A DNA stretch of 64,000 nucleotides from Isoetes taiwanensis (lineage: Eukaryota; Streptophyta; Lycopodiopsida; Isoetales; Isoetaceae). The notes under the pieces were generated by a model that did no database searches, was not told the origin of the DNA, and saw nothing but the letters and a program-made list of their open reading frames with translations. Position numbers and translations under genes: made by a program. The first letter of the stretch is position 1, and every line of letters starts with the position of its first letter. Shown piece by piece: positions 1-64,000 of this stretch. The DNA lies in NCBI GenBank assembly GCA_021234155.1, contig JAJEKV010000023.1, positions 2,532,557 through 2,596,556 on the forward strand. The letters run 5' to 3'.

Positions 1-1179
1 TGGATGTTAGTCTTACATTAAGTTCGAGGGTGAAAGACATTGATCTTGCATTCTATGATAAAACTTGTAATTCTCTGAGGAATAAGCGTTTGGCAGGTTA
101 TGTTAGCCTAGAGCTGGAGCTAGACTATTTATGTTGCCAATTTGTAATTATGATAGTTGCTCAAATACTACCTCTGTGAATAAAATGTCGAAGCAATTCC
201 TTGAATGGGGAACATCAAAACTCATCGGTTATATAACCAAAATTATATGCAAACGCTGCAAGATTCTAAATTACACTGTTTTTAGAGTATGATTGTGTAT
301 TACATGAAGGATATGGGCAAAATATACCATAGGCATGCGTTCCTTAATGTAACTGAGGATGACATGCAACAAGGTAAGTGCTTGTATGCTATGTATGGTG
401 CTGGAAATATAAATTTGAATGGAATTGAATGGGTTTTTATCATCCATGGAGGCTAATAGGCCTATGGGATCCAATCAAAGAGAGCAACAAACTATCAAGA
501 TAGGACAAAAAACCCGCCCTAAAAGGGAATCTGAGGAAAAAACCTTGGCAGTAATAAGCATGCTGATAAACCGTACAATGATATATTAGGATACATTTCA
601 ATGCCGTGCTTGAGGACATAGCTAAGTGTGCATATCCATGATCTCCTGAAGATATAATCCCAGTAACTAGATATAATCTCCTGATGCACTAGGGGTACTC
701 GGCACCGGGTAACCGAGTACAAGGTAGCACTTGATCATGGGCGATGATGGGATCATCTTAAATGGTCCTTAAGCTCAAATCCGAAAGGGCCATGATCGAG
801 TGCAAGGTATTGGTAAGGGGGGTGGTCCCCTAAAACCACAAACTTATTAATTAAACTAACGTAATGTGCTCCTTGTGCAGGAAAGTGAGAAGTGAGCATC
901 GAAATGGGGCGCATTACGAGAAGATGGGGGAACCATAATTTAGATTATGAACCCTAATAACTCTTATAATAATATTTTGAATTATTGTAAGAAGTAACCT
1001 TGTTAAGGCTATAAAATTTTGTATAAGTACAAATATAGCCTAAATTTTGACATTTAACTCTTTAATAGGAAGTTGATCGTTTAAATTGGAGTGTATGTTC
1101 TTCTGTGGTTTTGCAGGATAGAGTGGGCTCGTCACCTTAGCGCAATGCTGAGGACAACATTGTCCTAAGGGGGGGAGAA
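1..1179 (+). mobile_element. 3' noncoding end of a Ty3/gypsy element
   Basis: I see no credible coding region here. The stretch ends in an imperfect AGGACAAcatTGTCCT palindrome and a purine run directly before a TG-starting LTR, which is the usual 3' end of a Ty3/gypsy internal region. Part of it (about 741-775, around GCGATGATGGGATC) resembles the noncoding DNA after the gag-pol at 13170-13210, so it is probably the tail of another copy of the same family, entering from outside the window. Short minus-strand frames look like chance. Confidence 0.6.
1167..1179 (+). promoter_or_regulatory. Polypurine tract
   Basis: A 13-nt purine run (AAGGGGGGGAGAA) sits immediately 5' of the LTR start TGTGATG. 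This is the expected plus-strand priming site and fixes the element upstream as plus-oriented. Confidence 0.75.
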
Positions 1180-2802
1180 TGTGATGTTCCAAGGGAATAT
1201 ACGCTATAAATACGTATATTCCTGGACCCGTCACCATACAAGGCTACCTAGGTAGCCTTGTATGCCTTAGAAAGTGGCAAGGGGTGCACATCTAAGTTAA
1301 TTGTTTAACTTAGATAACCTTAGGATAAGGCCCATTTCCACAGGGCCTTATCCTATTGGGCAACCGCCACACGACGTCGTCCTAGTGGTGCCACGTGGCA
1401 TCCCATGTGGACCCACACCTATATGGGCTCTAACCCTAACCCTAGACCCTTTTCCCCTGACCTAGCACCTGAACTTCGATCTCGTGCGTTCAAAACCCCG
1501 TTTCGAGCATCGCTTAAATCATAGCCTAGCACGGAGCAAAGCCCAAGGAAGGTGTGCATGATCGTTGAGGGAGCAAGCCTTCGACCCACGTCAAGGAGCA
1601 TGGAGACGCCAGGGATGGGAGGAAGCGCTTCTGGAGGAGGTAGGTTGAGTAGAGTTCATATTAGTACATCTGGAAGTTAGCACTCCAGATGGGTTAGTAT
1701 TTCGTATCTAGAGTAGAGCCACCCTAGAACCTTTGTTGAACATCTTGAACCCTAATCAAGGAACCCTAACTGTTAGTTAGATATGTATGATTAGGTTTAG
1801 ATGTTCTTATTATGATTATCATGATATGATGTTATGGGATGTTGGTTGATCATGTTTGCTCCTCTTGTATTGGGAAGGGGGGTAAAGACCTAGGGCCATA
1901 TGTAGTATGCTCCTAGTGTAGATCCCTTAGTTCCTATTAGATGCGGCCTGTGCATAGGAACCCACCGGGCTATGGAAGCTATGATGTGACTCAGCACTAC
2001 ACAACGGGGCTAGAGGCAAGATGGAGGGTGGATCCCTGCCGAGTGGGGGCTACGGGGGATCCCATAGTGGGCTAGGCTTATGGTCGGTCACTTCGTGTGG
2101 GCCGAGCATGGGTCCGACACCTCCTGGGGCAATGGTGTCGCCCTGCCTCTCAAGAGTTGCAAGTGTCAGCTTGACTCTTGTTTTGGGGGGTTCAGTCGGG
2201 TACGAATCGTGTGTCGTCACGATTCTCTAGCCGCCCGTGGAGCCTCTAGACCCCGGGAAGGGGAGATGCACCCCTTCCTACCTCGACGGACCAGGGAGAT
2301 GCAACCTGGAGTAGTCCCGATGGGTGATACCATGGGATTGCGTATCCGGAAGGTTAGAGTCATGCCAGAGCCTGATCTAGCCCATCTGCAAAGTATGCAC
2401 AGGAGGGGCGGATGGAGTGGTCAACCCTAGCCATTGTCTTATGCCAGCCTCGCCATTGTTATGACTCGGTCTGCTCTATCTTGAGGCCTGTCCAGTCAGT
2501 CGTCTTCCTTATATGTCGGAGCCACGGGTAGGAGCTCTCATGTTTTATGGCATATGATTATGTTCTTTGCACCTATGGATATGTGGATGAGCTACCCTTC
2601 GAGGTAGTGTGATGTATTGTTATTGCTAGTTCTGACGATGTTTATGCTTCCGCTGTGATAGGAGCCCATAGGGGAAGGGCGCGCAAGACACCTTCGTGGC
2701 CCCTTCCCGCACTACGGAGATTCCAGAGTGCGGGATAGACGGAGGGCGCGTGCAGTCGGAGGACCGGATGGGGGAGCTGTATATTTAGTAGGGAGCATCA
2801 CA
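1180..2802 (+). repeat. Ty3/gypsy LTR (1623 bp)
   Basis: It starts TGTGATGTTCC and ends GGAGCATCACA, so its ends are imperfect inverted repeats of TG..CA type. A polypurine tract precedes it and a tRNA-iMet primer site follows after one base. It resembles the inverted LTR at 61734-63273: for example, the block around AGGAGGGGCGGATGGAGTGG (about 2402) has a counterpart near 62140-62165. Because internal-type sequence lies on both sides, this LTR is shared by an upstream 3' end and a downstream 5' start. Minor ORFs inside it are not credible genes. Confidence 0.8.
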
Positions 2803-2803
2803 A

Positions 2804-2815
2804 TGGTATCAGAGC
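2804..2815 (+). other. Primer-binding site, tRNA-iMet
   Basis: TGGTATCAGAGC complements the 3' end of plant initiator methionine tRNA. It begins one base after the LTR and marks the start of the internal region of the chromovirus that runs to about 13403. Confidence 0.9.
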
Positions 2816-3363
2816 GATGTTCTTGGTTGACTAGGAACTAGCACTGACCATAACCATGAAAGTAGTCTAACAGGCCTATAGGGGTGTGAAATAAAAATTT
2901 CCCACCATCGAACCTCGAAAATAGGGGAAAAATTTTTCTCCTAGGTAGTGGGTCCGAAATTAGGTTAAGTGTTAGGCGAAGAAATGAATGAGTCAAATTC
3001 ACCTTCTAGTAAATTTCATCTGCATCAAATTTCACCTAAAATGGGTCGAAGAATCATGCCAATCTGAGACCTGAGTGAAAAATGGCGCAAATCCATAATT
3101 AATACTTCAAACTATTAGGAAAGTTGAAAATTTTAAGGTATAATACGAAATTAAGTATGGATACCAATAATTAAATATGTATTAATAATTAGGGTACATT
3201 GGTGTAATTAATAAAGGGGGCTAATAAGTAGGCCTATTTATGGTAGGAGAATATTCCCAGGGACCCTCCTTTTTAAATATCTGCCACCTCATTTCCCTCC
3301 CAAACTCTTTCCTCCACCATATCTCTCTTGCTCAGCCTTACGTCACCCATTTTCTAGACCGTT
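2816..3363 (+). other. Element leader with a possible promoter
   Basis: This is untranslated DNA between the primer-binding site and the H3-like reading frame. It ends in a TATA-like TTTTTAAATATC (about 3270-3281) and a pyrimidine-rich stretch of about 80 nt before the ATG at 3364, which resembles a plant 5' leader. No ORF is credible. Confidence 0.4.
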
Positions 3364-4502
3364 ATGGCACGCACCAAGCAGACAGCTAGGAAGTTTGGGG
3401 AGAGGCCTACACTCTCGATGGCGCACGTAGCAGCAGGTCGCCATGTCAAGAAGATTCCACCACACCTTCGACCCAAGCCAGGTGAAGAGGTGTTCTCCTC
3501 CAGCGACGACACCTTCCACGTCTCTGAGGAGGAGGAGGCGCCTAGCAGCAGCAGCAGCTCTTCGTCGGCGGGCACCCAGCGAACCGACGAGTCCCGCCAT
3601 TTTGGAGCCTCCACTGACATGGAGGTGGAGTAGCAAGAGGGGAACCAAGAGCAGCCCCAACACCAGACTCAGGAGCCGGGCCCTTCTTCGATCAAGAAGA
3701 AGGGCAAGGAGAAGGTCAAGGAGTGGCCGGACAAGAGAGCAGCACGGAAGAAGAGGGAGCGAGAGCGGGAGCTTAGAGAGAAGGAGCGCAGAACAAAGAG
3801 GAGGAACGATCGGCCCCGAGGGATCGTAGTGATCGAGGAGCCTCCCCAGCGCGAGGAGGAAGAGGAAGGAGGAGGAGGAGACGGTGAAGAAGAAGCGGAG
3901 GAGGAAGACAACGAAGTCGTCGGGGAATCTTAAAATCCCGACGCAAGACCACCTTACCCTAAGTGGCCCAAGCCACCCAAGGTGGTCAAGAAGCGTATAA
4001 GGGCGAAATGGCATCGTCATTTTGGCGAGAGGAGCGCCTTTAAGACGCCGCCAAAGCGCATTCAGGAATACCTCCGCCGCTGGACGATGTATAACGACCG
4101 GTACCGCCGCAAAATGCCCAAATGCAGACGCGGAGGGCTGGGCCGACCCAAAGAAGAACCAGCCCAAGCCGCCGCCGCCACGACCGGAGAAGCCCAAGAA
4201 GGTCCATCACGGACCAAATTCCAGGCATGCCCGAGTTTTTCGGGAGATTAAGCACTTTCAACAGTGCACTAATCTCCTGATTAGGAAGGCACCATTTGAG
4301 CGGCTCATGCGAAAGATGATGCGGGGGCTTCACACCGACATGAGGTGACGCCGCCACGACAAGGGTGTTGCAGGTAGCTGCGGAGGCCGAGCTCACCCAA
4401 TTGTTCGAGGAAGGAAACCTCTGCGCGATCCACGCAAACAGGGTAACGGTGATGCCCAAGGATCTACACTTGGCGCGCCGTATCCGCAAGGAATACCCTT
4501 GA
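3364..4502 (+). pseudogene. Histone H3-like pseudogene with a long internal insertion
   Basis: The first ten codons read MARTKQTARK, identical to the canonical H3 start and including the K4 and K9 positions. A region like the VKKPHRxRPG part of H3 follows (HVKKIPPHLRPKPGE). The H3 fold reappears near the 3' end: FREIKHFQQCTNLLIRKAPF at about 4238-4297 for alpha-N/alpha-1, then [20 protein letters not shown] and LARRIRK at 4402-4490 for alpha-2/alpha-3. Between tail and fold lie about 240 extra codons: a Ser/Glu-rich part, a Lys/Arg-Glu part with nuclear-signal-like clusters, then an Arg-rich part. Canonical H3 has 136 residues; this spans about 379 codons. The copy is broken: TAG at 3631-3633, TAA at 3931-3933, a change to frame 2 between about 4100 and 4200, TGA at 4346-4348, and a change to frame 3 near 4346. 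No GT..AG intron of plausible size explains these. It lies between the primer-binding site and gag of a chromovirus. Confidence 0.85.
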
Positions 4503-4711
4503 GGATACAATTTTGTATAAATTAATGTAATTGATAAATTTTCTCCTATAAATATAAAATTTTGTTTGTAAATTGACTTTGATTTTTGCATGAAGATGTG
4601 CTTAAGTAGTTCAAATTCTAGTTTAGTTTTGGCCATCATAATTGAAATGTTCAAATAGATTAAATTAGTAAAATACCCTAATTAAATTAATTAAAATTCT
4701 GAGCAAAAATC

Positions 4712-4991
4712 TGAAATCGGGTTGCACCGCGCAAACCCTGTCTGCGCTCGCCACGCAGAGCTCATTTTCGCGGAGCAACCCGGTTTCGCCATTTTGACCC
4801 CAAAACATGTCCAATTTGCTCGAGAAAAGTTCCTAGTTAGATTAGAATCATCCAAGTAGTTATATTAGCATCTCTAATTTTCCTGAAATCTTCAGTAGAA
4901 CCCAAAAATACCCGAAATCGGGTTGCACCGCGCAAACCCTGTCTGCGCTCGCCACGCAGAGCTCATTTTCGCGGAGCAACCCGGTTTCGCC
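4712..4991 (+). repeat. Two copies of a 79-nt stem-loop
   Basis: Copies at 4712-4789 and 4913-4991 are essentially identical and spaced 201 nt apart. Each can fold: GGGTTGCACCGCG near the 5' side pairs with CGCGGAGCAACCC near the 3' side with one mismatch, extended by CGAAATC/GGTTTCG. An inner stem CTGCG..CGCAG is also possible. Confidence 0.75.
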
Positions 4992-5163
4992 TATTTTTGC
5001 CCAATTTAACCAATTTTTATCCAACAAACTGCCATGTAGTGTTTCTTGCTTTGTTTTGCTTAGAATTGCACTTCATGGTAGCTCATTTGGACACCCATAG
5101 CCATGGAACAAAAGTCTTCTCCATCAAGAACCCTTGTGCACGGAACCCGAGGCATCCCTAGTC

Positions 5164-5170
5164 TATAAAA
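5164..5170 (+). promoter_or_regulatory. TATA box before the unknown ORF
   Basis: TATAAAA followed by a G run lies 112 nt before the ATG at 5282, with a C/T-rich leader between. This suggests the downstream ORF has or had its own promoter separate from the LTR. Confidence 0.5.
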
Positions 5171-5281
5171 GGGGGCCTCATTTGTCATTTTCTCCCCATC
5201 AAAACTGCTCTCAGCACTTCAGGCGATTTTCCAGCTCTCTACTCATCTTCACAAGCCATTTTTCATAGCTATCTCTGCTCA

Positions 5282-7900
5282 ATGGCGCCATCAAGCTTTG
5301 TTAGATGGTACAATGAGGCCAATCACATCCGTGAATTCCCTGCCGAGCAAGCCTTCCACGTCTTTGATCATCTCTTTGATCTCCATGCCACTCTGACTAG
5401 AACTCCCTATTACACCGACATCATTTGCCAATATGACCAGCAGATTCTACCTTGGGAAGTTAGTTTGCCACCTAGGGAAGGGAAATGGGTTTCCTTAGAC
5501 TCTCTTACCCAAGCCATAGGTGGGGGATCAAAGGGCAAGAATAGGTTGTGGGATAGAACCAGAAATATGCCAGATTACATGACCTGTAAGCATCATAGGC
5601 ATAGATACCTCTCAGCCCATGCAGCCTTAGCTTTGTTCATGCAGTACAAGGCAGTCAACCAACAACCTTTGGATTTGGCACCTCTCGACACTCCGAGGGC
5701 GCAGATAGACATCCACGAGATCCAGGCTACGGAGTACGAATACTACGGCTCCACATCAGGCACACCTATGTTGCAGATTGAGCAGGATTATGAAGAGCAA
5801 GAGGAAGAGAACCCAAGTTGGGAAATGAGGGAGGCAAGAAGGATGGAGAGGCGTCTAGCCCGGCAACAGGAGGTACTAAGGCGAGACTTCGAACTGCCAA
5901 TTGGTATCACGGCTCTGACTCCAGTGATTATCGACGGCGAGGAGTACAAAGCACATGACAGTGAATACCTCTAAGTCAAAGATTATGACTTTTGGAACCA
6001 GAGACAGACCGTCATTTGCATGCCAGGGGCAAGAGCTAGAAACAGTAGAAAGATATAAATACCTTGGCCTTGTTTTTTCTTCCAAATATAGCTGGAAGGA
6101 ATGCATCAGCAGTAGAGCAACTGGCGGAAAAGCGGCCTTGTACAGCATGCTTTCCAAGTGTTCCAAAACAGCCTTACATGATTGGGGGCTTAAGAGAATT
6201 TTATTTAAGTCTTTGGTGCAGACAGTAGTCCTGTACGGCACGCCTGTGTGGGGTCCAAACTTATCTCAGAAGTTGTGGAACCAAATCGAGCAAGTTCAAA
6301 AAGTGTTCATCCGCCATGAATTGGGTATCAAATATCAGACTCCATATGCTATCATGCTCGCTGAGACCGGCCTATTTCCGTTGGAGCTGGAGGCCTTATA
6401 TCAAACTGTTAACTTTGTAAACAGAGTCATGGAGTAGCCACAAGACAGGCTGTCGCATCTTGCGCTACTACACTCAGGCCAAGAAGGCTGGTACAGCGAT
6501 GTGTTGAATTGGGCAAGCAAATGGGGATTGACGATGGAAAATTGGCCAGATAACAAAGTGGATGCTCGCTCCCTCTTGGAACGATTAGCAATGGACCGCC
6601 TTTGGGCCTCTCAAGGCAGCAAGATACAACATTATGTGCAACATGTCAATCCAGCAGCTGATCATAGGAGAAAAGGGTACCTCAATGCAAATATCCCTAG
6701 GTATTTGAAAAAACTAATGGCAAGATATAGGACCAGCTCACACAAGCTTGAGCTAGAGACTGGCAGATGGTATAAGATACCAGCCCCGGAGAGAATTTGC
6801 AGACTCTGTAGAAGACGAGGACCACGTATTTACTGCGTGCCATGCATATGTGGATGTTCGGGAAAAGTTCAACATTCGGGCACATGATTTTTGTTCCTTA
6901 TTTGCAGCACCATACCCATCATACATAGACATAGGATTATACATCAAGGCGGTGGACACCCACCGTTCTTTTCTCTTGAAACTGTAAACAGTTTGTATAC
7001 AGGCTCCATGGCCTCTTCAAGGCCCCAGGAGAGCAAGTTAATTTATTTATTTATTTATTTATATTCGCCACCGACATCCTCAACCTTCCCTATTGTCAAG
7101 AAGAAGGTCTCAGGATCGATGAGCTCCTAAGCCTAGTTGCACAAGAACAGGGCAGCGACTTCATCGACTATGATTACCAAGAAATTCCAAGGGAAGTAGC
7201 CGAGCGACATTCCTACACCGGGGAAACTATGTCAGACATTCAAGCTTACCAACAGATAAGGCAGATGTACCAGCAGCAGCAACCCATCATTCCAGAAGAG
7301 GAATTCCAGGAGATCCAAAGCAGGTTGTATAAGCTGGGAAGAGGCCCAAGCTCCAGTAGACCAGTGCGCTCCAGGAGTATGCGCGAAGCTTCTAGCAGCA
7401 TCAACTTGGAGAATGCAACCACGATGTGGAGAGATCACGAAGATCTTATGGCATTAGATGTTTTCGGCGAAGCAGCTCAAAGGAGAGGCACGGGAACCTC
7501 GGGCCCAAGCAAGGGTAAAGCACTCAGGTACTATCTTCTGGTCCTTAGCCAAGGGCAGATGATAGTTTTCCACAAGGAGTTCAGCCCAAGGGGGGAAGAG
7601 TCTGAGGCGCTCCTCATAGCACTCTCAGGCTTTGGGCAACATGCCAGAATAGAGCATTGGGTAGACCATGTTATCCTCTTCAAGAGATCCGTAGTCCTTC
7701 ATTCTCTCGACTTCGCAAGGGGCCACCTCAGGGACGCACACTTGTCAGTAGTGGCGGCAACTGCACCAGAACTTCCGGCACCACAGATGGCAAGAGCATT
7801 GGAAGGAGGATCGGCGGCAAGAATCCTGCAGAACGTCGGCAAGGGGATAGGATTGAAGAATGTCAAGAACTTCTTCAAGTCTATGAGGGGACATCGTTGA
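5282..7900 (+). pseudogene. Unrecognised ORF upstream of gag, split by a LINE
   Basis: The 5' part (5282 to about 5950) begins MAPSSFVRWYNEANHIREFP and is rich in Glu, Gln and Tyr toward its end. The 3' part is open from about 7064 (FATDILNLPYCQEEG...) to the stop at 7900, in the same reading frame number, and is interrupted only by a LINE. The 3' part holds a Gln/Glu-rich stretch, a Ser/Arg patch (SSSRPVRSRSMREASSS), a hydrophobic segment (LRYYLLVLSQGQMIVFH) and a basic C-terminus (GLKNVKNFFKSMRGHR). I do not recognise the family. The position between primer-binding site and gag resembles the extra 5' ORF of some large plant Ty3 elements, but no homology is claimed. Together the two parts give about 500 codons. 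Confidence 0.55.
5950..7063 (+). mobile_element. 5'-truncated LINE insertion
   Basis: The insert encodes the region after the LINE reverse-transcriptase core: VNTSKSKIMTFG, ERYKYLGLVFSS, LYGTPVWGPNLS, VQKVFIRHELGIKYQTP, then a Cys/His cluster (CRLC, later HVFTACHAY). Frames change near 6435 (stop) and 6806, so it is inactive. It ends in a (TTTA)n-like tail at 7038-7062. The left edge is placed where the interrupted ORF stops making sense and is uncertain by about 10 nt. No target duplication was found by eye. It resembles the LINE fragment at 29804-30235. Confidence 0.8.
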
Positions 7901-8228
7901 TGGAAAGCTTGCTTTGTAAATTAATTAAAGTGTATTGAAAACCCTCTCTTCAGTTATTATCATGTAATTCATGAAATGTATTTCTATATACTAATTAATG
8001 TCTTACTATGATCTTGACTTGGAAGTGGAATTTTCACATAATTTCTTTTGTACCTAACAACAATTCAATTGTAAGCAAGAATGATTAGTGTGTAACTTAA
8101 ATAACAAGCATTGATGATTAATCCTTGCAGCAAGGAACACCGGCTCAGGTTCTCAAGGCCAAGGCCGACATCACCAGTGGATACCCAGAAACCTATTCGG
8201 ACGTGATCAAGATGACAACAACGAGGAA
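7901..8228 (+). other. Spacer before gag
   Basis: AT-rich noncoding DNA between the unknown ORF and gag. At about 8131-8225 a frame reads like coding sequence (GTPAQVLKAKADITSGYPET) and may be an eroded extension of either neighbour. Confidence 0.35.
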
Positions 8229-10194
8229 ATGACGGTGGAATCAATCAACGCAAGGCTCGTCCAGATGAGGAATCAGATGCATCAGCTAATCCACTGGACC
8301 ACCCCATTGATGAATGCCCTAGGAATATGCACCTGCACCACCGCCACCTCCACCACTACCTCAGCAAGGCATCGAGGAAGGTCCACAGCCGGAGGGGCAA
8401 GACAATCAGGGAAATGTCAGAGACAGGAAGAGGAAAAGGAGAAACAGAAGGACTCCAACACCACCTAGCTCCAGTTCATCAGACACTTCAGACAGCCAAG
8501 ACAGTTCTAGCTCAGAAGGTGAGTCCGATACTTCACAGGTAAGAGCCAGGGCAAGGAAGGCAGATGACTATCAAAAGAAAGTTGACAGTGCTATGAGCAA
8601 TGTGTGGAAGACTAGGAAGTTGTTCTCAGGGAAGGACAGGTCAGGTATGGAGGCAGAAGCCTGTCTTGACGAGATGGAGGAATTTGGCAACTCTTATGGC
8701 ATGAAGGACAAGGATATAGGGAAGGTTGCTACAGCAAACTTGATAGGAGCAGCTAGAATCTGGTGGAAAGGCTACGCAAAGTCCAACAAGCTCAAAAGGA
8801 ACAGTTGCAGATTCAAGACCTTCAACAAGGCCTTTCGCAGACATTATGTGCCTAGATCACATACTAGCAGGCAGATCCAGCAATTCTACAGATTGAACCA
8901 GGGTACCTTGTCAGTAGTAAAGTACACAGAGGAATTCATGCGACTCAGGCTCCATGTCCCCGGAGTTTCGGAAAGGCAAGCGGTTGAAACTTACATTGAG
9001 GGATTCAACAGCAATATCAAAAGGCTAGTCCGAGCAATCAACCCAAAATCAGTGGCAGAAGCCGAGGATAAAGCCATAAGTTTGGAAGAAGCTCCACCAA
9101 CGCCAGGGGAGAAACAGTCGGCCTTCAAAGGAAAGTCAACAGGGCAGTACCAGAGTAAGCAATCAGCAGCTACGCCATCAGGAGGCCAGCAGCAAGGAAA
9201 AGCACAGGGTAAGAACTTTGAGGATCGTAAGCCGCAGAATGCATCAGGGGGTAGTGCCCTAAAGCGTCTTTTAGACAGTCTGCCGAAGGAGAAGAGACAG
9301 GAGTGTATCGAGAAGAAGCTATGTTTCAGGTGCTTCCAGCCAGGGCACCGAACACATGATTGCCCATTCGTCATGCAGGCAGCTTTGGCAGAGCTTGGGG
9401 ATTGGGATTCACCAACAGAAGCAGATGAAGACGACGACCAGCATGAGGCCCAGGACTTCATAGATGGTGAGTGCCATATCTGTGCAAATATTGAGTCAGG
9501 TGATATTGAAAATCAGTCGACAGTCATTGCGGCTGATGGAATCATAGATAGCAACCCATATGTAGTCCTCATAGACACAGGTAGCTCTCACAACTTTGCC
9601 TCTCCTAGGCTGGCTGCCCTAATGAAGAACAAGGTATTGAAGTCTAAGCCAAGGCCAGTTGCTATGGCAAACGGCGCCATTCGGCACACTAAGGGGAGGA
9701 GGATCACATTCGACATAGACCTTAGTGGAAGTAAGTGGCCGATGGGGGCAGAGGTCATGGAAATTGGAAGGTATGACCTTATAGTAGGAATGGAGTTCCT
9801 AAAACCAGCGAAAGCCATGATCGACTGCGACCGTAATGAGATCGCCATGACAGCACCGGACGGCACCAAATTCATAGTGAAAGGTAAGAAGGCAGCTTCT
9901 TCTATGCAGTGTATTTCTTTGAAGCAGCTAAAGAAAAGTATAGAAAGAAATAAGGTGGATTATATTTTGAGGTTAGAGGCAATTGAGCCCAATAAGCAGG
10001 ATGGAAGCGACCAAAAGGGGAATCAGTTGCCCAAGCCAGTAGCAAGGCTCATTTCGGAATTCAAGGATGTATTCCCAGATGAAATCCGGCAGCTACCACC
10101 TTATAGGGGTGTGGAGTGTGAGATCACATTAGCTCCAGATGCTAAGCCTACCAGCAAGGCGCCTTATAGGATTGAGCACCCCGGAGTTGATTGA
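8229..10194 (+). pseudogene. gag: Chromovirus gag and aspartic protease
   Basis: Gag likely begins at the ATG at 8229 (MTVESINARLVQMRNQMHQL). It changes frame near 8330 and continues through a Pro-rich and Ser/Asp-rich stretch into the long frame from 8593. That frame holds the retrotransposon gag domain (ATANLIGAARIWWKGYA, FNKAFRRHYVP, YTEEFMRLRLHVPG, about residues 30-160), a CCHC zinc knuckle (CFRCFQPGHRTHDC, about residue 237) and the protease active site LIDTGSSHNFAS (about residue 326). The protein would package element RNA and process the polyprotein. The frame ends at 10194 because a single-base indel near 10170 separates it from reverse transcriptase. Confidence 0.85.
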
Positions 10195-12947
10195 GCTCAA
10201 GAAGCAGCTCCAGGAATTGCTTGAGCTTGGTTTTATTAGAGCAAGTGTGTCTCTTTTTGGAGCACCTATACTCTTCGTGAAGAAGAAAGATGGGAGCTTA
10301 AGAATGTGCATAGACTATCGCCAGCTCAACAAGCAGACGATAAAGAATAAGTATGCATTGCCAAGGGCAGATGATTTAATGACCAGCTCCAAGGAGCAAA
10401 GGTATTCTCTAAAATTGATTTGAGGTCAGGGTACCACCAGATAAGAATAAAAGAAAAGAGGATATCCATAAGACCGCCTTTAGAACGCGGTATGGTCACT
10501 TTGAGTTTACAGTAATGCCCTTTGGGTTGTCGAATGCTCCAGCAACTTTCATGCGCCTCATGAACGACGTCTTCAGGGAATTCCTAGATGAGTTTGTCAT
10601 TGTCTTCTTCGACGACATTCTAGTCTACAGCAAGTCCATTGAAGATCATGGTCAGCATTTGAGAAGGGTGTTGGAAAAGTTGAGGCGGCATCGCCTGTAT
10701 GGAAAGCTCTTCAAATGCCACTTTGCTACCGAAAGAGTGGAGTATTTGGGCCATGTCATATCGGCGGAAGGGATCTCCACCGACCCCGCAAAGATTGAAG
10801 TAGTAGTGGATTGGCCAGCACCAAAGAATGTGGCGGAGGTAAGAAGCTTTCTAGGTCTGGCAGGTTATTACAGGAAGTTCGTGAAAGACTTCGCTAAGTG
10901 GGCGTCCCCTTTAACGGACCTCACTAAGAGTGTTAAGGTGAAAGATTGGAGAACACATTGGCTAGAAAATGTTCAAGCTTCATTTGAAAAGCTTAAGGAA
11001 GCCGTAACAACAGCACCAGTGCTAGTTCTGCCAGATCCAGACAAGGACAAGATAGTAGCAACAGATGCAAGCAAGATAGCAACAGGTAGAGTCCTTATGC
11101 AAGAAGGAAGAGTAGTGGCCTATAATTCCAAGAAGTTGAACGACACCGAGCAGCGCTATCCAACCCATGATCATGAACTTCTAGCTATTGTGAGAGCTCT
11201 TCGTATTTGGAGGCATTATTTGCTTGGGAGGAAGTTTCAGTTAGATACTGATCACCAGAGCCTCCAATACATCTTTACCCAACCGCTCCTCAATCTGAGG
11301 CAAAGGAGGTGGATGGAATTCCTAGAAGAGTATGATTTTGAGATTGCTTATAAGCCAGGTAAGTTGAATGTGGTTGATGATGCTCTTTCTAGAAGACCCC
11401 TTGAGACGAGAACACATTGTAATGCTATATCAACTCTTTCGAGTGGGTATGGCAAGAAAATTGAGGAGACATTACCATTTGATGGTGATTTCAAGGAGGT
11501 ATGGGAAAGCCTCTCTAAGGAGGCTAGAACAGATAAAGAACGAGAAGCCTTCAAGCATTATAGGAAGGAAGGCAACTTGTTGTACCATAAGCATAAGTTG
11601 TGTGTACCCGAATCGTCAGGTGTAAGGAAGTTAATTCTTCATGACACACACAACAGCCCAATAGCAGGGCATGCAGGTTTTATGAAGACCTACTTCAAGA
11701 TTCGAAGTAGTTATTTCTGGTCGGGAATGAAGAAGCAGATAGCAAGATATATTCGGGAGTGCCAGTTGTGCCAGCAAACCAAAGCGGAGCAGCTTCGAAT
11801 TCCAGGAGCCTTGGAACCTCTAGCAGTGCCGAATGCGAAATGGGAAGTGGTAAGCATGGATTTTATCACAGGACTTCCCAAAACTCTTCGAGGCAAGGAT
11901 GCATTAATGGTCGTAGTAGACAAATTATCTAAGATGGCACATTTTGTGCCTTGTAAGACTACGGACACAGCATTAGATACCGCCAAGTTATTTGTAAAGG
12001 AGATTTTTAGGCTCCATGGCATGCCTCGGGAAATAATTTCGGACAGAGATTCTAAGTTTATGAGTGCTTTTTGGCAGGACCTCTTTAGCACCATTCAGAC
12101 GAAGCTCTCCATGAGCACAGCTTATCATCCGCAGACAGATGGTCAGACGGAGCGCACGAATCGAATTATTGAAGACATGCTTAGAAGTTATGTGTGGAAT
12201 AAGCAGTCCAAGTGGGATGAGTACATCCACTTGGTGGAATTCGCCTACAACAGTGCCAAGCAGGAGTCATCTCAGATGTCTCCTTTCATGGTAAATTACG
12301 GGTACCAGTGCCTAACCGCGGACACCTGGCACAATCCTGTGTCAAAGGTTGAAGTATCCCAGCAGATGCTAGGTGATATGCAGCAGCTGGTGGAAGAAGT
12401 AAGGGGATACCTTCTAGCAGCAAGAAGTCGGCAGAAGAGTGTGGCCGATCGGCACAGGACCGTAAGGGAGTTCAAGGTAGGCGATAGCGTGTGGTTGAAG
12501 ATCAAGGTAAAGCAAGATAAGCTTCGGATTGGGAGTTGCAAGAAGCTTGCCCCTCGATGGGCTGGTCCGTTCAAGATTTTGGAGAGAGTGGGCTCCCAAG
12601 TCTACAAGTTGGATCTTCCGGCCCATCTCAAAGTTCACAAGGTCTTCCATGTAAGTTTATTGAAAAAGCACAATCCTAACCCTGAGGAGGTCTTGGATAC
12701 TCCAACCTTGTTGGAAATGACGGAGGAGCAAGTCGAAATTGTGCCTGAATTACTTCTTGATAAGTCATTCAAGAAGACTAGGAGGTCTCAGTTCCTCCAG
12801 TATTTGGTCAAATGGAAGCACTTGCCCGTGGAAGACGCGACATGGGTGTTGAAACAGGATTTGGAGAAGCAATACCCAGAGTTTATGAAAGAGTTTGATG
12901 GGCAAGTCGTCTCCGACTTGGTCGACCCCGACTTGCCAGGAGGTTAG
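10139..12947 (+). pseudogene. pol: Chromovirus reverse transcriptase, RNase H, integrase
   Basis: Fingers-palm sequence starts near 10180 ([15 protein letters not shown]). Small indels near 10380 and 10455 break the frame before the long run at 10515-12947. That run holds the RT active site FFDDILVYS, RNase H ([37 protein letters not shown]), an integrase zinc-binding region ([19 protein letters not shown]), the integrase core ([37 protein letters not shown]), a GPY/F-type module ([20 protein letters not shown]) and a chromodomain. All pol domains except the broken RT start are well preserved, so the copy is fairly young but cannot make an intact Pol. Confidence 0.9.
12723..12900 (+). other. 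Chromodomain at the integrase C-terminus
   Basis: The segment [10 protein letters not shown]...[18 protein letters not shown]...YPEFMKEF fits the chromodomain fold and places the element among chromoviruses. Of the three aromatic cage residues of HP1, only the central Trp of VKWK is kept; the first aligns with Ile and the third with Leu. This matches the group II chromodomains known from plant Reina/Tekay/Galadriel-type elements, so methyl-lysine binding is uncertain. Confidence 0.7.
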
Positions 12948-13070
12948 CTTAGTATGCTTCTTAGCTAGCCTTAAGTTCTGGCTCATGTCTTCTAGTTAGT
13001 AGAGCACATGCGCCTTTAAGGCATTCTCTAGGCCAACATGCACCAAGAGGTGCGCATGACCATTAGGGTC

Positions 13071-13105
<35 letters not shown>

Positions 13106-13403
13106 CGGATGCTCCCTATGCCACGATGCGGGGTTCGCACACCTGGCCATAGGGGGGGTCATGGTGAAGGTCAAAGTGACCATGCGCGATGATGGGATCG
13201 TGAGACGTTCCCTAGCTTAACCTTTTTCGTATGTATACGAGGAGTCATGGGGTTTTTGGATGTTGTTCTAGTTATAAAATCATACGGAAAGGGATCAAAT
13301 ATTCCTATTATGAACCTGTATACTAGGGTTTTTTGGCAACCCTATACATGCAGGTGGCATGTCCCGTATAAAGAAGATGTATCCCCTGGGGGGGGAGGGG
13401 TCT
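12948..13403 (+). other. 3' noncoding tail of the chromovirus, ending at a purine tract
   Basis: This noncoding stretch contains a (GA)n microsatellite at 13074-13102. The segment at 13176-13210 resembles 745-775, supporting the same family. It ends in CTGGGGGGGGAGGGG (13386-13400), a likely polypurine tract, but the next bases (TCTAGTC) are not the LTR start seen at 1180. The 3' LTR is therefore absent. Confidence 0.6.
13074..13102 (+). repeat. (GA)n microsatellite
   Basis: About 14 uninterrupted GA units in the noncoding tail of the chromovirus. Confidence 0.95.
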
Positions 13404-14220
13404 AGTCATAAAGCTTTGCTTTGTACTTGTTGTTCCGCATTGCATACAGTGCCTTCTAACCAGCTGTCACACAAAATCGGATGGAAAAGTCCCAGTTTTT
13501 GGTGGTAGAAGACTCCACTTCCAAACACTTGTAGGGATCACGGTCCAAGAGATAGAACATTCTCTCTAATGTTTCGCAATGTACATCGCTTTCTTCCCCT
13601 TGAGAAAAATGTGGTACTGTCTAATCACAGGTAGGTGCAAGGTGGGGGCCTGTTGAAGCCAGTATTTAAGCTCTTGACATTCATCATCAAACCACTATTT
13701 ACGAGGAAAAATTGTCGCCCCCGAGGGCCTCTGTGGATGACTTCTTTCCAAAGCATCTATCGGCAGTAATCATAAGCATATGGACCAACTGGGCAGTCTG
13801 TTGCTGTAGTGTGGAAAGATACAGAATTTCTGCTAGGACGATTGTGACCATTTGGGCATAAGCCTCTGCTTGGCTATAATCCAAGTATAGCTGAGGTAGG
13901 CGAGGGGTTGGAGCACTAGAGATCCGAACAGTCTCCCAATCCACCTTGAATAGAATTAGTTGGCAGTCGAAATCCACTTCTTTATCTCTGCTATTTATGC
14001 CAACGAGAATATGAGTGGCCAGATGCAGATTCTACTCTGTTACTAGCATGTAATCTACGACACTAGAACTGCCTCATTCGTTCTTCTGCACATGTAGATG
14101 ACCAGGTCAAAGATGATGCACATTTGAAGTAACTGTCTGCCAAAGCGCATGACTGGGTAGGCTCTGTCATATGATGCTCGTGGTTAAGCAGCCTTTGTAG
14201 AGCAGAGTTTGACACGTCCT
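13404..14220 (-). pseudogene. LINE endonuclease-linker remnant, part 2
   Basis: Minus-strand sequence continuing from 19317-20100 across the copia insertion. Readable pieces include VDFDCQLILFKVDWETVRIS and CFGKKSSTEALGG, as expected for the poorly conserved stretch after a LINE endonuclease. It has many stops and is not functional. Confidence 0.45.
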
Positions 14221-14225
14221 CTACC
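14221..14225 (+). repeat. Target-site duplication CTACC (left)
   Basis: CTACC directly precedes the left copia LTR and recurs at 19312-19316 directly after the right LTR. This shows a standard integrase-mediated insertion. Confidence 0.9.
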
Positions 14226-14784
14226 TGTTGCAAATATGTAATGTCAGTATATTCATGCTTAAAGGAAAGATCTTCAGCATATTCATATCTTAGAGGAAGA
14301 TCTAAAAGGGTAGTCTTAACCCTAATGGTTAAATATCATTGAGGCCTTAATCATATAGAAATATGACCTTATTTTAGTCGGTTATGTTTCATAAGGATAA
14401 GGTGTTGCAAAAATTAGAATGAATAGTGCTGGACCAATGAGATAATTTCATTGCTGAATCGAGGAGACGGTCATGGCTTGACCGACTGCTACAGCTCCGG
14501 AAGACTTCCATATAACCAGGTTGAATGTGATGAATTAAGAGAGCTGGTGTGATCCGTTTCAGTGATCACGGTCGTATGATCGTTTGCAGTGTCGTTATTC
14601 CTTCCATAAGGCAAATGATGGTTGAGATATAGTCTATAGATAATTGCTCCTATGTCTTCAAGTTTAAATGGTTTCAATGGTTTAAATTGAAGCATAAGAC
14701 TATAGAGATAGAAGTTAAGTTGGTTGCCTAGTTCATTCCTTAACAAGTGATTTTTCATTAAATATTGATCAATATTTTCTAACA
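14226..14784 (+). repeat. Copia 5' LTR (559 bp)
   Basis: TGTTGCAAATATG ... TTTTCTAACA. It matches the 3' LTR (18753-19311) over equal length with about eight mismatches by eye, so insertion was fairly recent. Confidence 0.95.
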
Positions 14785-14785
14785 G

Positions 14786-14797
14786 TGGTATCAGAGC
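14786..14797 (+). other. Copia primer-binding site, tRNA-iMet
   Basis: TGGTATCAGAGC one base after the LTR end. Confidence 0.9.
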
Positions 14798-14801
14798 TTT
14801 G

Positions 14802-16451
14802 ATGGCAACCAGACTTGAGCCTTCATTACTAAATGGAGTGGATATGTTTCAAGGGGAAGCAGGTTTCCAGACCTGAAAAGAAAGGATGAAGGATGTTCTG
14901 CAAGTTGAAGATCTCTGGGATCTAATTGCAGGATATGAAGAAGGAGAGAGTAGTCACTCAGGAGAAAGTGAAGCTAGTAAAGGCTCTATTAATGCTGGTA
15001 CTAGTGCAAATGCCTCAAGACGTGCACAGCAGGCCAGGTGTATCATCTCAAGTAAGTTGAGTTCAAGCATTATGTTTAAACTAAAAAACAAAACACCAAA
15101 GGAGATGTGGGAATATTTAGTCAAACACTATGAAGTTAAGAATTCCTCTCAGATTGAGATGCTAGATAGGGAGCTAAGAAGATTCAAGTTCAAAGATGAG
15201 GATAATCTCACACAATTCTTCCAAAGATATGACAATATTGTAACTGACCTTGAGGCCGCAGGAGTTCCTATAACAAAAGATTTTCATGTACTGTCTCTCT
15301 CTAGAGCATTTTCAGAATATGAACAACTGTCCACATTAGTGAGAAGTGTGGGTAGAAATCGAGAGAAGGCAGAACTTATGATAAGAACAGAAATAGAGCA
15401 AAGAAAAATTATAAAAGGAGAGGAAGAAGAAAGTTCTGAGATACTCTATGCAGGAAAAGGGAGAGGGAAATTTGGAAAGGCAGGGGGTGACAAAAATAAA
15501 TTGGGGCCATGTTACCATTGCAAAGGTATGGGGCACCTTAAAAATAATTGTCCTAAGTTGAAGGAAAACAGGCGCTTTAATTGTGAAGGGATTGGACATG
15601 TAGCTGCAGAATGTCCAAGTCCTAAAGGTATTGGAAAGGGAAGAAATAAAAATTATTACTCTACCTCAGAAAGAAAAGGCAACTTCTCAAAGGGAAAAAA
15701 GGAAGGAAATTCCAGCATCAACCTCACACAAGAAACAAACAATGATGAGGAAGATCCTGATGCAGAGGTAAGTATGAAAGCTATTTGTTCTATCTCAGAA
15801 AATTCAGCTAATAAGGCTAATGATATGCTTATTATAGATAGTGGAGCTGAGAGATCAGTAGTTAGAACTACTGATGCTCTCAAGGAGAAAAAGAAAAGAA
15901 GGGGAACTTCCGTGCAAATGGGAGATGGCAAATTTCAAGAAGTGAACGAATCAGGGATGCTTGCACTTTATGATTTGGAAGGCAATCTAGTAAACTTGCA
16001 TGATGTACTTGCTGTTCTAAAAATAATGAGGAACTTGATTTCTGTCAGCCAACTAGTAGACATGGATTTTATACTTGTCTTTGACAAGAAATGTTGTAAA
16101 GTGTTTAAAGATAATAAAATCAAGTTTCTTGCAAAAAGAGTTGGAAATCTTTTTGGATTCTATAATAGAAATTTGTTTGGAAGCTTAAATTCTGTTCATA
16201 TGCCCACTTTGAAGTTGTGGCATGAGAGATTAGGGCATGTTAACATGAATAGCATCAGAGAAATGGCAAAAAGGGGACTCATAATTGCTGCAGAAGGAGA
16301 TGAATCAGTATGTTATGGATGCATGATTGGCAAAAGTTCAAGGTTACCATTTCCAAGGAGACAAGGACGAGCAAGTGATTTGTTGGAATTAATTCACACA
16401 GACCTCTGTGGCCCCATAAATGTGAAAAGTTTGCAAGGCATCCTCTTTTGA
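14802..16451 (+). pseudogene. Copia gag, protease and integrase N-terminus
   Basis: The expected start is the ATG at 14802 (MATRLEPSLLNGVDMFQ), but an in-frame TGA at 14874 interrupts it; the frame reopens at 14886. Features in order: gag (TPKEMWEYLVKHYE, LDRELRRFKF), a CCHC knuckle CYHCKGMGHLKNNC, a second knuckle lacking its first Cys, the protease motif IIDSGAERSVV, the pre-integrase domain (LWHERLGHVNMNSIREMA, CYGCMIGKSSRLPF), and the first integrase Asp in HTDLCGP. The frame ends shortly after that Asp, at 16451. Confidence 0.9.
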
Positions 16452-16534
16452 AATTTATTTATCATTTTATTTAGAAAGCTCGTAGTCTAGTTGGTTGGTA
16501 TCTTCGGTTGTTGTCTTAATCAAAAATAAGGTAT
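16452..16534 (+). other. Filler at the integrase deletion
   Basis: About 90 bp replaces the roughly 190 codons that normally separate the first integrase Asp from the FGC/HIPKEKRKKLD-like block. It includes GCTCGTAGTCTAGTTGGTTGG, which is loosely like a tRNA A-box region, so it may be filler copied from elsewhere during end joining. Confidence 0.5.
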
Positions 16535-18714
16535 GAATCTTTTCGAGTATTTGGTAGTGCTGCTTTCTTGCATATTCAAAAAGAAGAAAGAAAAAAATTG
16601 GATGATCGAGCAATTAGATGTTTCATGGTAGGTTATGATGAACAGTCTAAAGATTATAGACTATATATTCCTGAAAGAAGAAAAATTGTTGTTGGAAGAG
16701 ATGTTAGGTTCAATGAGATGATACTTTATAAGGATAGAAAAGAAATAGAGACAATAGGGCAGATTTGTTTATTGAAAATGTTCAAGGAGAGACTAGCTAC
16801 TCACAGCAGGATATTGATGATGATGAAAAGGAAGAAACAAATACAAAACAAGATGAAGAAATTACAAATGAAGAGGATAAGGGCGAACGTACACATGCTG
16901 AAGTGGAGAACAAAGAGGTTCAACAGGGCAGAAAAATCAGAAAAACAGAAGTTGAGAAACTAATGGAAGGGAATAAGAATATAGACTATGATGATTTTGG
17001 AAGGACAATTACTGGTACATCAAAAAGACTCCAAAGGAATGATATAGAAATAAATGAAATTATGGCAATACTTGAACCAAGTATACCACAGAGTTATGAA
17101 GAAGCTATGACTAGTGAGAATGCAAATGAGTGGAAGATAGCTATGGACAAGGAGATGGAATCTTTTGACAGAACAGAAACTTATGAAGTTGTTGAAAAAC
17201 CAGAATACAAAAATATAGTTGGAAATAAATGGATTTATAAAATAAAAATTGACAATGATGGCAAAAGGAAATTCAAGGCCAGATTGGTAGCTCAAGGTTT
17301 TTCACCAAAAAAAGGGATTGATTATGAGGAAACATTTTCTCCAATAATTAAGTTGACTAGTTTGAGAATACTTCTTGCATATGCAAATGCTTTGGACCTT
17401 GAAATCCATCACATGGATGTGAACGCTGCTTTCTTAAATGCTAAACTTGATGAAGAGATATTTATGCAGCAAGCAAAGGGTTTTGAACAAACGGGGAATG
17501 TAGTATGGAAGCTTAAACGAGCTGTTTATGGGCTCAAACAGTCACCAAGGCAATGGTATTTATGCATGGATAACTTCTTGAAGGAGCAAGGATTTGTTAA
17601 ACTTCAAAATGAAGGTAATTTGTATGTTTACAAGGAGAAGGTAAATTTCTGCTTTATTGCCTTGTATGTTGATGACTGCATAATGGTTGCAAACAATTTG
17701 GAATGCTTAAACTTTTGCAAAACAGTGCTAAATGGCAGATTTCAAATGACAGACCTAGGGTTGTTGCAAAAATTTCTTGGTATTGAAGTGCACAGGAATC
17801 GAGAGCAAAGAAGAATAACTTTGACACAAAGATATAACATACAAGGTATGTTGGAAAAATTTGGAATGGTTAACTGCAAAGGTGTAAAAACTCCACTAGC
17901 AACAGGCCAGAAATTAAGGTGTGATTCAAGTCCTAAATCTGAAGATGAGATGGCACAAATGGATAAATATCCATATAGAGAATTGGTGGGATGTCTTTTG
18001 TATATAGCCAACTGTAGTAGACCAGATATAGCATACAGTGTTAACCTACTTAGTAGGTTTGGAAACAATTATGGAAAACAGCATTGGCTTGCTGCCAAAA
18101 GGGTATTAAGGTTTTTAAAGGGAACTTGCAATGAAGGTTTAACCTTCACAAATACAAATTTGGAATTAACTGCATATTCAGATGCGGATTGGGGTGGAGA
18201 TTTGGACACAAGAGAATCTACCTCTGGATATATCTTGCAGATTGGTGGAAGCACAGTGTCTTGGAGAAGCAAAAAACAAGGTTGCATAGCCATGTCCACT
18301 GCTGAAGCTGAATATAATGCAGCCTCATTAGCCAGTAGAGAAGTTGTTTGGGTTAGAAGATTGTTGAGTGAAATAGGAGCAGTTCAAGATAAGCCTACCA
18401 CATTGTTTATTGATAATGTTAGTTGTATAGCCATAGCTAAAAATCCTATGCTACACGAAAGAACAAAGCATATTGAGCTTCAAGTACATTTTATCAGAGA
18501 CATGATTGCAAAGGGAATTATTACTGTGGAATACAAAAATACAGAAGACCAAACTGCAGACATTTTTACTAAAGTATTACCAGCATACAGGTTCTTGAAG
18601 TTACAGGTGAATATTGGAATTAATGGTACAAAATCAGATGGAGTAAGTGCAGTAAAAGACAAGGAAGCAGAAAAATACAATCACAAGTCTGTACAGTTTG
18701 GTATAACAGCGTAA
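16535..18714 (+). pseudogene. Copia integrase C-terminus, reverse transcriptase, RNase H
   Basis: It resumes with FRVFGSAAFLHIQKEERKKL and YDEQSKDYRLYIPERRKIVV (post-core integrase), then changes frame near 16765. The second frame holds reverse transcriptase (WIYKIKIDNDGKRKFKARLV, MDVNAAFLNAKLDEEIFMQ, YGLKQSPRQW, active site YVDDCIMV) and RNase H (AYSDADWGGDLDTRESTSGY, STAEAEYNAA, KHIELQVHFIRD, DIFTKVLP). RT-RH is open to 18714 and looks intact at the residue level. Confidence 0.9.
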
Positions 18715-18742
18715 GTTCATATCAGAATATGAATATGTGACA

Positions 18743-18752
18743 TTAAGGGGAA
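18743..18752 (+). promoter_or_regulatory. Copia polypurine tract
   Basis: The purine-rich TTAAGGGGAA directly precedes the 3' LTR. Confidence 0.75.
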
Positions 18753-19311
18753 TGTTGCAAATATGTAATGTCAGCATATTCATGCTTAAAGGGAAGATCT
18801 TCAGCATATTCATATCTTAGAGGACGATCTAAAAGGGTAGTCTTAACCCTAATGGTTAAATATCATTGAGGCCTTAATCATATAGAAATATGACCTTATT
18901 TTAGTCGGTTATGTTTCATAAGGATAAGGTGTTGCAAAAATTAGAATGAATAGTGCTGGACCAATGAGATAATTCCATTGCTGAATCGAGGAGATGGTCA
19001 TGGCTTGACCGACTGCTACAGCTCCGGAAGACTTCCATATAACCAGGTTGAATGTGATGAATTAAGAGAGCTGGTGTGATCCGTTTCAGTGATCACAGTC
19101 GTATGATCGTTTGCAGTGTCGTTATTCCTTCCATAAGGCAAATGATGGTCGAGATATAGTCTATAGATAATTGCTCCTATGTCTTCAAGTTTAAATGGTT
19201 TCAATGGTTTAAATTGAAGCATAAGACTATAGAGATAGAAGTTAAGTTGGTTGCCTAGTTCATTCCTTAACAAGTGATTTTTCATTAAATCTTGATCAAT
19301 ATTTTCTAACA
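18753..19311 (+). repeat. Copia 3' LTR (559 bp)
   Basis: Same length and ends as 14226-14784, followed by CTACC, the right-hand target duplication (19312-19316). Confidence 0.95.
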
Positions 19312-19316
19312 CTACC

Positions 19317-20100
19317 AAGAGATCAAACTTTTGTGAGTTGTTCTATTCCCGTGTGGGCATTAAAGCCTCCAAGTAACATGACTCGACGCAACTGTCTATG
19401 ATGCTATATGTCATCATATAGATCGACATAAAGATTCAGCCTATCCACGTCTGAGTGAGAGCGATAGAAGTTATCGCATGCATGTGGAAAGTAGCATGTT
19501 GCTACAAAGAGGGGGTTGCCATTGCAAATTTTGCACTTGTATGCACGGGTAACAATTGTGCCTGTCTGTCTTATATAGGAAGACTAACAATGCCATGACT
19601 GATTGATAGTAGGATACAATACCCCCAAGTCCCCACTTGCCTGTGCACTCATTGAACAATAAGTAGTGCTGATAGCCCGACATGTCTGGTAGCATAAGCC
19701 ATGCATGTTCCCAGGTCTCCATAAGGAGCGATGGAGTTGCGACCATATCCCTTTGCAAGGTGAAGCCTCAACAGTTCTAGGAGACCATACATAAGCACAG
19801 TTCCTATTTGTGGACAGCAGAGTAGACTTCTATGGGGCTCAATAATAGTAGAGGGCACAATATGCAGTGCAAGTGTAGAAGAAGGTGGAGCAGCAGGATC
19901 GGGAGGAGTAACGGGAGCAGGACAGGCAACCGGCAGAGCAGGAGCGACATTAACGGCAACAAGGACAGAGGTGGCAGGAGCAGTAGAAACAATATCAACC
20001 GTAGCAACCACTGAGACAGCACCAGTAGTAGCAATAGCAGCACCCCGAGGGATTGCAGCAACTCCAATAGCAGGACCCTAAGGAGTTGTAGCAGCATAGT
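19317..20100 (-). pseudogene. LINE endonuclease remnant, part 1
   Basis: Read on the minus strand, this resembles an APE-type LINE endonuclease: a WEHAWLMLPDMSGYQHYLL stretch (about 19720-19664) as in the motif around the catalytic Glu, GKWGLGGIVSYY, and VMLLGGFNAHTG (about 19382-19348), where intact elements have GDFNA; the catalytic Asp is Gly here. A Pro/Ala/Val-rich segment precedes it. Stops and frame changes make it a relic. The copia element splits it from part 2. Confidence 0.55.
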
Positions 20101-21390
20101 GTAGCATATCTGTGATCTCCGTGTTTGCCACTCAAAAGACCCACATCTTGTCTTGGATTAGTGCAGAGGCTCAAAGATAGATACAGGTACGAAAAAACAC
20201 AATTTTTGTCTTGGTTCATTGGCATTCTTTACTCTCGTTGGAACTCTAAATATGCATCTTCACATGGCGCACATCAATAGAGGCCTAATGTCAAACTTTA
20301 TTAGATGCTCTCATGATATATTCACTTCTTCTACAGATAACATCGCCAATGTAAAAGTGAAATGCACGTGCGAGTCATTGATTCAAACTGCCCACGATGT
20401 CTCATGTGAAACATTTAGTGAACATGTGCCCGGCATTGCTGCGCATAAGTATGGTGTGTTTGGTTATGGGAATTTAATGTAAGACGACTAACTCAAGCTT
20501 TTTACCCTTTACGGCTTCTATGGATCCCTCAAAGGCATGCTCGTCAATGTGACAGCAAAACCCATGATCGATGTAACATGTACTCTACCTGCCCATAAAG
20601 TTCAATAACTCAATCTTTACTCATCAATATTCTTTGCTCGATAAGCTTCAAAATTTTGTATATGAGCATCCTTGTTTGGTTGCATTCTTTGCCGCAGGAT
20701 GTCTGGTTTATTTTCTACCATGTGGAACATTTGACTATGAGCATTATTTGCTTTGGAAACCCGGCTTTTGCATGAGCCCTCCTTGTAACTTGTGTGCCAG
20801 TATATTGATGATGGGTGGTTTCCATGCCAATAGTTCTAGGTTTCATGGTTTTTTTCAAGTAACGTCGTCCCTTGTCTCTAGGGTTGGGGTCAAGTCGATT
20901 TTTGTCTGGTATAGTCTTTTAGTGCATGGTGGTAAGTGCCTGGAATATATTTACCTATGCCAGGTTATCAGGATATGAGACTCACCTTTGACCCACTCTT
21001 ACATTTTATGTGCTTGTTTGTCGACTTTTATTCAATAATGGCATTCTATGTACAAGGAGTTCATCTTCGGTACCAGCTTTTAGATGTTCTATGGTCCAGG
21101 TGGCTTTAGCAATAGTGTCATTCAATTGCCCTAAGTAAGGAATTTTATCATTATCGGTATATGTGCTACTTGGATTGGATTGCAATCTGTTGCTCGGTCT
21201 AGCCTGTTGGCTATGGTTCTTAGGTTATTTATAGGGTTTTTTGTATGCTGTACAAATGCCAATCCTTGGGTAATTCTATATGCACTTCTCTTCTAATTTC
21301 TTATCCCTAATATATAATTGTAATACGGACGTTAAGGGGGCAGCTTAAATAAAGTTTGTCTATGTTTATATCTTTCTTTAGAAATGCACA
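20101..21390. other. No recognisable gene
   Basis: Frames at 20219-20482 and 20634-20978 (plus) are open for 87 and 114 codons, but their translations match no family I know and the second is hydrophobic. I see no splice-consistent gene. This may be an eroded element. Confidence 0.4.
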
Positions 21391-21407
21391 TGTGTAAGCA
21401 TCCAAAA

Positions 21408-21549
21408 TTCTAGGAAGGATGCAGGCCATTCTAGAAGCCAATATTGCCATTCCAGAACATCTCGGTTCTTCTAGAAGCATTGACCTATCTCGTTACTTCT
21501 GGAAGAAGTTTCTGGAGGGATCTGGCTTCTTCTTTGTGCTGATATAAAA
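21408..21549 (+). promoter_or_regulatory. Heat-shock-element cluster and TATA box
   Basis: Inverted nTTCnnGAAn units occur at 21408 (TTCTAGGAA), 21429 (TTCTAGAAG), 21450 (TTCCAGAAC), 21466 (TTCTTCTAGAAG) and 21496-21516 (CTTCTGGAAGAAGTTTCTGGA). TATAAAA follows at 21543. Spacing is about 20-30 nt. This is the layout of a heat-inducible promoter, perhaps in an LTR (TG at 21391, CA at about 21919), but no second LTR or target duplication is visible. Confidence 0.55.
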
Positions 21550-22004
21550 GGGAGGAGCAGGCGTCTATGATGTATGCCAAGGATATTGACTCAAACCGAT
21601 GTTGAGTCAGGTTGTGGGTGATAGGGCAAATAGAAAAAGCTATAGGAGAACAGCAAATGGCAAGGCAAATGGTGGGTTTCCTGCTATCGCCAATTGGTGT
21701 GGTAGAAGTTGCGGCAGAAGGTTTTAAAAGGTCTAGAGAGCAGCGCAAAAGAAAGAATGGCAGGAAAAGATCGACAACGCTCACAGATCAGAAAAAGGCG
21801 GTTCGCGATTGCAGGATTCACCTCCTCCACATCTCTATAATTCTATTTCTTCTTTCCATATTCTATTGCTATATCTTATTCTATTCCTTTTATCTATACT
21901 CTTGCTATATTCTATTGCAGCAGTGGTTCTGGTGGTTGGCTACGGCTCATTAGCACCGGCAATTTTTTTTTTTTTTTTGAAGAACGTGTTTTACTTCATA
22001 TTAT

Positions 22005-22654
22005 TGTTACGAATGCTCTAATCTTCCTGCAAAACTCATCAACTAATTAGAAAGCAAAATACCACAGGGTTCTCGTTTTACCACCCAACCGGACCAACTA
22101 GAAGAGATATCACCAAGTCAAGCTACTCCGCAAGACTGTATAAGAACAAACTCTTTCTAGCCACCAACCACTGGTGTTACATGAACTCCTTCTAATGATA
22201 TGATCAAGCAAGGAACAAGAGAAGATACTAGAAGGTAAGGCTAGGCTCATCATCAACATAGGAAGAAGCAGATCTAGCTGTGCAGTCAACTCAGACCCCT
22301 ATGCACCTTTCTGGGCATAACTTTCAAACCGTAAGGAATCTATGGACAACCAAGCCCAATCTGGAAACTAGACTTCAAGGGCTTTCCAACAAGGTAAGGA
22401 TCGCCGATTTCTGAGCTGTGGTTGCGGAGATATCACGTCTCAAAGTTGTCCTTTTATTTATAGGTAATAATACCTTTTTTTTTGCCTTTTTGCTTCTAAA
22501 TAAAGGTCAAGGTTTATTTTTAGCTCTCTCTTTGATAATAGCAAGGCTTAGACATACTGGATGACTTTCTTACTTGATCATATCAATAAATATTGTTCCA
22601 TGCAAGGCCACTCCCCCGAGCACCATTATTAGTTATTAACCTTAAACCATATCA
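22005..22654 (-). repeat. 3' LTR of the noncoding element
   Basis: 650 bp. It differs from the partner mainly by a short indel near 22280 and one or two bases, so the insertion is young. Confidence 0.93.
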
Positions 22655-23631
22655 ATTCCTCCCCTTCTCAGGATTGATCGTCCTCGATCAAGAAATTATA
22701 TGGCAAATTTGACACAACCAAGTCCATGGCTACAACCTGCATAATAAAAAGTTGTCAAGTCCAGCCCTTTAGGCTAAAAATTTCCAAGTCCAGCCCGTTA
22801 GGCTAAAAATTTTCGTAACCAAGTCCATGGTTACAACCCTGATTGAATCCACAATCAAAAAATAATTTACCACAACTAGAAATATCTTATTCCTGCACAA
22901 CTCAGAAATAGTTACGGATATTCTTGTACTTCCAAAGTACCGAATACCCCTCGTACCTCCAAGGTACAGATGTAACTTTGTCAAGCCAATTGTGTTGCAA
23001 CCACAATTACTAGTCTTCAAAGTTTTACATCTTATGCTCTCTTGTTCAAGCCTATTGTGCTGCAGACACAATTACTGATCTACCAAGAGGCATTCACATC
23101 AAGTATACCATGTTCAAGCCGGCTACGTTGCAATCGTAGTCACTAATCTACCATGGGTATACACATAAAAGTATCTATTCCTTATTCCAAATAAAGAAAA
23201 TCAACTTAATTTGTCTCAAAATGTTTACTAACCTCCACCAGAAGCACCAACTTCTGATCAATCTCCATTCCAGTTTGCAATCTCCAGCACCGACCAGAAG
23301 ACCTGCGAACATCAGGAATAACAAACATTCTATTCACATGGACATGAGCACCAACTCATTCCAATCTCTTGGACATGGCATCCGCTCATTCCAATCATTT
23401 GGTCAAGAGCACCAACTCTTTCCAACCTTGAGGCACCAACCTCAGCCATAAGGATGCAATAAGAAATATCTAAAGATTCTAATCACAATCCCTAAACATC
23501 AATTTCATACTAGACAAGAGGTAACCTATTTCCTTAAGATATCTTGAGTGCCGCTAAGCCACTCAAATTTCCAACTCTTCTATCACCCACAGCTCCGCTG
23601 GTAAAGACCGGAACTGAGCTCTGATACCAAT
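22655..23631 (-). other. Internal region without genes
   Basis: It contains short imperfect tandem repeats: two copies of a ~30-bp AAGTCCAGCCC(T/G)TTAGGC unit at 22757-22812, and CATTCCAATC repeats at 23350-23400. No ORF is credible. Confidence 0.7.
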
Positions 23632-24278
23632 TGTTACGAATGCTCTAATCTTCCTGCAAAACTCATCAACTAATTAGAAAGCAAAATACCACAGGGTACT
23701 CGTTTTACCACCCAACCGGACCAACTAGAAGAGATATCACCAAGTCAAGCTACTCCGCAAGACTGTATAAGAACAAACTCTTTCTAGCCACCAACCACTG
23801 GTGTTACATGAACTCCTTCTAATGATATGATCAAGCAAGGAACAAGAGAAGATACTAGAAGGTAAGGCTAGGCTCATCATCAACATAGGAAGAAGCAGAT
23901 CTAGGCAAATCAACTCAGACCCCTATGCACCTTTCTGGGCATAACTTTCAAACCGTAAGGAATCTATGGACAACCAAGCCCAATCTGGAAACTAGACTTC
24001 AAGGGCTTTCCAACAAGGTAAGGATCGCCGATTTCTGAGCTGTGGTTGCGGAGATATCACGTCTCAAAGTTGTCCTTTTATTTATAGGTAATAATACCTT
24101 TTTTTTTGCCTTTTTGCTTCTAAATAAAGGTCAAGGTTTATTTTTAGCTCTCTCTTTGATAATAGCAAGGCTTAGACATACTGGATGACTTTCTTACTTG
24201 ATCATATCAATAAATATTGTTCCATGCAAGGCCACTCCCCCGAGCACCATTATTAGTTATTAACCTTAAACCATATCA
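23632..24278 (-). repeat. 5' LTR of the noncoding element
   Basis: 647 bp, next to the primer-binding site (complement at 23616-23629). Confidence 0.93.
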
Positions 24279-24295
24279 ATTATACACCTAAAATA

Positions 24296-25075
24296 TTACA
24301 AAGTACTTCCAGAAGTAAGAAATGTCCCTGAAGCATCAATCACTTTTAGATGATCACTCCATATTGGAACTTTAATACGATCAGGCCAATTGGAGATTTG
24401 AAAGCAATTATACAACTTCTTACGAATTTCTTGAAGCACCACCTGAGAAGAAATACGCTTATCATAAAAGACCTTTCTTCGCCTTCGCTTCCATACACTC
24501 CATATTAGCCAAGACTTTGCCATGTGAAATGCAATCCTTTTAGAAGCAGTCCACTGATTTGGAAAGTGTTGACTATCCAAAGATACTCCAAAAAGAGGAT
24601 GCAGCCAGGACCTAAGACTACTCAGCTCTGCACACAAATATAAACAGTGCTCCAATGTTTCAATGCACCGCTTACACATTGGGCAAAGTGGGCTTACTCC
24701 CGGCTTAAAGCGATGAACCATCTCATTAACTCTCAAAGAGCGATGAATCACCTGCCAAAGTAGAACATTTACCTTTGGAGCATTATATTTAGACCAAACA
24801 AGGTTCCAGATGGATTGCCATTGAGAAGGCAAAGTCTGTAAGTGCCATTTTCGAGAAGGTGATAAAGTACTTGAGGAGGTAATCAATCTGTAGCATGAAC
24901 TTACTAGCTTCTTGCCTTCTTTAATACCTTGAACAAAGTTCCAGCATCTCTTGTTACCCACCTTCTTAATTAGAGGAAGAGCACTTGCTACATAAGCCCA
25001 TATACTGATATCTTTATCCAACAACCCATAGGTCTCCTGAAACCATTGCCAAGGAGCAATGTCAATACCAAAACC
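24296..25075 (-). pseudogene. LINE ORF2 C-terminus with zinc-binding domain
   Basis: The minus-strand translation reads ...WQSIWNLVWSKYNAPKVNVL, LLWQVIHRSLRVNEMVHRF, then CPMCKRCIETLEHCLYLC (C-x2-C ... H-x4-C) and WLIWSVWKRRRRKVFY. This is the zf-RVT region that follows reverse transcriptase in many plant LINEs. The open frame is 242 codons; the reverse-transcriptase core is missing, so the copy is 5'-truncated. The fragment at 34496-34930 is a close relative. Confidence 0.85.
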
Positions 25076-26092
25076 GGCAATATTATTGAAACTACATGGG
25101 AAGTGGAAAATGAAGACTTCTTGGGAGGTTTATAGTTTGGAAACAAATAATTGTCAGTATATGCATAAAGCTTAATCGTAAAGAAGCAAAAGATATAGAG
25201 ACGCAATTTCTTAGACAGATTTTTGTGTTATATGTGTTTTACAGTCCTTTCATAGGTCTTTAAAACAACTTTTAAGAAAGGAGAGTGTTAAACTGAGCCA
25301 TAAGGTAAGTATAGTTGCAAACTTGAACACTAAAGGCTATAAAATCATGGATGCTGGAGAAGATGGAATGGTTCCTTGTGCAAGTCCACCCGTCTACAGC
25401 TACATAGCAAGGTTTAAGTCATCCATGGAATCCTGAAAAATGGTAGCATGTTCGTAATTAGATGCTAAATTTGGATTGGATCCAAGGGTATATGGTGTAG
25501 ATAACACCCTGGGCCGAGGGCGTTCACCGTAAAAAAAAAAATTCAGCATGGCCAAAATGGTGAGGGTGTACCGCTTCTTTTAAAAAACCCAACCCCAGAG
25601 AAGTCTCTCTCTTTCCATTGTCTTTCCGATTTAAATTAAACCTTCATCATGACTGAAGATGGCATTGCTTTGTGCATACGCATTTTAAAGACCATCAAAT
25701 GAATTTAGGAGTATTTGAAACTTCTACGTTCAGTGAAGAACCTGTGCTTTTTGATAACAAAGCATTGCCACTGAGCTTAGCTGAAAATAAGATAAAAGCA
25801 ATTGCCTAAATTTATCCTTCTGTCTCTGTTCCCAGTTATGAACTTGCACTCCATATCCCAAGACCACATTGTCACTCATGTTATCACAACTGCCCAGCTT
25901 CAGAAGATGGCAGTGTTGTTACCAGTTTCATAAGATGTCAGTGTTGTCTCTTTATCTTTAGGGTGCCATTCACCCTTTGTTAATCTCATTGTCATCATCC
26001 GGCAAGTATGTCTTGCTAGTTCTCAAATAACCTGTTATAATTTCATAGCAGTTGATATATAGCAGTTGGATGTCTTGAGGATTTATGATGTC

Positions 26093-26176
26093 TGAAATAT
26101 TTTATAGCTTCCCAAGCAACATGTAAAACATAGTTGAAATATTTTATAGCTTCCCAAGCAACATGTATAACATAGT
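26093..26176 (+). repeat. 42-bp tandem duplication
   Basis: TGAAATATTTTATAGCTTCC... occurs twice head to tail (26093-26134 and 26135-26176) with about one mismatch. Confidence 0.9.
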
Positions 26177-26408
26177 TAAGAAATGCTGAGGAGTATAGCA
26201 TGGTCATGATTTGTATATTTCTTATCCATCTCCTTAGAAAGATAAGAGCTTTAGCAAATGCATTTATCATAGTAGGCCAAGATACAACAGTTATCTAAAT
26301 CACAATGTTCAATGAATTACAATACAATGATCGCACACGAAGAGGTCATGCCTAATAAATAAGAATGTCTTTAGATTCATCTCCAAAGCATGAGGGAAAT
26401 GGAGAAGA

Positions 26409-26452
26409 GAAATGTTCGCGGCGGCCAAGGCCGCCGCGATAAATTTCTTGTA
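26409..26452 (+). repeat. 44-bp palindromic micro-repeat, copy 1
   Basis: A perfect 10-bp stem CGCGGCGGCC/GGCCGCCGCG (26417-26426 and 26429-26438) around AA is flanked by GAAATGTT and ATAAATTTC, which are themselves imperfect inverted repeats. It recurs at 39027-39070. Confidence 0.85.
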
Positions 26453-26686
26453 GTCATTTATTCATACTTAAAGCTGCTACCATTTCTTTGTTGTGCATTT
26501 TGTTCCACCCAGCTGGGTGACCATGTTCATTTTGGGTTATGTTGGGGGTAGTTGGGATGAGGTTTCTTGATGTTGATCTAGTTGTCGTTCATTTGCTTCT
26601 TTTTGCACTCTATCTTTATGGTAAATTCACTTATGCAGGATCTTATGCAGTTCCTTTTTGTTTGAATTTTTTGGCCTTGATTATGT

Positions 26687-27293
26687 TTTTTTTTTGCAAC
26701 ACAAACCATTAACATCCAACATATAAAAATTAAATCCCCCAACACATAACAACCATTGACATTAACAACCAACACATAACTACCATTGACATTAATTAAC
26801 ACAACCATTGGGTCCAACACATTTAAACTAAAATCCCCCTTAAACCCCCTTTGGTTTGGGTGCATATTCACACGGGGGGTGACGTAGGGCAGCGAGAGCC
26901 CTCATAATTGTATTTTGCACGTACGAAATCAACACCATATAGTATTCCGCTTGAAATCTTATAGTATTTTGCGAATCTTGTTATACAGTATAGCAAATTT
27001 TGTACTTGCATACCCCACAAACGAGGAACCTTACGTACGGTGTAGATTAAGGAATAAGGGGTGAATATGCCTATCCAACAGCTCTCGTTGCCCGGAGTCA
27101 CCCCCCGTGTGAATATGCACCCAAACCAAAGGGGGTTTAAGGGGGATTTTAGTTTAAATGTGTTGGACCCAATGGTTGTGTTAATTAATGTCAATGGTAG
27201 TTATGTGTTGGTTGTTAATGTCAATGGTTGTTATGTGTTGGGGGATTTAATTTTTATATGTTGGATGTTAATGGTTTGTGTTGCAAAAAAAAA
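26687..27293. repeat. Foldback element with 197-bp perfect arms
   Basis: 26687-26883 and 27097-27293 are reverse complements of each other with no mismatch found by eye; the spacer is 213 bp. Pairing continues imperfectly into the spacer (GGGCAGCGAGAGC against GCTCTCGTTGCCC). CACCCCCC blocks occur at the arm ends and again at 27323-27333. Both arms translate to the same peptide only because they are inverted copies; I do not take that as a gene. A foldback transposon or MITE-like element is likely. Confidence 0.9.
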
Positions 27294-27750
27294 TTTCTTG
27301 CCCCTTCGGGGCCTTAGGGACGTCACCCCCCCCTTCCCGGTGTGACAAAAATTTTAGAATTCAAACCAGAAAAAAACTAGAATTCATTTGAGGCTTTCAT
27401 CACCTGTAGCTTTTGAATTTCATCACAATAAAACAAATAGAACATAAGTAAAAGTTACCATAAAGATATCTGAAAGTCATAAAGTTTGCAACACCCATAC
27501 ACAAACATTTTCAACTGGAATTTAACAGCAGCCTTTGGCCTCCATGGATTCTTGTGGTGAGAAACCAAAGTGGGAAACTTTTCTGCTTGTTAGCACAAGG
27601 ATCTAGAAGCCTTGGAATTTGCTTAATAACTGCCTCAAAATCTAAAAATGCATGGTAATTTTTTGCAAACTTCATTCAATGAGCCATAAAACAATATCCA
27701 ATAGCGCAATCCTGTATTAATGAGCTGGTAGGATGTGAAAGCCTACTAAA

Positions 27751-28150
27751 CCCGGCCGAAAAATTGCTGTTTTAGCATAGATAACTTAACCAAACATATC
27801 CATTCATACACTGTCAAAAAGATCTCGGAGAGAGCTTTCCAACGCAATAAAAATCATCTGAAACAGAGCTCTGGATCAAAAGTTATGATAAGAAATGTGT
27901 TGCCGGCGAGGAAACTGCACTACATGCGCCCTTCAAGCCCTTCATGTGCCCAACCCGGCCGAAAAATTGCTGTTTTAGCATAGATAACTTGACCAAACAT
28001 ATCCATATCATACAAGATCAAAAAGATCTCGGAGAGAGCTTTCCAACGCAATAAAAATCATCTGAAACAGAGCTCTGGATCAAAAGTTATGATAAGAAAT
28101 GTGTGTGCCGGCGGGGAAACTGCACTATATGCGCCCTTCAAGCCCATTAT
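27751..28150 (+). repeat. ~203-bp tandem duplication
   Basis: Two head-to-tail copies begin CCCGGCCGAAAAATTGCTG at 27751 and 27954 and share most bases through GAAACTGCACTA.ATGCGCC. No coding potential is seen. Confidence 0.9.
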
Positions 28151-28259
28151 GCACCACACACACAAAAAGAGGGCTTTTGTTGTGAGCCATTGGTTGTTGA
28201 CCATTATGCACCACACGGACAAAAAAGGGGCTTTTGTTGTGAGCCATTGGTTGTTGACC
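28144..28259 (+). repeat. 57-bp tandem duplication
   Basis: Units CCATTATGCACCACAC...GTTGTTGA at 28144 and 28201, nearly identical. Confidence 0.9.
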
Positions 28260-29803
28260 ATTGAAAAAAAAAAAGCTAAAATCAATGGCTCAGAAATGGT
28301 GCACTCTAGATGTACGCATTAGTACATCCATTTGAATACATCACGAAATCATAGGAAAACCTTAGTGAAAAGTGTACAAAAACACAAAGAAAACCTCCTG
28401 TTATTATGCTACATATTCTATATTTGCGCCCATTCTTCATATTTTACATATTTGCATGGGTTGTTCATGGTACCCACTTTTCGTGGCTCATTTGATTCGT
28501 TGCATGTATTTGATACATGAATGTTTTCCATCGGGTTTCTCCATTATATCGTGCATTTCTATACTATATGCTCCTTATTCTAGACTGTGTTTGAGTTTTG
28601 TTTCGCTTCATATGCGTAGTTACATTCTTTTCATCCCTTCTCTAGGTAGCTGCACACTCCATTCTCAATTAGTTTTGGATTTCTCTCGCATATGTCTTTG
28701 GGGGGGTATACTTTCTCTCTATCAAATTTTCTCAATTTTTCACACATGGATGCCTTTGAGCACCTATTAGACATCTACAGTATGTGAGCCTAGTTGCATT
28801 GAATTCCTATTCTTTCCTTCTCCTCAATGGGTTCACGTCGTATTTCAATAGATATCTCATAGGATGTCTTGCCTCCATATTGGTTTTATGGTGTCACCTT
28901 TTTATTTAGATTTTTTCATTTGCATACACAAGTTTTTCCCTTTTCAGTGGGTTAGTGACAGGCTTTATGTTCCCTATAGCATATGCGTACATGTGCTCTT
29001 TCCCTATTTTGCTCTGAGGTGCTCTTGCATGGGTTGCTTGTGCTACTCGCTTTCCTTGGTCCTCTTTTTGTGCTATTTGATGATGTTGTTATAGTCATAT
29101 AGATAAAAATTCTTCAATATAATTCTTTCTTCAACTTGCACTATTTTGATACTTTTGATCTGGGGTTGGACATCATTGCTTAAGGGATTTACAATTTTGA
29201 GGAGTCATCTACAATTACGCACTTTTGGCGTGTTGAGACATGGATGTTTAGTCACCTTAGTTGTATAACTTTTATTTGTTCTATTTGCTACATTGTTTCT
29301 CTTGTTCACATTGCCCCATTTATTGGTCCCTTAATTTCAGTTCTCATTGTTAATCTTGTATGTTCCATGTGCATCCTCATGAACTAGTTGTTGCGTGTTC
29401 ATGTATTCATTTGCTCAACTTGCACATATTGTTCCCATTTCTTTCCACCCTATTTGGCCATTTGCCCCGTTAGTCTCTCTAAGTTTCTTTTGCCTCGTTA
29501 CTCATCTTTATTCGCTTTCTTATTTTTTTGCCCTGCCATGGCCATTTTATCTATGATTGCTTCTTTTTCTCGCTTACTCATGTGCCTTCTCGACATATCA
29601 CATTTCTTCCTTTTGGTCCTTTTTTATTCGTACCCTATTTCCCTTTGACCCTTTTGTCTTGTCGACTTTCAAGCTATTGGTTATTCAATTTCATTCTTAT
29701 TGCTCTCTGTCACACCCATTGTTATCTACGTTTACTTCATTTGCCTTTTTGGGTCCTTTGCTTCTTTTCTTTCAATACTCTGTCTTTGGGCTCTCTCTTC
29801 CAG
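28260..29803. other. T/C-rich DNA without a recognisable gene
   Basis: Several plus-strand frames of 60-130 codons are open, but they translate to Phe/Leu/Ser/Tyr/Cys-rich strings typical of T-rich noncoding DNA. It ends in a pyrimidine run and CAG (29793-29803) immediately before LINE coding sequence. Confidence 0.5.
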
Positions 29804-30235
29804 GTACACAAGAAGTTTCTCAGGCTGGAATTGGGTGTAAAGACGCAAACCCCACATCCGATGATGCTAGCCGAATGCGGCACTATGCCACTTGAAAGGG
29901 AAGCTTTATTCAAATGCATTAGGTACCTTGCTAAAATAACGAGTGGGGAAGCTTTACTCAAATGCATTAGGTACCTTGCTAAAATAAAAAAGATGGATGC
30001 CACACACATTCCTTATTATGCTTGCCTGAACACTGAACATAAAGGATGGTTTGCTAATGTCAAGACATGGCTTGAAAGATGGGATATCATGTGGGAAGAG
30101 GAAATTTCCATTGACAACCTGAGAACATGGGTCTATGAAAAGGCTAGAAGAAAAATGTGGATGAGCCCAAAGACTAAGATGATATTGTACAAAATGCATA
30201 TGAATCCTACATTGGATGAGGCAATACATCTAAAG
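29804..30235 (+). pseudogene. LINE ORF2 fragment with internal 54-bp duplication
   Basis: VHKKFLRLELGVKTQTPHPM..LAECGTMPLEREAL aligns with the LINE at 6295-6400 (VQKVFIRHELGIKYQTPYAI). A segment EAL(F/L)KCIRYLAKI is present twice in tandem (about 29900-29990). The fragment continues with GWFANVKTWLERW, matching the GWYSDVLNWASKW region of the other copy, and stops where Ty3 integrase sequence begins. Confidence 0.8.
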
Positions 30236-30289
30236 GAGAACTTATCGATAAAGAAGAGGCACAATATCAGCAGAATCCGGCTCAGCTCG

Positions 30290-31266
30290 CACCATCTAGT
30301 GTTGATTGTCTAACTAAGTATGCCAAATTTGTGGCCTTAAAGGAGGATGCTACTGGTCCAGATGTAGCAACTGCATATATGAGATATGCTTTCCCTCTTT
30401 TTGGTTTGCCTTTGTCTATCATAAATGACCGAGAAACCAAGTTTACAGGTCATTTTTGGAGGGGCTTTATTGAGAATGAGTAGTGGCAACCACCCACAGA
30501 CGGATGGCCAAATTGAGAGAATCAATATGATCCTGGAGAATATGTTGAGAAGTTTTGTCCATGAATGCCAAACTCGATGGGAGGAGTATTTGCCTTACCT
30601 AGAGTTTGCATATAACAGCAGCCATCATGAGGGAATTAAGATGACTCCCTTTGTTGATATGATGGGGCGGAATTCCAGAACTTATGCTGGTATGCATAAG
30701 TATCTAAAAATGGATGTCGCCGTGAATATGTTGGATGACATGAATGCAATTTTGCTTCAATGTCGACAAAACTTACAAAGAGCGCAGGATCGTGTTCAAG
30801 TGTATGCTAATAAGCGTAGACATGATGTTACCTATGAGGAAGGTAACTATGTGTTCTTAAGGATTGTGTATCCTTCATCATTACGAATCAACACCCTTAA
30901 ACCGTTGGTTAAAGGGCGTGTGCCTATGTTAACCCCGAGATATGTGGACATTTTAAGATTGTTAAAAGGTTAGGTACCGCAGCATATGAGTTGGCGTTAC
31001 TGTAGGATATTGGGATTCATCCTGTATTTCATGTAAGCCAGCTTAAGCGAGCTATACTAGATACGAACAATGTTGTTAGTCCTGAGAGTATATTGCTAGT
31101 GTTAAGCTCCATTATAACACCCGAACGGATTCTAGGTACTCATGTACGGCAGTTGCACAATAGTGATATTCATGAATATCTGGTCTTCTGGCGAGGTCAG
31201 TCTCCCACGGATGCCACTTGGGAGACGGATGAATTTGTGCACCGTTTTCCTCATTTGAAACTCTAG
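30290..31266 (+). pseudogene. Ty3/gypsy integrase and C-terminal fragment
   Basis: The remnant begins inside the integrase core (KYAKFVALK), with FGLPLSIINDRETKFTGHFW around the second catalytic Asp, then a stop near 30481 and DGQIERINMILENMLRSF around the catalytic Glu. It continues with an AYNSS block and, after further frame changes, HPVFHVSQLKRAI and a chromodomain-like VFWRGQSPTDATWET...FPHLKL end at 31266. The N-terminal part of pol is missing. It is joined directly to LINE sequence on its left. Confidence 0.85.
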
Positions 31267-31285
31267 ACCTTGAGGACAAGATCCT

Positions 31286-31303
31286 AAGGAGAGGGGAGGA
31301 AAT
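31286..31303 (+). promoter_or_regulatory. Polypurine tract
   Basis: AAGGAGAGGGGAGGAAAT lies immediately before the LTR start TGTTACGG. Confidence 0.75.
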
Positions 31304-32084
31304 TGTTACGGATCAAAGGCAAGTCGCGCTTGCAGGCCTTGGGACTGGGATTTTGCCGTGGAAGTGCCATGAAGTGGCCTGGGAACATTCCAAGGAGCAG
31401 TTACTGCCTAGGGGCGGCGTGGGTTTTTTCTTTAAGCTAAACTTTCGTATGTAAAAGTGGCATTTAATTAAATTATAAAGGTCGTTCTAAAAAACCACTA
31501 AACCATTGCTTTTGGGGTATGATGTGGCATCACCACATTGGTTGTGAAGGGAAATTTGAGCCATGGCATCGTGGTCTGATATAAAGCATACAAAGCGGCC
31601 TGAACTGACAAGTTGCTCGGTTTTAGCTCTAGAAAAGGCCCATATGCCTTTTTTCTCCTATTTTTGGCCCTAGTGGCCTTATAAAAGGAACTGGAGACAA
31701 TTTTTTAGATCATAGCTTTCCTCTGGAGCCAAGCAATTGGAACGACCCATTCTTCCTTGTAGCTTGATCTTCTGCTTCTGGGGGTTTTAGACAATTTCGA
31801 ATTCATTGGAAATCAATTCGGCTTGTTCTGAGTTACTCCATTATTTGATGCATGCCTGTGAGGTCACTCCGTTCTTGGAGTGTCCGTGACTTCTCTTTGA
31901 GCAATACTGCTGCTGCAGTGTTGAGTTCTTGTGATAGAATTTCTGAAGTTGGGCTTCAAGATGATCCTGGGGATCAGTAATGGTTGTGCATGGGGAGTTC
32001 TGGGGACTCGCAGTTGAGGGGAACTTTGGGGGTTCTAGGTAGCACAATCGGACCTACTTACTGTAGGTTGTGACACCCATAACA
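31304..32084 (+). repeat. 3' LTR of the Ty3/gypsy fragment (781 bp)
   Basis: TGTTACGGATC ... CCCATAACA with TGTTA/TAACA inverted ends. TTATAAAAGG at about 31679 is a plausible TATA box. hAT transposase sequence begins right after it, so the element sits in or beside an hAT gene. No 5' LTR is in the window. Confidence 0.75.
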
Positions 32085-33322
32085 TATCTGCTATAGAAAA
32101 GTCAGGGCCAAATTTAGCGGCCACATGGAAAGAAAACATTGAGTATATTGGTCCAAAGAATGTTGTGCAAATTGTGTGTGATGGAGAAAATGCAAATCGT
32201 GCTGATGGACATATTATTGAGGGAGAGTACCCTCATAGTATCTTTTGCCCATGCATTGCACATTGCCGCAATAACTTGCTCAAAGATATTGGTAGCCTAT
32301 CTGAAGTTGCAGATATGGTGCAAAAAGGGAAGTCTTTGGTTACGTCACTTCGAGAGGCTCACACTTGCAAATCACAACGGTAAGTCTTTGCTAACGTATT
32401 GTGAAACTAGATTTAGTTACAATTTTATAATGCTTGGATGCTCAGTTGTAGGGAGAACATGCAAACTATTGTATTTGATGATGCATTTTGGGAGAAGGTC
32501 AAACATCACTTGGAGGTTGTGGAGCCAATTGGTTTGATGTTGCGCCTTGTTGACGGCAATGATCCACGCTTTAGAAAGGTTTATGAAGGGCTTTGACAGG
32601 ATGAATGAGCATATTATAAAATTGGAGAAAGATAAAGCAAAAGTAAAAGAGTTGGTGGCATTGTGCAATGAAAGATGGAACAAATATGAGTTTTTAATTC
32701 AAGTTGTTGCATTTTACTTGAATCCCGAGTTTCAAGGACAAAACCAATGGACGAATCCCGTTGTTTCGAGATAAGAGGAAAGAAAGGGATATTTGGAACA
32801 TCGGATGCACAAGCCAATCGCTTTCAATTTTCTTCTGCACTTTGGTGGGAGGAATATGGAGGAGAGACATTGGAATTGCAAACCATAGCAGTTCGCATTC
32901 TTAACCAAGTAGCAGCCTCCTCTCCACTTCAGAGGCTTTTTAGTGTGTTTTCACATGTGGCAAGCAAGTAAAGAAATATACTTCCTCCATCAAGAACATT
33001 GGATTTGATATTTGCAAGTGCAAATTTGAAAGTGATTTAATCTCATAGACAGGTGAGAAGAGAGCCTTACATTGGCTTTGCAAACAAGGCATTTCTTCCA
33101 GAACCACAGGAATGGAATGATGATAATGTGGAAGATCAAGACATAGAAGAGCAAGTACTAGTGAAAGATGGTATGGGATTGGGAATTGGAGATGACATGG
33201 GATCGGAAATTGGAAATGAGAATGAGATTGATAAAGCAACTCATTACGTTTCGCCAAAGTATATTCCTTCTTCAAATTCAAATATTCATTACAAGGATTC
33301 TGGCGCAAATCCGCGTTACTAG
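32085..33322 (+). pseudogene. hAT-type transposase fragment
   Basis: It reads through a DUF659-like region (GPNLAATWKENIEYIGPKNV, VQIVCDGENANRADG, PCIAHCRNNLLKDIGSL), a middle region in other frames (FWEKVKHHLEVVEPIG, KVYEGLFDRMNEHI, CNERWNKYEFLIQVVAFYLN) and the hAT dimerisation motif (WWEEYGGETLELQTIAVRIL, SSPLQRLFSVFSHVASK). An acidic tail ends at 33322. Frame changes occur near 32380, 32520 and 32750; some could be introns. The N-terminus (BED finger and catalytic start) is missing at the LTR junction. Confidence 0.85.
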
Positions 33323-33564
33323 CACTTTTTAAAATAAACAATCTGAATTTTTATATCATGTTATCATTTACTTTCATTATATGTCATGTTCTAAGTTACA
33401 GGTAAGTAAATTTCAGAATTCATTATTCAATGTATGAAGAATTTATAGTATGAGTTGTGTAACTTGCAAATTATTTACTTGGACAAATATATCTCAGATT
33501 CTACTGTTTTAACTATGATAAATTTATATTATGTGTGCATGTACGTATGTAATATTTTGTTTTT

Positions 33565-33611
33565 TGTTTGTTTGTTTGTTTGTTTGTTTGTTTGTTTGTT
33601 TGTTTGTTTGT
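33565..33611 (+). repeat. (TTTG)n microsatellite
   Basis: About 12 TTTG units. Confidence 0.95.
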
Positions 33612-33674
33612 ACGTAATATGTACAAAAATAGTATGGAATATGTATGGAATATGCTGTAGATGGCATATAAAAG

Positions 33675-34284
33675 ATGCGATGGTTTAGTCATCATCATGC
33701 TTTTAAAAAACTTTGTAACGTTCTAAAACTGCTCTTGGCAGTTTTGAAAGAGAAAAACCAGATTTTATATGACAAGTTGCGGGACTTTAAGGTGTTCTAT
33801 ACTTTATACTTCCTAGTAGATATTCTTCGACATATGACTGAATTGAGCTTAGATTTCCAGAAAAACTTTGTAGATGTAACAACCATTAGAATTTTATGTA
33901 ACAAAACAGTAAGGGAAAGAACATAATTTTTTGCAGATCAAAGTAATTGACTTGAATGGGTTTGATTTAGATAGCAAGGGCTATCCTATTATGGTTTAAT
34001 TTAGATAGTAAGGGCTATCCTATTATTCCCGATCACAGGGAGAAAGATTGAATGTTAGCTGCCTTACGCGAGGTGGTAAAAGGGAATACGTATCAAGGAA
34101 TAGAGATGATATTGAATGCTGCCCTTGAATTTCAGGATGCCTTCTCACAAGCTGTAATAAAGTCATTAAAGAAGCGTTTTGAGGAGCAACACATAGCATA
34201 TAGACGATTTGAAGTCTAAGAAGAAGATTTGATTGTCGAGATTTCAGTTCATGTTGTTGAAGTGGACGATGATTCTCATAGCGA
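33675..34284 (+). pseudogene. Second hAT-like transposase fragment
   Basis: MRWFSHHHAFKKLCNVLKLL and FKVFYTLYFLVDILRHMTEL resemble the middle part of hAT-like transposases of the ZNF862/C17orf113 type. After a stop near 33926 another frame reads LREVVKGNTYQGIEMILNAA and VIKSLKKRFEEQHIAYRRFEV, ending in an acidic VEVDDDSHSEFDE stretch at about 34284. A 37-bp tandem repeat (TTTAGATAG.AAGGGCTATCC) lies at about 33970-34025. The family match is by recalled pattern and is only moderate. Confidence 0.5.
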
Positions 34285-34417
34285 GTTTGATGAGTAATAT
34301 TGCAAAATAATTTTTTGTTTTTTTTTTATCATTCATGCCATGCTAAAACTTTTATTTCCATCTTGGACGTGGCAGATTTTTATACGTTATAACTTAAAAA
34401 TCTGATTTTCATATGTG

Positions 34418-34943
34418 TTTTTTTTTTTTTTTTTGAAGAATATAAGAATATATTAAACCACTAGAATGCGATCAAGTACAATGATAAGTGTGGTGCTAAG
34501 AAATGAAGCGCCCATCATGATCCACAATCTGTAGGAATGTCGACCAAATTTCCCGCTTAACTGTGCCAGACAAGCTTGAGACTTGGTACATCTGCCACAA
34601 CTTATGCCTCAAGATCGGAACCAACCGAAAAGGGCTAAGCACTGCATTCTGAAAGACCTTCGCTCTCCGTCTTTTCCAAATCAGCCACAAAAGCCAAGCT
34701 CTGCATAAATGAAACGCCTGCCGCTTGGCCACTGCCCACCTGCTAGGAAGGACTCCCAAGAGAATCTTCTGACTGCATAATGAAGTCCCAAAGAGGGCTC
34801 TCACCCAGGACCAAGCTGCCCCTACCTCTGTGCATAGGACAAAGAAGTGCTCAATGGTCTCACGTCGCCTCCCACATAAAGGGCATGTTTCCGCTACCTG
34901 AGGCTTGAACCTGTGGACTCGGACATTCACCTGTGGACCTGTG
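34418..34943 (-). mobile_element. 5'-truncated LINE with 14-bp target duplication
   Basis: A T run at 34418-34433 is the poly(A) tail on the minus strand. GATTTTCATATGTG at 34404-34417 and 34944-34957 is the target duplication. The copy-2 repeat has the uninterrupted site near 43048-43061. The minus-strand frame 34930-34496 holds the zf-RVT domain: CPLCGRRRETIEHFFVLC and WLLWLIWKRRRAKVF, a close relative of 24296-25075. Confidence 0.93.
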
Positions 34944-35372
34944 GATTTTCATATGTGTTGAATTAGACATAGTATTTGGTCTTTTATTGTAAGATATTAT
35001 TCTATTGTTCTATGCTTTCTGTTTCCTTGAACGTTTGTAGGAAATTGTCTGGTTCTAAAATCTGTAGGAGGAAGATCCCGAACAGCTTTGAGTCTCACCT
35101 GTTGATCTTGCACTTAGTAGGAAATTTCCCTTTTCCGTTTAAACGTTTGTCGCTCACTGATTTCTACAACCCTATTCCTCAGTCATATGTGACATTTCTT
35201 AAATGAACAAAATATAATTACAACAAATAATAACATAATTGAACCTTCGTATATACTAAGACTCTTAGAACTTGTTGGTTTAATCCATTAAACTTTGCCA
35301 ATGCATTGAATACCAAGTTAGTAATAACAAAAAATTCAAGCATTGATCCCTCCATTCATCACATGTCTTTCT

Positions 35373-35668
35373 TTGAAAACCCCTTTGCCTTTTGTCTATC
35401 CCGCGTTTCCCTTTTTTCTTTTCTTTTTTCCTCATTTTGCTAAACACTTTCCTTCTTCTTCTTTTTGTTCTTTGCTCATTTTCCTACACTTTTTTTTCCT
35501 TCTTCCATTTTTTTTTTGTAACCCCTCCCCTTCCGTTTTTTTCCAACAGAATTTATCCCTTTTCTTTTCATCCTTTCCCGCCCTTCTCCTTTTTGTCGTG
35601 CCATTTTTCACTTTTCTTTCATCCTTCCTTTTTCTTTTCTATTTCCCATTCCTTTTCCCTTTTCTCAC
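35373..35668 (+). repeat. ~295-nt polypyrimidine tract
   Basis: Almost entirely C and T on the plus strand (CCCTTTTTTCTTTTCTTTTT and similar). The open frames over it are compositional artefacts. The counterpart in copy 2 is at about 43635-43965. Confidence 0.9.
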
Positions 35669-36893
35669 GCCCCCTTAATCGAATCATAATGTGCTCTTGT
35701 CTGGGCTAGTTGGAAGAACATGAGCATGTGCATGAGTGGAGGGCATGGAAGGCTAAGGTTCAGTAATTCAACTTAATTACTTTAATGCATCTTCCTAAAG
35801 TATACCGCTATAAACTATGGTTGAAAGTAAAACATGGCATGTGAGTAGAGGTCATGCTAGGATAAGAGGACCCTCCCCTCGAGATGATTATGGTATATAA
35901 TCCTCGAGGCCGACATGTCGAGAGGGTTATCTACCATGATCATGGTTGACATCCCTTAAACAGCTAAGGGAGGCAATGATCACCATTGATCTGATAATCT
36001 CCCCAATCTCAGCTGTGAAACTGATGGTCACTTAGGAGCAATGGATTATCATAAATAACCATTGCTGTCAAGATGCTGATCCAAGGGTGGGCATTGTTGC
36101 GACTGACACCCGATGTTTAAAGTTCATTAATTCAGATGCTTAATGCTGTTTTCTAATTCAAATATTTAATGCTCCTTAATACAATACATTTTTGATATAC
36201 AAACTATGTTGGAAGAAAAACATTAGGCATTTATCTACTTGCACTAACTAAGCAAATGCGAATCATTGTGGGAATGAGCGAGGAAGGCCTTTCCTCATGG
36301 TAGCTTTTGAAGGCATTACATGCATGGGGTCCCGCCAAAATTAATAGTGAAGGAGACATGTTCAGATAATATCACAATATGCCATATGGAGATACCCAAT
36401 TGTGAGATATTAGATCCTTCCCACTATCATGCACAACTTGACACTCAAGAACCAAGCAAACCTAATACTTATAAGATTGTCGTTGGAAGGTCAAGAACCA
36501 CATATATGCAATTTCGAAGTTGCGTGCGCACTCTCACTCTCTATCTCTCTCTCTTAATAATCCCTATAATTATAGACACGCTCTCCGATAGACCACTTGG
36601 ATAGACCACTTGGATGATAAAATTCAATTCAATTCAATTTCACACTCATGTATTGATATCTCATATAGATAAAGTAAACTATCATCCTATGTAGAGCTTG
36701 CAATTAGTGCAATATCTCATTATGGATGTAAAAATATATCCTCCTTATATACTATATATGTAGAGTTTGTATTTGTGAAGGTCATATTGTGGAAATTAGG
36801 ATCTTTGCACATTCTATTTTGTCGTAAGAATGTTCATACTTGTTTAAACATATTCCTTAAAGTTTTAAAAGGAGCGTAGCCCAATAGAGACAC

Positions 36894-39026
36894 TGTGATC
36901 CCCTTTTCTTCGTTTGCCCCTAAGTTAAGAATAACAACTTAATTTTTTTAGTGCGAAAGGATTTAACTAGTTTATGTTACGTTAAAGTCTTAACGGAAAG
37001 TTAACTTAATCTTGGTGCGAACGTAAAGATCTCTTATTAGTTTAACTAAGCAGTTAAAATTTTTATCTTAATCCTAATTTAAAGGCGGGTACAAAGGTAC
37101 CCTTATATTTATCTAGACATATATAACGCAGTTTCTTATTTTTCATTGTTTTTGTCCCACCCAATTTTTTTCGCGCCGCAATCCATTTTGATCTTTTGTT
37201 GCCACGTTTTTTCTTGGGACGATATGTTGCATCCATTCTTGACGTCTGGCAGGGGCCTCGTCCTGACAAGATGTGATCCTGCTGCATCATCCATTCCGAC
37301 CTACATCATCGGCGATGCATAGGCTCCTCCACAACAATCCGGTAGTTTCTGTTCCCTTTTCGATATTTTGTTTCTGGCAAAATAGTATGGGCTGAAGGAC
37401 ACTGGCATCTCGGCACTCTCGCACTCCGTCGCCTGCCTTTGATCCAGCTCCTCTATTGATCTGTATAAATTTCCGACGCCCTTCCTAAAGCTCGGGAACC
37501 TTTTGTGTCGGAGCTCCCTTTTGGCTGAGAAACATTAGTGGTGGGCTTAAGGGCATTGCCATTGCCATTGCCGTTATATTCTGCATGAAATGACTTTGAT
37601 CAGCAATGCCCTGGATTTTTTCCATTGCTCTGTTTAGGATCTACAGAAGTTGATCGCCTTCTTTCTGTGGAAGAAGCTCACTTTGATAAATCTGCAAAAC
37701 TACTCCTATTTGTTGGCGGAACATGCAAGAAAGATTAGGCTCAAAATCTTGAATTCGTGCATATTGCTTTTTGGCAGAAGAAGCCACGGGAATGATGTGC
37801 CTAAACCCCTGGAATTCGACCTTAACATCCTTTTTCAACAGAAAAGATTCATTTACAATGATGTATGATGAGACTTAATCCGCACTTCAATATATTCAAA
37901 AAGAAAGCTTTAGGTCGGATCTAGAGTCTATAAATTTCCTATGAAATGGCCGCTAAGAAGTGACCTTTTCGCCGATTGAAATATGCCAAATGCAGTTCAA
38001 TGCTAAGGCTTCAATCATTTATGCATATTTGAGCATACATAATTTATCTCTGCAGTACCAGGTTATCTTTGGATCCACAATATCAAAACAACATGTCAAA
38101 TAGAGAATCAAGACAACAGAAGTTGGATAGCATCTTAAGCTCATTTCATTTTGCTATAAGCATGGACACAAAATATACAAAACTAAGTGCTTCTAGAGGA
38201 GCAATGGCGACATGCAATCGGCTCAAGTCCTTGGATTAAATTTCTTACCACTGCCTCAAGCGAATTTCCTTTTAATTTTTGGTAACAAATTGGGAGATTC
38301 TTAGTTTGAATAGAGGAGCTTAATCGAGCGATATCAACATGCAATCACTTCTGCAATTGGCTTCTCATGGTTTTTAATACAGAATGCTTTCGTTATTCCA
38401 GTCCTGGGCCCCTCTGCCTTTCTTGAAAACCTTTCGAATTTCTTTCTGCAGGTTAAAAAATTCGCTTTAAAAAGCAGAGCTTCTTATTTTATGATCCCGT
38501 CAGGTATGTCACTGTAAACTGTTGTGCATCACTATCAGGTCTTTTTGGTAAACATTGTTTTTATATAGTGGGTTTTCTCACATTTTATGCATAGGACTCC
38601 ATAGTCTTATAATTTTCTACTGCCATGTAGATCCTAGAATGCTATGCTTTTCTCATGTGAGGTTAGTTCAGTTTGAAGCTTTATTGTTGTCGCCAAACCA
38701 CAGCATCCATGTATCATATGAGCTCAGGAACGCAAGGTAATAGTGCAGGTTTGAATCCCGCACGTTCAGACTGACACATGATCCAAGCACAATCTTCACG
38801 TTTATATTTGAGTATGGACACGAGGATTGGAAAAGAGAAATGTTCGCAACCAAGGAACCAAGAGAAATGTTCGCGGCCGAGGAACCAAGTTATTTCCAAC
38901 GTATTTCAATATAGCTCTTAGCCTTCTAGCATGGGGTAAAAATGTGGTCCAAACGTACTTGCCCAGCTGGGAATTTATGACCGTTAGACATTTTAGTGGA
39001 TCCAATTGAACAGGTTAGGAACGAAA
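36894..39026. other. No recognisable gene
   Basis: AT-rich DNA. A minus-strand basic 75-codon frame at 37063-37290 is open but unrecognised. Near 38735-38765, GTGCAGGTTTGAATCCCGCAC looks like a tRNA T-arm/B-box and may be a SINE trace; no A-box was found at a fitting distance. Two GAAATGTTCGC starts at 38840-38880 resemble the head of the 44-bp micro-repeat. Confidence 0.4.
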
Positions 39027-39070
39027 GAAATGTTCGTGGCGGCCTTGGCCGCTGCGATAAATTTCTTGTA
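39027..39070 (+). repeat. 44-bp palindromic micro-repeat, copy 2
   Basis: Same element as 26409-26452 with four differences, two of them in the centre (TT in place of AA between the arms). The GGCGGCC/GGCCGC stem and the ATAAATTTCTTGTA end are kept. Confidence 0.85.
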
Positions 39071-39159
39071 TTAATAAATTAGTTGAATGAGGACATTGAA
39101 TTGATAAACTATACGAACACATCTTAATACTTCACTTTCATGGCGTATATACCACATTG

Positions 39160-39953
39160 TAGGGTGATTTCTTGGTGCCTTCGCATTTGAGAACCCGGAC
39201 CGTCTCTCCTTATTTTGCAAGACATGACCTAGATTACAAGGCCTCCCAGCAAGTGGAAATTGCAGCGGAACATGCCAGAGCCAATGAGTTTCGCACAAAA
39301 GAGCTATTACAACTGCGTGCAATGGAGGACACATCTAAGAAGGAAGATTGCACCATCACTTAGGTGCATGGAGCCTGTCAGGATAATAATAATAATAATA
39401 ATAATAATATTATATTATCATGCTTCGTTGGACCCTAAGGATCATGAAGCAACAAAGTACAATGTATCACACTATTGTTGTGTTTTGAGCAGAAAATCTC
39501 TATGAGATTCCACTGAAGCATGCTATTGTCCGCAGGGAGCTGGATTCGAGATGTAACCCTAAATTTGGACAAGAAAGAGTTTGAGAGGGACTGGCCTAGC
39601 AAGAGAGGTAAGTTTAAAGCCGTTGATGCAAGATGGCTGCAGTGCGAGCAAAAGCACTAGAGCATTATGTTCAAGTGCGAGGTCAATTACCACACAATAG
39701 TGAGTTCCCTAAAACATTTGTTTATTATGAGCTTGCAAAAGGTCAGCCTGTGAACTATGCTAGCAGAAAATGGAGGCAACGAAGTGGTAGTGGCAGTACC
39801 AAGAGAGTTAGGCACGCGAAAGACAACGAATGCACTTTGGGTGATGAGCCCATTACTATTGCCTACCTAGTTCCAGATGCTAATCGACTTTCGAAAGTGG
39901 CAGTGGTAGCTTCAATTGGTGTTGTGAATGAGGAGGCGAATCTTCGAGCTTAG
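39160..39953 (+). other. Two unrecognised open frames
   Basis: Frames at 39172-39363 (contains EIAAEHARANEFRTKELLQL) and 39633-39953 (VQVRGQLPHNSEFPKTFVYY, basic middle SRKWRQRSGSGSTKRVRH) have normal-looking amino-acid composition and may be pieces of one degenerate element gene. An (ATA)n tract at 39384-39409 lies between them. I recognise no domain. Confidence 0.35.
39384..39409 (+). repeat. (ATA)n microsatellite
   Basis: About eight trinucleotide units. Confidence 0.95.
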
Positions 39954-40426
39954 TTAGAGAATGAGAGAAATCAAAATCCATCTCTTTCTGAGGAGAACTT
40001 GCACATAAGAGACCGTAATATAACTTTCTAAATGCTCCCCTTATCTACACTTGTTATTATAGAAGATACCATTGTAGCACAACTCTTTAATGCTATATGC
40101 ACCACGACTCAAAAAACCCTTCTATGTTTTCCATTCTGGGACATGTGCAAGCCAATTGATCCATTAAGGGATAGAGCCACTTGCAATAGAAACATAAAAT
40201 TATGAGCCAGCATGTAGCAAAAACGAAGCAATGCAAAAACGGAGCCAAAACCTTAGAAAACATATCTGGTAGATTGTGCTTTCGGCAATGCAAAAAGGCC
40301 TACGGGGGAGTTAAGTTGAGAATCCTCTTTCAGCCTCTTGTCTCTCTCACCTTCTCTCCAAAAATATCTACGAGCATATGGGAATGCCACTCCTCTCTAC
40401 AAAGCCCAAATTAATCTCATGATTGC

Positions 40427-42330
40427 CAAAGGTCCCCATGAAGAAGCGCAACATGATCGTGTTCATTTGCATAGGTGTGCATAACCTTAGAATTGAGATA
40501 GGTAGATGGGCCCGAGAAGAACGAGAAGATAGGATTTGTCAATTGCCAATTGGGAGTCTTCAGAACTGCCTTGCATTTGAGCCTATCAGGTTCCCCGGGG
40601 ATACACTTAGTCATAAGGAAGTATGGACATCTCCGTTGGAAGGGTGGCCAAAAACATTCTTAATATACTGATCTTTGGAAGTTAATTTACCCCCTAAAGT
40701 ATGTATTTTGCCCCAGATAATAGTGAAAAAACCCCCCTAATGGTAAGTATACAGATACGAAATGGTCAAAAAAATCCCCCTTTATTGCACGCACATGTCC
40801 CATACTGCAAACAATACTGAATCCTCCGGGATCAGGTTAATACATGATGGGTTGGTTATACCAAACCAACCGCTACATGTGATGTTGTAGACCCCTTCAA
40901 TGGGAGTACTAGCGTCATATCTTCAGGAGGTAATGGTCATGCAAACTCAGTTGTGTCCTTCATGACTATCTTAAAATGTACTTTATCTTGCATTTGATAG
41001 CAGCAATCTTGGTCTCAAACTCCTCAATACTTTTAATATTTCTATCTAAAAGTTCTTCCTCAAGTTGCAAGCTGGAATTATGAGGATCATTCTGAAGCAA
41101 AGATCTAATTTCTTTTATTTGAGTATAAACTAATTCTTAAGAATGATTTCTCTCATGTTTTCTCCTCGACTAGTTTTTAATCCATTCTTTTACCTTCTTA
41201 ACCTTCATATAAAAATACTTCATAAAATTGGACTGAGAAGAAAAATGAATATCACCAAGACAACTATAAAAGTCCTTAAAATCTTTTTAGAATTATCATT
41301 GCCAAGAAGAGAGCAATTGGATTCGTATAAGACATTTTTAATTCTTTTAATTTGAATATGATATGGAAAAAATGAAGAAATTGGAGCTGATTGTCAAACA
41401 AAAAGGTGCTCTTATCACTAGTCACAAAGCAATCATCCCAGAAATTCAAGTTTGGATTAGAGATGTAGAATCTATCAAGTGCACAATAGACCCTAGCAGA
41501 ATCTTTTTGCTTATTTGATCATGTATAGATGGAAATAGAAGAAAAGACATCCATAAGAGACTTATCAAGAATCAGATTATCCCATTTGAGTTTTCTCTAA
41601 TCTTGACATATTTATTTTATTTTCAAGTTTGAGATCCCAAGATGGTGTATTCACGAGCTAAGATCCAGTCCTTAATGGTTTGAGAAAGAAGCCAAGAATT
41701 GATATCAGCTGACACAGATTCCCTATCTTTAGGATTAGTAGAGGCATACACATTTATAACACCAAAATTAAAGATTAGAATTCTTAGTGCAAAATGTACA
41801 TGCCTGTCACATTTTAGAGGGACTGTTATAAAAAGATAAATGATCAATATTTTTCCATAACATAGCTAAATCACCACTAGAACTTGTAGCTTCAATCCAT
41901 ATAGAAACACAACTAGTTAGAGGGCCTTTAATACCCCTTACATTCCAAGTCAAAATATTCATTGAACTAGGAGGCTACTAAAAGCTGAAGATAGATAGAA
42001 GCTAAAGATAAATAGAAGAAGAAACTAAAAAGGAGGACAATCTATCTTTTAGCCTTTCTAGTTTGCCTCTTATTTTGTCTTTTCGCTTCTGGTATTGCTT
42101 GTAGGTGTCTTATTAATATTGGACATGGCTACAATAGCAGGTTTCTTGCTGCTCACTTGCATTGAGAACTATTTCAAGATTTAGGCAACGGATCATCAAG
42201 AAATTCCTCATTATCCCAGTTTTCTTTATCATTATCAAGATTATAGTCACTATCCTTTGATACATCCCCAGGAAAGAACTGAAATATTGAATTTATATTA
42301 TCACCTTGGGGATACATATTCGAGATTTAG
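40427..42330 (-). mobile_element. Degenerate LINE, copy B
   Basis: On the minus strand it reads LINE endonuclease pieces: FGVINVYASTNPKDRESVSA, INSWLLSQTIKDWILA, and further on the block that in copy C reads RFYISNPNLNFWDD. It is the reverse complement of 55070-61733 minus the Helitron in that copy: 41640-42330 matches 55070-55746, and 40427-41625 matches 60877-61730. Stops are frequent, so it is not functional. Confidence 0.8.
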
Positions 42331-42699
42331 ACTACAAGGTAGTTCCGAATGGGCTGGAAAAAACTTTGCAGATAAATGGACAATGAGCTCTTGTAGCAAA
42401 ACATGGTCTTCAAAGTATCCAGAGCTTCTTATAGTTGCAAAAGTTGGGCTGATATAATGCAGCAGCATAACAGGTTGTGAAAGAGGATTTAATAAAGTGA
42501 ACCACATTAAGGTTAAGTTTCAAAATAAGCTAAAATCACTTGGATGCTTTAGTAAGAATTGCAGTCGAAGGCCCTAGTTTGGAGAGTTTTGACTTCAAAC
42601 CTAGCATTGAGCATTGGGAATTTAGCGCAGCATATAGACACGTCAAAGATAAAAGGGATGAATTCCAAGAAGATAGATAGTAGTTTTAACGTCACGCCA

Positions 42700-42893
42700 C
42701 TAGGCAGCATCCAACTGGACATGTGACCACACACCACACTACATTGCTTGGTTGGGCCCTGCCCCAACCACCTTACATTGCGTCTGTTGGGATTTGACCC
42801 CCAACAGTACCGAGTGCGATTCTGGGCGGTCTCGAACTCGAGACCACATTGCTAAGGAACTAGTGTGTTACCACTAGACCTTGTTGAGATTTC
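42700..42893 (-). mobile_element. tRNA-derived SINE-like sequence
   Basis: On the minus strand the head reads AAGGTCTAGTGGTAACAC (A-box-like) and, about 30 nt on, GGTCTCGAGTTCGAGACC (B-box-like), as in a tRNA-type Pol III promoter. It abuts the 2.1-kb repeat copy 2 exactly at 42893. The 3' end toward 42700 is not defined. Confidence 0.55.
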
Positions 42894-45177
42894 AGCTCAT
42901 GTTGTTGAAGTGGACGATGATTCTCGTAGCGAGTTTGATGAGTAATATTGCAAAATAATTTTTGTTTTTTATCATTCATGCCATGCTAAAACTTACATTT
43001 CCATCTTGGACGTGAGAGATTTTTATACGTTATAACTTATAAATATGATTTTCATATGTGTTGAATTAGACACAATATTTGGTCTTTTATTGTAAAGTAT
43101 TATTCTATTGTTCTATGCTTTCCGTTTCCTTGAAAGTTTATAGGAAATTTTCCGGTTCCAAAATCTGTAGGAGGAAGATTTCGAACATCTTTGAATCTCA
43201 CCTGTTGATCTTACACTTAATAGGAAATTTTCCTTTTCTGTAAAAAAGTTTGTTGCTCACTGATTACTACAACCCTATTCCTCAATCATCTGTGACATTT
43301 CTTAAATGAACAAAATATAATTACAATAAATAGTAACATAATTGGACCTTCGTATATACTAAGACTCTTAGAACTTGTTGGTTTAATCCATTAAACTTTG
43401 CCTATGCATTGAATACCAAATTAGTAATAACAAAAAATTCAAGCATTGATCCCTCCATTCATCACATGTCTTTCTTTGAAAACTAATAATGGTGCCTAGC
43501 GTTGTTGGGCATAAGTTGGGAACTTGTGTGGATAGAAACTGGTTCAGCTCAGACTCCTTTTCATAAATCTAATATAGTAGAAACTAAACCCAATGTCGCT
43601 AGGCTATAAGAGGTTGTTGTGCATTCGACATCGTTACCCCTCCCCTTTGCCTTTTATCTATCCCGCGTTTCCCTTTTTTCTTTTCTTTTTTCCTCATTTT
43701 GCTAAACACTTTCCATCTTCTTCTTTTGTTCTTTGTTTATTTTTCCCACACCTTTTTTTTTTTCCTTCTTCCATTTTTCCTTCTTTTTTGTAACCCCTTT
43801 TCCCCTTCCCTTCTCTTTTTTCCCTTTCCGGTTTTTCTAACACAATTTATCCCTTTTCTTTTCATCCTTTCCCCGCCCTTCTCCTTTTTGTCGTGCCATT
43901 TTTCTCTTTCCTTTCATCGTTCCTTTTTCTTTTCTCTTTCCCATTCCCTTTCCCTTTTCTCACGACCCCTTAATCGAATCATAATGTGCTCTTGTCTGGG
44001 CTAGTTGGAAGAACATGGGCATGTGCATATGAGTAGAGGGCGTGGAAGGTTAAGGTTCAGTAATTCAACTTAATTACTTTAATGCATCTTCCTAAAGTAT
44101 ACCGCTATAAACTATGGTTGAAAGTAAAACATGGCATGTGAGTAGAGGTCATGCTAGGATAAGAGGACCCTCCCCTCGAGATGATTATGGTATATAATCC
44201 TCGAGGCCGACATGTCGAGGGGGTTATCTACCATGATCATGGTTGACATCCCTTAAACAACTAAGGGAGGCAATGATCACCATTGATCTGATAATCTCCC
44301 CAAACTCAGCTGTGAAACTGATGGTCACTTAGGAGCAATGGATTATCATAAATAACCATTGCTGTCAAGATGCTGATCCAAGGGTGAGCAGTGTTGCGAT
44401 TGACACCCGATGTTTAAGGTTCATTTATTCAAATGCTTAATGCTTTTTTCTAATTCAGATGTTTAATGCTTCTTCCTACAATACATTTTTGATATATAAA
44501 CTATGTTGGAAGAGAAACATCAGGCAGTTATCTACTTGCACTAACTAAGCAAATGCGAATCATTGCGGGAATGAGCGAGGAAGGCCCTTCCTCATGGTAG
44601 CTTTTGAAGGCATTACATGCATGGGGTCCCGCCAAAATTAATAGTGAAGGAGACATGTTCAGATAATATCACAATATGCCATATGGAGATACCCAATTGT
44701 GAGATACTAGATCCTTCCCACTATCATGCACAACTTGACACTCAAGAACCAAGCAAACCTAATACTTATAAGATTGTCGTTGGGAGGTCAAGAATCACAT
44801 ATATGCAATTCCGAAGTTGCGTGCACACTCTCACTCTCTGTCTCTCTCTCTCTTAATAATCCCTATAATTATAGACACACTCTCCGATAGACCACTTGGA
44901 TGATAAAATTCAATTCAATTCAATCTTACACTCATGTATAGATATCTCATATAGATAAAGTAGACTATCGTCCTATCTAGAGCTTGCAATTAGTGCGATA
45001 TCGCATTATGGATGTGAAAATATATCCTCCTTCTATACTATATATGTAGAGTTTGCATTTGTGAAGGTCATCTGTGGAAATTAGGATCTTTGCACGTTCT
45101 ATTTTGTCATAAGAATGTTCATACTTGTTTAAACATATTCTTTAGAGTTTTAAAAGGAGCATAGCCCTATAGAGACA
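42893..45177 (+). repeat. 2.1-kb dispersed repeat, copy 2
   Basis: Direct repeat of 34239-36893 without the LINE. It carries about 155 bp extra at 43483-43640. Pyrimidine tract, palindromic block and the MHGVPPKLIV frame are all present. Confidence 0.85.
43483..43581 (-). mobile_element. Possible mini-Helitron remnant
   Basis: The left end (CTAATAATGGTGCCTAGCG..GGGCATAA) matches the terminal hairpin end of the Helitron at 55752 with several changes. On the minus strand the other end would start TCTACTATATTAG, a common Helitron start. The flanking base on the right is A, not the expected T, so the boundary is unsure. Confidence 0.4.
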
Positions 45178-46157
45178 TCACAAAAATTTAGAAAATGTTT
45201 GAAATCATAAGTAATCTTAGGGCAAATAAGATAGTGTGTATATAAATGGAAAGCGTCGGCAAAGATGTATGGTTTTAAATACATTGCCACATGGGGTGCA
45301 CAGACTTGTGGTCAAAGAAGAAAAAAAATTATAATAAAAAATATGTAGGTATCTTAATCTTAGGCTAGGCCACACATTTTCTGACCCCAATAATGCAGCC
45401 AGGCATTTCCACAGCCGTCCGATTAAAAGCTCTGGACGCTCCCGATTTGAGGACGACCTTTTAGACGTGGCTCATAACTAGCTCTCAGAAAAAGAAGATA
45501 ACAACCACCAAGCAACCAATTAAAATACAGACACGTAGAAAAGAAGATTCGGCACGTTAGATTTACAGCCTAGCGAAGGTCAGCCGTCCGTGACACGTGT
45601 GAATGCTAAGCATAACCGCGCTTTATTGCAGGAGATTTCCACTAGCAGTTAGCCCTATATCTCATAACAACGGACGGTCCAGGTTGATGCACGAAACCGA
45701 CGGCTCGGATTGCAAAGAGAATCGAATCCCCAACGTTGGCTGCACGTATGAAACGTCGTATCAAACTTTCAATGGTTAGGATGTAGAGTAGGCATTCGAA
45801 GGCACGATCTGGACCGTGCAGTGCACGAGTAAGGGTCTATAGTGGAGACAGGGGACGCAGAATGGGAGAGCAATCTTGCCTTCCTTCTGCTATGACAGGC
45901 TATTCCGGCATCGCCATAGCCAATAGCTTTCTTACACGGACACCCAAGAGCTCGGATTTATAATCTTACTCCACATTTTAAACCAAAGCTCGATGTTTTT
46001 GGCAAAACCCAAATCGAAAAATGCGAGGCCTATGTCGAAGAATCGGCGACGGACTTGATGTCGATTAGCCCTAGCTTTGTTGAAGCATCAAGACCAGGGA
46101 GCCGATTTGGTCTTCCCAGCTCTGGTATGCTGGAGTAAACGAAGAAATCGATCAAAC
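45178..46157 (+). promoter_or_regulatory. Promoter and 5' leader of the RNA-binding gene
   Basis: Contains a G-box CACGTG (45594-45599) and a possible TATA (TTTATAAT, 45957-45964). If transcription starts about 30 nt later, the leader holds short upstream ORFs at 45993-46058 and 46021-46068, both ending before the main ATG. No other gene is seen. Confidence 0.45.
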
Positions 46158-49100
46158 ATGTTTGATCTTAACGAAGAGCCGCTGCAGCTGCTGGATGGTG
46201 GACCTTCCACAACAGCGGCAGCCGTATCCATGGCAGTTCCACTACGGCCTGCCCCTGTAATGGGGCGAGGAATGTTTAATCTGGTTCAAAGGAACGGCGA
46301 TGAAAATGCAGGGACTGGTGGGTGGTTAGGAGATTCAAGAGAAGATGGAGAGCAGAATCCAAGCCCAAGATGGTTATCTCCGCCTTCAAACTGGGCGCCG
46401 GAAGGATTGGCCTCCTGGCGCAAGCCTGAACAGCGGCAATCCCCGTTTTCAAGGTTTCTAAAGGGTTGGAGTTCTGATGGTAACGGATCTAGCGTTCCGG
46501 TAGCTGAAGATGGGGAAAAAATAGTCGGCAAAACCAACGGAAACATTTGTATAGAGACTACGGACTTTATCGGAGTTAAATTGGAAGAGAGCCATGCTGC
46601 CCATCGACAGAATGAAGCAGGGTCTTCTTCTTCTAGTGCTGCTTGTGAAGAAGTGGGTAAGCCGTGGGATTTTTTGGAGCTGAATTTGGAGACCTCAAGG
46701 CCGGCTCCGTCTGTCGATGCCGAATTAAGCCTTTCTAGAAAAGAGCATTCCGTTGGCTCTGTGGGTCTTGGGTCGGATCTCTTATTTCCTGGAAATTTGA
46801 AGCGTTCACGAGAGGTTTCTTTGCAAGAGTTTGCTACAAAAGATTTGTTTGAGACTAGAAAATCAATCCGTATTTCACATGAATTATCTATGAACGGACA
46901 ATGCGATGGATCTGGACTGGGTATATCAGTGCAAAATCTTGTAGATCGGCCTGTTATCGAAGTTCAGACCAAAAGCATGCTTTTCTCAACTACTCTGGAG
47001 GATGCTGTGAAATGTAAAAGCGAGTCACCACCGGATTTGAGTCTTCAGCAGAAGCCACTTACAGCATTATATGGTAGCAGTCCGGCAAATGGAGGCCTTC
47101 CAGACGCTTCTGAAAGGCAAATGCAGCCATATGATTCTAGATATGGGCATGTCTGCTGGAAAGGGCAGATCAGGCTAGAAAAGGAAGCTGCAAACAACTT
47201 GGTAGCGTTTTGTTCCAGAGAGTTGCAAGAGGTGCTGAAGCAAGTTAGCCTTCCTTCTACTCTGGTCGTGGACAAAGTCGTGCCAGTTCAAACGTAGGCA
47301 ACGCATGTTCCTCAAAAAAGAACAACTTATATATAGTACACAAAAATTAGGAGGACTCGTTAAAAAATGGACAACAGAGAATTTGTGTGAATAGACTTTC
47401 TCAGACCATTATTCTAAGACATTTTCATTGTACACATGATACAGATTCATGGAGATCTTCAACAAACAATTGATGCAGTTAGTGATGAGAGTGGTGCTTA
47501 CGCCTGGTGCTTCATCATCAGATGCCAAGGCTTTCAGCAGCATGGTACACATTTTTGCATAGTAAAAGTTAGGTAGTATATAGTGTCTTTTCTTGCTTTC
47601 TGATAGAATCTGCAATAGAGAAATGCATTGCTGGGCTACACTTTGGCTGCATGGTTGTTCCTTGGCTTAAAAGTCTGCATCTTTCAAGGGTATCCCACTA
47701 TGCTGAAGGTGTGGTGTATTTAAACTTAGTCTGCTTACAAGTTAGAGCAGAGTTTTTGCAAGGTGAAAATCTTCTTGAGCACTTTGTTTGCATAACAGAA
47801 TCACGTGGAAATGGAAGCACCGTTTCTATTTGATAGATGGAATGGAGCGAGGAACTAAGTTTTATATACATGATATAATTGCTTCAGCTAAAAAATGAGC
47901 ATAGTGACTAGTTTTGCTGGCAATTATGTCTTTCCAAATAAGAAGCTTAGAACTTGATATTTGAACACTTTGCACATACAGAGGCCTCTGAGTTAAAGAG
48001 GCTAAAATATTTCTGCTGATTATATTTTCTGTCTACCAGGTACAGAGGCTCCATGGAGTTGCTGCAGAGTTGCTTCTGGGGATCCAACATAAACCATTGT
48101 CAACTCCAGTGGTGCCATCTATAGGAGTTGTTCCGATTTATGATGAGAAAGGCAATCAATTTATTGGTGACTTGTACCTTGCACCACTGTCCCTTGTGGC
48201 ATCTCTTGATCCTGTTTCAGGAGAAGTAGGCATTGGACAATATGATGGGAGCACAATTGTTGCTTTTTTGCATGCTTACACTGATGCTACTCTCTTTGGT
48301 TGTAAGATTGCTCGAGAACAGAAGGGCAATTTAGCCAGCGCATTGCCGATCAGGCTAGTAACCGATATTGAGTCCAAGTTTGCTAGTGGAAACCCCCCTA
48401 TTATCAGTACTGCAAACAGTAAATCTAGTGGTTCTAGCATCAGTGGTGGCAAGCTTACAGGATCTGTTGGTGAAACACAGGTACCTCAGAATAAACATAG
48501 TTGTGCAGATGACATTTCTAGTGAGGAGAGGCAGGAATTGGAGGAAGGCCAGCTACTTTGTAACCTATCAAGTGAAGAACAAGATCCAAAAGAAGAAGTT
48601 CGTCCATATGCTACCAAGTGCCGAGAACAAACAAAGCAGTTTCCAATGGAAGAAAAAAAAGAACGGAAAACTTTTGCACGCGTTCGTAGTTTAAAAGAAG
48701 ACGACATGCGAAGAGAGAGGCTTCGCGAAAGGGAGAGAGATCGAGACAGAGAAAGAGACAGAGACAGGCGTGGTAGGGAGAGGGATGTTTTGCTTTCCAG
48801 AAGCAGAAGCAGCAGAGAGATCTATGGGCATCTGTATAGAGCAGATAGTAATAGTAAAGTACTTCTCCGAGGTGATAAGGATAGAGAAGCTGAAAGATTT
48901 AGAGAAAGAGAGAGAGACTTCCAATGGGACATAGCTGAAAGGGTAAGAAATAACCGAGATAGAGCCAAAGAGCAGGACAGAGATAGGTCAAGAGAACGCG
49001 AACGAGAGCGGGATAAAGAACGGGAAAAGGATAGATTAGAGAAGGCCCTTCGACTACAGGAAAGGCTCGGTGAAACAGGAAAGGAGAAACCTGATTCAAG

Positions 49101-52100
49101 GAAGTTGCTTGAAAATGATAAAGGTAGACATATTCAAAAAGCTGAGGATGCAAACCAAGTGCAACAAGTCACTAGTAAGAGCACAAAAAGAAGGGAAAGA
49201 GAAGTAGAGACAGAGGCCATGCTGAATGGAAAGAGGATGAAGGAGAATAAAGAAGCTATTGTGGATGTAAAGCCCATTAAGACTAATCATGAATTGCAGA
49301 AATTGGAGTGTATAATACCTGATATCGCAGCTAAGAAGGGCGCAAAAGAGCCGAGCCAGCAAAGTACCAATACTAACTGTGCTGATCCCTTGAAAACACC
49401 TACTAGTGTACGAAGTCAAGTGAAATTAGAACCCAATGCTGAGCCCATCATTGCTCAAGAGTCAACCCAAATCAAATGTGAGGTTGTGGGATCCACCAAT
49501 GCAATGTTAGTGAACAAGGAAGCACAATCTGAACCCAATGATCTTGTGCTTGCCAATGTGAATGAGAATTTGCCTACGACTACTGTGCCATCAACATGTA
49601 CAGAAGCTGGACCAGCATTTCAGTCGCGGTTGGGCACAAATGAAGCATATTACGAGCTTTTACTTGATTCATGTGACCGTGATACACGTGTTTGCCTCTT
49701 TTCTAGGCAGACATCTGAGTATCTACAAGAGGAGTATGGTAAGTTCAGCAAAATCATTTTAGGCTTTAGTTTCACCATTTTGAGTCCTGGCTAATACATA
49801 CTGCTACACAGGAGTTATTTTACTTAAGCAGGAGGAAACTAGCAGTCCTAAAGCTGAAATGAAGACAGACCACCAGCTAGGTATGCCCTTTTAGGCTTAT
49901 GCACATTCAACTTGTCAGAATAAGTAAATGAAACAATGTCCAATAGCTCAGAAAATCCAAAGTAGATTTCTTGATTTCTCTCAACTTCAACACAAATCAA
50001 ATATTTGAAATAATGTCCAATTTGGTCCTCAGAAGATTGGAACTCTTTAACAACTACACCCACCATTACTGTTGCCATGACTGTATCTAAGTCATTCAAA
50101 TGTTAATACTGTTGTTATCTATTACAATTGTGCTTCATAACTGCGGGAAGGATTACCTTGAATGTGTTTGTGCTTGCAGGATCTGTACACATAAAGCTGG
50201 CTCTTGAATTCAATGATGCATGTGATGCTGCTGAAGCTAAGTTTTTTGTTCAGCAAGCAGCGGATGTCGTGAAGGCAATTGCTTCTCACGGTGTTTACAC
50301 TAAATGCATATGGTATCAGGGACCAGTGCAACGTTTTGCAGGGGAAGTGGCACCTTCAGTCAATGCAGTAGTACGAAAAATCAAGGGTGAGGATGGAAAG
50401 AACCTAGAACGTATTCAAGATTGTACAGGTGTGGTGATAGGTGTAGTCCAAGATCCTCATAGTAAAAAGGCAATGGCAGGAGCTGCTGCTTGTGATAGTC
50501 CTGTGGCCCGGACAATTGGATTGAGGCTGAAGTCCGTAAGGAGAAAAGCTCTTGCTGAAGCATCAAAACAAGTTCATCACCTGCTTTCTACGGTTTCGGA
50601 TTACTTCATTGAGGAGATGAAGGTCCCAAGTGCAGATATCCAAGTGTATGATCAGACAGAGACAAAGCTTTCCATACCAAAAGGTTCTTCCCAGAATGTT
50701 AGCAATCTGGAAGCAGAATCAATGCATGACATATCATCTGATACAAACAAAGTCATGTGTCTTCCCCCAGCTCCACCATATGAAGGGGTATTCAATGCAG
50801 GCCCTGCAATTTGGGATAACGGGAGTGTGGCCCCTGTTCATTCTGAGAAGAACGACCCCCAGCTTTGTGAAACTTCTCACATGGGTGATAATGAAGCTGA
50901 TAAATCTGGACAGGCTGATTTGAACAATGGCTTAGCGCGTATATTATATGTCAGCAATTTGCCAGAATATGCATCAGCTCGGATGTTAAGGGGTATTTTC
51001 GGGAATGTACTGAAGGAAAAGCTTAAAGAGGATGTTGGGGTCCCTCCTGGGTTTGAAAACTCTTCGGATATAGTTATCGATGTCAAATATATACCCGAAA
51101 GGTTTTGTGCATTTGTGGAGTTTGCAACTGACGATCTGTTGACTGCAGCTTTACAGTTGTATGAACAAGATAATTCTGTGTTTTATGGTCTTAGCGTTCA
51201 GTTGGGACCTGACAAAGATGGCCAACTTGGAAAAGTAGAACTTGGTCTTAAACCAACAGCAGCTGAAATAGAAACAAACTTCCTTGCAAGATCAAGCAGT
51301 GTGAGGAAGAGTAAAACTGAAGTGAGCAACAGGCATGTCCTTGGTGCTGATAGCGATTATGAATATGTAGCTGAATCAACCAGAATATACAATGATGGAA
51401 CCCCAAAGTCTGGAGACAAACCAAAACCCTTGTTTGTAACAGAGCTCATGAGAAATGCAACTGCAGCCTCTATAAAGCAGCTTTTTGAGGAAATTATAAA
51501 AAAACATGCTGCAACTTCCATGGTTAACAATGCTGGCAAGCAGCTAGTTTTGGACGTAAGACATATCCCTTCACGAGGTTGTGTCTTTGTTGATCTGGCT
51601 AGTTCCGAACTTGTTGATTTCATGCTGGATTTACATGGTCAGAGGCCTGACATTTTTCACAACATGAAAATGGAGCTTGGGAGAAGGCACATGCCGGGTC
51701 TCTGTGAAGAGCTGGATAAAAAGATTATGCAGCGAAACCCTAGTTTCTTAGAGCGATCCCGCTCCGGTAGAAATATGTACACAAACCGGACTCCAAGAAG
51801 ACGTGGTGATGACAAGGATCTAGGATATGAAGATTTTGAGGAGGAAGATGGAAGGCCAATTAAGAAACCTCGATCAGATCCTGAGAAGACTGTGTATGCA
51901 GATCGCCTTCCTGACAATGCTTCAGAGGGGATGATTCGAAGGATCTTTGAGCGTGTCTTGCATGACCACATGCCCCCAGAAATGAGGGCGATGTTAGGTG
52001 ATGATGTTGTGACTGAAGTTCGTCATGTGCCTATCAAGTTCTGTGCGTTCATTGTCTTCGTTGCTGAAGACCTTACACGCCTGGTCTTGCAACTATATAA

Positions 52101-52626
52101 TCAAAATGAAGAGATTTTTGATAATATGCGACTCAAACCACATTTCCATTCCCGTATGGAAGATTTTTATAGAGAGGAGATAAATGACAGGGGAGATGAT
52201 GACACACGAAGTATAAGAGATGCTTCTTTAGAACGAAAGGGAAGCCAGAATGGAAATGATGACTATTTGGGAAATGAAGTTTATGATGGATTTGGTCGCT
52301 CTTCAGCTCATAGAGCTGTTGCTGCAACTGGATTCAAGGAGGTGGATAGAAGGAGATCTGTGTATGTGGATCGAATACCAGAAAAACTGCCTGAACCTGC
52401 AGTAAGAGAGATAATTGAGAAGGTTTTTCGTCGTAAATATCGTAACTGCAGTACTCATCCTGTATCTCAGGTGACATTCTTTCGAGATAAATTTGATCCT
52501 AATAAGCTTTGTGCCTTCGTTGAAGTAAAAAATGAAGATGTTGTGCAGGATCTGCTGGACTGTTATGCCTCAGATGAAGATGCTTTTGCAGGGATGCGTC
52601 TGAGGCCAGCCTTCAAGTATAGCTGA
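46158..52626 (+). CDS. Multi-domain nuclear RNA-binding protein (KH plus four RRM-like)
   Basis: Inferred exons 46158-47293, 47445-47544, 48040-49738, 49812-49880 and 50180-52626 join in frame to 1816 codons; every junction has GT..AG and matching phase. The start is the first in-frame ATG after the leader (MFDLNEEP). Domains: DLNEEP, an EAR-type (DLNxxP) repression motif at residues 3-8; a possible SPOC-like domain at about 333-465 (CWKGQIRL ... LTPGASSSDAKAFSSMV ... GDLYLAPLS); an RE/RD/RS-rich region at about 630-755; a KH-like motif near 1066-1090 (IKGEDGKNLERIQDCTG, GxxG loop GEDG); then four RRM-like repeats at about 1254-1350, 1419-1507, 1572-1660 and 1728-1813, with RNP2/RNP1-like pairs ILYVSNLP/CAFVEFA, LFVTELM/CVFVDLA, VYADRLP/CAFIVFV and VYVDRIP/CAFVEVK. 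The RRMs resemble U2AF65-type. A nuclear role in splicing or co-transcriptional repression is inferred. No damage is visible. The SPOC call is weak. Confidence 0.85.
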
Positions 52627-55069
52627 ATAGAAGGAACTGAGAGTAATTAAATTCCAGTTTCTGAGGCTATATCAAATTTGTAATCTACCCCCCATTACAA
52701 AAGAGTATAACCTACTTGTGTTTGGCAAGGAAAATCTAAGCCAAGGGCTACTTGGTACCGCCTTCATGGATGATCCGAGGGTAGTGAAAATTTTGTTGGC
52801 ATTAGGGTTAGCCTTCTGTATGCTAGAATAAGATCAAGGGTGCCACTAATATTTGGTGGCACCCAACTCGCTGTAACATTGAGCAGTATTATATGAATTC
52901 CGAAACAGTCAACTCAATTTTTTTTTGTAGAAATGAAGCAATTTGCTTATGGGGATGCCCTTCAACAGGGCCAAGGCCATTCTGGCTGCCAGTAAAAGAG
53001 AGAAGGAAAACGTCTCACAATTGCTGAAATGCTTGAACATAAATATATATAACCCTCCGCACCTTGCTTGTGGAATCACACTACAGCCGGGATCTCAATT
53101 GCAGGGGGTTATAAAGGCCAGACCGTTGGTATCATATTAGAGGCTGCAAAATCAGCAAGGACTTCGACTGAAGCTATCTTCCGGTAAAGATCTGGCGGAA
53201 GGAGTGTATGGGCTGCCTTCGAACTTAAATCTACAGGTCGAATCCAAGAGTTCGATGCAGCTCAGCAAATTTCCTTCAAGTTTAGGGCGGTTCTTTCCAA
53301 CCAAATCCACCCTGCCTTACCAGAACTTATCTTATATTTGGGTGGTCGCTCGCCTACAATATCATAATTTGCTGGATCGTTCTTTACAGATCAAGAAGAG
53401 CTCAGACCCTGAAGTGCTCCCCACAGTTCGGGTAATGCATGAATCATGTCCCAGCTATACACCCACTCAACATGCAATACATCATGGTCCTAATTATCTT
53501 TCTAAAACTACTACATAGGAGAAGACAGCGCCAGAATTGAACCCACTTAAGCATACATCCTGTTACCCTTTTGCCAATAACACTAGTGAACTGATAAACC
53601 ACATAATTGAAGCTACTTTACTAAAACAACCGAGAACAAAAGATGAGATTAGCAAATGTGGAAGTAGAAGAATTGAATTGAAGAGCAACAACTACAACAT
53701 TCCAAGAATTTTTGAAACAAGATTATGACACGGAAAAAATTAGTGGTCAAACTTAGCTAAATGACTAAAATTTGGCCATTTTTGAGACAAAATCAATTAT
53801 GCTATGGCCTTTTTTATAAAATATTAGCCCAAGTCTATTTGTGCCTCCATTTTGTCCAACTTTGACTAATCATAAGAAAGTATAGGTGATAAAAGTTCAG
53901 AAAGTTTAGTCAAACCTTGTAAGCTTTCACCCCAACTTTTGGCATACTTTAGCCAAATCATTCTATAACCTTTATATTTTGGTGTGCAAAGGACATCTTG
54001 CGTTTTAGATACTCAATGTAAAAGTTATCGGGTGTTGAAGCTATCCACCACCACATTTCTACGTGTACATTAACATAGGTCCTGGAGATAGCGTGGAGAG
54101 GTCTTATTGCTGTTGTGGAGTTTCTCAACTTGAAACATTTAAAGGTTGAAGCCAACGTCCATAATGGAGAAGCCAACCCCATTCTATAAGCAACGAATTT
54201 CATCTAGACAAATTTGTTCATTCTGGTAAGGAACCCACAACGAACACAAAAACTGATCAATCCCAGAATGCAGATCCGATGGCTGAGATCGATGCCATTT
54301 TATCATAGGTTTGTGGATGGTTTAAAGTTGGAAATTATACTTAAGTCTTCTTTCATAATATAAAATGCAATCCATGCAAAAAACATTTTGCAAAGACATG
54401 GCTTTCAACATCATACAATATTGATGCCATATCCTTCAAAAGGAACGCACGCGAGTTCTTGTGGCTATGTGGCAAGTTAATAATAGTAATAATAGTATAA
54501 AGATGTTGTTGGATAAACCCAAACCTCATGGATCCAAATGACAAGTTCAGCCAACTACTCGCACAATCCGCCACATGGATCTAGCAACAACTTGGGATAG
54601 AAAAAACATGCCTACCAGGCTAATATATATGCACATAGATGCCTGAAAGCCTAGAAAACATAGTACTAGCCCAACAAACGATGCAGAAGTAACTATTCCA
54701 ATGCCTATAGTCTCATCCCTTAGTTATAGCAGGAAGAAGCTTCTACGACATAACCATATGTCTCGGGAGGATGACGGATTGGGGGCACTCCCCTTAACTC
54801 CCTCCTTTTCCATCGCTAGTGCCAACACTCTAGCACTCTGCTTCTATTTTGGAATAAAAAGGAAAAATCAGCTGGATAGCGTTGGCTTTAGCCGTATGCA
54901 TGATATTAGCCTAAAAGCTCTGTCGGTAGCCTTGATAAGCAACTATAATCTTAATGATCATGGTGGCCATTTCTTATTTCTTATTTCGGTTGTTAAATCA
55001 TTCGAACAAAAAGAAAAGTGGTGATTCTAGCAAAGCCATGACATCGAATTGGTTTCAGTAAAGTCATGT
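52627..55069. other. 3' flank and intergenic DNA
   Basis: It starts with the 3' UTR of the RNA-binding gene (poly(A) site not defined). Frames at 53204-53518 and 54701-55024 are open but unrecognised. A T run lies at 52918-52926. Nothing else can be supported. Confidence 0.4.
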
Positions 55070-56709
55070 TTTGAATATGTATCCCCAAAGTGATAATATA
55101 AATTCAATATTTCAGTTCTTTCCTGGGGATGTATCAGAGGCTAGTGACTATGATTTTGATAATGATAAAGAAAACTAGGATAATGAGGGATTTCTTGATG
55201 ATCCGTTGCCTAAATCTTGAAATAGTTCTCAATGCAAGTGAGCAGCAAAAAATCTGCCATTGTAGCCATGTCCAATATTAATAAGACACCTATAAGCAAT
55301 ACCAGAAGCAAAAAGACAAAATAAAAGGCAAACTAGAAAGGCCAAAAGATAGATTGTCCTCCTTTTTAGCTTCTTCATCCATTTATCTTTAGCTTCTATC
55401 TATCTTTAGCTTTTAGCCTCCTAGTTCAATGAAGATTTTGACTTGGAATGTAAGGGTACTAAAGGCCCTCTAACTAATTGTGTTTCTATGTGGATTGAAG
55501 CTACAAGTCCTAGTGGTGATTTAGCTATGTTATGGAAAAATATTGATCATTTATCTTTTTATAACAGCCCCTCTAAAATGTGATAGGTGTGTTCTAATCT
55601 TTAATTTTGGTGTTATAAGGTATGCCTCTACTAATCCTAAAGATAGGGAATTTGTGTGGGCTGATATCAATTCTTGGCTTCTTTCTCAAACCATTAAGGA
55701 CTAGATCTTAGCTAGTGAATACACCATCTTGGGATCTCAAACTTGAATAAACTAGTAATGGGTGCCCGGCGTTGCCGGGCATAACTACGGCCTATTGTAG
55801 GCAATGATGAAGTTGTGAACAAACTTACAATACATATAGCAAAAATCACGATGCTAGGTGTATGTAATTCTAAATAGGGCAATAAAATATATTGTATTCA
55901 AAGCATGGCAACTACTTTGGTGGCTGGTACTTGTAGGGAACATTGCCTGGATTGAAAAGGACACTTGGTAGAGATCTCAAATGACAATGGCATCTACAAC
56001 ATACGACGAAAGTGGCATTTAGATTTCTTAGAAAAATTTAAAGTCCCCCATCGGTATTTGAACAATGGTCAAATATGACTTTGTATCATACGGATTGAGT
56101 TGCGTGTTAAGACTCTTGAAAAACATATGTATGGCTTGGTTACATATTGAATAGAACCTTGAAAGAGAAAGAGAATAACTATAACATATTTCCAATTTAG
56201 TGATAGTTAGCTATATGTGTATTGTTTCCCCTGTGCATGTGAGCTGCGCTTGTCGCTAGTCAATCAATAGAACGCTTGCCTTCATCTGGGTTCTAGAATT
56301 ATGCAATACTGAACAATAAATGCCTATGGGCAAGTCCTTATGGGCATGTAAGGAGCTACTGCTATTCAAGCATTTCCATTCTAAAGTGCTACGGTGCAAG
56401 TTTAAAACAAATGCTAATGTAGTAGTATAGAACTGATAATTCTTGGAAGGTAGATGTTATGGACGAGATGTACATAAATGATTACATCGTTAGGAATTAT
56501 GGGCAAAACATCCATTCCAAAATACAAAGAAGATCGACATTACTACTTCATTATCTTTTATGGGCCAAGCATCCATCTTCTCCCCTTTGTTCTTGTGGGA
56601 CTTTTCCGCAGACAATATTTGTACCTAAATAGACCAATAGTTTATTGAGATTTACAATTATTGCATTATATCTTTTACATATCGATGGCAATGTGTCCAT
56701 GTTTGCGTT

Positions 56710-56785
56710 GCATATATGCCATTGCAACATACAAAAATTTCACCTTGCATTGATGCCATTGCAACATACAAAACTTTCACCTTGC
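56710..56785 (+). repeat. Short tandem duplication in the Helitron
   Basis: GCCATTGCAACATACAAAA.TTTCACCTTGCA appears twice with period about 42. Similar small tandems are at 59656-59720 (GAGGCTTGCCTCCATATGG) and 59733-59775 (AAGAATTAGTAGCTTT). Confidence 0.85.
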
Positions 56786-58043
56786 AGCAACTTATCGTAA
56801 AAATTACCTCAAGAGTTACAAAGAATTGACCTGGAGCGCTCATCCTAGAAAAGATGTTGACTTCAAAGATATGGTACATCATTCTTTTTATTAATACTGC
56901 ACCCATAATGCAAGGTATATGCCAAGTAGTTACACCTTCTTTTCTATGTCCGAAGGTTCCATATTCTTTAAGAATGGTCAGTCTGGTAGATCCAAGGAAA
57001 CACAATGACATATGTATTCTAAACAAACTATCCAAGTGGAAGGAAAAAGTATTTGGAAAGGGGTATTCATGATTAGGGCATTAAATTATTCTATATCTAT
57101 AAACGGGACTGCATTTTTTAGCATTAGCAAAAGCATATAATTCACTCTAGTTTGTACCCTGCACAAAAGCATATTGTTCCGCTGAATTTGCACGTGAGTC
57201 ACATAATATGAATATAGAGTTTAGTAGGAAAGTTGCTCTATGATTGAAGAATACCATCATTCTATGTTCTCAACCCGAACACGTACATGAAAGAAAAGTG
57301 ATTAAATGAAGCAATCTATTCAACTTCTGTCTTAAACGCTAAAAATGCCATACAATGTGGCAGATTTCCATTGCATCTTATCCTCCTTTCTCTTTAGTTG
57401 GACATAGAAGAAAAAGCAAAAATGCGGCAAAAGAGTAGAAGGTAGGATTTATTGAAGTTAAGTGCAACAAAGACCAGCATCCTCTATTCTGTAAGCGGCA
57501 ATGCACAGATCAAATTTTGGAAAGACATTGACACCAAATCCGAGGGAGAATCTTTGATGTTACATCCAAATGATGAGCACCAATGAAACAATAAACGGTG
57601 TACCTTCCTCCAACAAATTTAAACTAATTAAACCTTGGCCTATCATCATACCAAACATTTTGTTAATGCGGCATAAGAAACTTTTCAGTGCATGCAAAAC
57701 GGATGGCAGGCAACATGTTGCACCATATGGAGGAGTTCCATGAACTTGAGTTCCTTAGATAGCAATTAAAACGTGATAGTAGACTTATAATTTGAAATTG
57801 TAAAATGTATACATGTACTGTTGCTGATTTTTAGGCGGTTCATACATGTGATACAACATTCAAATCGATGATTTTTTTCGATTGGATGCACTTGACATAT
57901 TGAATATAATTTAACCTCACAGTTTGAGAAATGACAGAAAGCAGAGAATGCAACCAATGGAAAATCGATAACATGAAATTACTTGTAGTCTATCAAGTTG
58001 AATCTGGGTAGATGTGTAGGCTACAAATATACAGCTTGCTGAA

Positions 58044-60059
58044 CTATAGTTGCTGGTTCATTTGTGGTAGACTTGCAGGTATTGCATCAATAGAATCCAT
58101 CTGCAATCCATAAATACAAAACCATAGTGAATTAATTCGCAAATGCATTGAGAAATTAGACGCCTAACCTGTGATAAAGATGCACTTTCCACAAATTGCC
58201 TCACTTTTCTTAGGCCATGGCCACTGATATTGGGGAATTTAGATCAATGAAAAAGCTAACCCTAGGTGCGAGAACTTGCGCTTTGGCATATTTCAGATCC
58301 CATCACTCTCCATCCTTATTCCACCATGGTTTGAAGCATTTATAACCATATGTGCTTGGTTGAAGCCATGCCATGTTAGAATGCTGCACCAATACAATAA
58401 AAGCATAGATAATAGAAATGTCAAGAACATAGAAGTCCATAATAAAATCAGTTCTACAACATTCTTCTTTCTCGAAGGAAACATGCCGCAATAAAAGCAG
58501 TGTATAAATTTCTAAGTTCAACCTACTATGTAAAATGGTATTTGCAAGAAGCTGTGAATTTGCTGCAATGAAATGTGGCAGGTCCTTCGAGCAAATAACA
58601 ATATGCAAGGAAACCTACACCATATGGATGCTAAATCGCTAGCTTAAGATAAAAATGGCAAATTCAAGTGCAAGTTCATTAGGCCATATGGAAAAATAGC
58701 GTTACAAATATCATTCCGTTCTAGTTGAAATTTAGAACATTGAAAAAGGCCTATGGATGTTGTTGAGTTCAGTGCTCCAAACTTTTCAGCTAAGGAGACT
58801 GATGGATTGGAGCCTCTAGATCGACATGCTCTGTGAATATAAACTTGAAAAGGCAGCAGTCTCAGTCTTCAGTTTCTGTAAGCTGTAAGCTGTAAGCTGA
58901 GAGCAATTATGAGAGCAATTTTTTCTGATAATGCATGGCAAGAAAATAAGTACCTAAGAATCTAAGGGGTTGGAGATAGATGTAAATAAAGTTGCATGTC
59001 ATGTAAAGTTGCGCGTCATCGTATATGGCAACCAACTATCCAGGGTTTTCATGCATTAAGTTTGGATATAAAACATGACAAATAGTGTAGCCCATTGTGA
59101 AGGGATTGCTAGCGCTGTTATACTGTCCTCTTTGTGAAGTGTCTTCAAAGGAATGGGAAACTGCGAAAGAGTATATGGAGCCATATCTGGAAAGATAGGG
59201 TCTGGAAGACCTTCAAGGCATTAAAAAAGTCTAAAATTCTAAAATATCTAATCAAAATTCAATGAAAGATATCTCGATACATGATCCAGATGCCATGCTA
59301 GATGCTTCAAGGAATGCTTTGATATCATCATTTGGCTCTTCTTCTTATTCTAGCTGGATGCATATGATGGATGCCTCTGTTTTGCCATCTGCTAGTAGAA
59401 CAATAGTATCAAGCAGATTATTTTGCTGGAAAAAAAGTACCTAAAATCATGCAATTGGTAATATGCAATCACTATTCAAATACACCTTGCTGCACTGATG
59501 GTTCGTTGTCAATACCATGTAGTTAGGAGACAAAGATGAAAGGGAAGATGGCATAATTTGTATTACCAAACTACAAAGCTTCATATGGAAGAATCTGTGT
59601 CAAATTTAGAACGAAGTATGTAAATCATGGCAAAATATTGGAAGGAACAAATAGAATTGGTTTGAGGCTTGCCTCCATATGGGAACAAATAAAATTGATC
59701 TGAGGCTTGCCTCCATATGGTACAGTCTTGAAGTAAGAATTAGTAGCTTTAACTAAGAATTAGTAGCTTTTCTAAGCATAATCAGGTGATGCTCTAGCTC
59801 TTGACGTCGAGAACTATTCAGATGTGCCACTTAGTCTAGCATCCACCTAACAGTAAAACAAATTGCTACAAAAAATGATTATGCTTTGTAACTACAATGA
59901 AAAACAAAAGTCTTAGTACCCTTACAACAATATCAACCGCTCCATTAAATCTTGAAATTTCTTATCTTCTCCATGAGCATCTGCATGCATATTAAGAACA
60001 GAAATACATTTGGAATATCAGGGATAATATTACCTGCTTCTAGACAGCGAAGCCTCCAT
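58044..60059 (-). pseudogene. Exon-like pieces of a captured gene in the Helitron
   Basis: On the Helitron's own strand, short coding-like segments have GT/AG edges: 60059-60034 (MEASLSRS, donor GTAATA); 59980-59926 (AHGEDKKFQDLMERLIL, donor GTAAGG); from 59425 (acceptor CCAG; NNLLDTIVLLADGKTEAS); 58223-58169 (GHGLRKVRQFVESASLSQ, donor GTTAGG); and 58100-58044 (MDSIDAIPASLPQMNQQL, stop). The last two join in phase. I do not recognise the protein, and exon 1 to exon 2 does not join cleanly, so the model is partial. Confidence 0.4.
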
Positions 60060-61733
60060 AGATGAAGTATGAAGAAAATGAAGAACAAAAAGGGATCTTA
60101 TCAAGCCAAAAATGGCAAGGCAAGAGATAGGGTGCAGTAGTCTACTCCGGGAAAATCCGTCGTTGCCGTGCTTGCAATAGAACCCCGGATTTGGACCTGC
60201 GCAAGACGTCTCTGATGACCCAAAAAAAAAAATACGTACCTTTTTTCGAATTCTTACTGCACGGGACGTATCTGAGGGCACGATTCATCCACTAAATTTC
60301 AATCCATGCCGTATTTTGCCCTAATCAGTAGAAGAAAAGAAGCTAAGAAACCAGATAAATCCGTTTGGTTTGGAAATGTGAACTTCTCATGACATGCAAC
60401 CTATTTCGTAGAGCTGAAATGAGCCAACGGAACCTTATAGCTTAAAAAATACCTGGAGGATGCCTTTGTGCTGCAAAAGCTTCTAAAACAGTTGAGAAGG
60501 CAAACATTAGAGGGACATAAACTCGATCACGAAAACGGAAGGGAGAATAAACGACCAAATCAAAAGGATTTACCTGGATCCATAGCTGGCGCTGCTCCGG
60601 CCAAAATCTTATGGAAAAAAAACCATATCAATCCTCTTCTCCAAAATTGGAAAGGGGCAAATCTCATATGCATGTCGGGATTCAAAATGGGGCAAATCGA
60701 TCTGCCCCGGGATTAGGTACGAAAAATACAAATCATGCCAAAAAAAACTTTCCTGATTTTCGGAAATCGGGTTTTTGTTCCGGCAGCCAGAAGCTCTAAA
60801 ACCTTAGAGAAATTAATAAAAATAAATTTCAAAAAGTTTTCTTCCAGACCGGAAAATCCCAAATTAAAAAGATTGATATGTCAAGATTAGAGAAAACTCA
60901 AATGGGATAATCTGATTCTTGATCAGTCTCTTATGGATGTTCTTTCTTCTATTTCCATCTATACATGAATTAATAAGCAAAAGAATTCTGCTAGGGTCTA
61001 TTGTGCACTTAATAGATTCTACATCTCTAATCCAAACTTGAATTTCTGGGATGATTGCTTCAAGCACCTCTTTGTTTGACAATCAGCTCCAATTTCTTCA
61101 TTTTTTCCATATATCATATTCAAATTAAAAGAATTAGAAAGTCTTACGCAAATTCAATTGCTCTCTTCTTGGCAATGATTAATTCTGTAAAGATTTTAAG
61201 GACTTTTATCATTGTCTTGGTGATATTCATTTTTCTTCTCAGTTCAATTTTATGAAGTATTTTTATATGAAGGTTAATAAGGTAAAAGAATGGATTAAAA
61301 ACTAGCTGAGGAGAAAACATGAGAGAGATCATTCTTAAGAATTAGTTTATATTCAGATAAAAGAAATTAGATCTTTGCTTCAGAATGATCTTCATAATTC
61401 CAGCTTATAGCTTGAGGAAGAACTTTTAGATAGAAACATTAAAAGTATTGAGAAGTTTAAGACTAAGAGTGCTGCTATCAAATGCAAGATAAAGTACATT
61501 TTAATATAGTCATGAAGGACACAACTGAGTTTGCATGTCCATTACCTCTTGAAGATATAATGGTAGTACTCCCATTGAAGGGGTCTGCAACATCACATGT
61601 AGCAGTTGGTTTGGTATAACCAACCCATCATGTATTAACCTGATAGGCTCAAATGCTGGGCAGTTCTGAAGACTCTCAATTGGCAATTGGCAAATCCTAT
61701 CTTCTCGTTCTTCTCGGGCCCATCTACCTATCT

Positions 61734-63273
61734 TGTGACGTCCCCTACTTCTTCTACGATGCTCCCATCATATCAGAAGGCGGAGTTCACCCCCCTGGCA
61801 GCCAAACTGACAGGGGCCATCCACCTGACACCAATCCTTGACAATGGATCGATGAGGAAGACTGGATGGGTCATTCGCCCCGTCTTCCCTCGGGACCGTC
61901 CTAGCTGCGGAAGCGTGAATAAACATAAGCACATGACATCAATATATCAACAGAGTCGCCTCGAAGGGCGACTACACCATATCATACATGTAACAGCACA
62001 TCAATAACATCATCATCACATGGGGGATCCTACCCAATGGCTCGGACTCCAGGGTATGGACTGATGGCTTGGGCTTCCAGAAGTCATTGCAGACAGAGTT
62101 TATAAGAATGGATTGGGCTGGCATAGAAACATGGTTGTTGGGTAGTCCACTCCATCTGCCCCTCCCGTGCACACTTTGCAGAGTAGGTTGAAGAGTCTTG
62201 GGAGTGGACCATAGCCTGCCGGGTGCGTAGCCAGAGAGGCTACTGCTGGGTTGCATCTCCCCAGTCCCCATGAGGCAGGAGGAGAGTCTTCTCCCCTCCA
62301 GAGGCATGCATGCCCATCACAGACGGCTAGAGGGCCATTGCCCATATTCGACTTGAACCTCATTGAAGGTGACACATCAATCAAGAGGTGTCGAGCTCAT
62401 GCCTTGCCCACACGCGGTGGCAAACCATTAAGCCTAGCCCACTTAGATCTCCGGTAGGCTTTACACACCAGAGGGATCAGTCAGTGATGGGACAAGTCCC
62501 CCTTATTCCACCGGTCTAGCCCCACCGCCCACAACCCGGCGGGCTCTTGTACACGGGCCGCATTAATTGGGAATTAATGAGGTTATTCAGGATCATCTGC
62601 TACTGAAGCTTTTAGGGTCTCTACCCCCCCCTTCCCACATACATAGGAGAGCATAGAATGGAACATCATCATCATCAAAGAACTGAAATACTGAATAAGA
62701 TCTAATCTATCTTACCTAAACATACATAATTAGGTTCCTTCGTTACGGCTGGTGATCTTAGGATCTACAAGACTGCTAAGACTGATCTAACATACTATAT
62801 CTCATTGTCAGGCTAAGAGTCGGCTTTGCACAACAGAATCACAGTTTACCTGATCCTTGGCTTGCTCCAACTCCTCGAATCGTGTCCATGCCTTTGTTCT
62901 TGCTGAAGACGGCTGCTTCTGAGGAATCTAATGTGCAAAAGCGGCTCAGCGGCGTCTGGCAATGCGGAATGGCAGCTTGCCTTGGCCGGAATGGCTCAGG
63001 GAAGCCAAAATGCGAAAATGGAAAAGGTTTAGGGTTTCCCCTTTTGTTCCCTATACATGAACTTTTAGGGTTAGGTTAGAAGGGACCAAATGGGGCATTG
63101 CCACTTGGCAAGGGGGGTTTAATTGCATACGTTTAATATACATGTGCAACATACGAGGTTGCCCCCTAGGCGCAACTCTTTACGGCTCTCAAGTACTTGT
63201 CATGGTGACATGTACATGTGATGTGGCAGTATAATATACGTATTCGGACCGTATGTTATGCTGGAATGTCACA
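61734..63273 (-). repeat. Ty3/gypsy LTR (1540 bp), minus orientation
   Basis: On the plus strand it starts TGTGACGTCCC and ends GGAATGTCACA. It resembles 1180-2802 in reverse. A complemented purine tract (ATCTCCCCACCTTG) follows at 63274, so this is the 3' LTR of a minus-oriented element whose body lies to the right. It interrupts LINE copy C after CTACCTATCT. Confidence 0.8.
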
Positions 63274-64000
63274 ATCTCCCCACCTTGAATTGATGCTGTC
63301 CTCAGCATCACGCATCTCCCCACCTTGGAAACCTGCATACCCTGCAATAGGTTTGATGCATATAATTTTATAACACAATTATCCCAAGGTAATATTTAAG
63401 TTTAATTTTTCATAACACATCCGTGCTCAATACCATACTATGATAAGGGGATCTTTCACCCTCTTACTTTATCATCTATTATTCACAAAATTTTATGGTT
63501 TACACCATTATCATTAACATACTTCCGAAATTCTCTAATTAAGGTTCCATATCATCTCCTTGCAACACATTATGACAAGTTTCCGCAGTGCGACCTTCCT
63601 GCCACTAGACTTCCCTATTGGCCGGCAGGTCCAACACTACATCAGTATACATTTAATTATTTTAAAGTTGGTTATTAGGGAACCACCCATTAATTACAAT
63701 TTATATGGATGCAAGGCTAATCTCCCGGCATAGGAAGATTATGTTTCTTCTATCTTGGCCGTGGAGACAACGCCTTATCATGCTTAAGATGATCCCTCAT
63801 GCCTACACCTTTAGTTGCCTTTGGCGTGAAGGATAGCATTCTTCCCGTAGTAGGCATTGACTAGAGGTGCTTTCCTATCAATGCATGCATGAATGACCTC
63901 TTATCTCTCAAGTTCGTCTACTTCCGTGGGACGGAAGTAGACTTTTTAATCTACCTCACACTCACCTATCGGTTTGGTGTCGACTACTTTGGTGACGAGC
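63274..64000 (-). mobile_element. 3' internal end of a minus-oriented Ty3/gypsy element
   Basis: The minus strand reads GGGATCATCTTAAGCATG.., like the region near 750-780, and ends with CTGAGGACAGCATCAATTC and a purine tract before the LTR. No coding sequence is in view; the element continues past the window. Confidence 0.65.

Follow-up and report, generated by a model that had tools for sequence, protein, structure and literature searches.

A histone H3-like gene maintained in a family of chromodomain retrotransposons of the lycophyte Isoetes taiwanensis

Why should a chromodomain retrotransposon carry a gene resembling histone H3 ahead of its gag gene? The question arises from one element in the window, by which we mean the whole 64,000-nucleotide stretch analyzed here (Isoetes taiwanensis, contig JAJEKV010000023.1, positions 2,532,557 to 2,596,556 of the forward strand). 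The first-pass annotation, made from the sequence alone, had placed such a gene at 3364..4502, with an exact H3 N terminus, a C-terminal H3 fold, two stops, and two frame changes; all of this, coordinates included, is borne out by translation and by tblastn with an open homologue, L027. The frame from 3364 opens MARTKQTARKFGERP. At 3364..3393 (+) the gene encodes methionine plus H3 tail residues 1 to 9 (ARTKQTARK), and next comes the phenylalanine that had been noted in place of serine at H3 position 10. An acidic/basic linker, a middle segment, and the H3 fold complete this broken gene, which we call ORF1. Its in-frame stops are at 3631-3633 (TAG) and 3931-3933 (TAA), and the fold (4202..4499, +) is split over two frames: part 1 (about 4202-4345) is read in the next frame and part 2 (about 4347-4499) in the third, up to a stop at 4500-4502. 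The corresponding tblastn pieces, 4202-4345 and 4356-4499, match L027 at 85% and 94%, respectively. Between ORF1 and gag lie a further ORF (ORF2) and two hairpins.

The element itself belongs, in decayed form, to a family of Ty3/gypsy chromoviruses here designated F1; Pfam finds the Ty3-type order of gag, protease, reverse transcriptase (RT), RNase H, integrase, and C-terminal chromodomain in the window, and the class is assigned from this domain order together with the LTRs, primer site, and target duplications described below. All of its parts lie on the plus strand. The similarity of many copies begins at position 1180, the first base of a long terminal repeat (LTR; TGTGATG...CATCACA, 1180..2802) that is matched at full length in copies such as L017, L023, L026, and L027. 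The LTR end is adjoined by the primer-binding site TGGTATCAGAGC (2804..2815), an exact match that an exact search found identical in 9 of 20 fetched copies and that we take to be of the initiator Met type. The gag and protease frame (8323..10194; PF03732, PF19259, and PF08284) is followed by the frame for RT, RNase H, integrase, and chromodomain (10419..12947; PF00078, PF17917, PF00665, and PF00385), with the chromodomain at about 12744-12899. ORF1 thus lies between primer site and gag, where the first-pass annotation had put it.

No second LTR of this copy was found within the window. The copy is circularly permuted over 682-13220, with the internal 3′ end (682-1179) first, then one LTR, then the remainder; the sequences at its two ends are 12 to 16 nt apart in L017, L025, L027, and L020. 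This order suggests that a one-LTR circle was integrated or that the copy is what is left of a tandem array. Just downstream, at 14226-19052, is a copia-type LTR retrotransposon (300-bp repeats, 98% identical; copia gag domains), and long ORFs at 46059-52626, one of them with an RRM match (PF00076, 1.8e-09), appear to belong to a host gene.

Chance cannot account for the resemblance of the F1 protein to H3. The open homologue L027 (378 aa) matches Pfam PF00125 at 1.5e-27, and its fold aligns with H3 chains of the PDB across 87 residues without a gap (about 3e-28). In layout, the F1 protein begins with the H3 tail start, continues through the acidic/basic linker, which includes a conserved middle segment, and ends with a fold of canonical H3 type. 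Of the 16 copies in which this stretch was aligned, the window included, 10 have methionine plus H3 residues 1 to 9 without any change; the tail stretch aligned partly in one more copy and not at all in four. Compared with host H3, 55 of 87 fold sites are alike in L027. In a set of functional sites compared with the host (H3-H3′ interface, H4-facing, N-helix, and loops 1 and 2), F1 has the host residue at 11 of the 12 sites of the H3-H3′ interface, at all 5 of loop 2, and at 15 of 24 H4-facing, 3 of 6 N-helix, and 2 of 4 loop 1 sites. K56 is Gln in 18 of the 19 F1 copies used. Because 9 of 24 H4-facing, 3 of 6 N-helix, and 2 of 4 loop 1 sites have changed, entry into nucleosomes is not assured; a nucleosome containing the protein could be weaker or differently tuned. 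Contexts of K27 and K36 are not evident in the F1 protein.

Capture of a centromere-type H3 (CENH3) that directs the element to centromeres would accord with the long noncanonical N-terminal parts of some cenH3s (available text of PMC9145170) and with the targeting of centromeres by some chromoviruses, as listed in the literature available. The F1 fold, however, is ungapped against canonical H3, the best 60 of 176 PDB matches are named H3 rather than CENP-A, and the F1 tail start is canonical; we therefore disfavor a centromere variant as scarcely credible.

We searched for other copies, as the first-pass annotation had proposed, in the genome assembly that holds the window (1,658,258,908 bases in 1110 contigs). 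With the window's fold DNA as query, all 40 scored places matched at 87 to 100% identity (the best 40 of 1202 candidates); with the 378-aa protein of one open copy, all 109 scored places matched at 77 to 100% (the best 109 of 16608), the candidate numbers being first-look candidates, not copy counts. Among these best 109 protein places, 87 span residues 1 to 378, 74 are stop-free, and 60 are both, an open fraction that is biased upward because only the best-scoring places are included. We fetched 20 of the 39 other fold-DNA places, up to 10 kb each, with 4.5-kb extensions for some. Two proved to be complete elements of about 13.1 kb: L017 and L027 have LTRs (about 1.62 to 1.65 kb), primer site, H3-like ORF1 (broken in L017, open in L027), ORF2, gag-pol, polypurine tract, and LTR, and are flanked by 5-bp target duplications, ATTCT and GCCTG, respectively. 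Since complete elements with target duplications carry the gene, H3-bearing elements moved as units. Divergence between LTRs (K80) is 0.035 in L017 and 0.013 in L027; for a 960-base part of the L025 LTRs it is 0.017. An F1 H3 place lies within 12 kb upstream of at least 28 of the best 135 gag places (at least 31 when fold-DNA places are added), and in 25 of the 28 pairs, formed from places among the matches listed for both, the spacing is 3986 to 4123 bp.

Some F1 copies lie close together. L026 and L028 (G000:C930) form a head-to-tail pair separated by about 10 kb, and the sequence preceding the L026 LTR matches the F1 internal 3′ end. In L023, a second, inverted LTR-leader-ORF1 start (1798-4250, the reverse of 5751-8203 of the oriented copy) lies less than 10 kb from the first and matches window 1180-3578 at 93%. 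Scanning viral_contigs with the F1 protein found no relative, and BLAST against plasmid sequences gave no match.

The first-pass annotation had also proposed a test for selection below neutrality, and this is what the F1 copies exhibit. The pN/pS ratio of the H3 fold is 0.15 (105 pairs among the 15 copies, of 21, whose fold is clean; codon bootstrap, 0.08 to 0.24), against 1.11 and 1.97 in the wrong frames; it is 0.20 over all 21 copies, with 190 of 210 pairs meeting the length limit, and 0.24 with a looser set of 13 copies. The rest of ORF1 gives 0.23 for residues 1-40 (10 copies), 0.27 for linker residues 41-190 (6 copies), and 0.15 for middle residues 190-284 (8 copies), against 1.3 to 2.1 in wrong frames, with copies for these three regions hand-picked as less broken. 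In all of these comparisons pairs are nonindependent, and similarity to the window fold was the basis for choosing copies. In the same elements pN/pS is 0.23 for ORF2 (15 copies), 0.30 for gag-protease, and 0.19 for RT-integrase. Selection on ORF2 being similar, H3 is not specially constrained, but about as constrained as the other genes.

These data bear on the simplest explanations. Many copies that inserted separately have the gene at this one position, so the outcome in which no other family member carries the H3 segment did not materialize, and recurrence, complete elements, and selection together rule out a single late retrocopy that landed in one element. Could it still be a passenger, a captured host gene without function? 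There is precedent in Pseudocercospora fijiensis, in which all hAT-borne H3 copies except the original gene are inactivated (available text of PMC6710886). However, pN/pS is low in the coding frame and in neither of the others; together with the 74 stop-free places among 109 scored (best 109 of 16608) and the existence of a second architecture, described below, this makes a functionless passenger extremely unlikely.

ORF2, also on the plus strand, encodes a protein without a Pfam family and is under purifying selection over 15 copies. In the window its first part (5282..5948) and second part (7061..7900, open to the stop) are split by an insertion (5949..7060, +) that is LINE-like by inspection and absent, with flanks joined, from 16 of 20 fetched copies; in L027 the two parts are continuous and ORF2 is 507 aa. 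Pfam matched no family in the window ORF2 pieces and nothing in insertion part 5928-6434, and AlphaFold of the two ORF2 halves as single sequences gave no confident model (mean pLDDT, 47.0 and 35.7). Upstream of ORF2, hairpin 1 (4712..4788, +; z, −6.46) is repeated as hairpin 2 (4913..4989, +; z, −6.56; repeat D2). The repeats are 201 bp apart and some copies have only one; the hairpin is present in 19 of 20 fetched copies (missing in L016). Across 24 sequences, pairing in hairpin 1 is kept through changes on both sides at 5 of 19 pairs, and several pairs are broken. Rfam found no family in window 1000-14200; the hairpins are possibly a translation or RNA-processing signal.

The position of the H3-like gene, directly before ORF2 and gag in complete elements, and the basic and acidic blocks of the F1 linker would suit a packaging factor, a protein that coats or chaperones element RNA or cDNA in particles or at nuclear entry rather than acting in host chromatin. 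Yet conservation of 11 of the 12 H3-H3′ interface sites compared points to a tetramer partnered with H4, and we consider a packaging role quite unlikely.

A second architecture, F2, emerged when the genome was queried with plant H3. The best 150 of 9022 candidates comprise 15 host-like genes (96 to 98%) and 135 places at 71 to 86%; many of the latter lie in open frames of 400 to 500 aa, and 6 of the 135 have a stop by hand count. At the one F2 locus read (L049 and L050), a 409-aa ORF encodes a 245-aa N-domain, in which Pfam found no significant match, followed by an H3 fold that matches PF00125 at 1.3e-40 and is like host H3 at 73 of 87 sites. As in F1, the ORF at this locus is preceded by an LTR-type end, GGGAGCGTCACA, and by primer site TGGTATCAGAGC. 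We infer the element class of F2 from these features, since what was read of the locus covers LTR-type end, primer site, and ORF. The N-domain is itself repeated: all 150 scored places match at 73 to 100% (the best 150 of 4028 candidates), 123 of them stop-free and 27 with a stop (hand count), and at least 45 of these best 150 are closely followed by one of the 135 H3 places. On the minus strand of L032 (9-453), beyond the L025 element, a piece is about 49% identical to N-domain residues 97-208, and so further F2 relatives exist. A viral_contigs scan with the N-domain found no relative, and BLASTP of F1 ORF2 against the F2 protein gave a best E value of 5.0.

F1 and F2 share Y54F, I124L, and A135P relative to host H3. 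BLASTP aligns F1 162-378 with F2 215-409 (38%), covering the fold and the residues leading up to it, and leaves the N-terminal parts without a match, which suggests that the fold is their likely common function. In the fold tree that the first-pass annotation had called for, F1 (8 of 21 copies) and F2 group together at a support of 43/24, as would fit either one capture or two, and human CENP-A is a long, unsure branch. What does stand, almost beyond doubt, is that F1 elements regularly carry the H3-like gene and that selection maintains it, and that two proteins with unrelated N-terminal parts share a C-terminal H3 fold.

What, then, might the fold do? A free H3-like protein could act as a decoy or competitor, absorbing H3-tail writers and readers or chaperones and so weakening silencing outside nucleosomes. 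Such a decoy would fit the preservation of K4 and K9 within an unchanged run of H3 residues 1 to 9, seen in 10 of the 16 F1 copies aligned there, and the pN/pS of 0.23 for residues 1-40. Against it, constraint on the F1 fold equals or exceeds that on the tail, F1 shows no evident K27 or K36 context, and the F2 protein, of which one was read, has no ARTKQ tail, yet its fold is closer to host H3. A tail-only decoy does not explain F2, and we judge a decoy unlikely, if still worth considering.

The chromodomain offers another use for the tail. In the window chromodomain, aligned by eye with HP1, the tryptophan cage site is present and the other two cage sites are not aromatic. It therefore lacks the three-aromatic cage of H3K9me-binding (type I) chromodomains. 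One element codes for both a chromodomain and an H3 tail, and the MAGGY chromodomain binds H3K9me2/3 (available text of PMC3350952); an F1 chromodomain might similarly bind the K9 tail of element-made H3 and steer integration to chromatin holding that H3. The absence of two of three cage aromatics, as in type II chromodomains (available text of PMC6317226), and the lack of an H3 tail of that kind in the F2 protein read make such self-recognition very unlikely.

Our best explanation of the whole, held tentatively, is that F1 and F2 carry element H3 genes whose products act as chromatin anchors. The H3 fold of both would pair with host H4, and the paired fold would enter nucleosomes or H3-H4 complexes; incorporation of element-made H3 with H4 is what we infer from the fold. 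There it may tether to chromatin the N-terminal parts peculiar to each element. The chromatin concerned could be that of the element's cDNA and fresh insertions or that close to sites of integration, and the tethered parts might change silencing or insertion. More speculatively, the acidic linker of F1 could be a built-in chaperone. A broader version is possible but more doubtful: lycophyte retrotransposons may have made H3 a replication gene, with F1 and F2 as branches of one or repeated captures in a broad clade whose H3 fusions enter host chromatin and control silencing or integration. If the proteins do enter chromatin, the idea that selfish elements fight silencing with nucleosome parts of their own becomes directly testable, and the parasite would be rewriting the nucleosome itself.

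Searches of titles and the beginnings of abstracts in largely open-access journal literature found no retroelement-borne histone, and the word "histone" is absent from the main texts of the two Isoetes genome papers (including PMC8566536). F1 shares LTRs, primer site, gag, protease, RT, RNase H, integrase, and chromodomain with plant chromoviruses but, unlike them, has the H3-like ORF1 and ORF2 before gag. In the available text of the survey by Neumann et al. (PMC6317226), "histone" occurs once, for the chromodomain, and there is no mention of an additional or extra ORF, an ORF1, or one upstream of gag. The Culex Helentron also has histone sequence inside a mobile element, but as broken H4 and H1/H5-type fragments in a rolling-circle element (available text of PMC4067079).

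Among viruses, bracovirus H4, the single H3s of giant DNA viruses, and nudivirus Orf1 are likewise parasite encoded, some with long or altered tails, and six viral H3s have been judged likely to form nucleosomes; their carriers, however, are DNA viruses rather than retroelements, and the available text of the review in question (PMC9145170) never mentions "retrotransposon" or "retrovir". The closest likeness may be sought in fungal hAT transposons with H3 (P. tritici-repentis, Pseudocercospora, Cercospora, and Sphaerulina), which likewise are mobile elements multiplying an H3-like gene; in Pyrenophora tritici-repentis, 23 of 26 copies of the hAT-borne H3L appear coding capable and ESTs exist (available text of PMC6710886 and PMC3538342). 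F1 elements differ from these in being LTR retrotransposons (Pfam scans of their ORFs found no hAT domain, and LTRs are present instead), in having the H3 fold as the C-terminal part of proteins of 378 to 409 aa in two architectures, counting F2, and in the low pN/pS of H3 between copies. Histone capture is already known from DNA viruses and fungal DNA transposons; no retroelement encoding a histone was found in the papers searched, and in F1 and F2 mobile elements code for a core chromatin protein in a version of their own.
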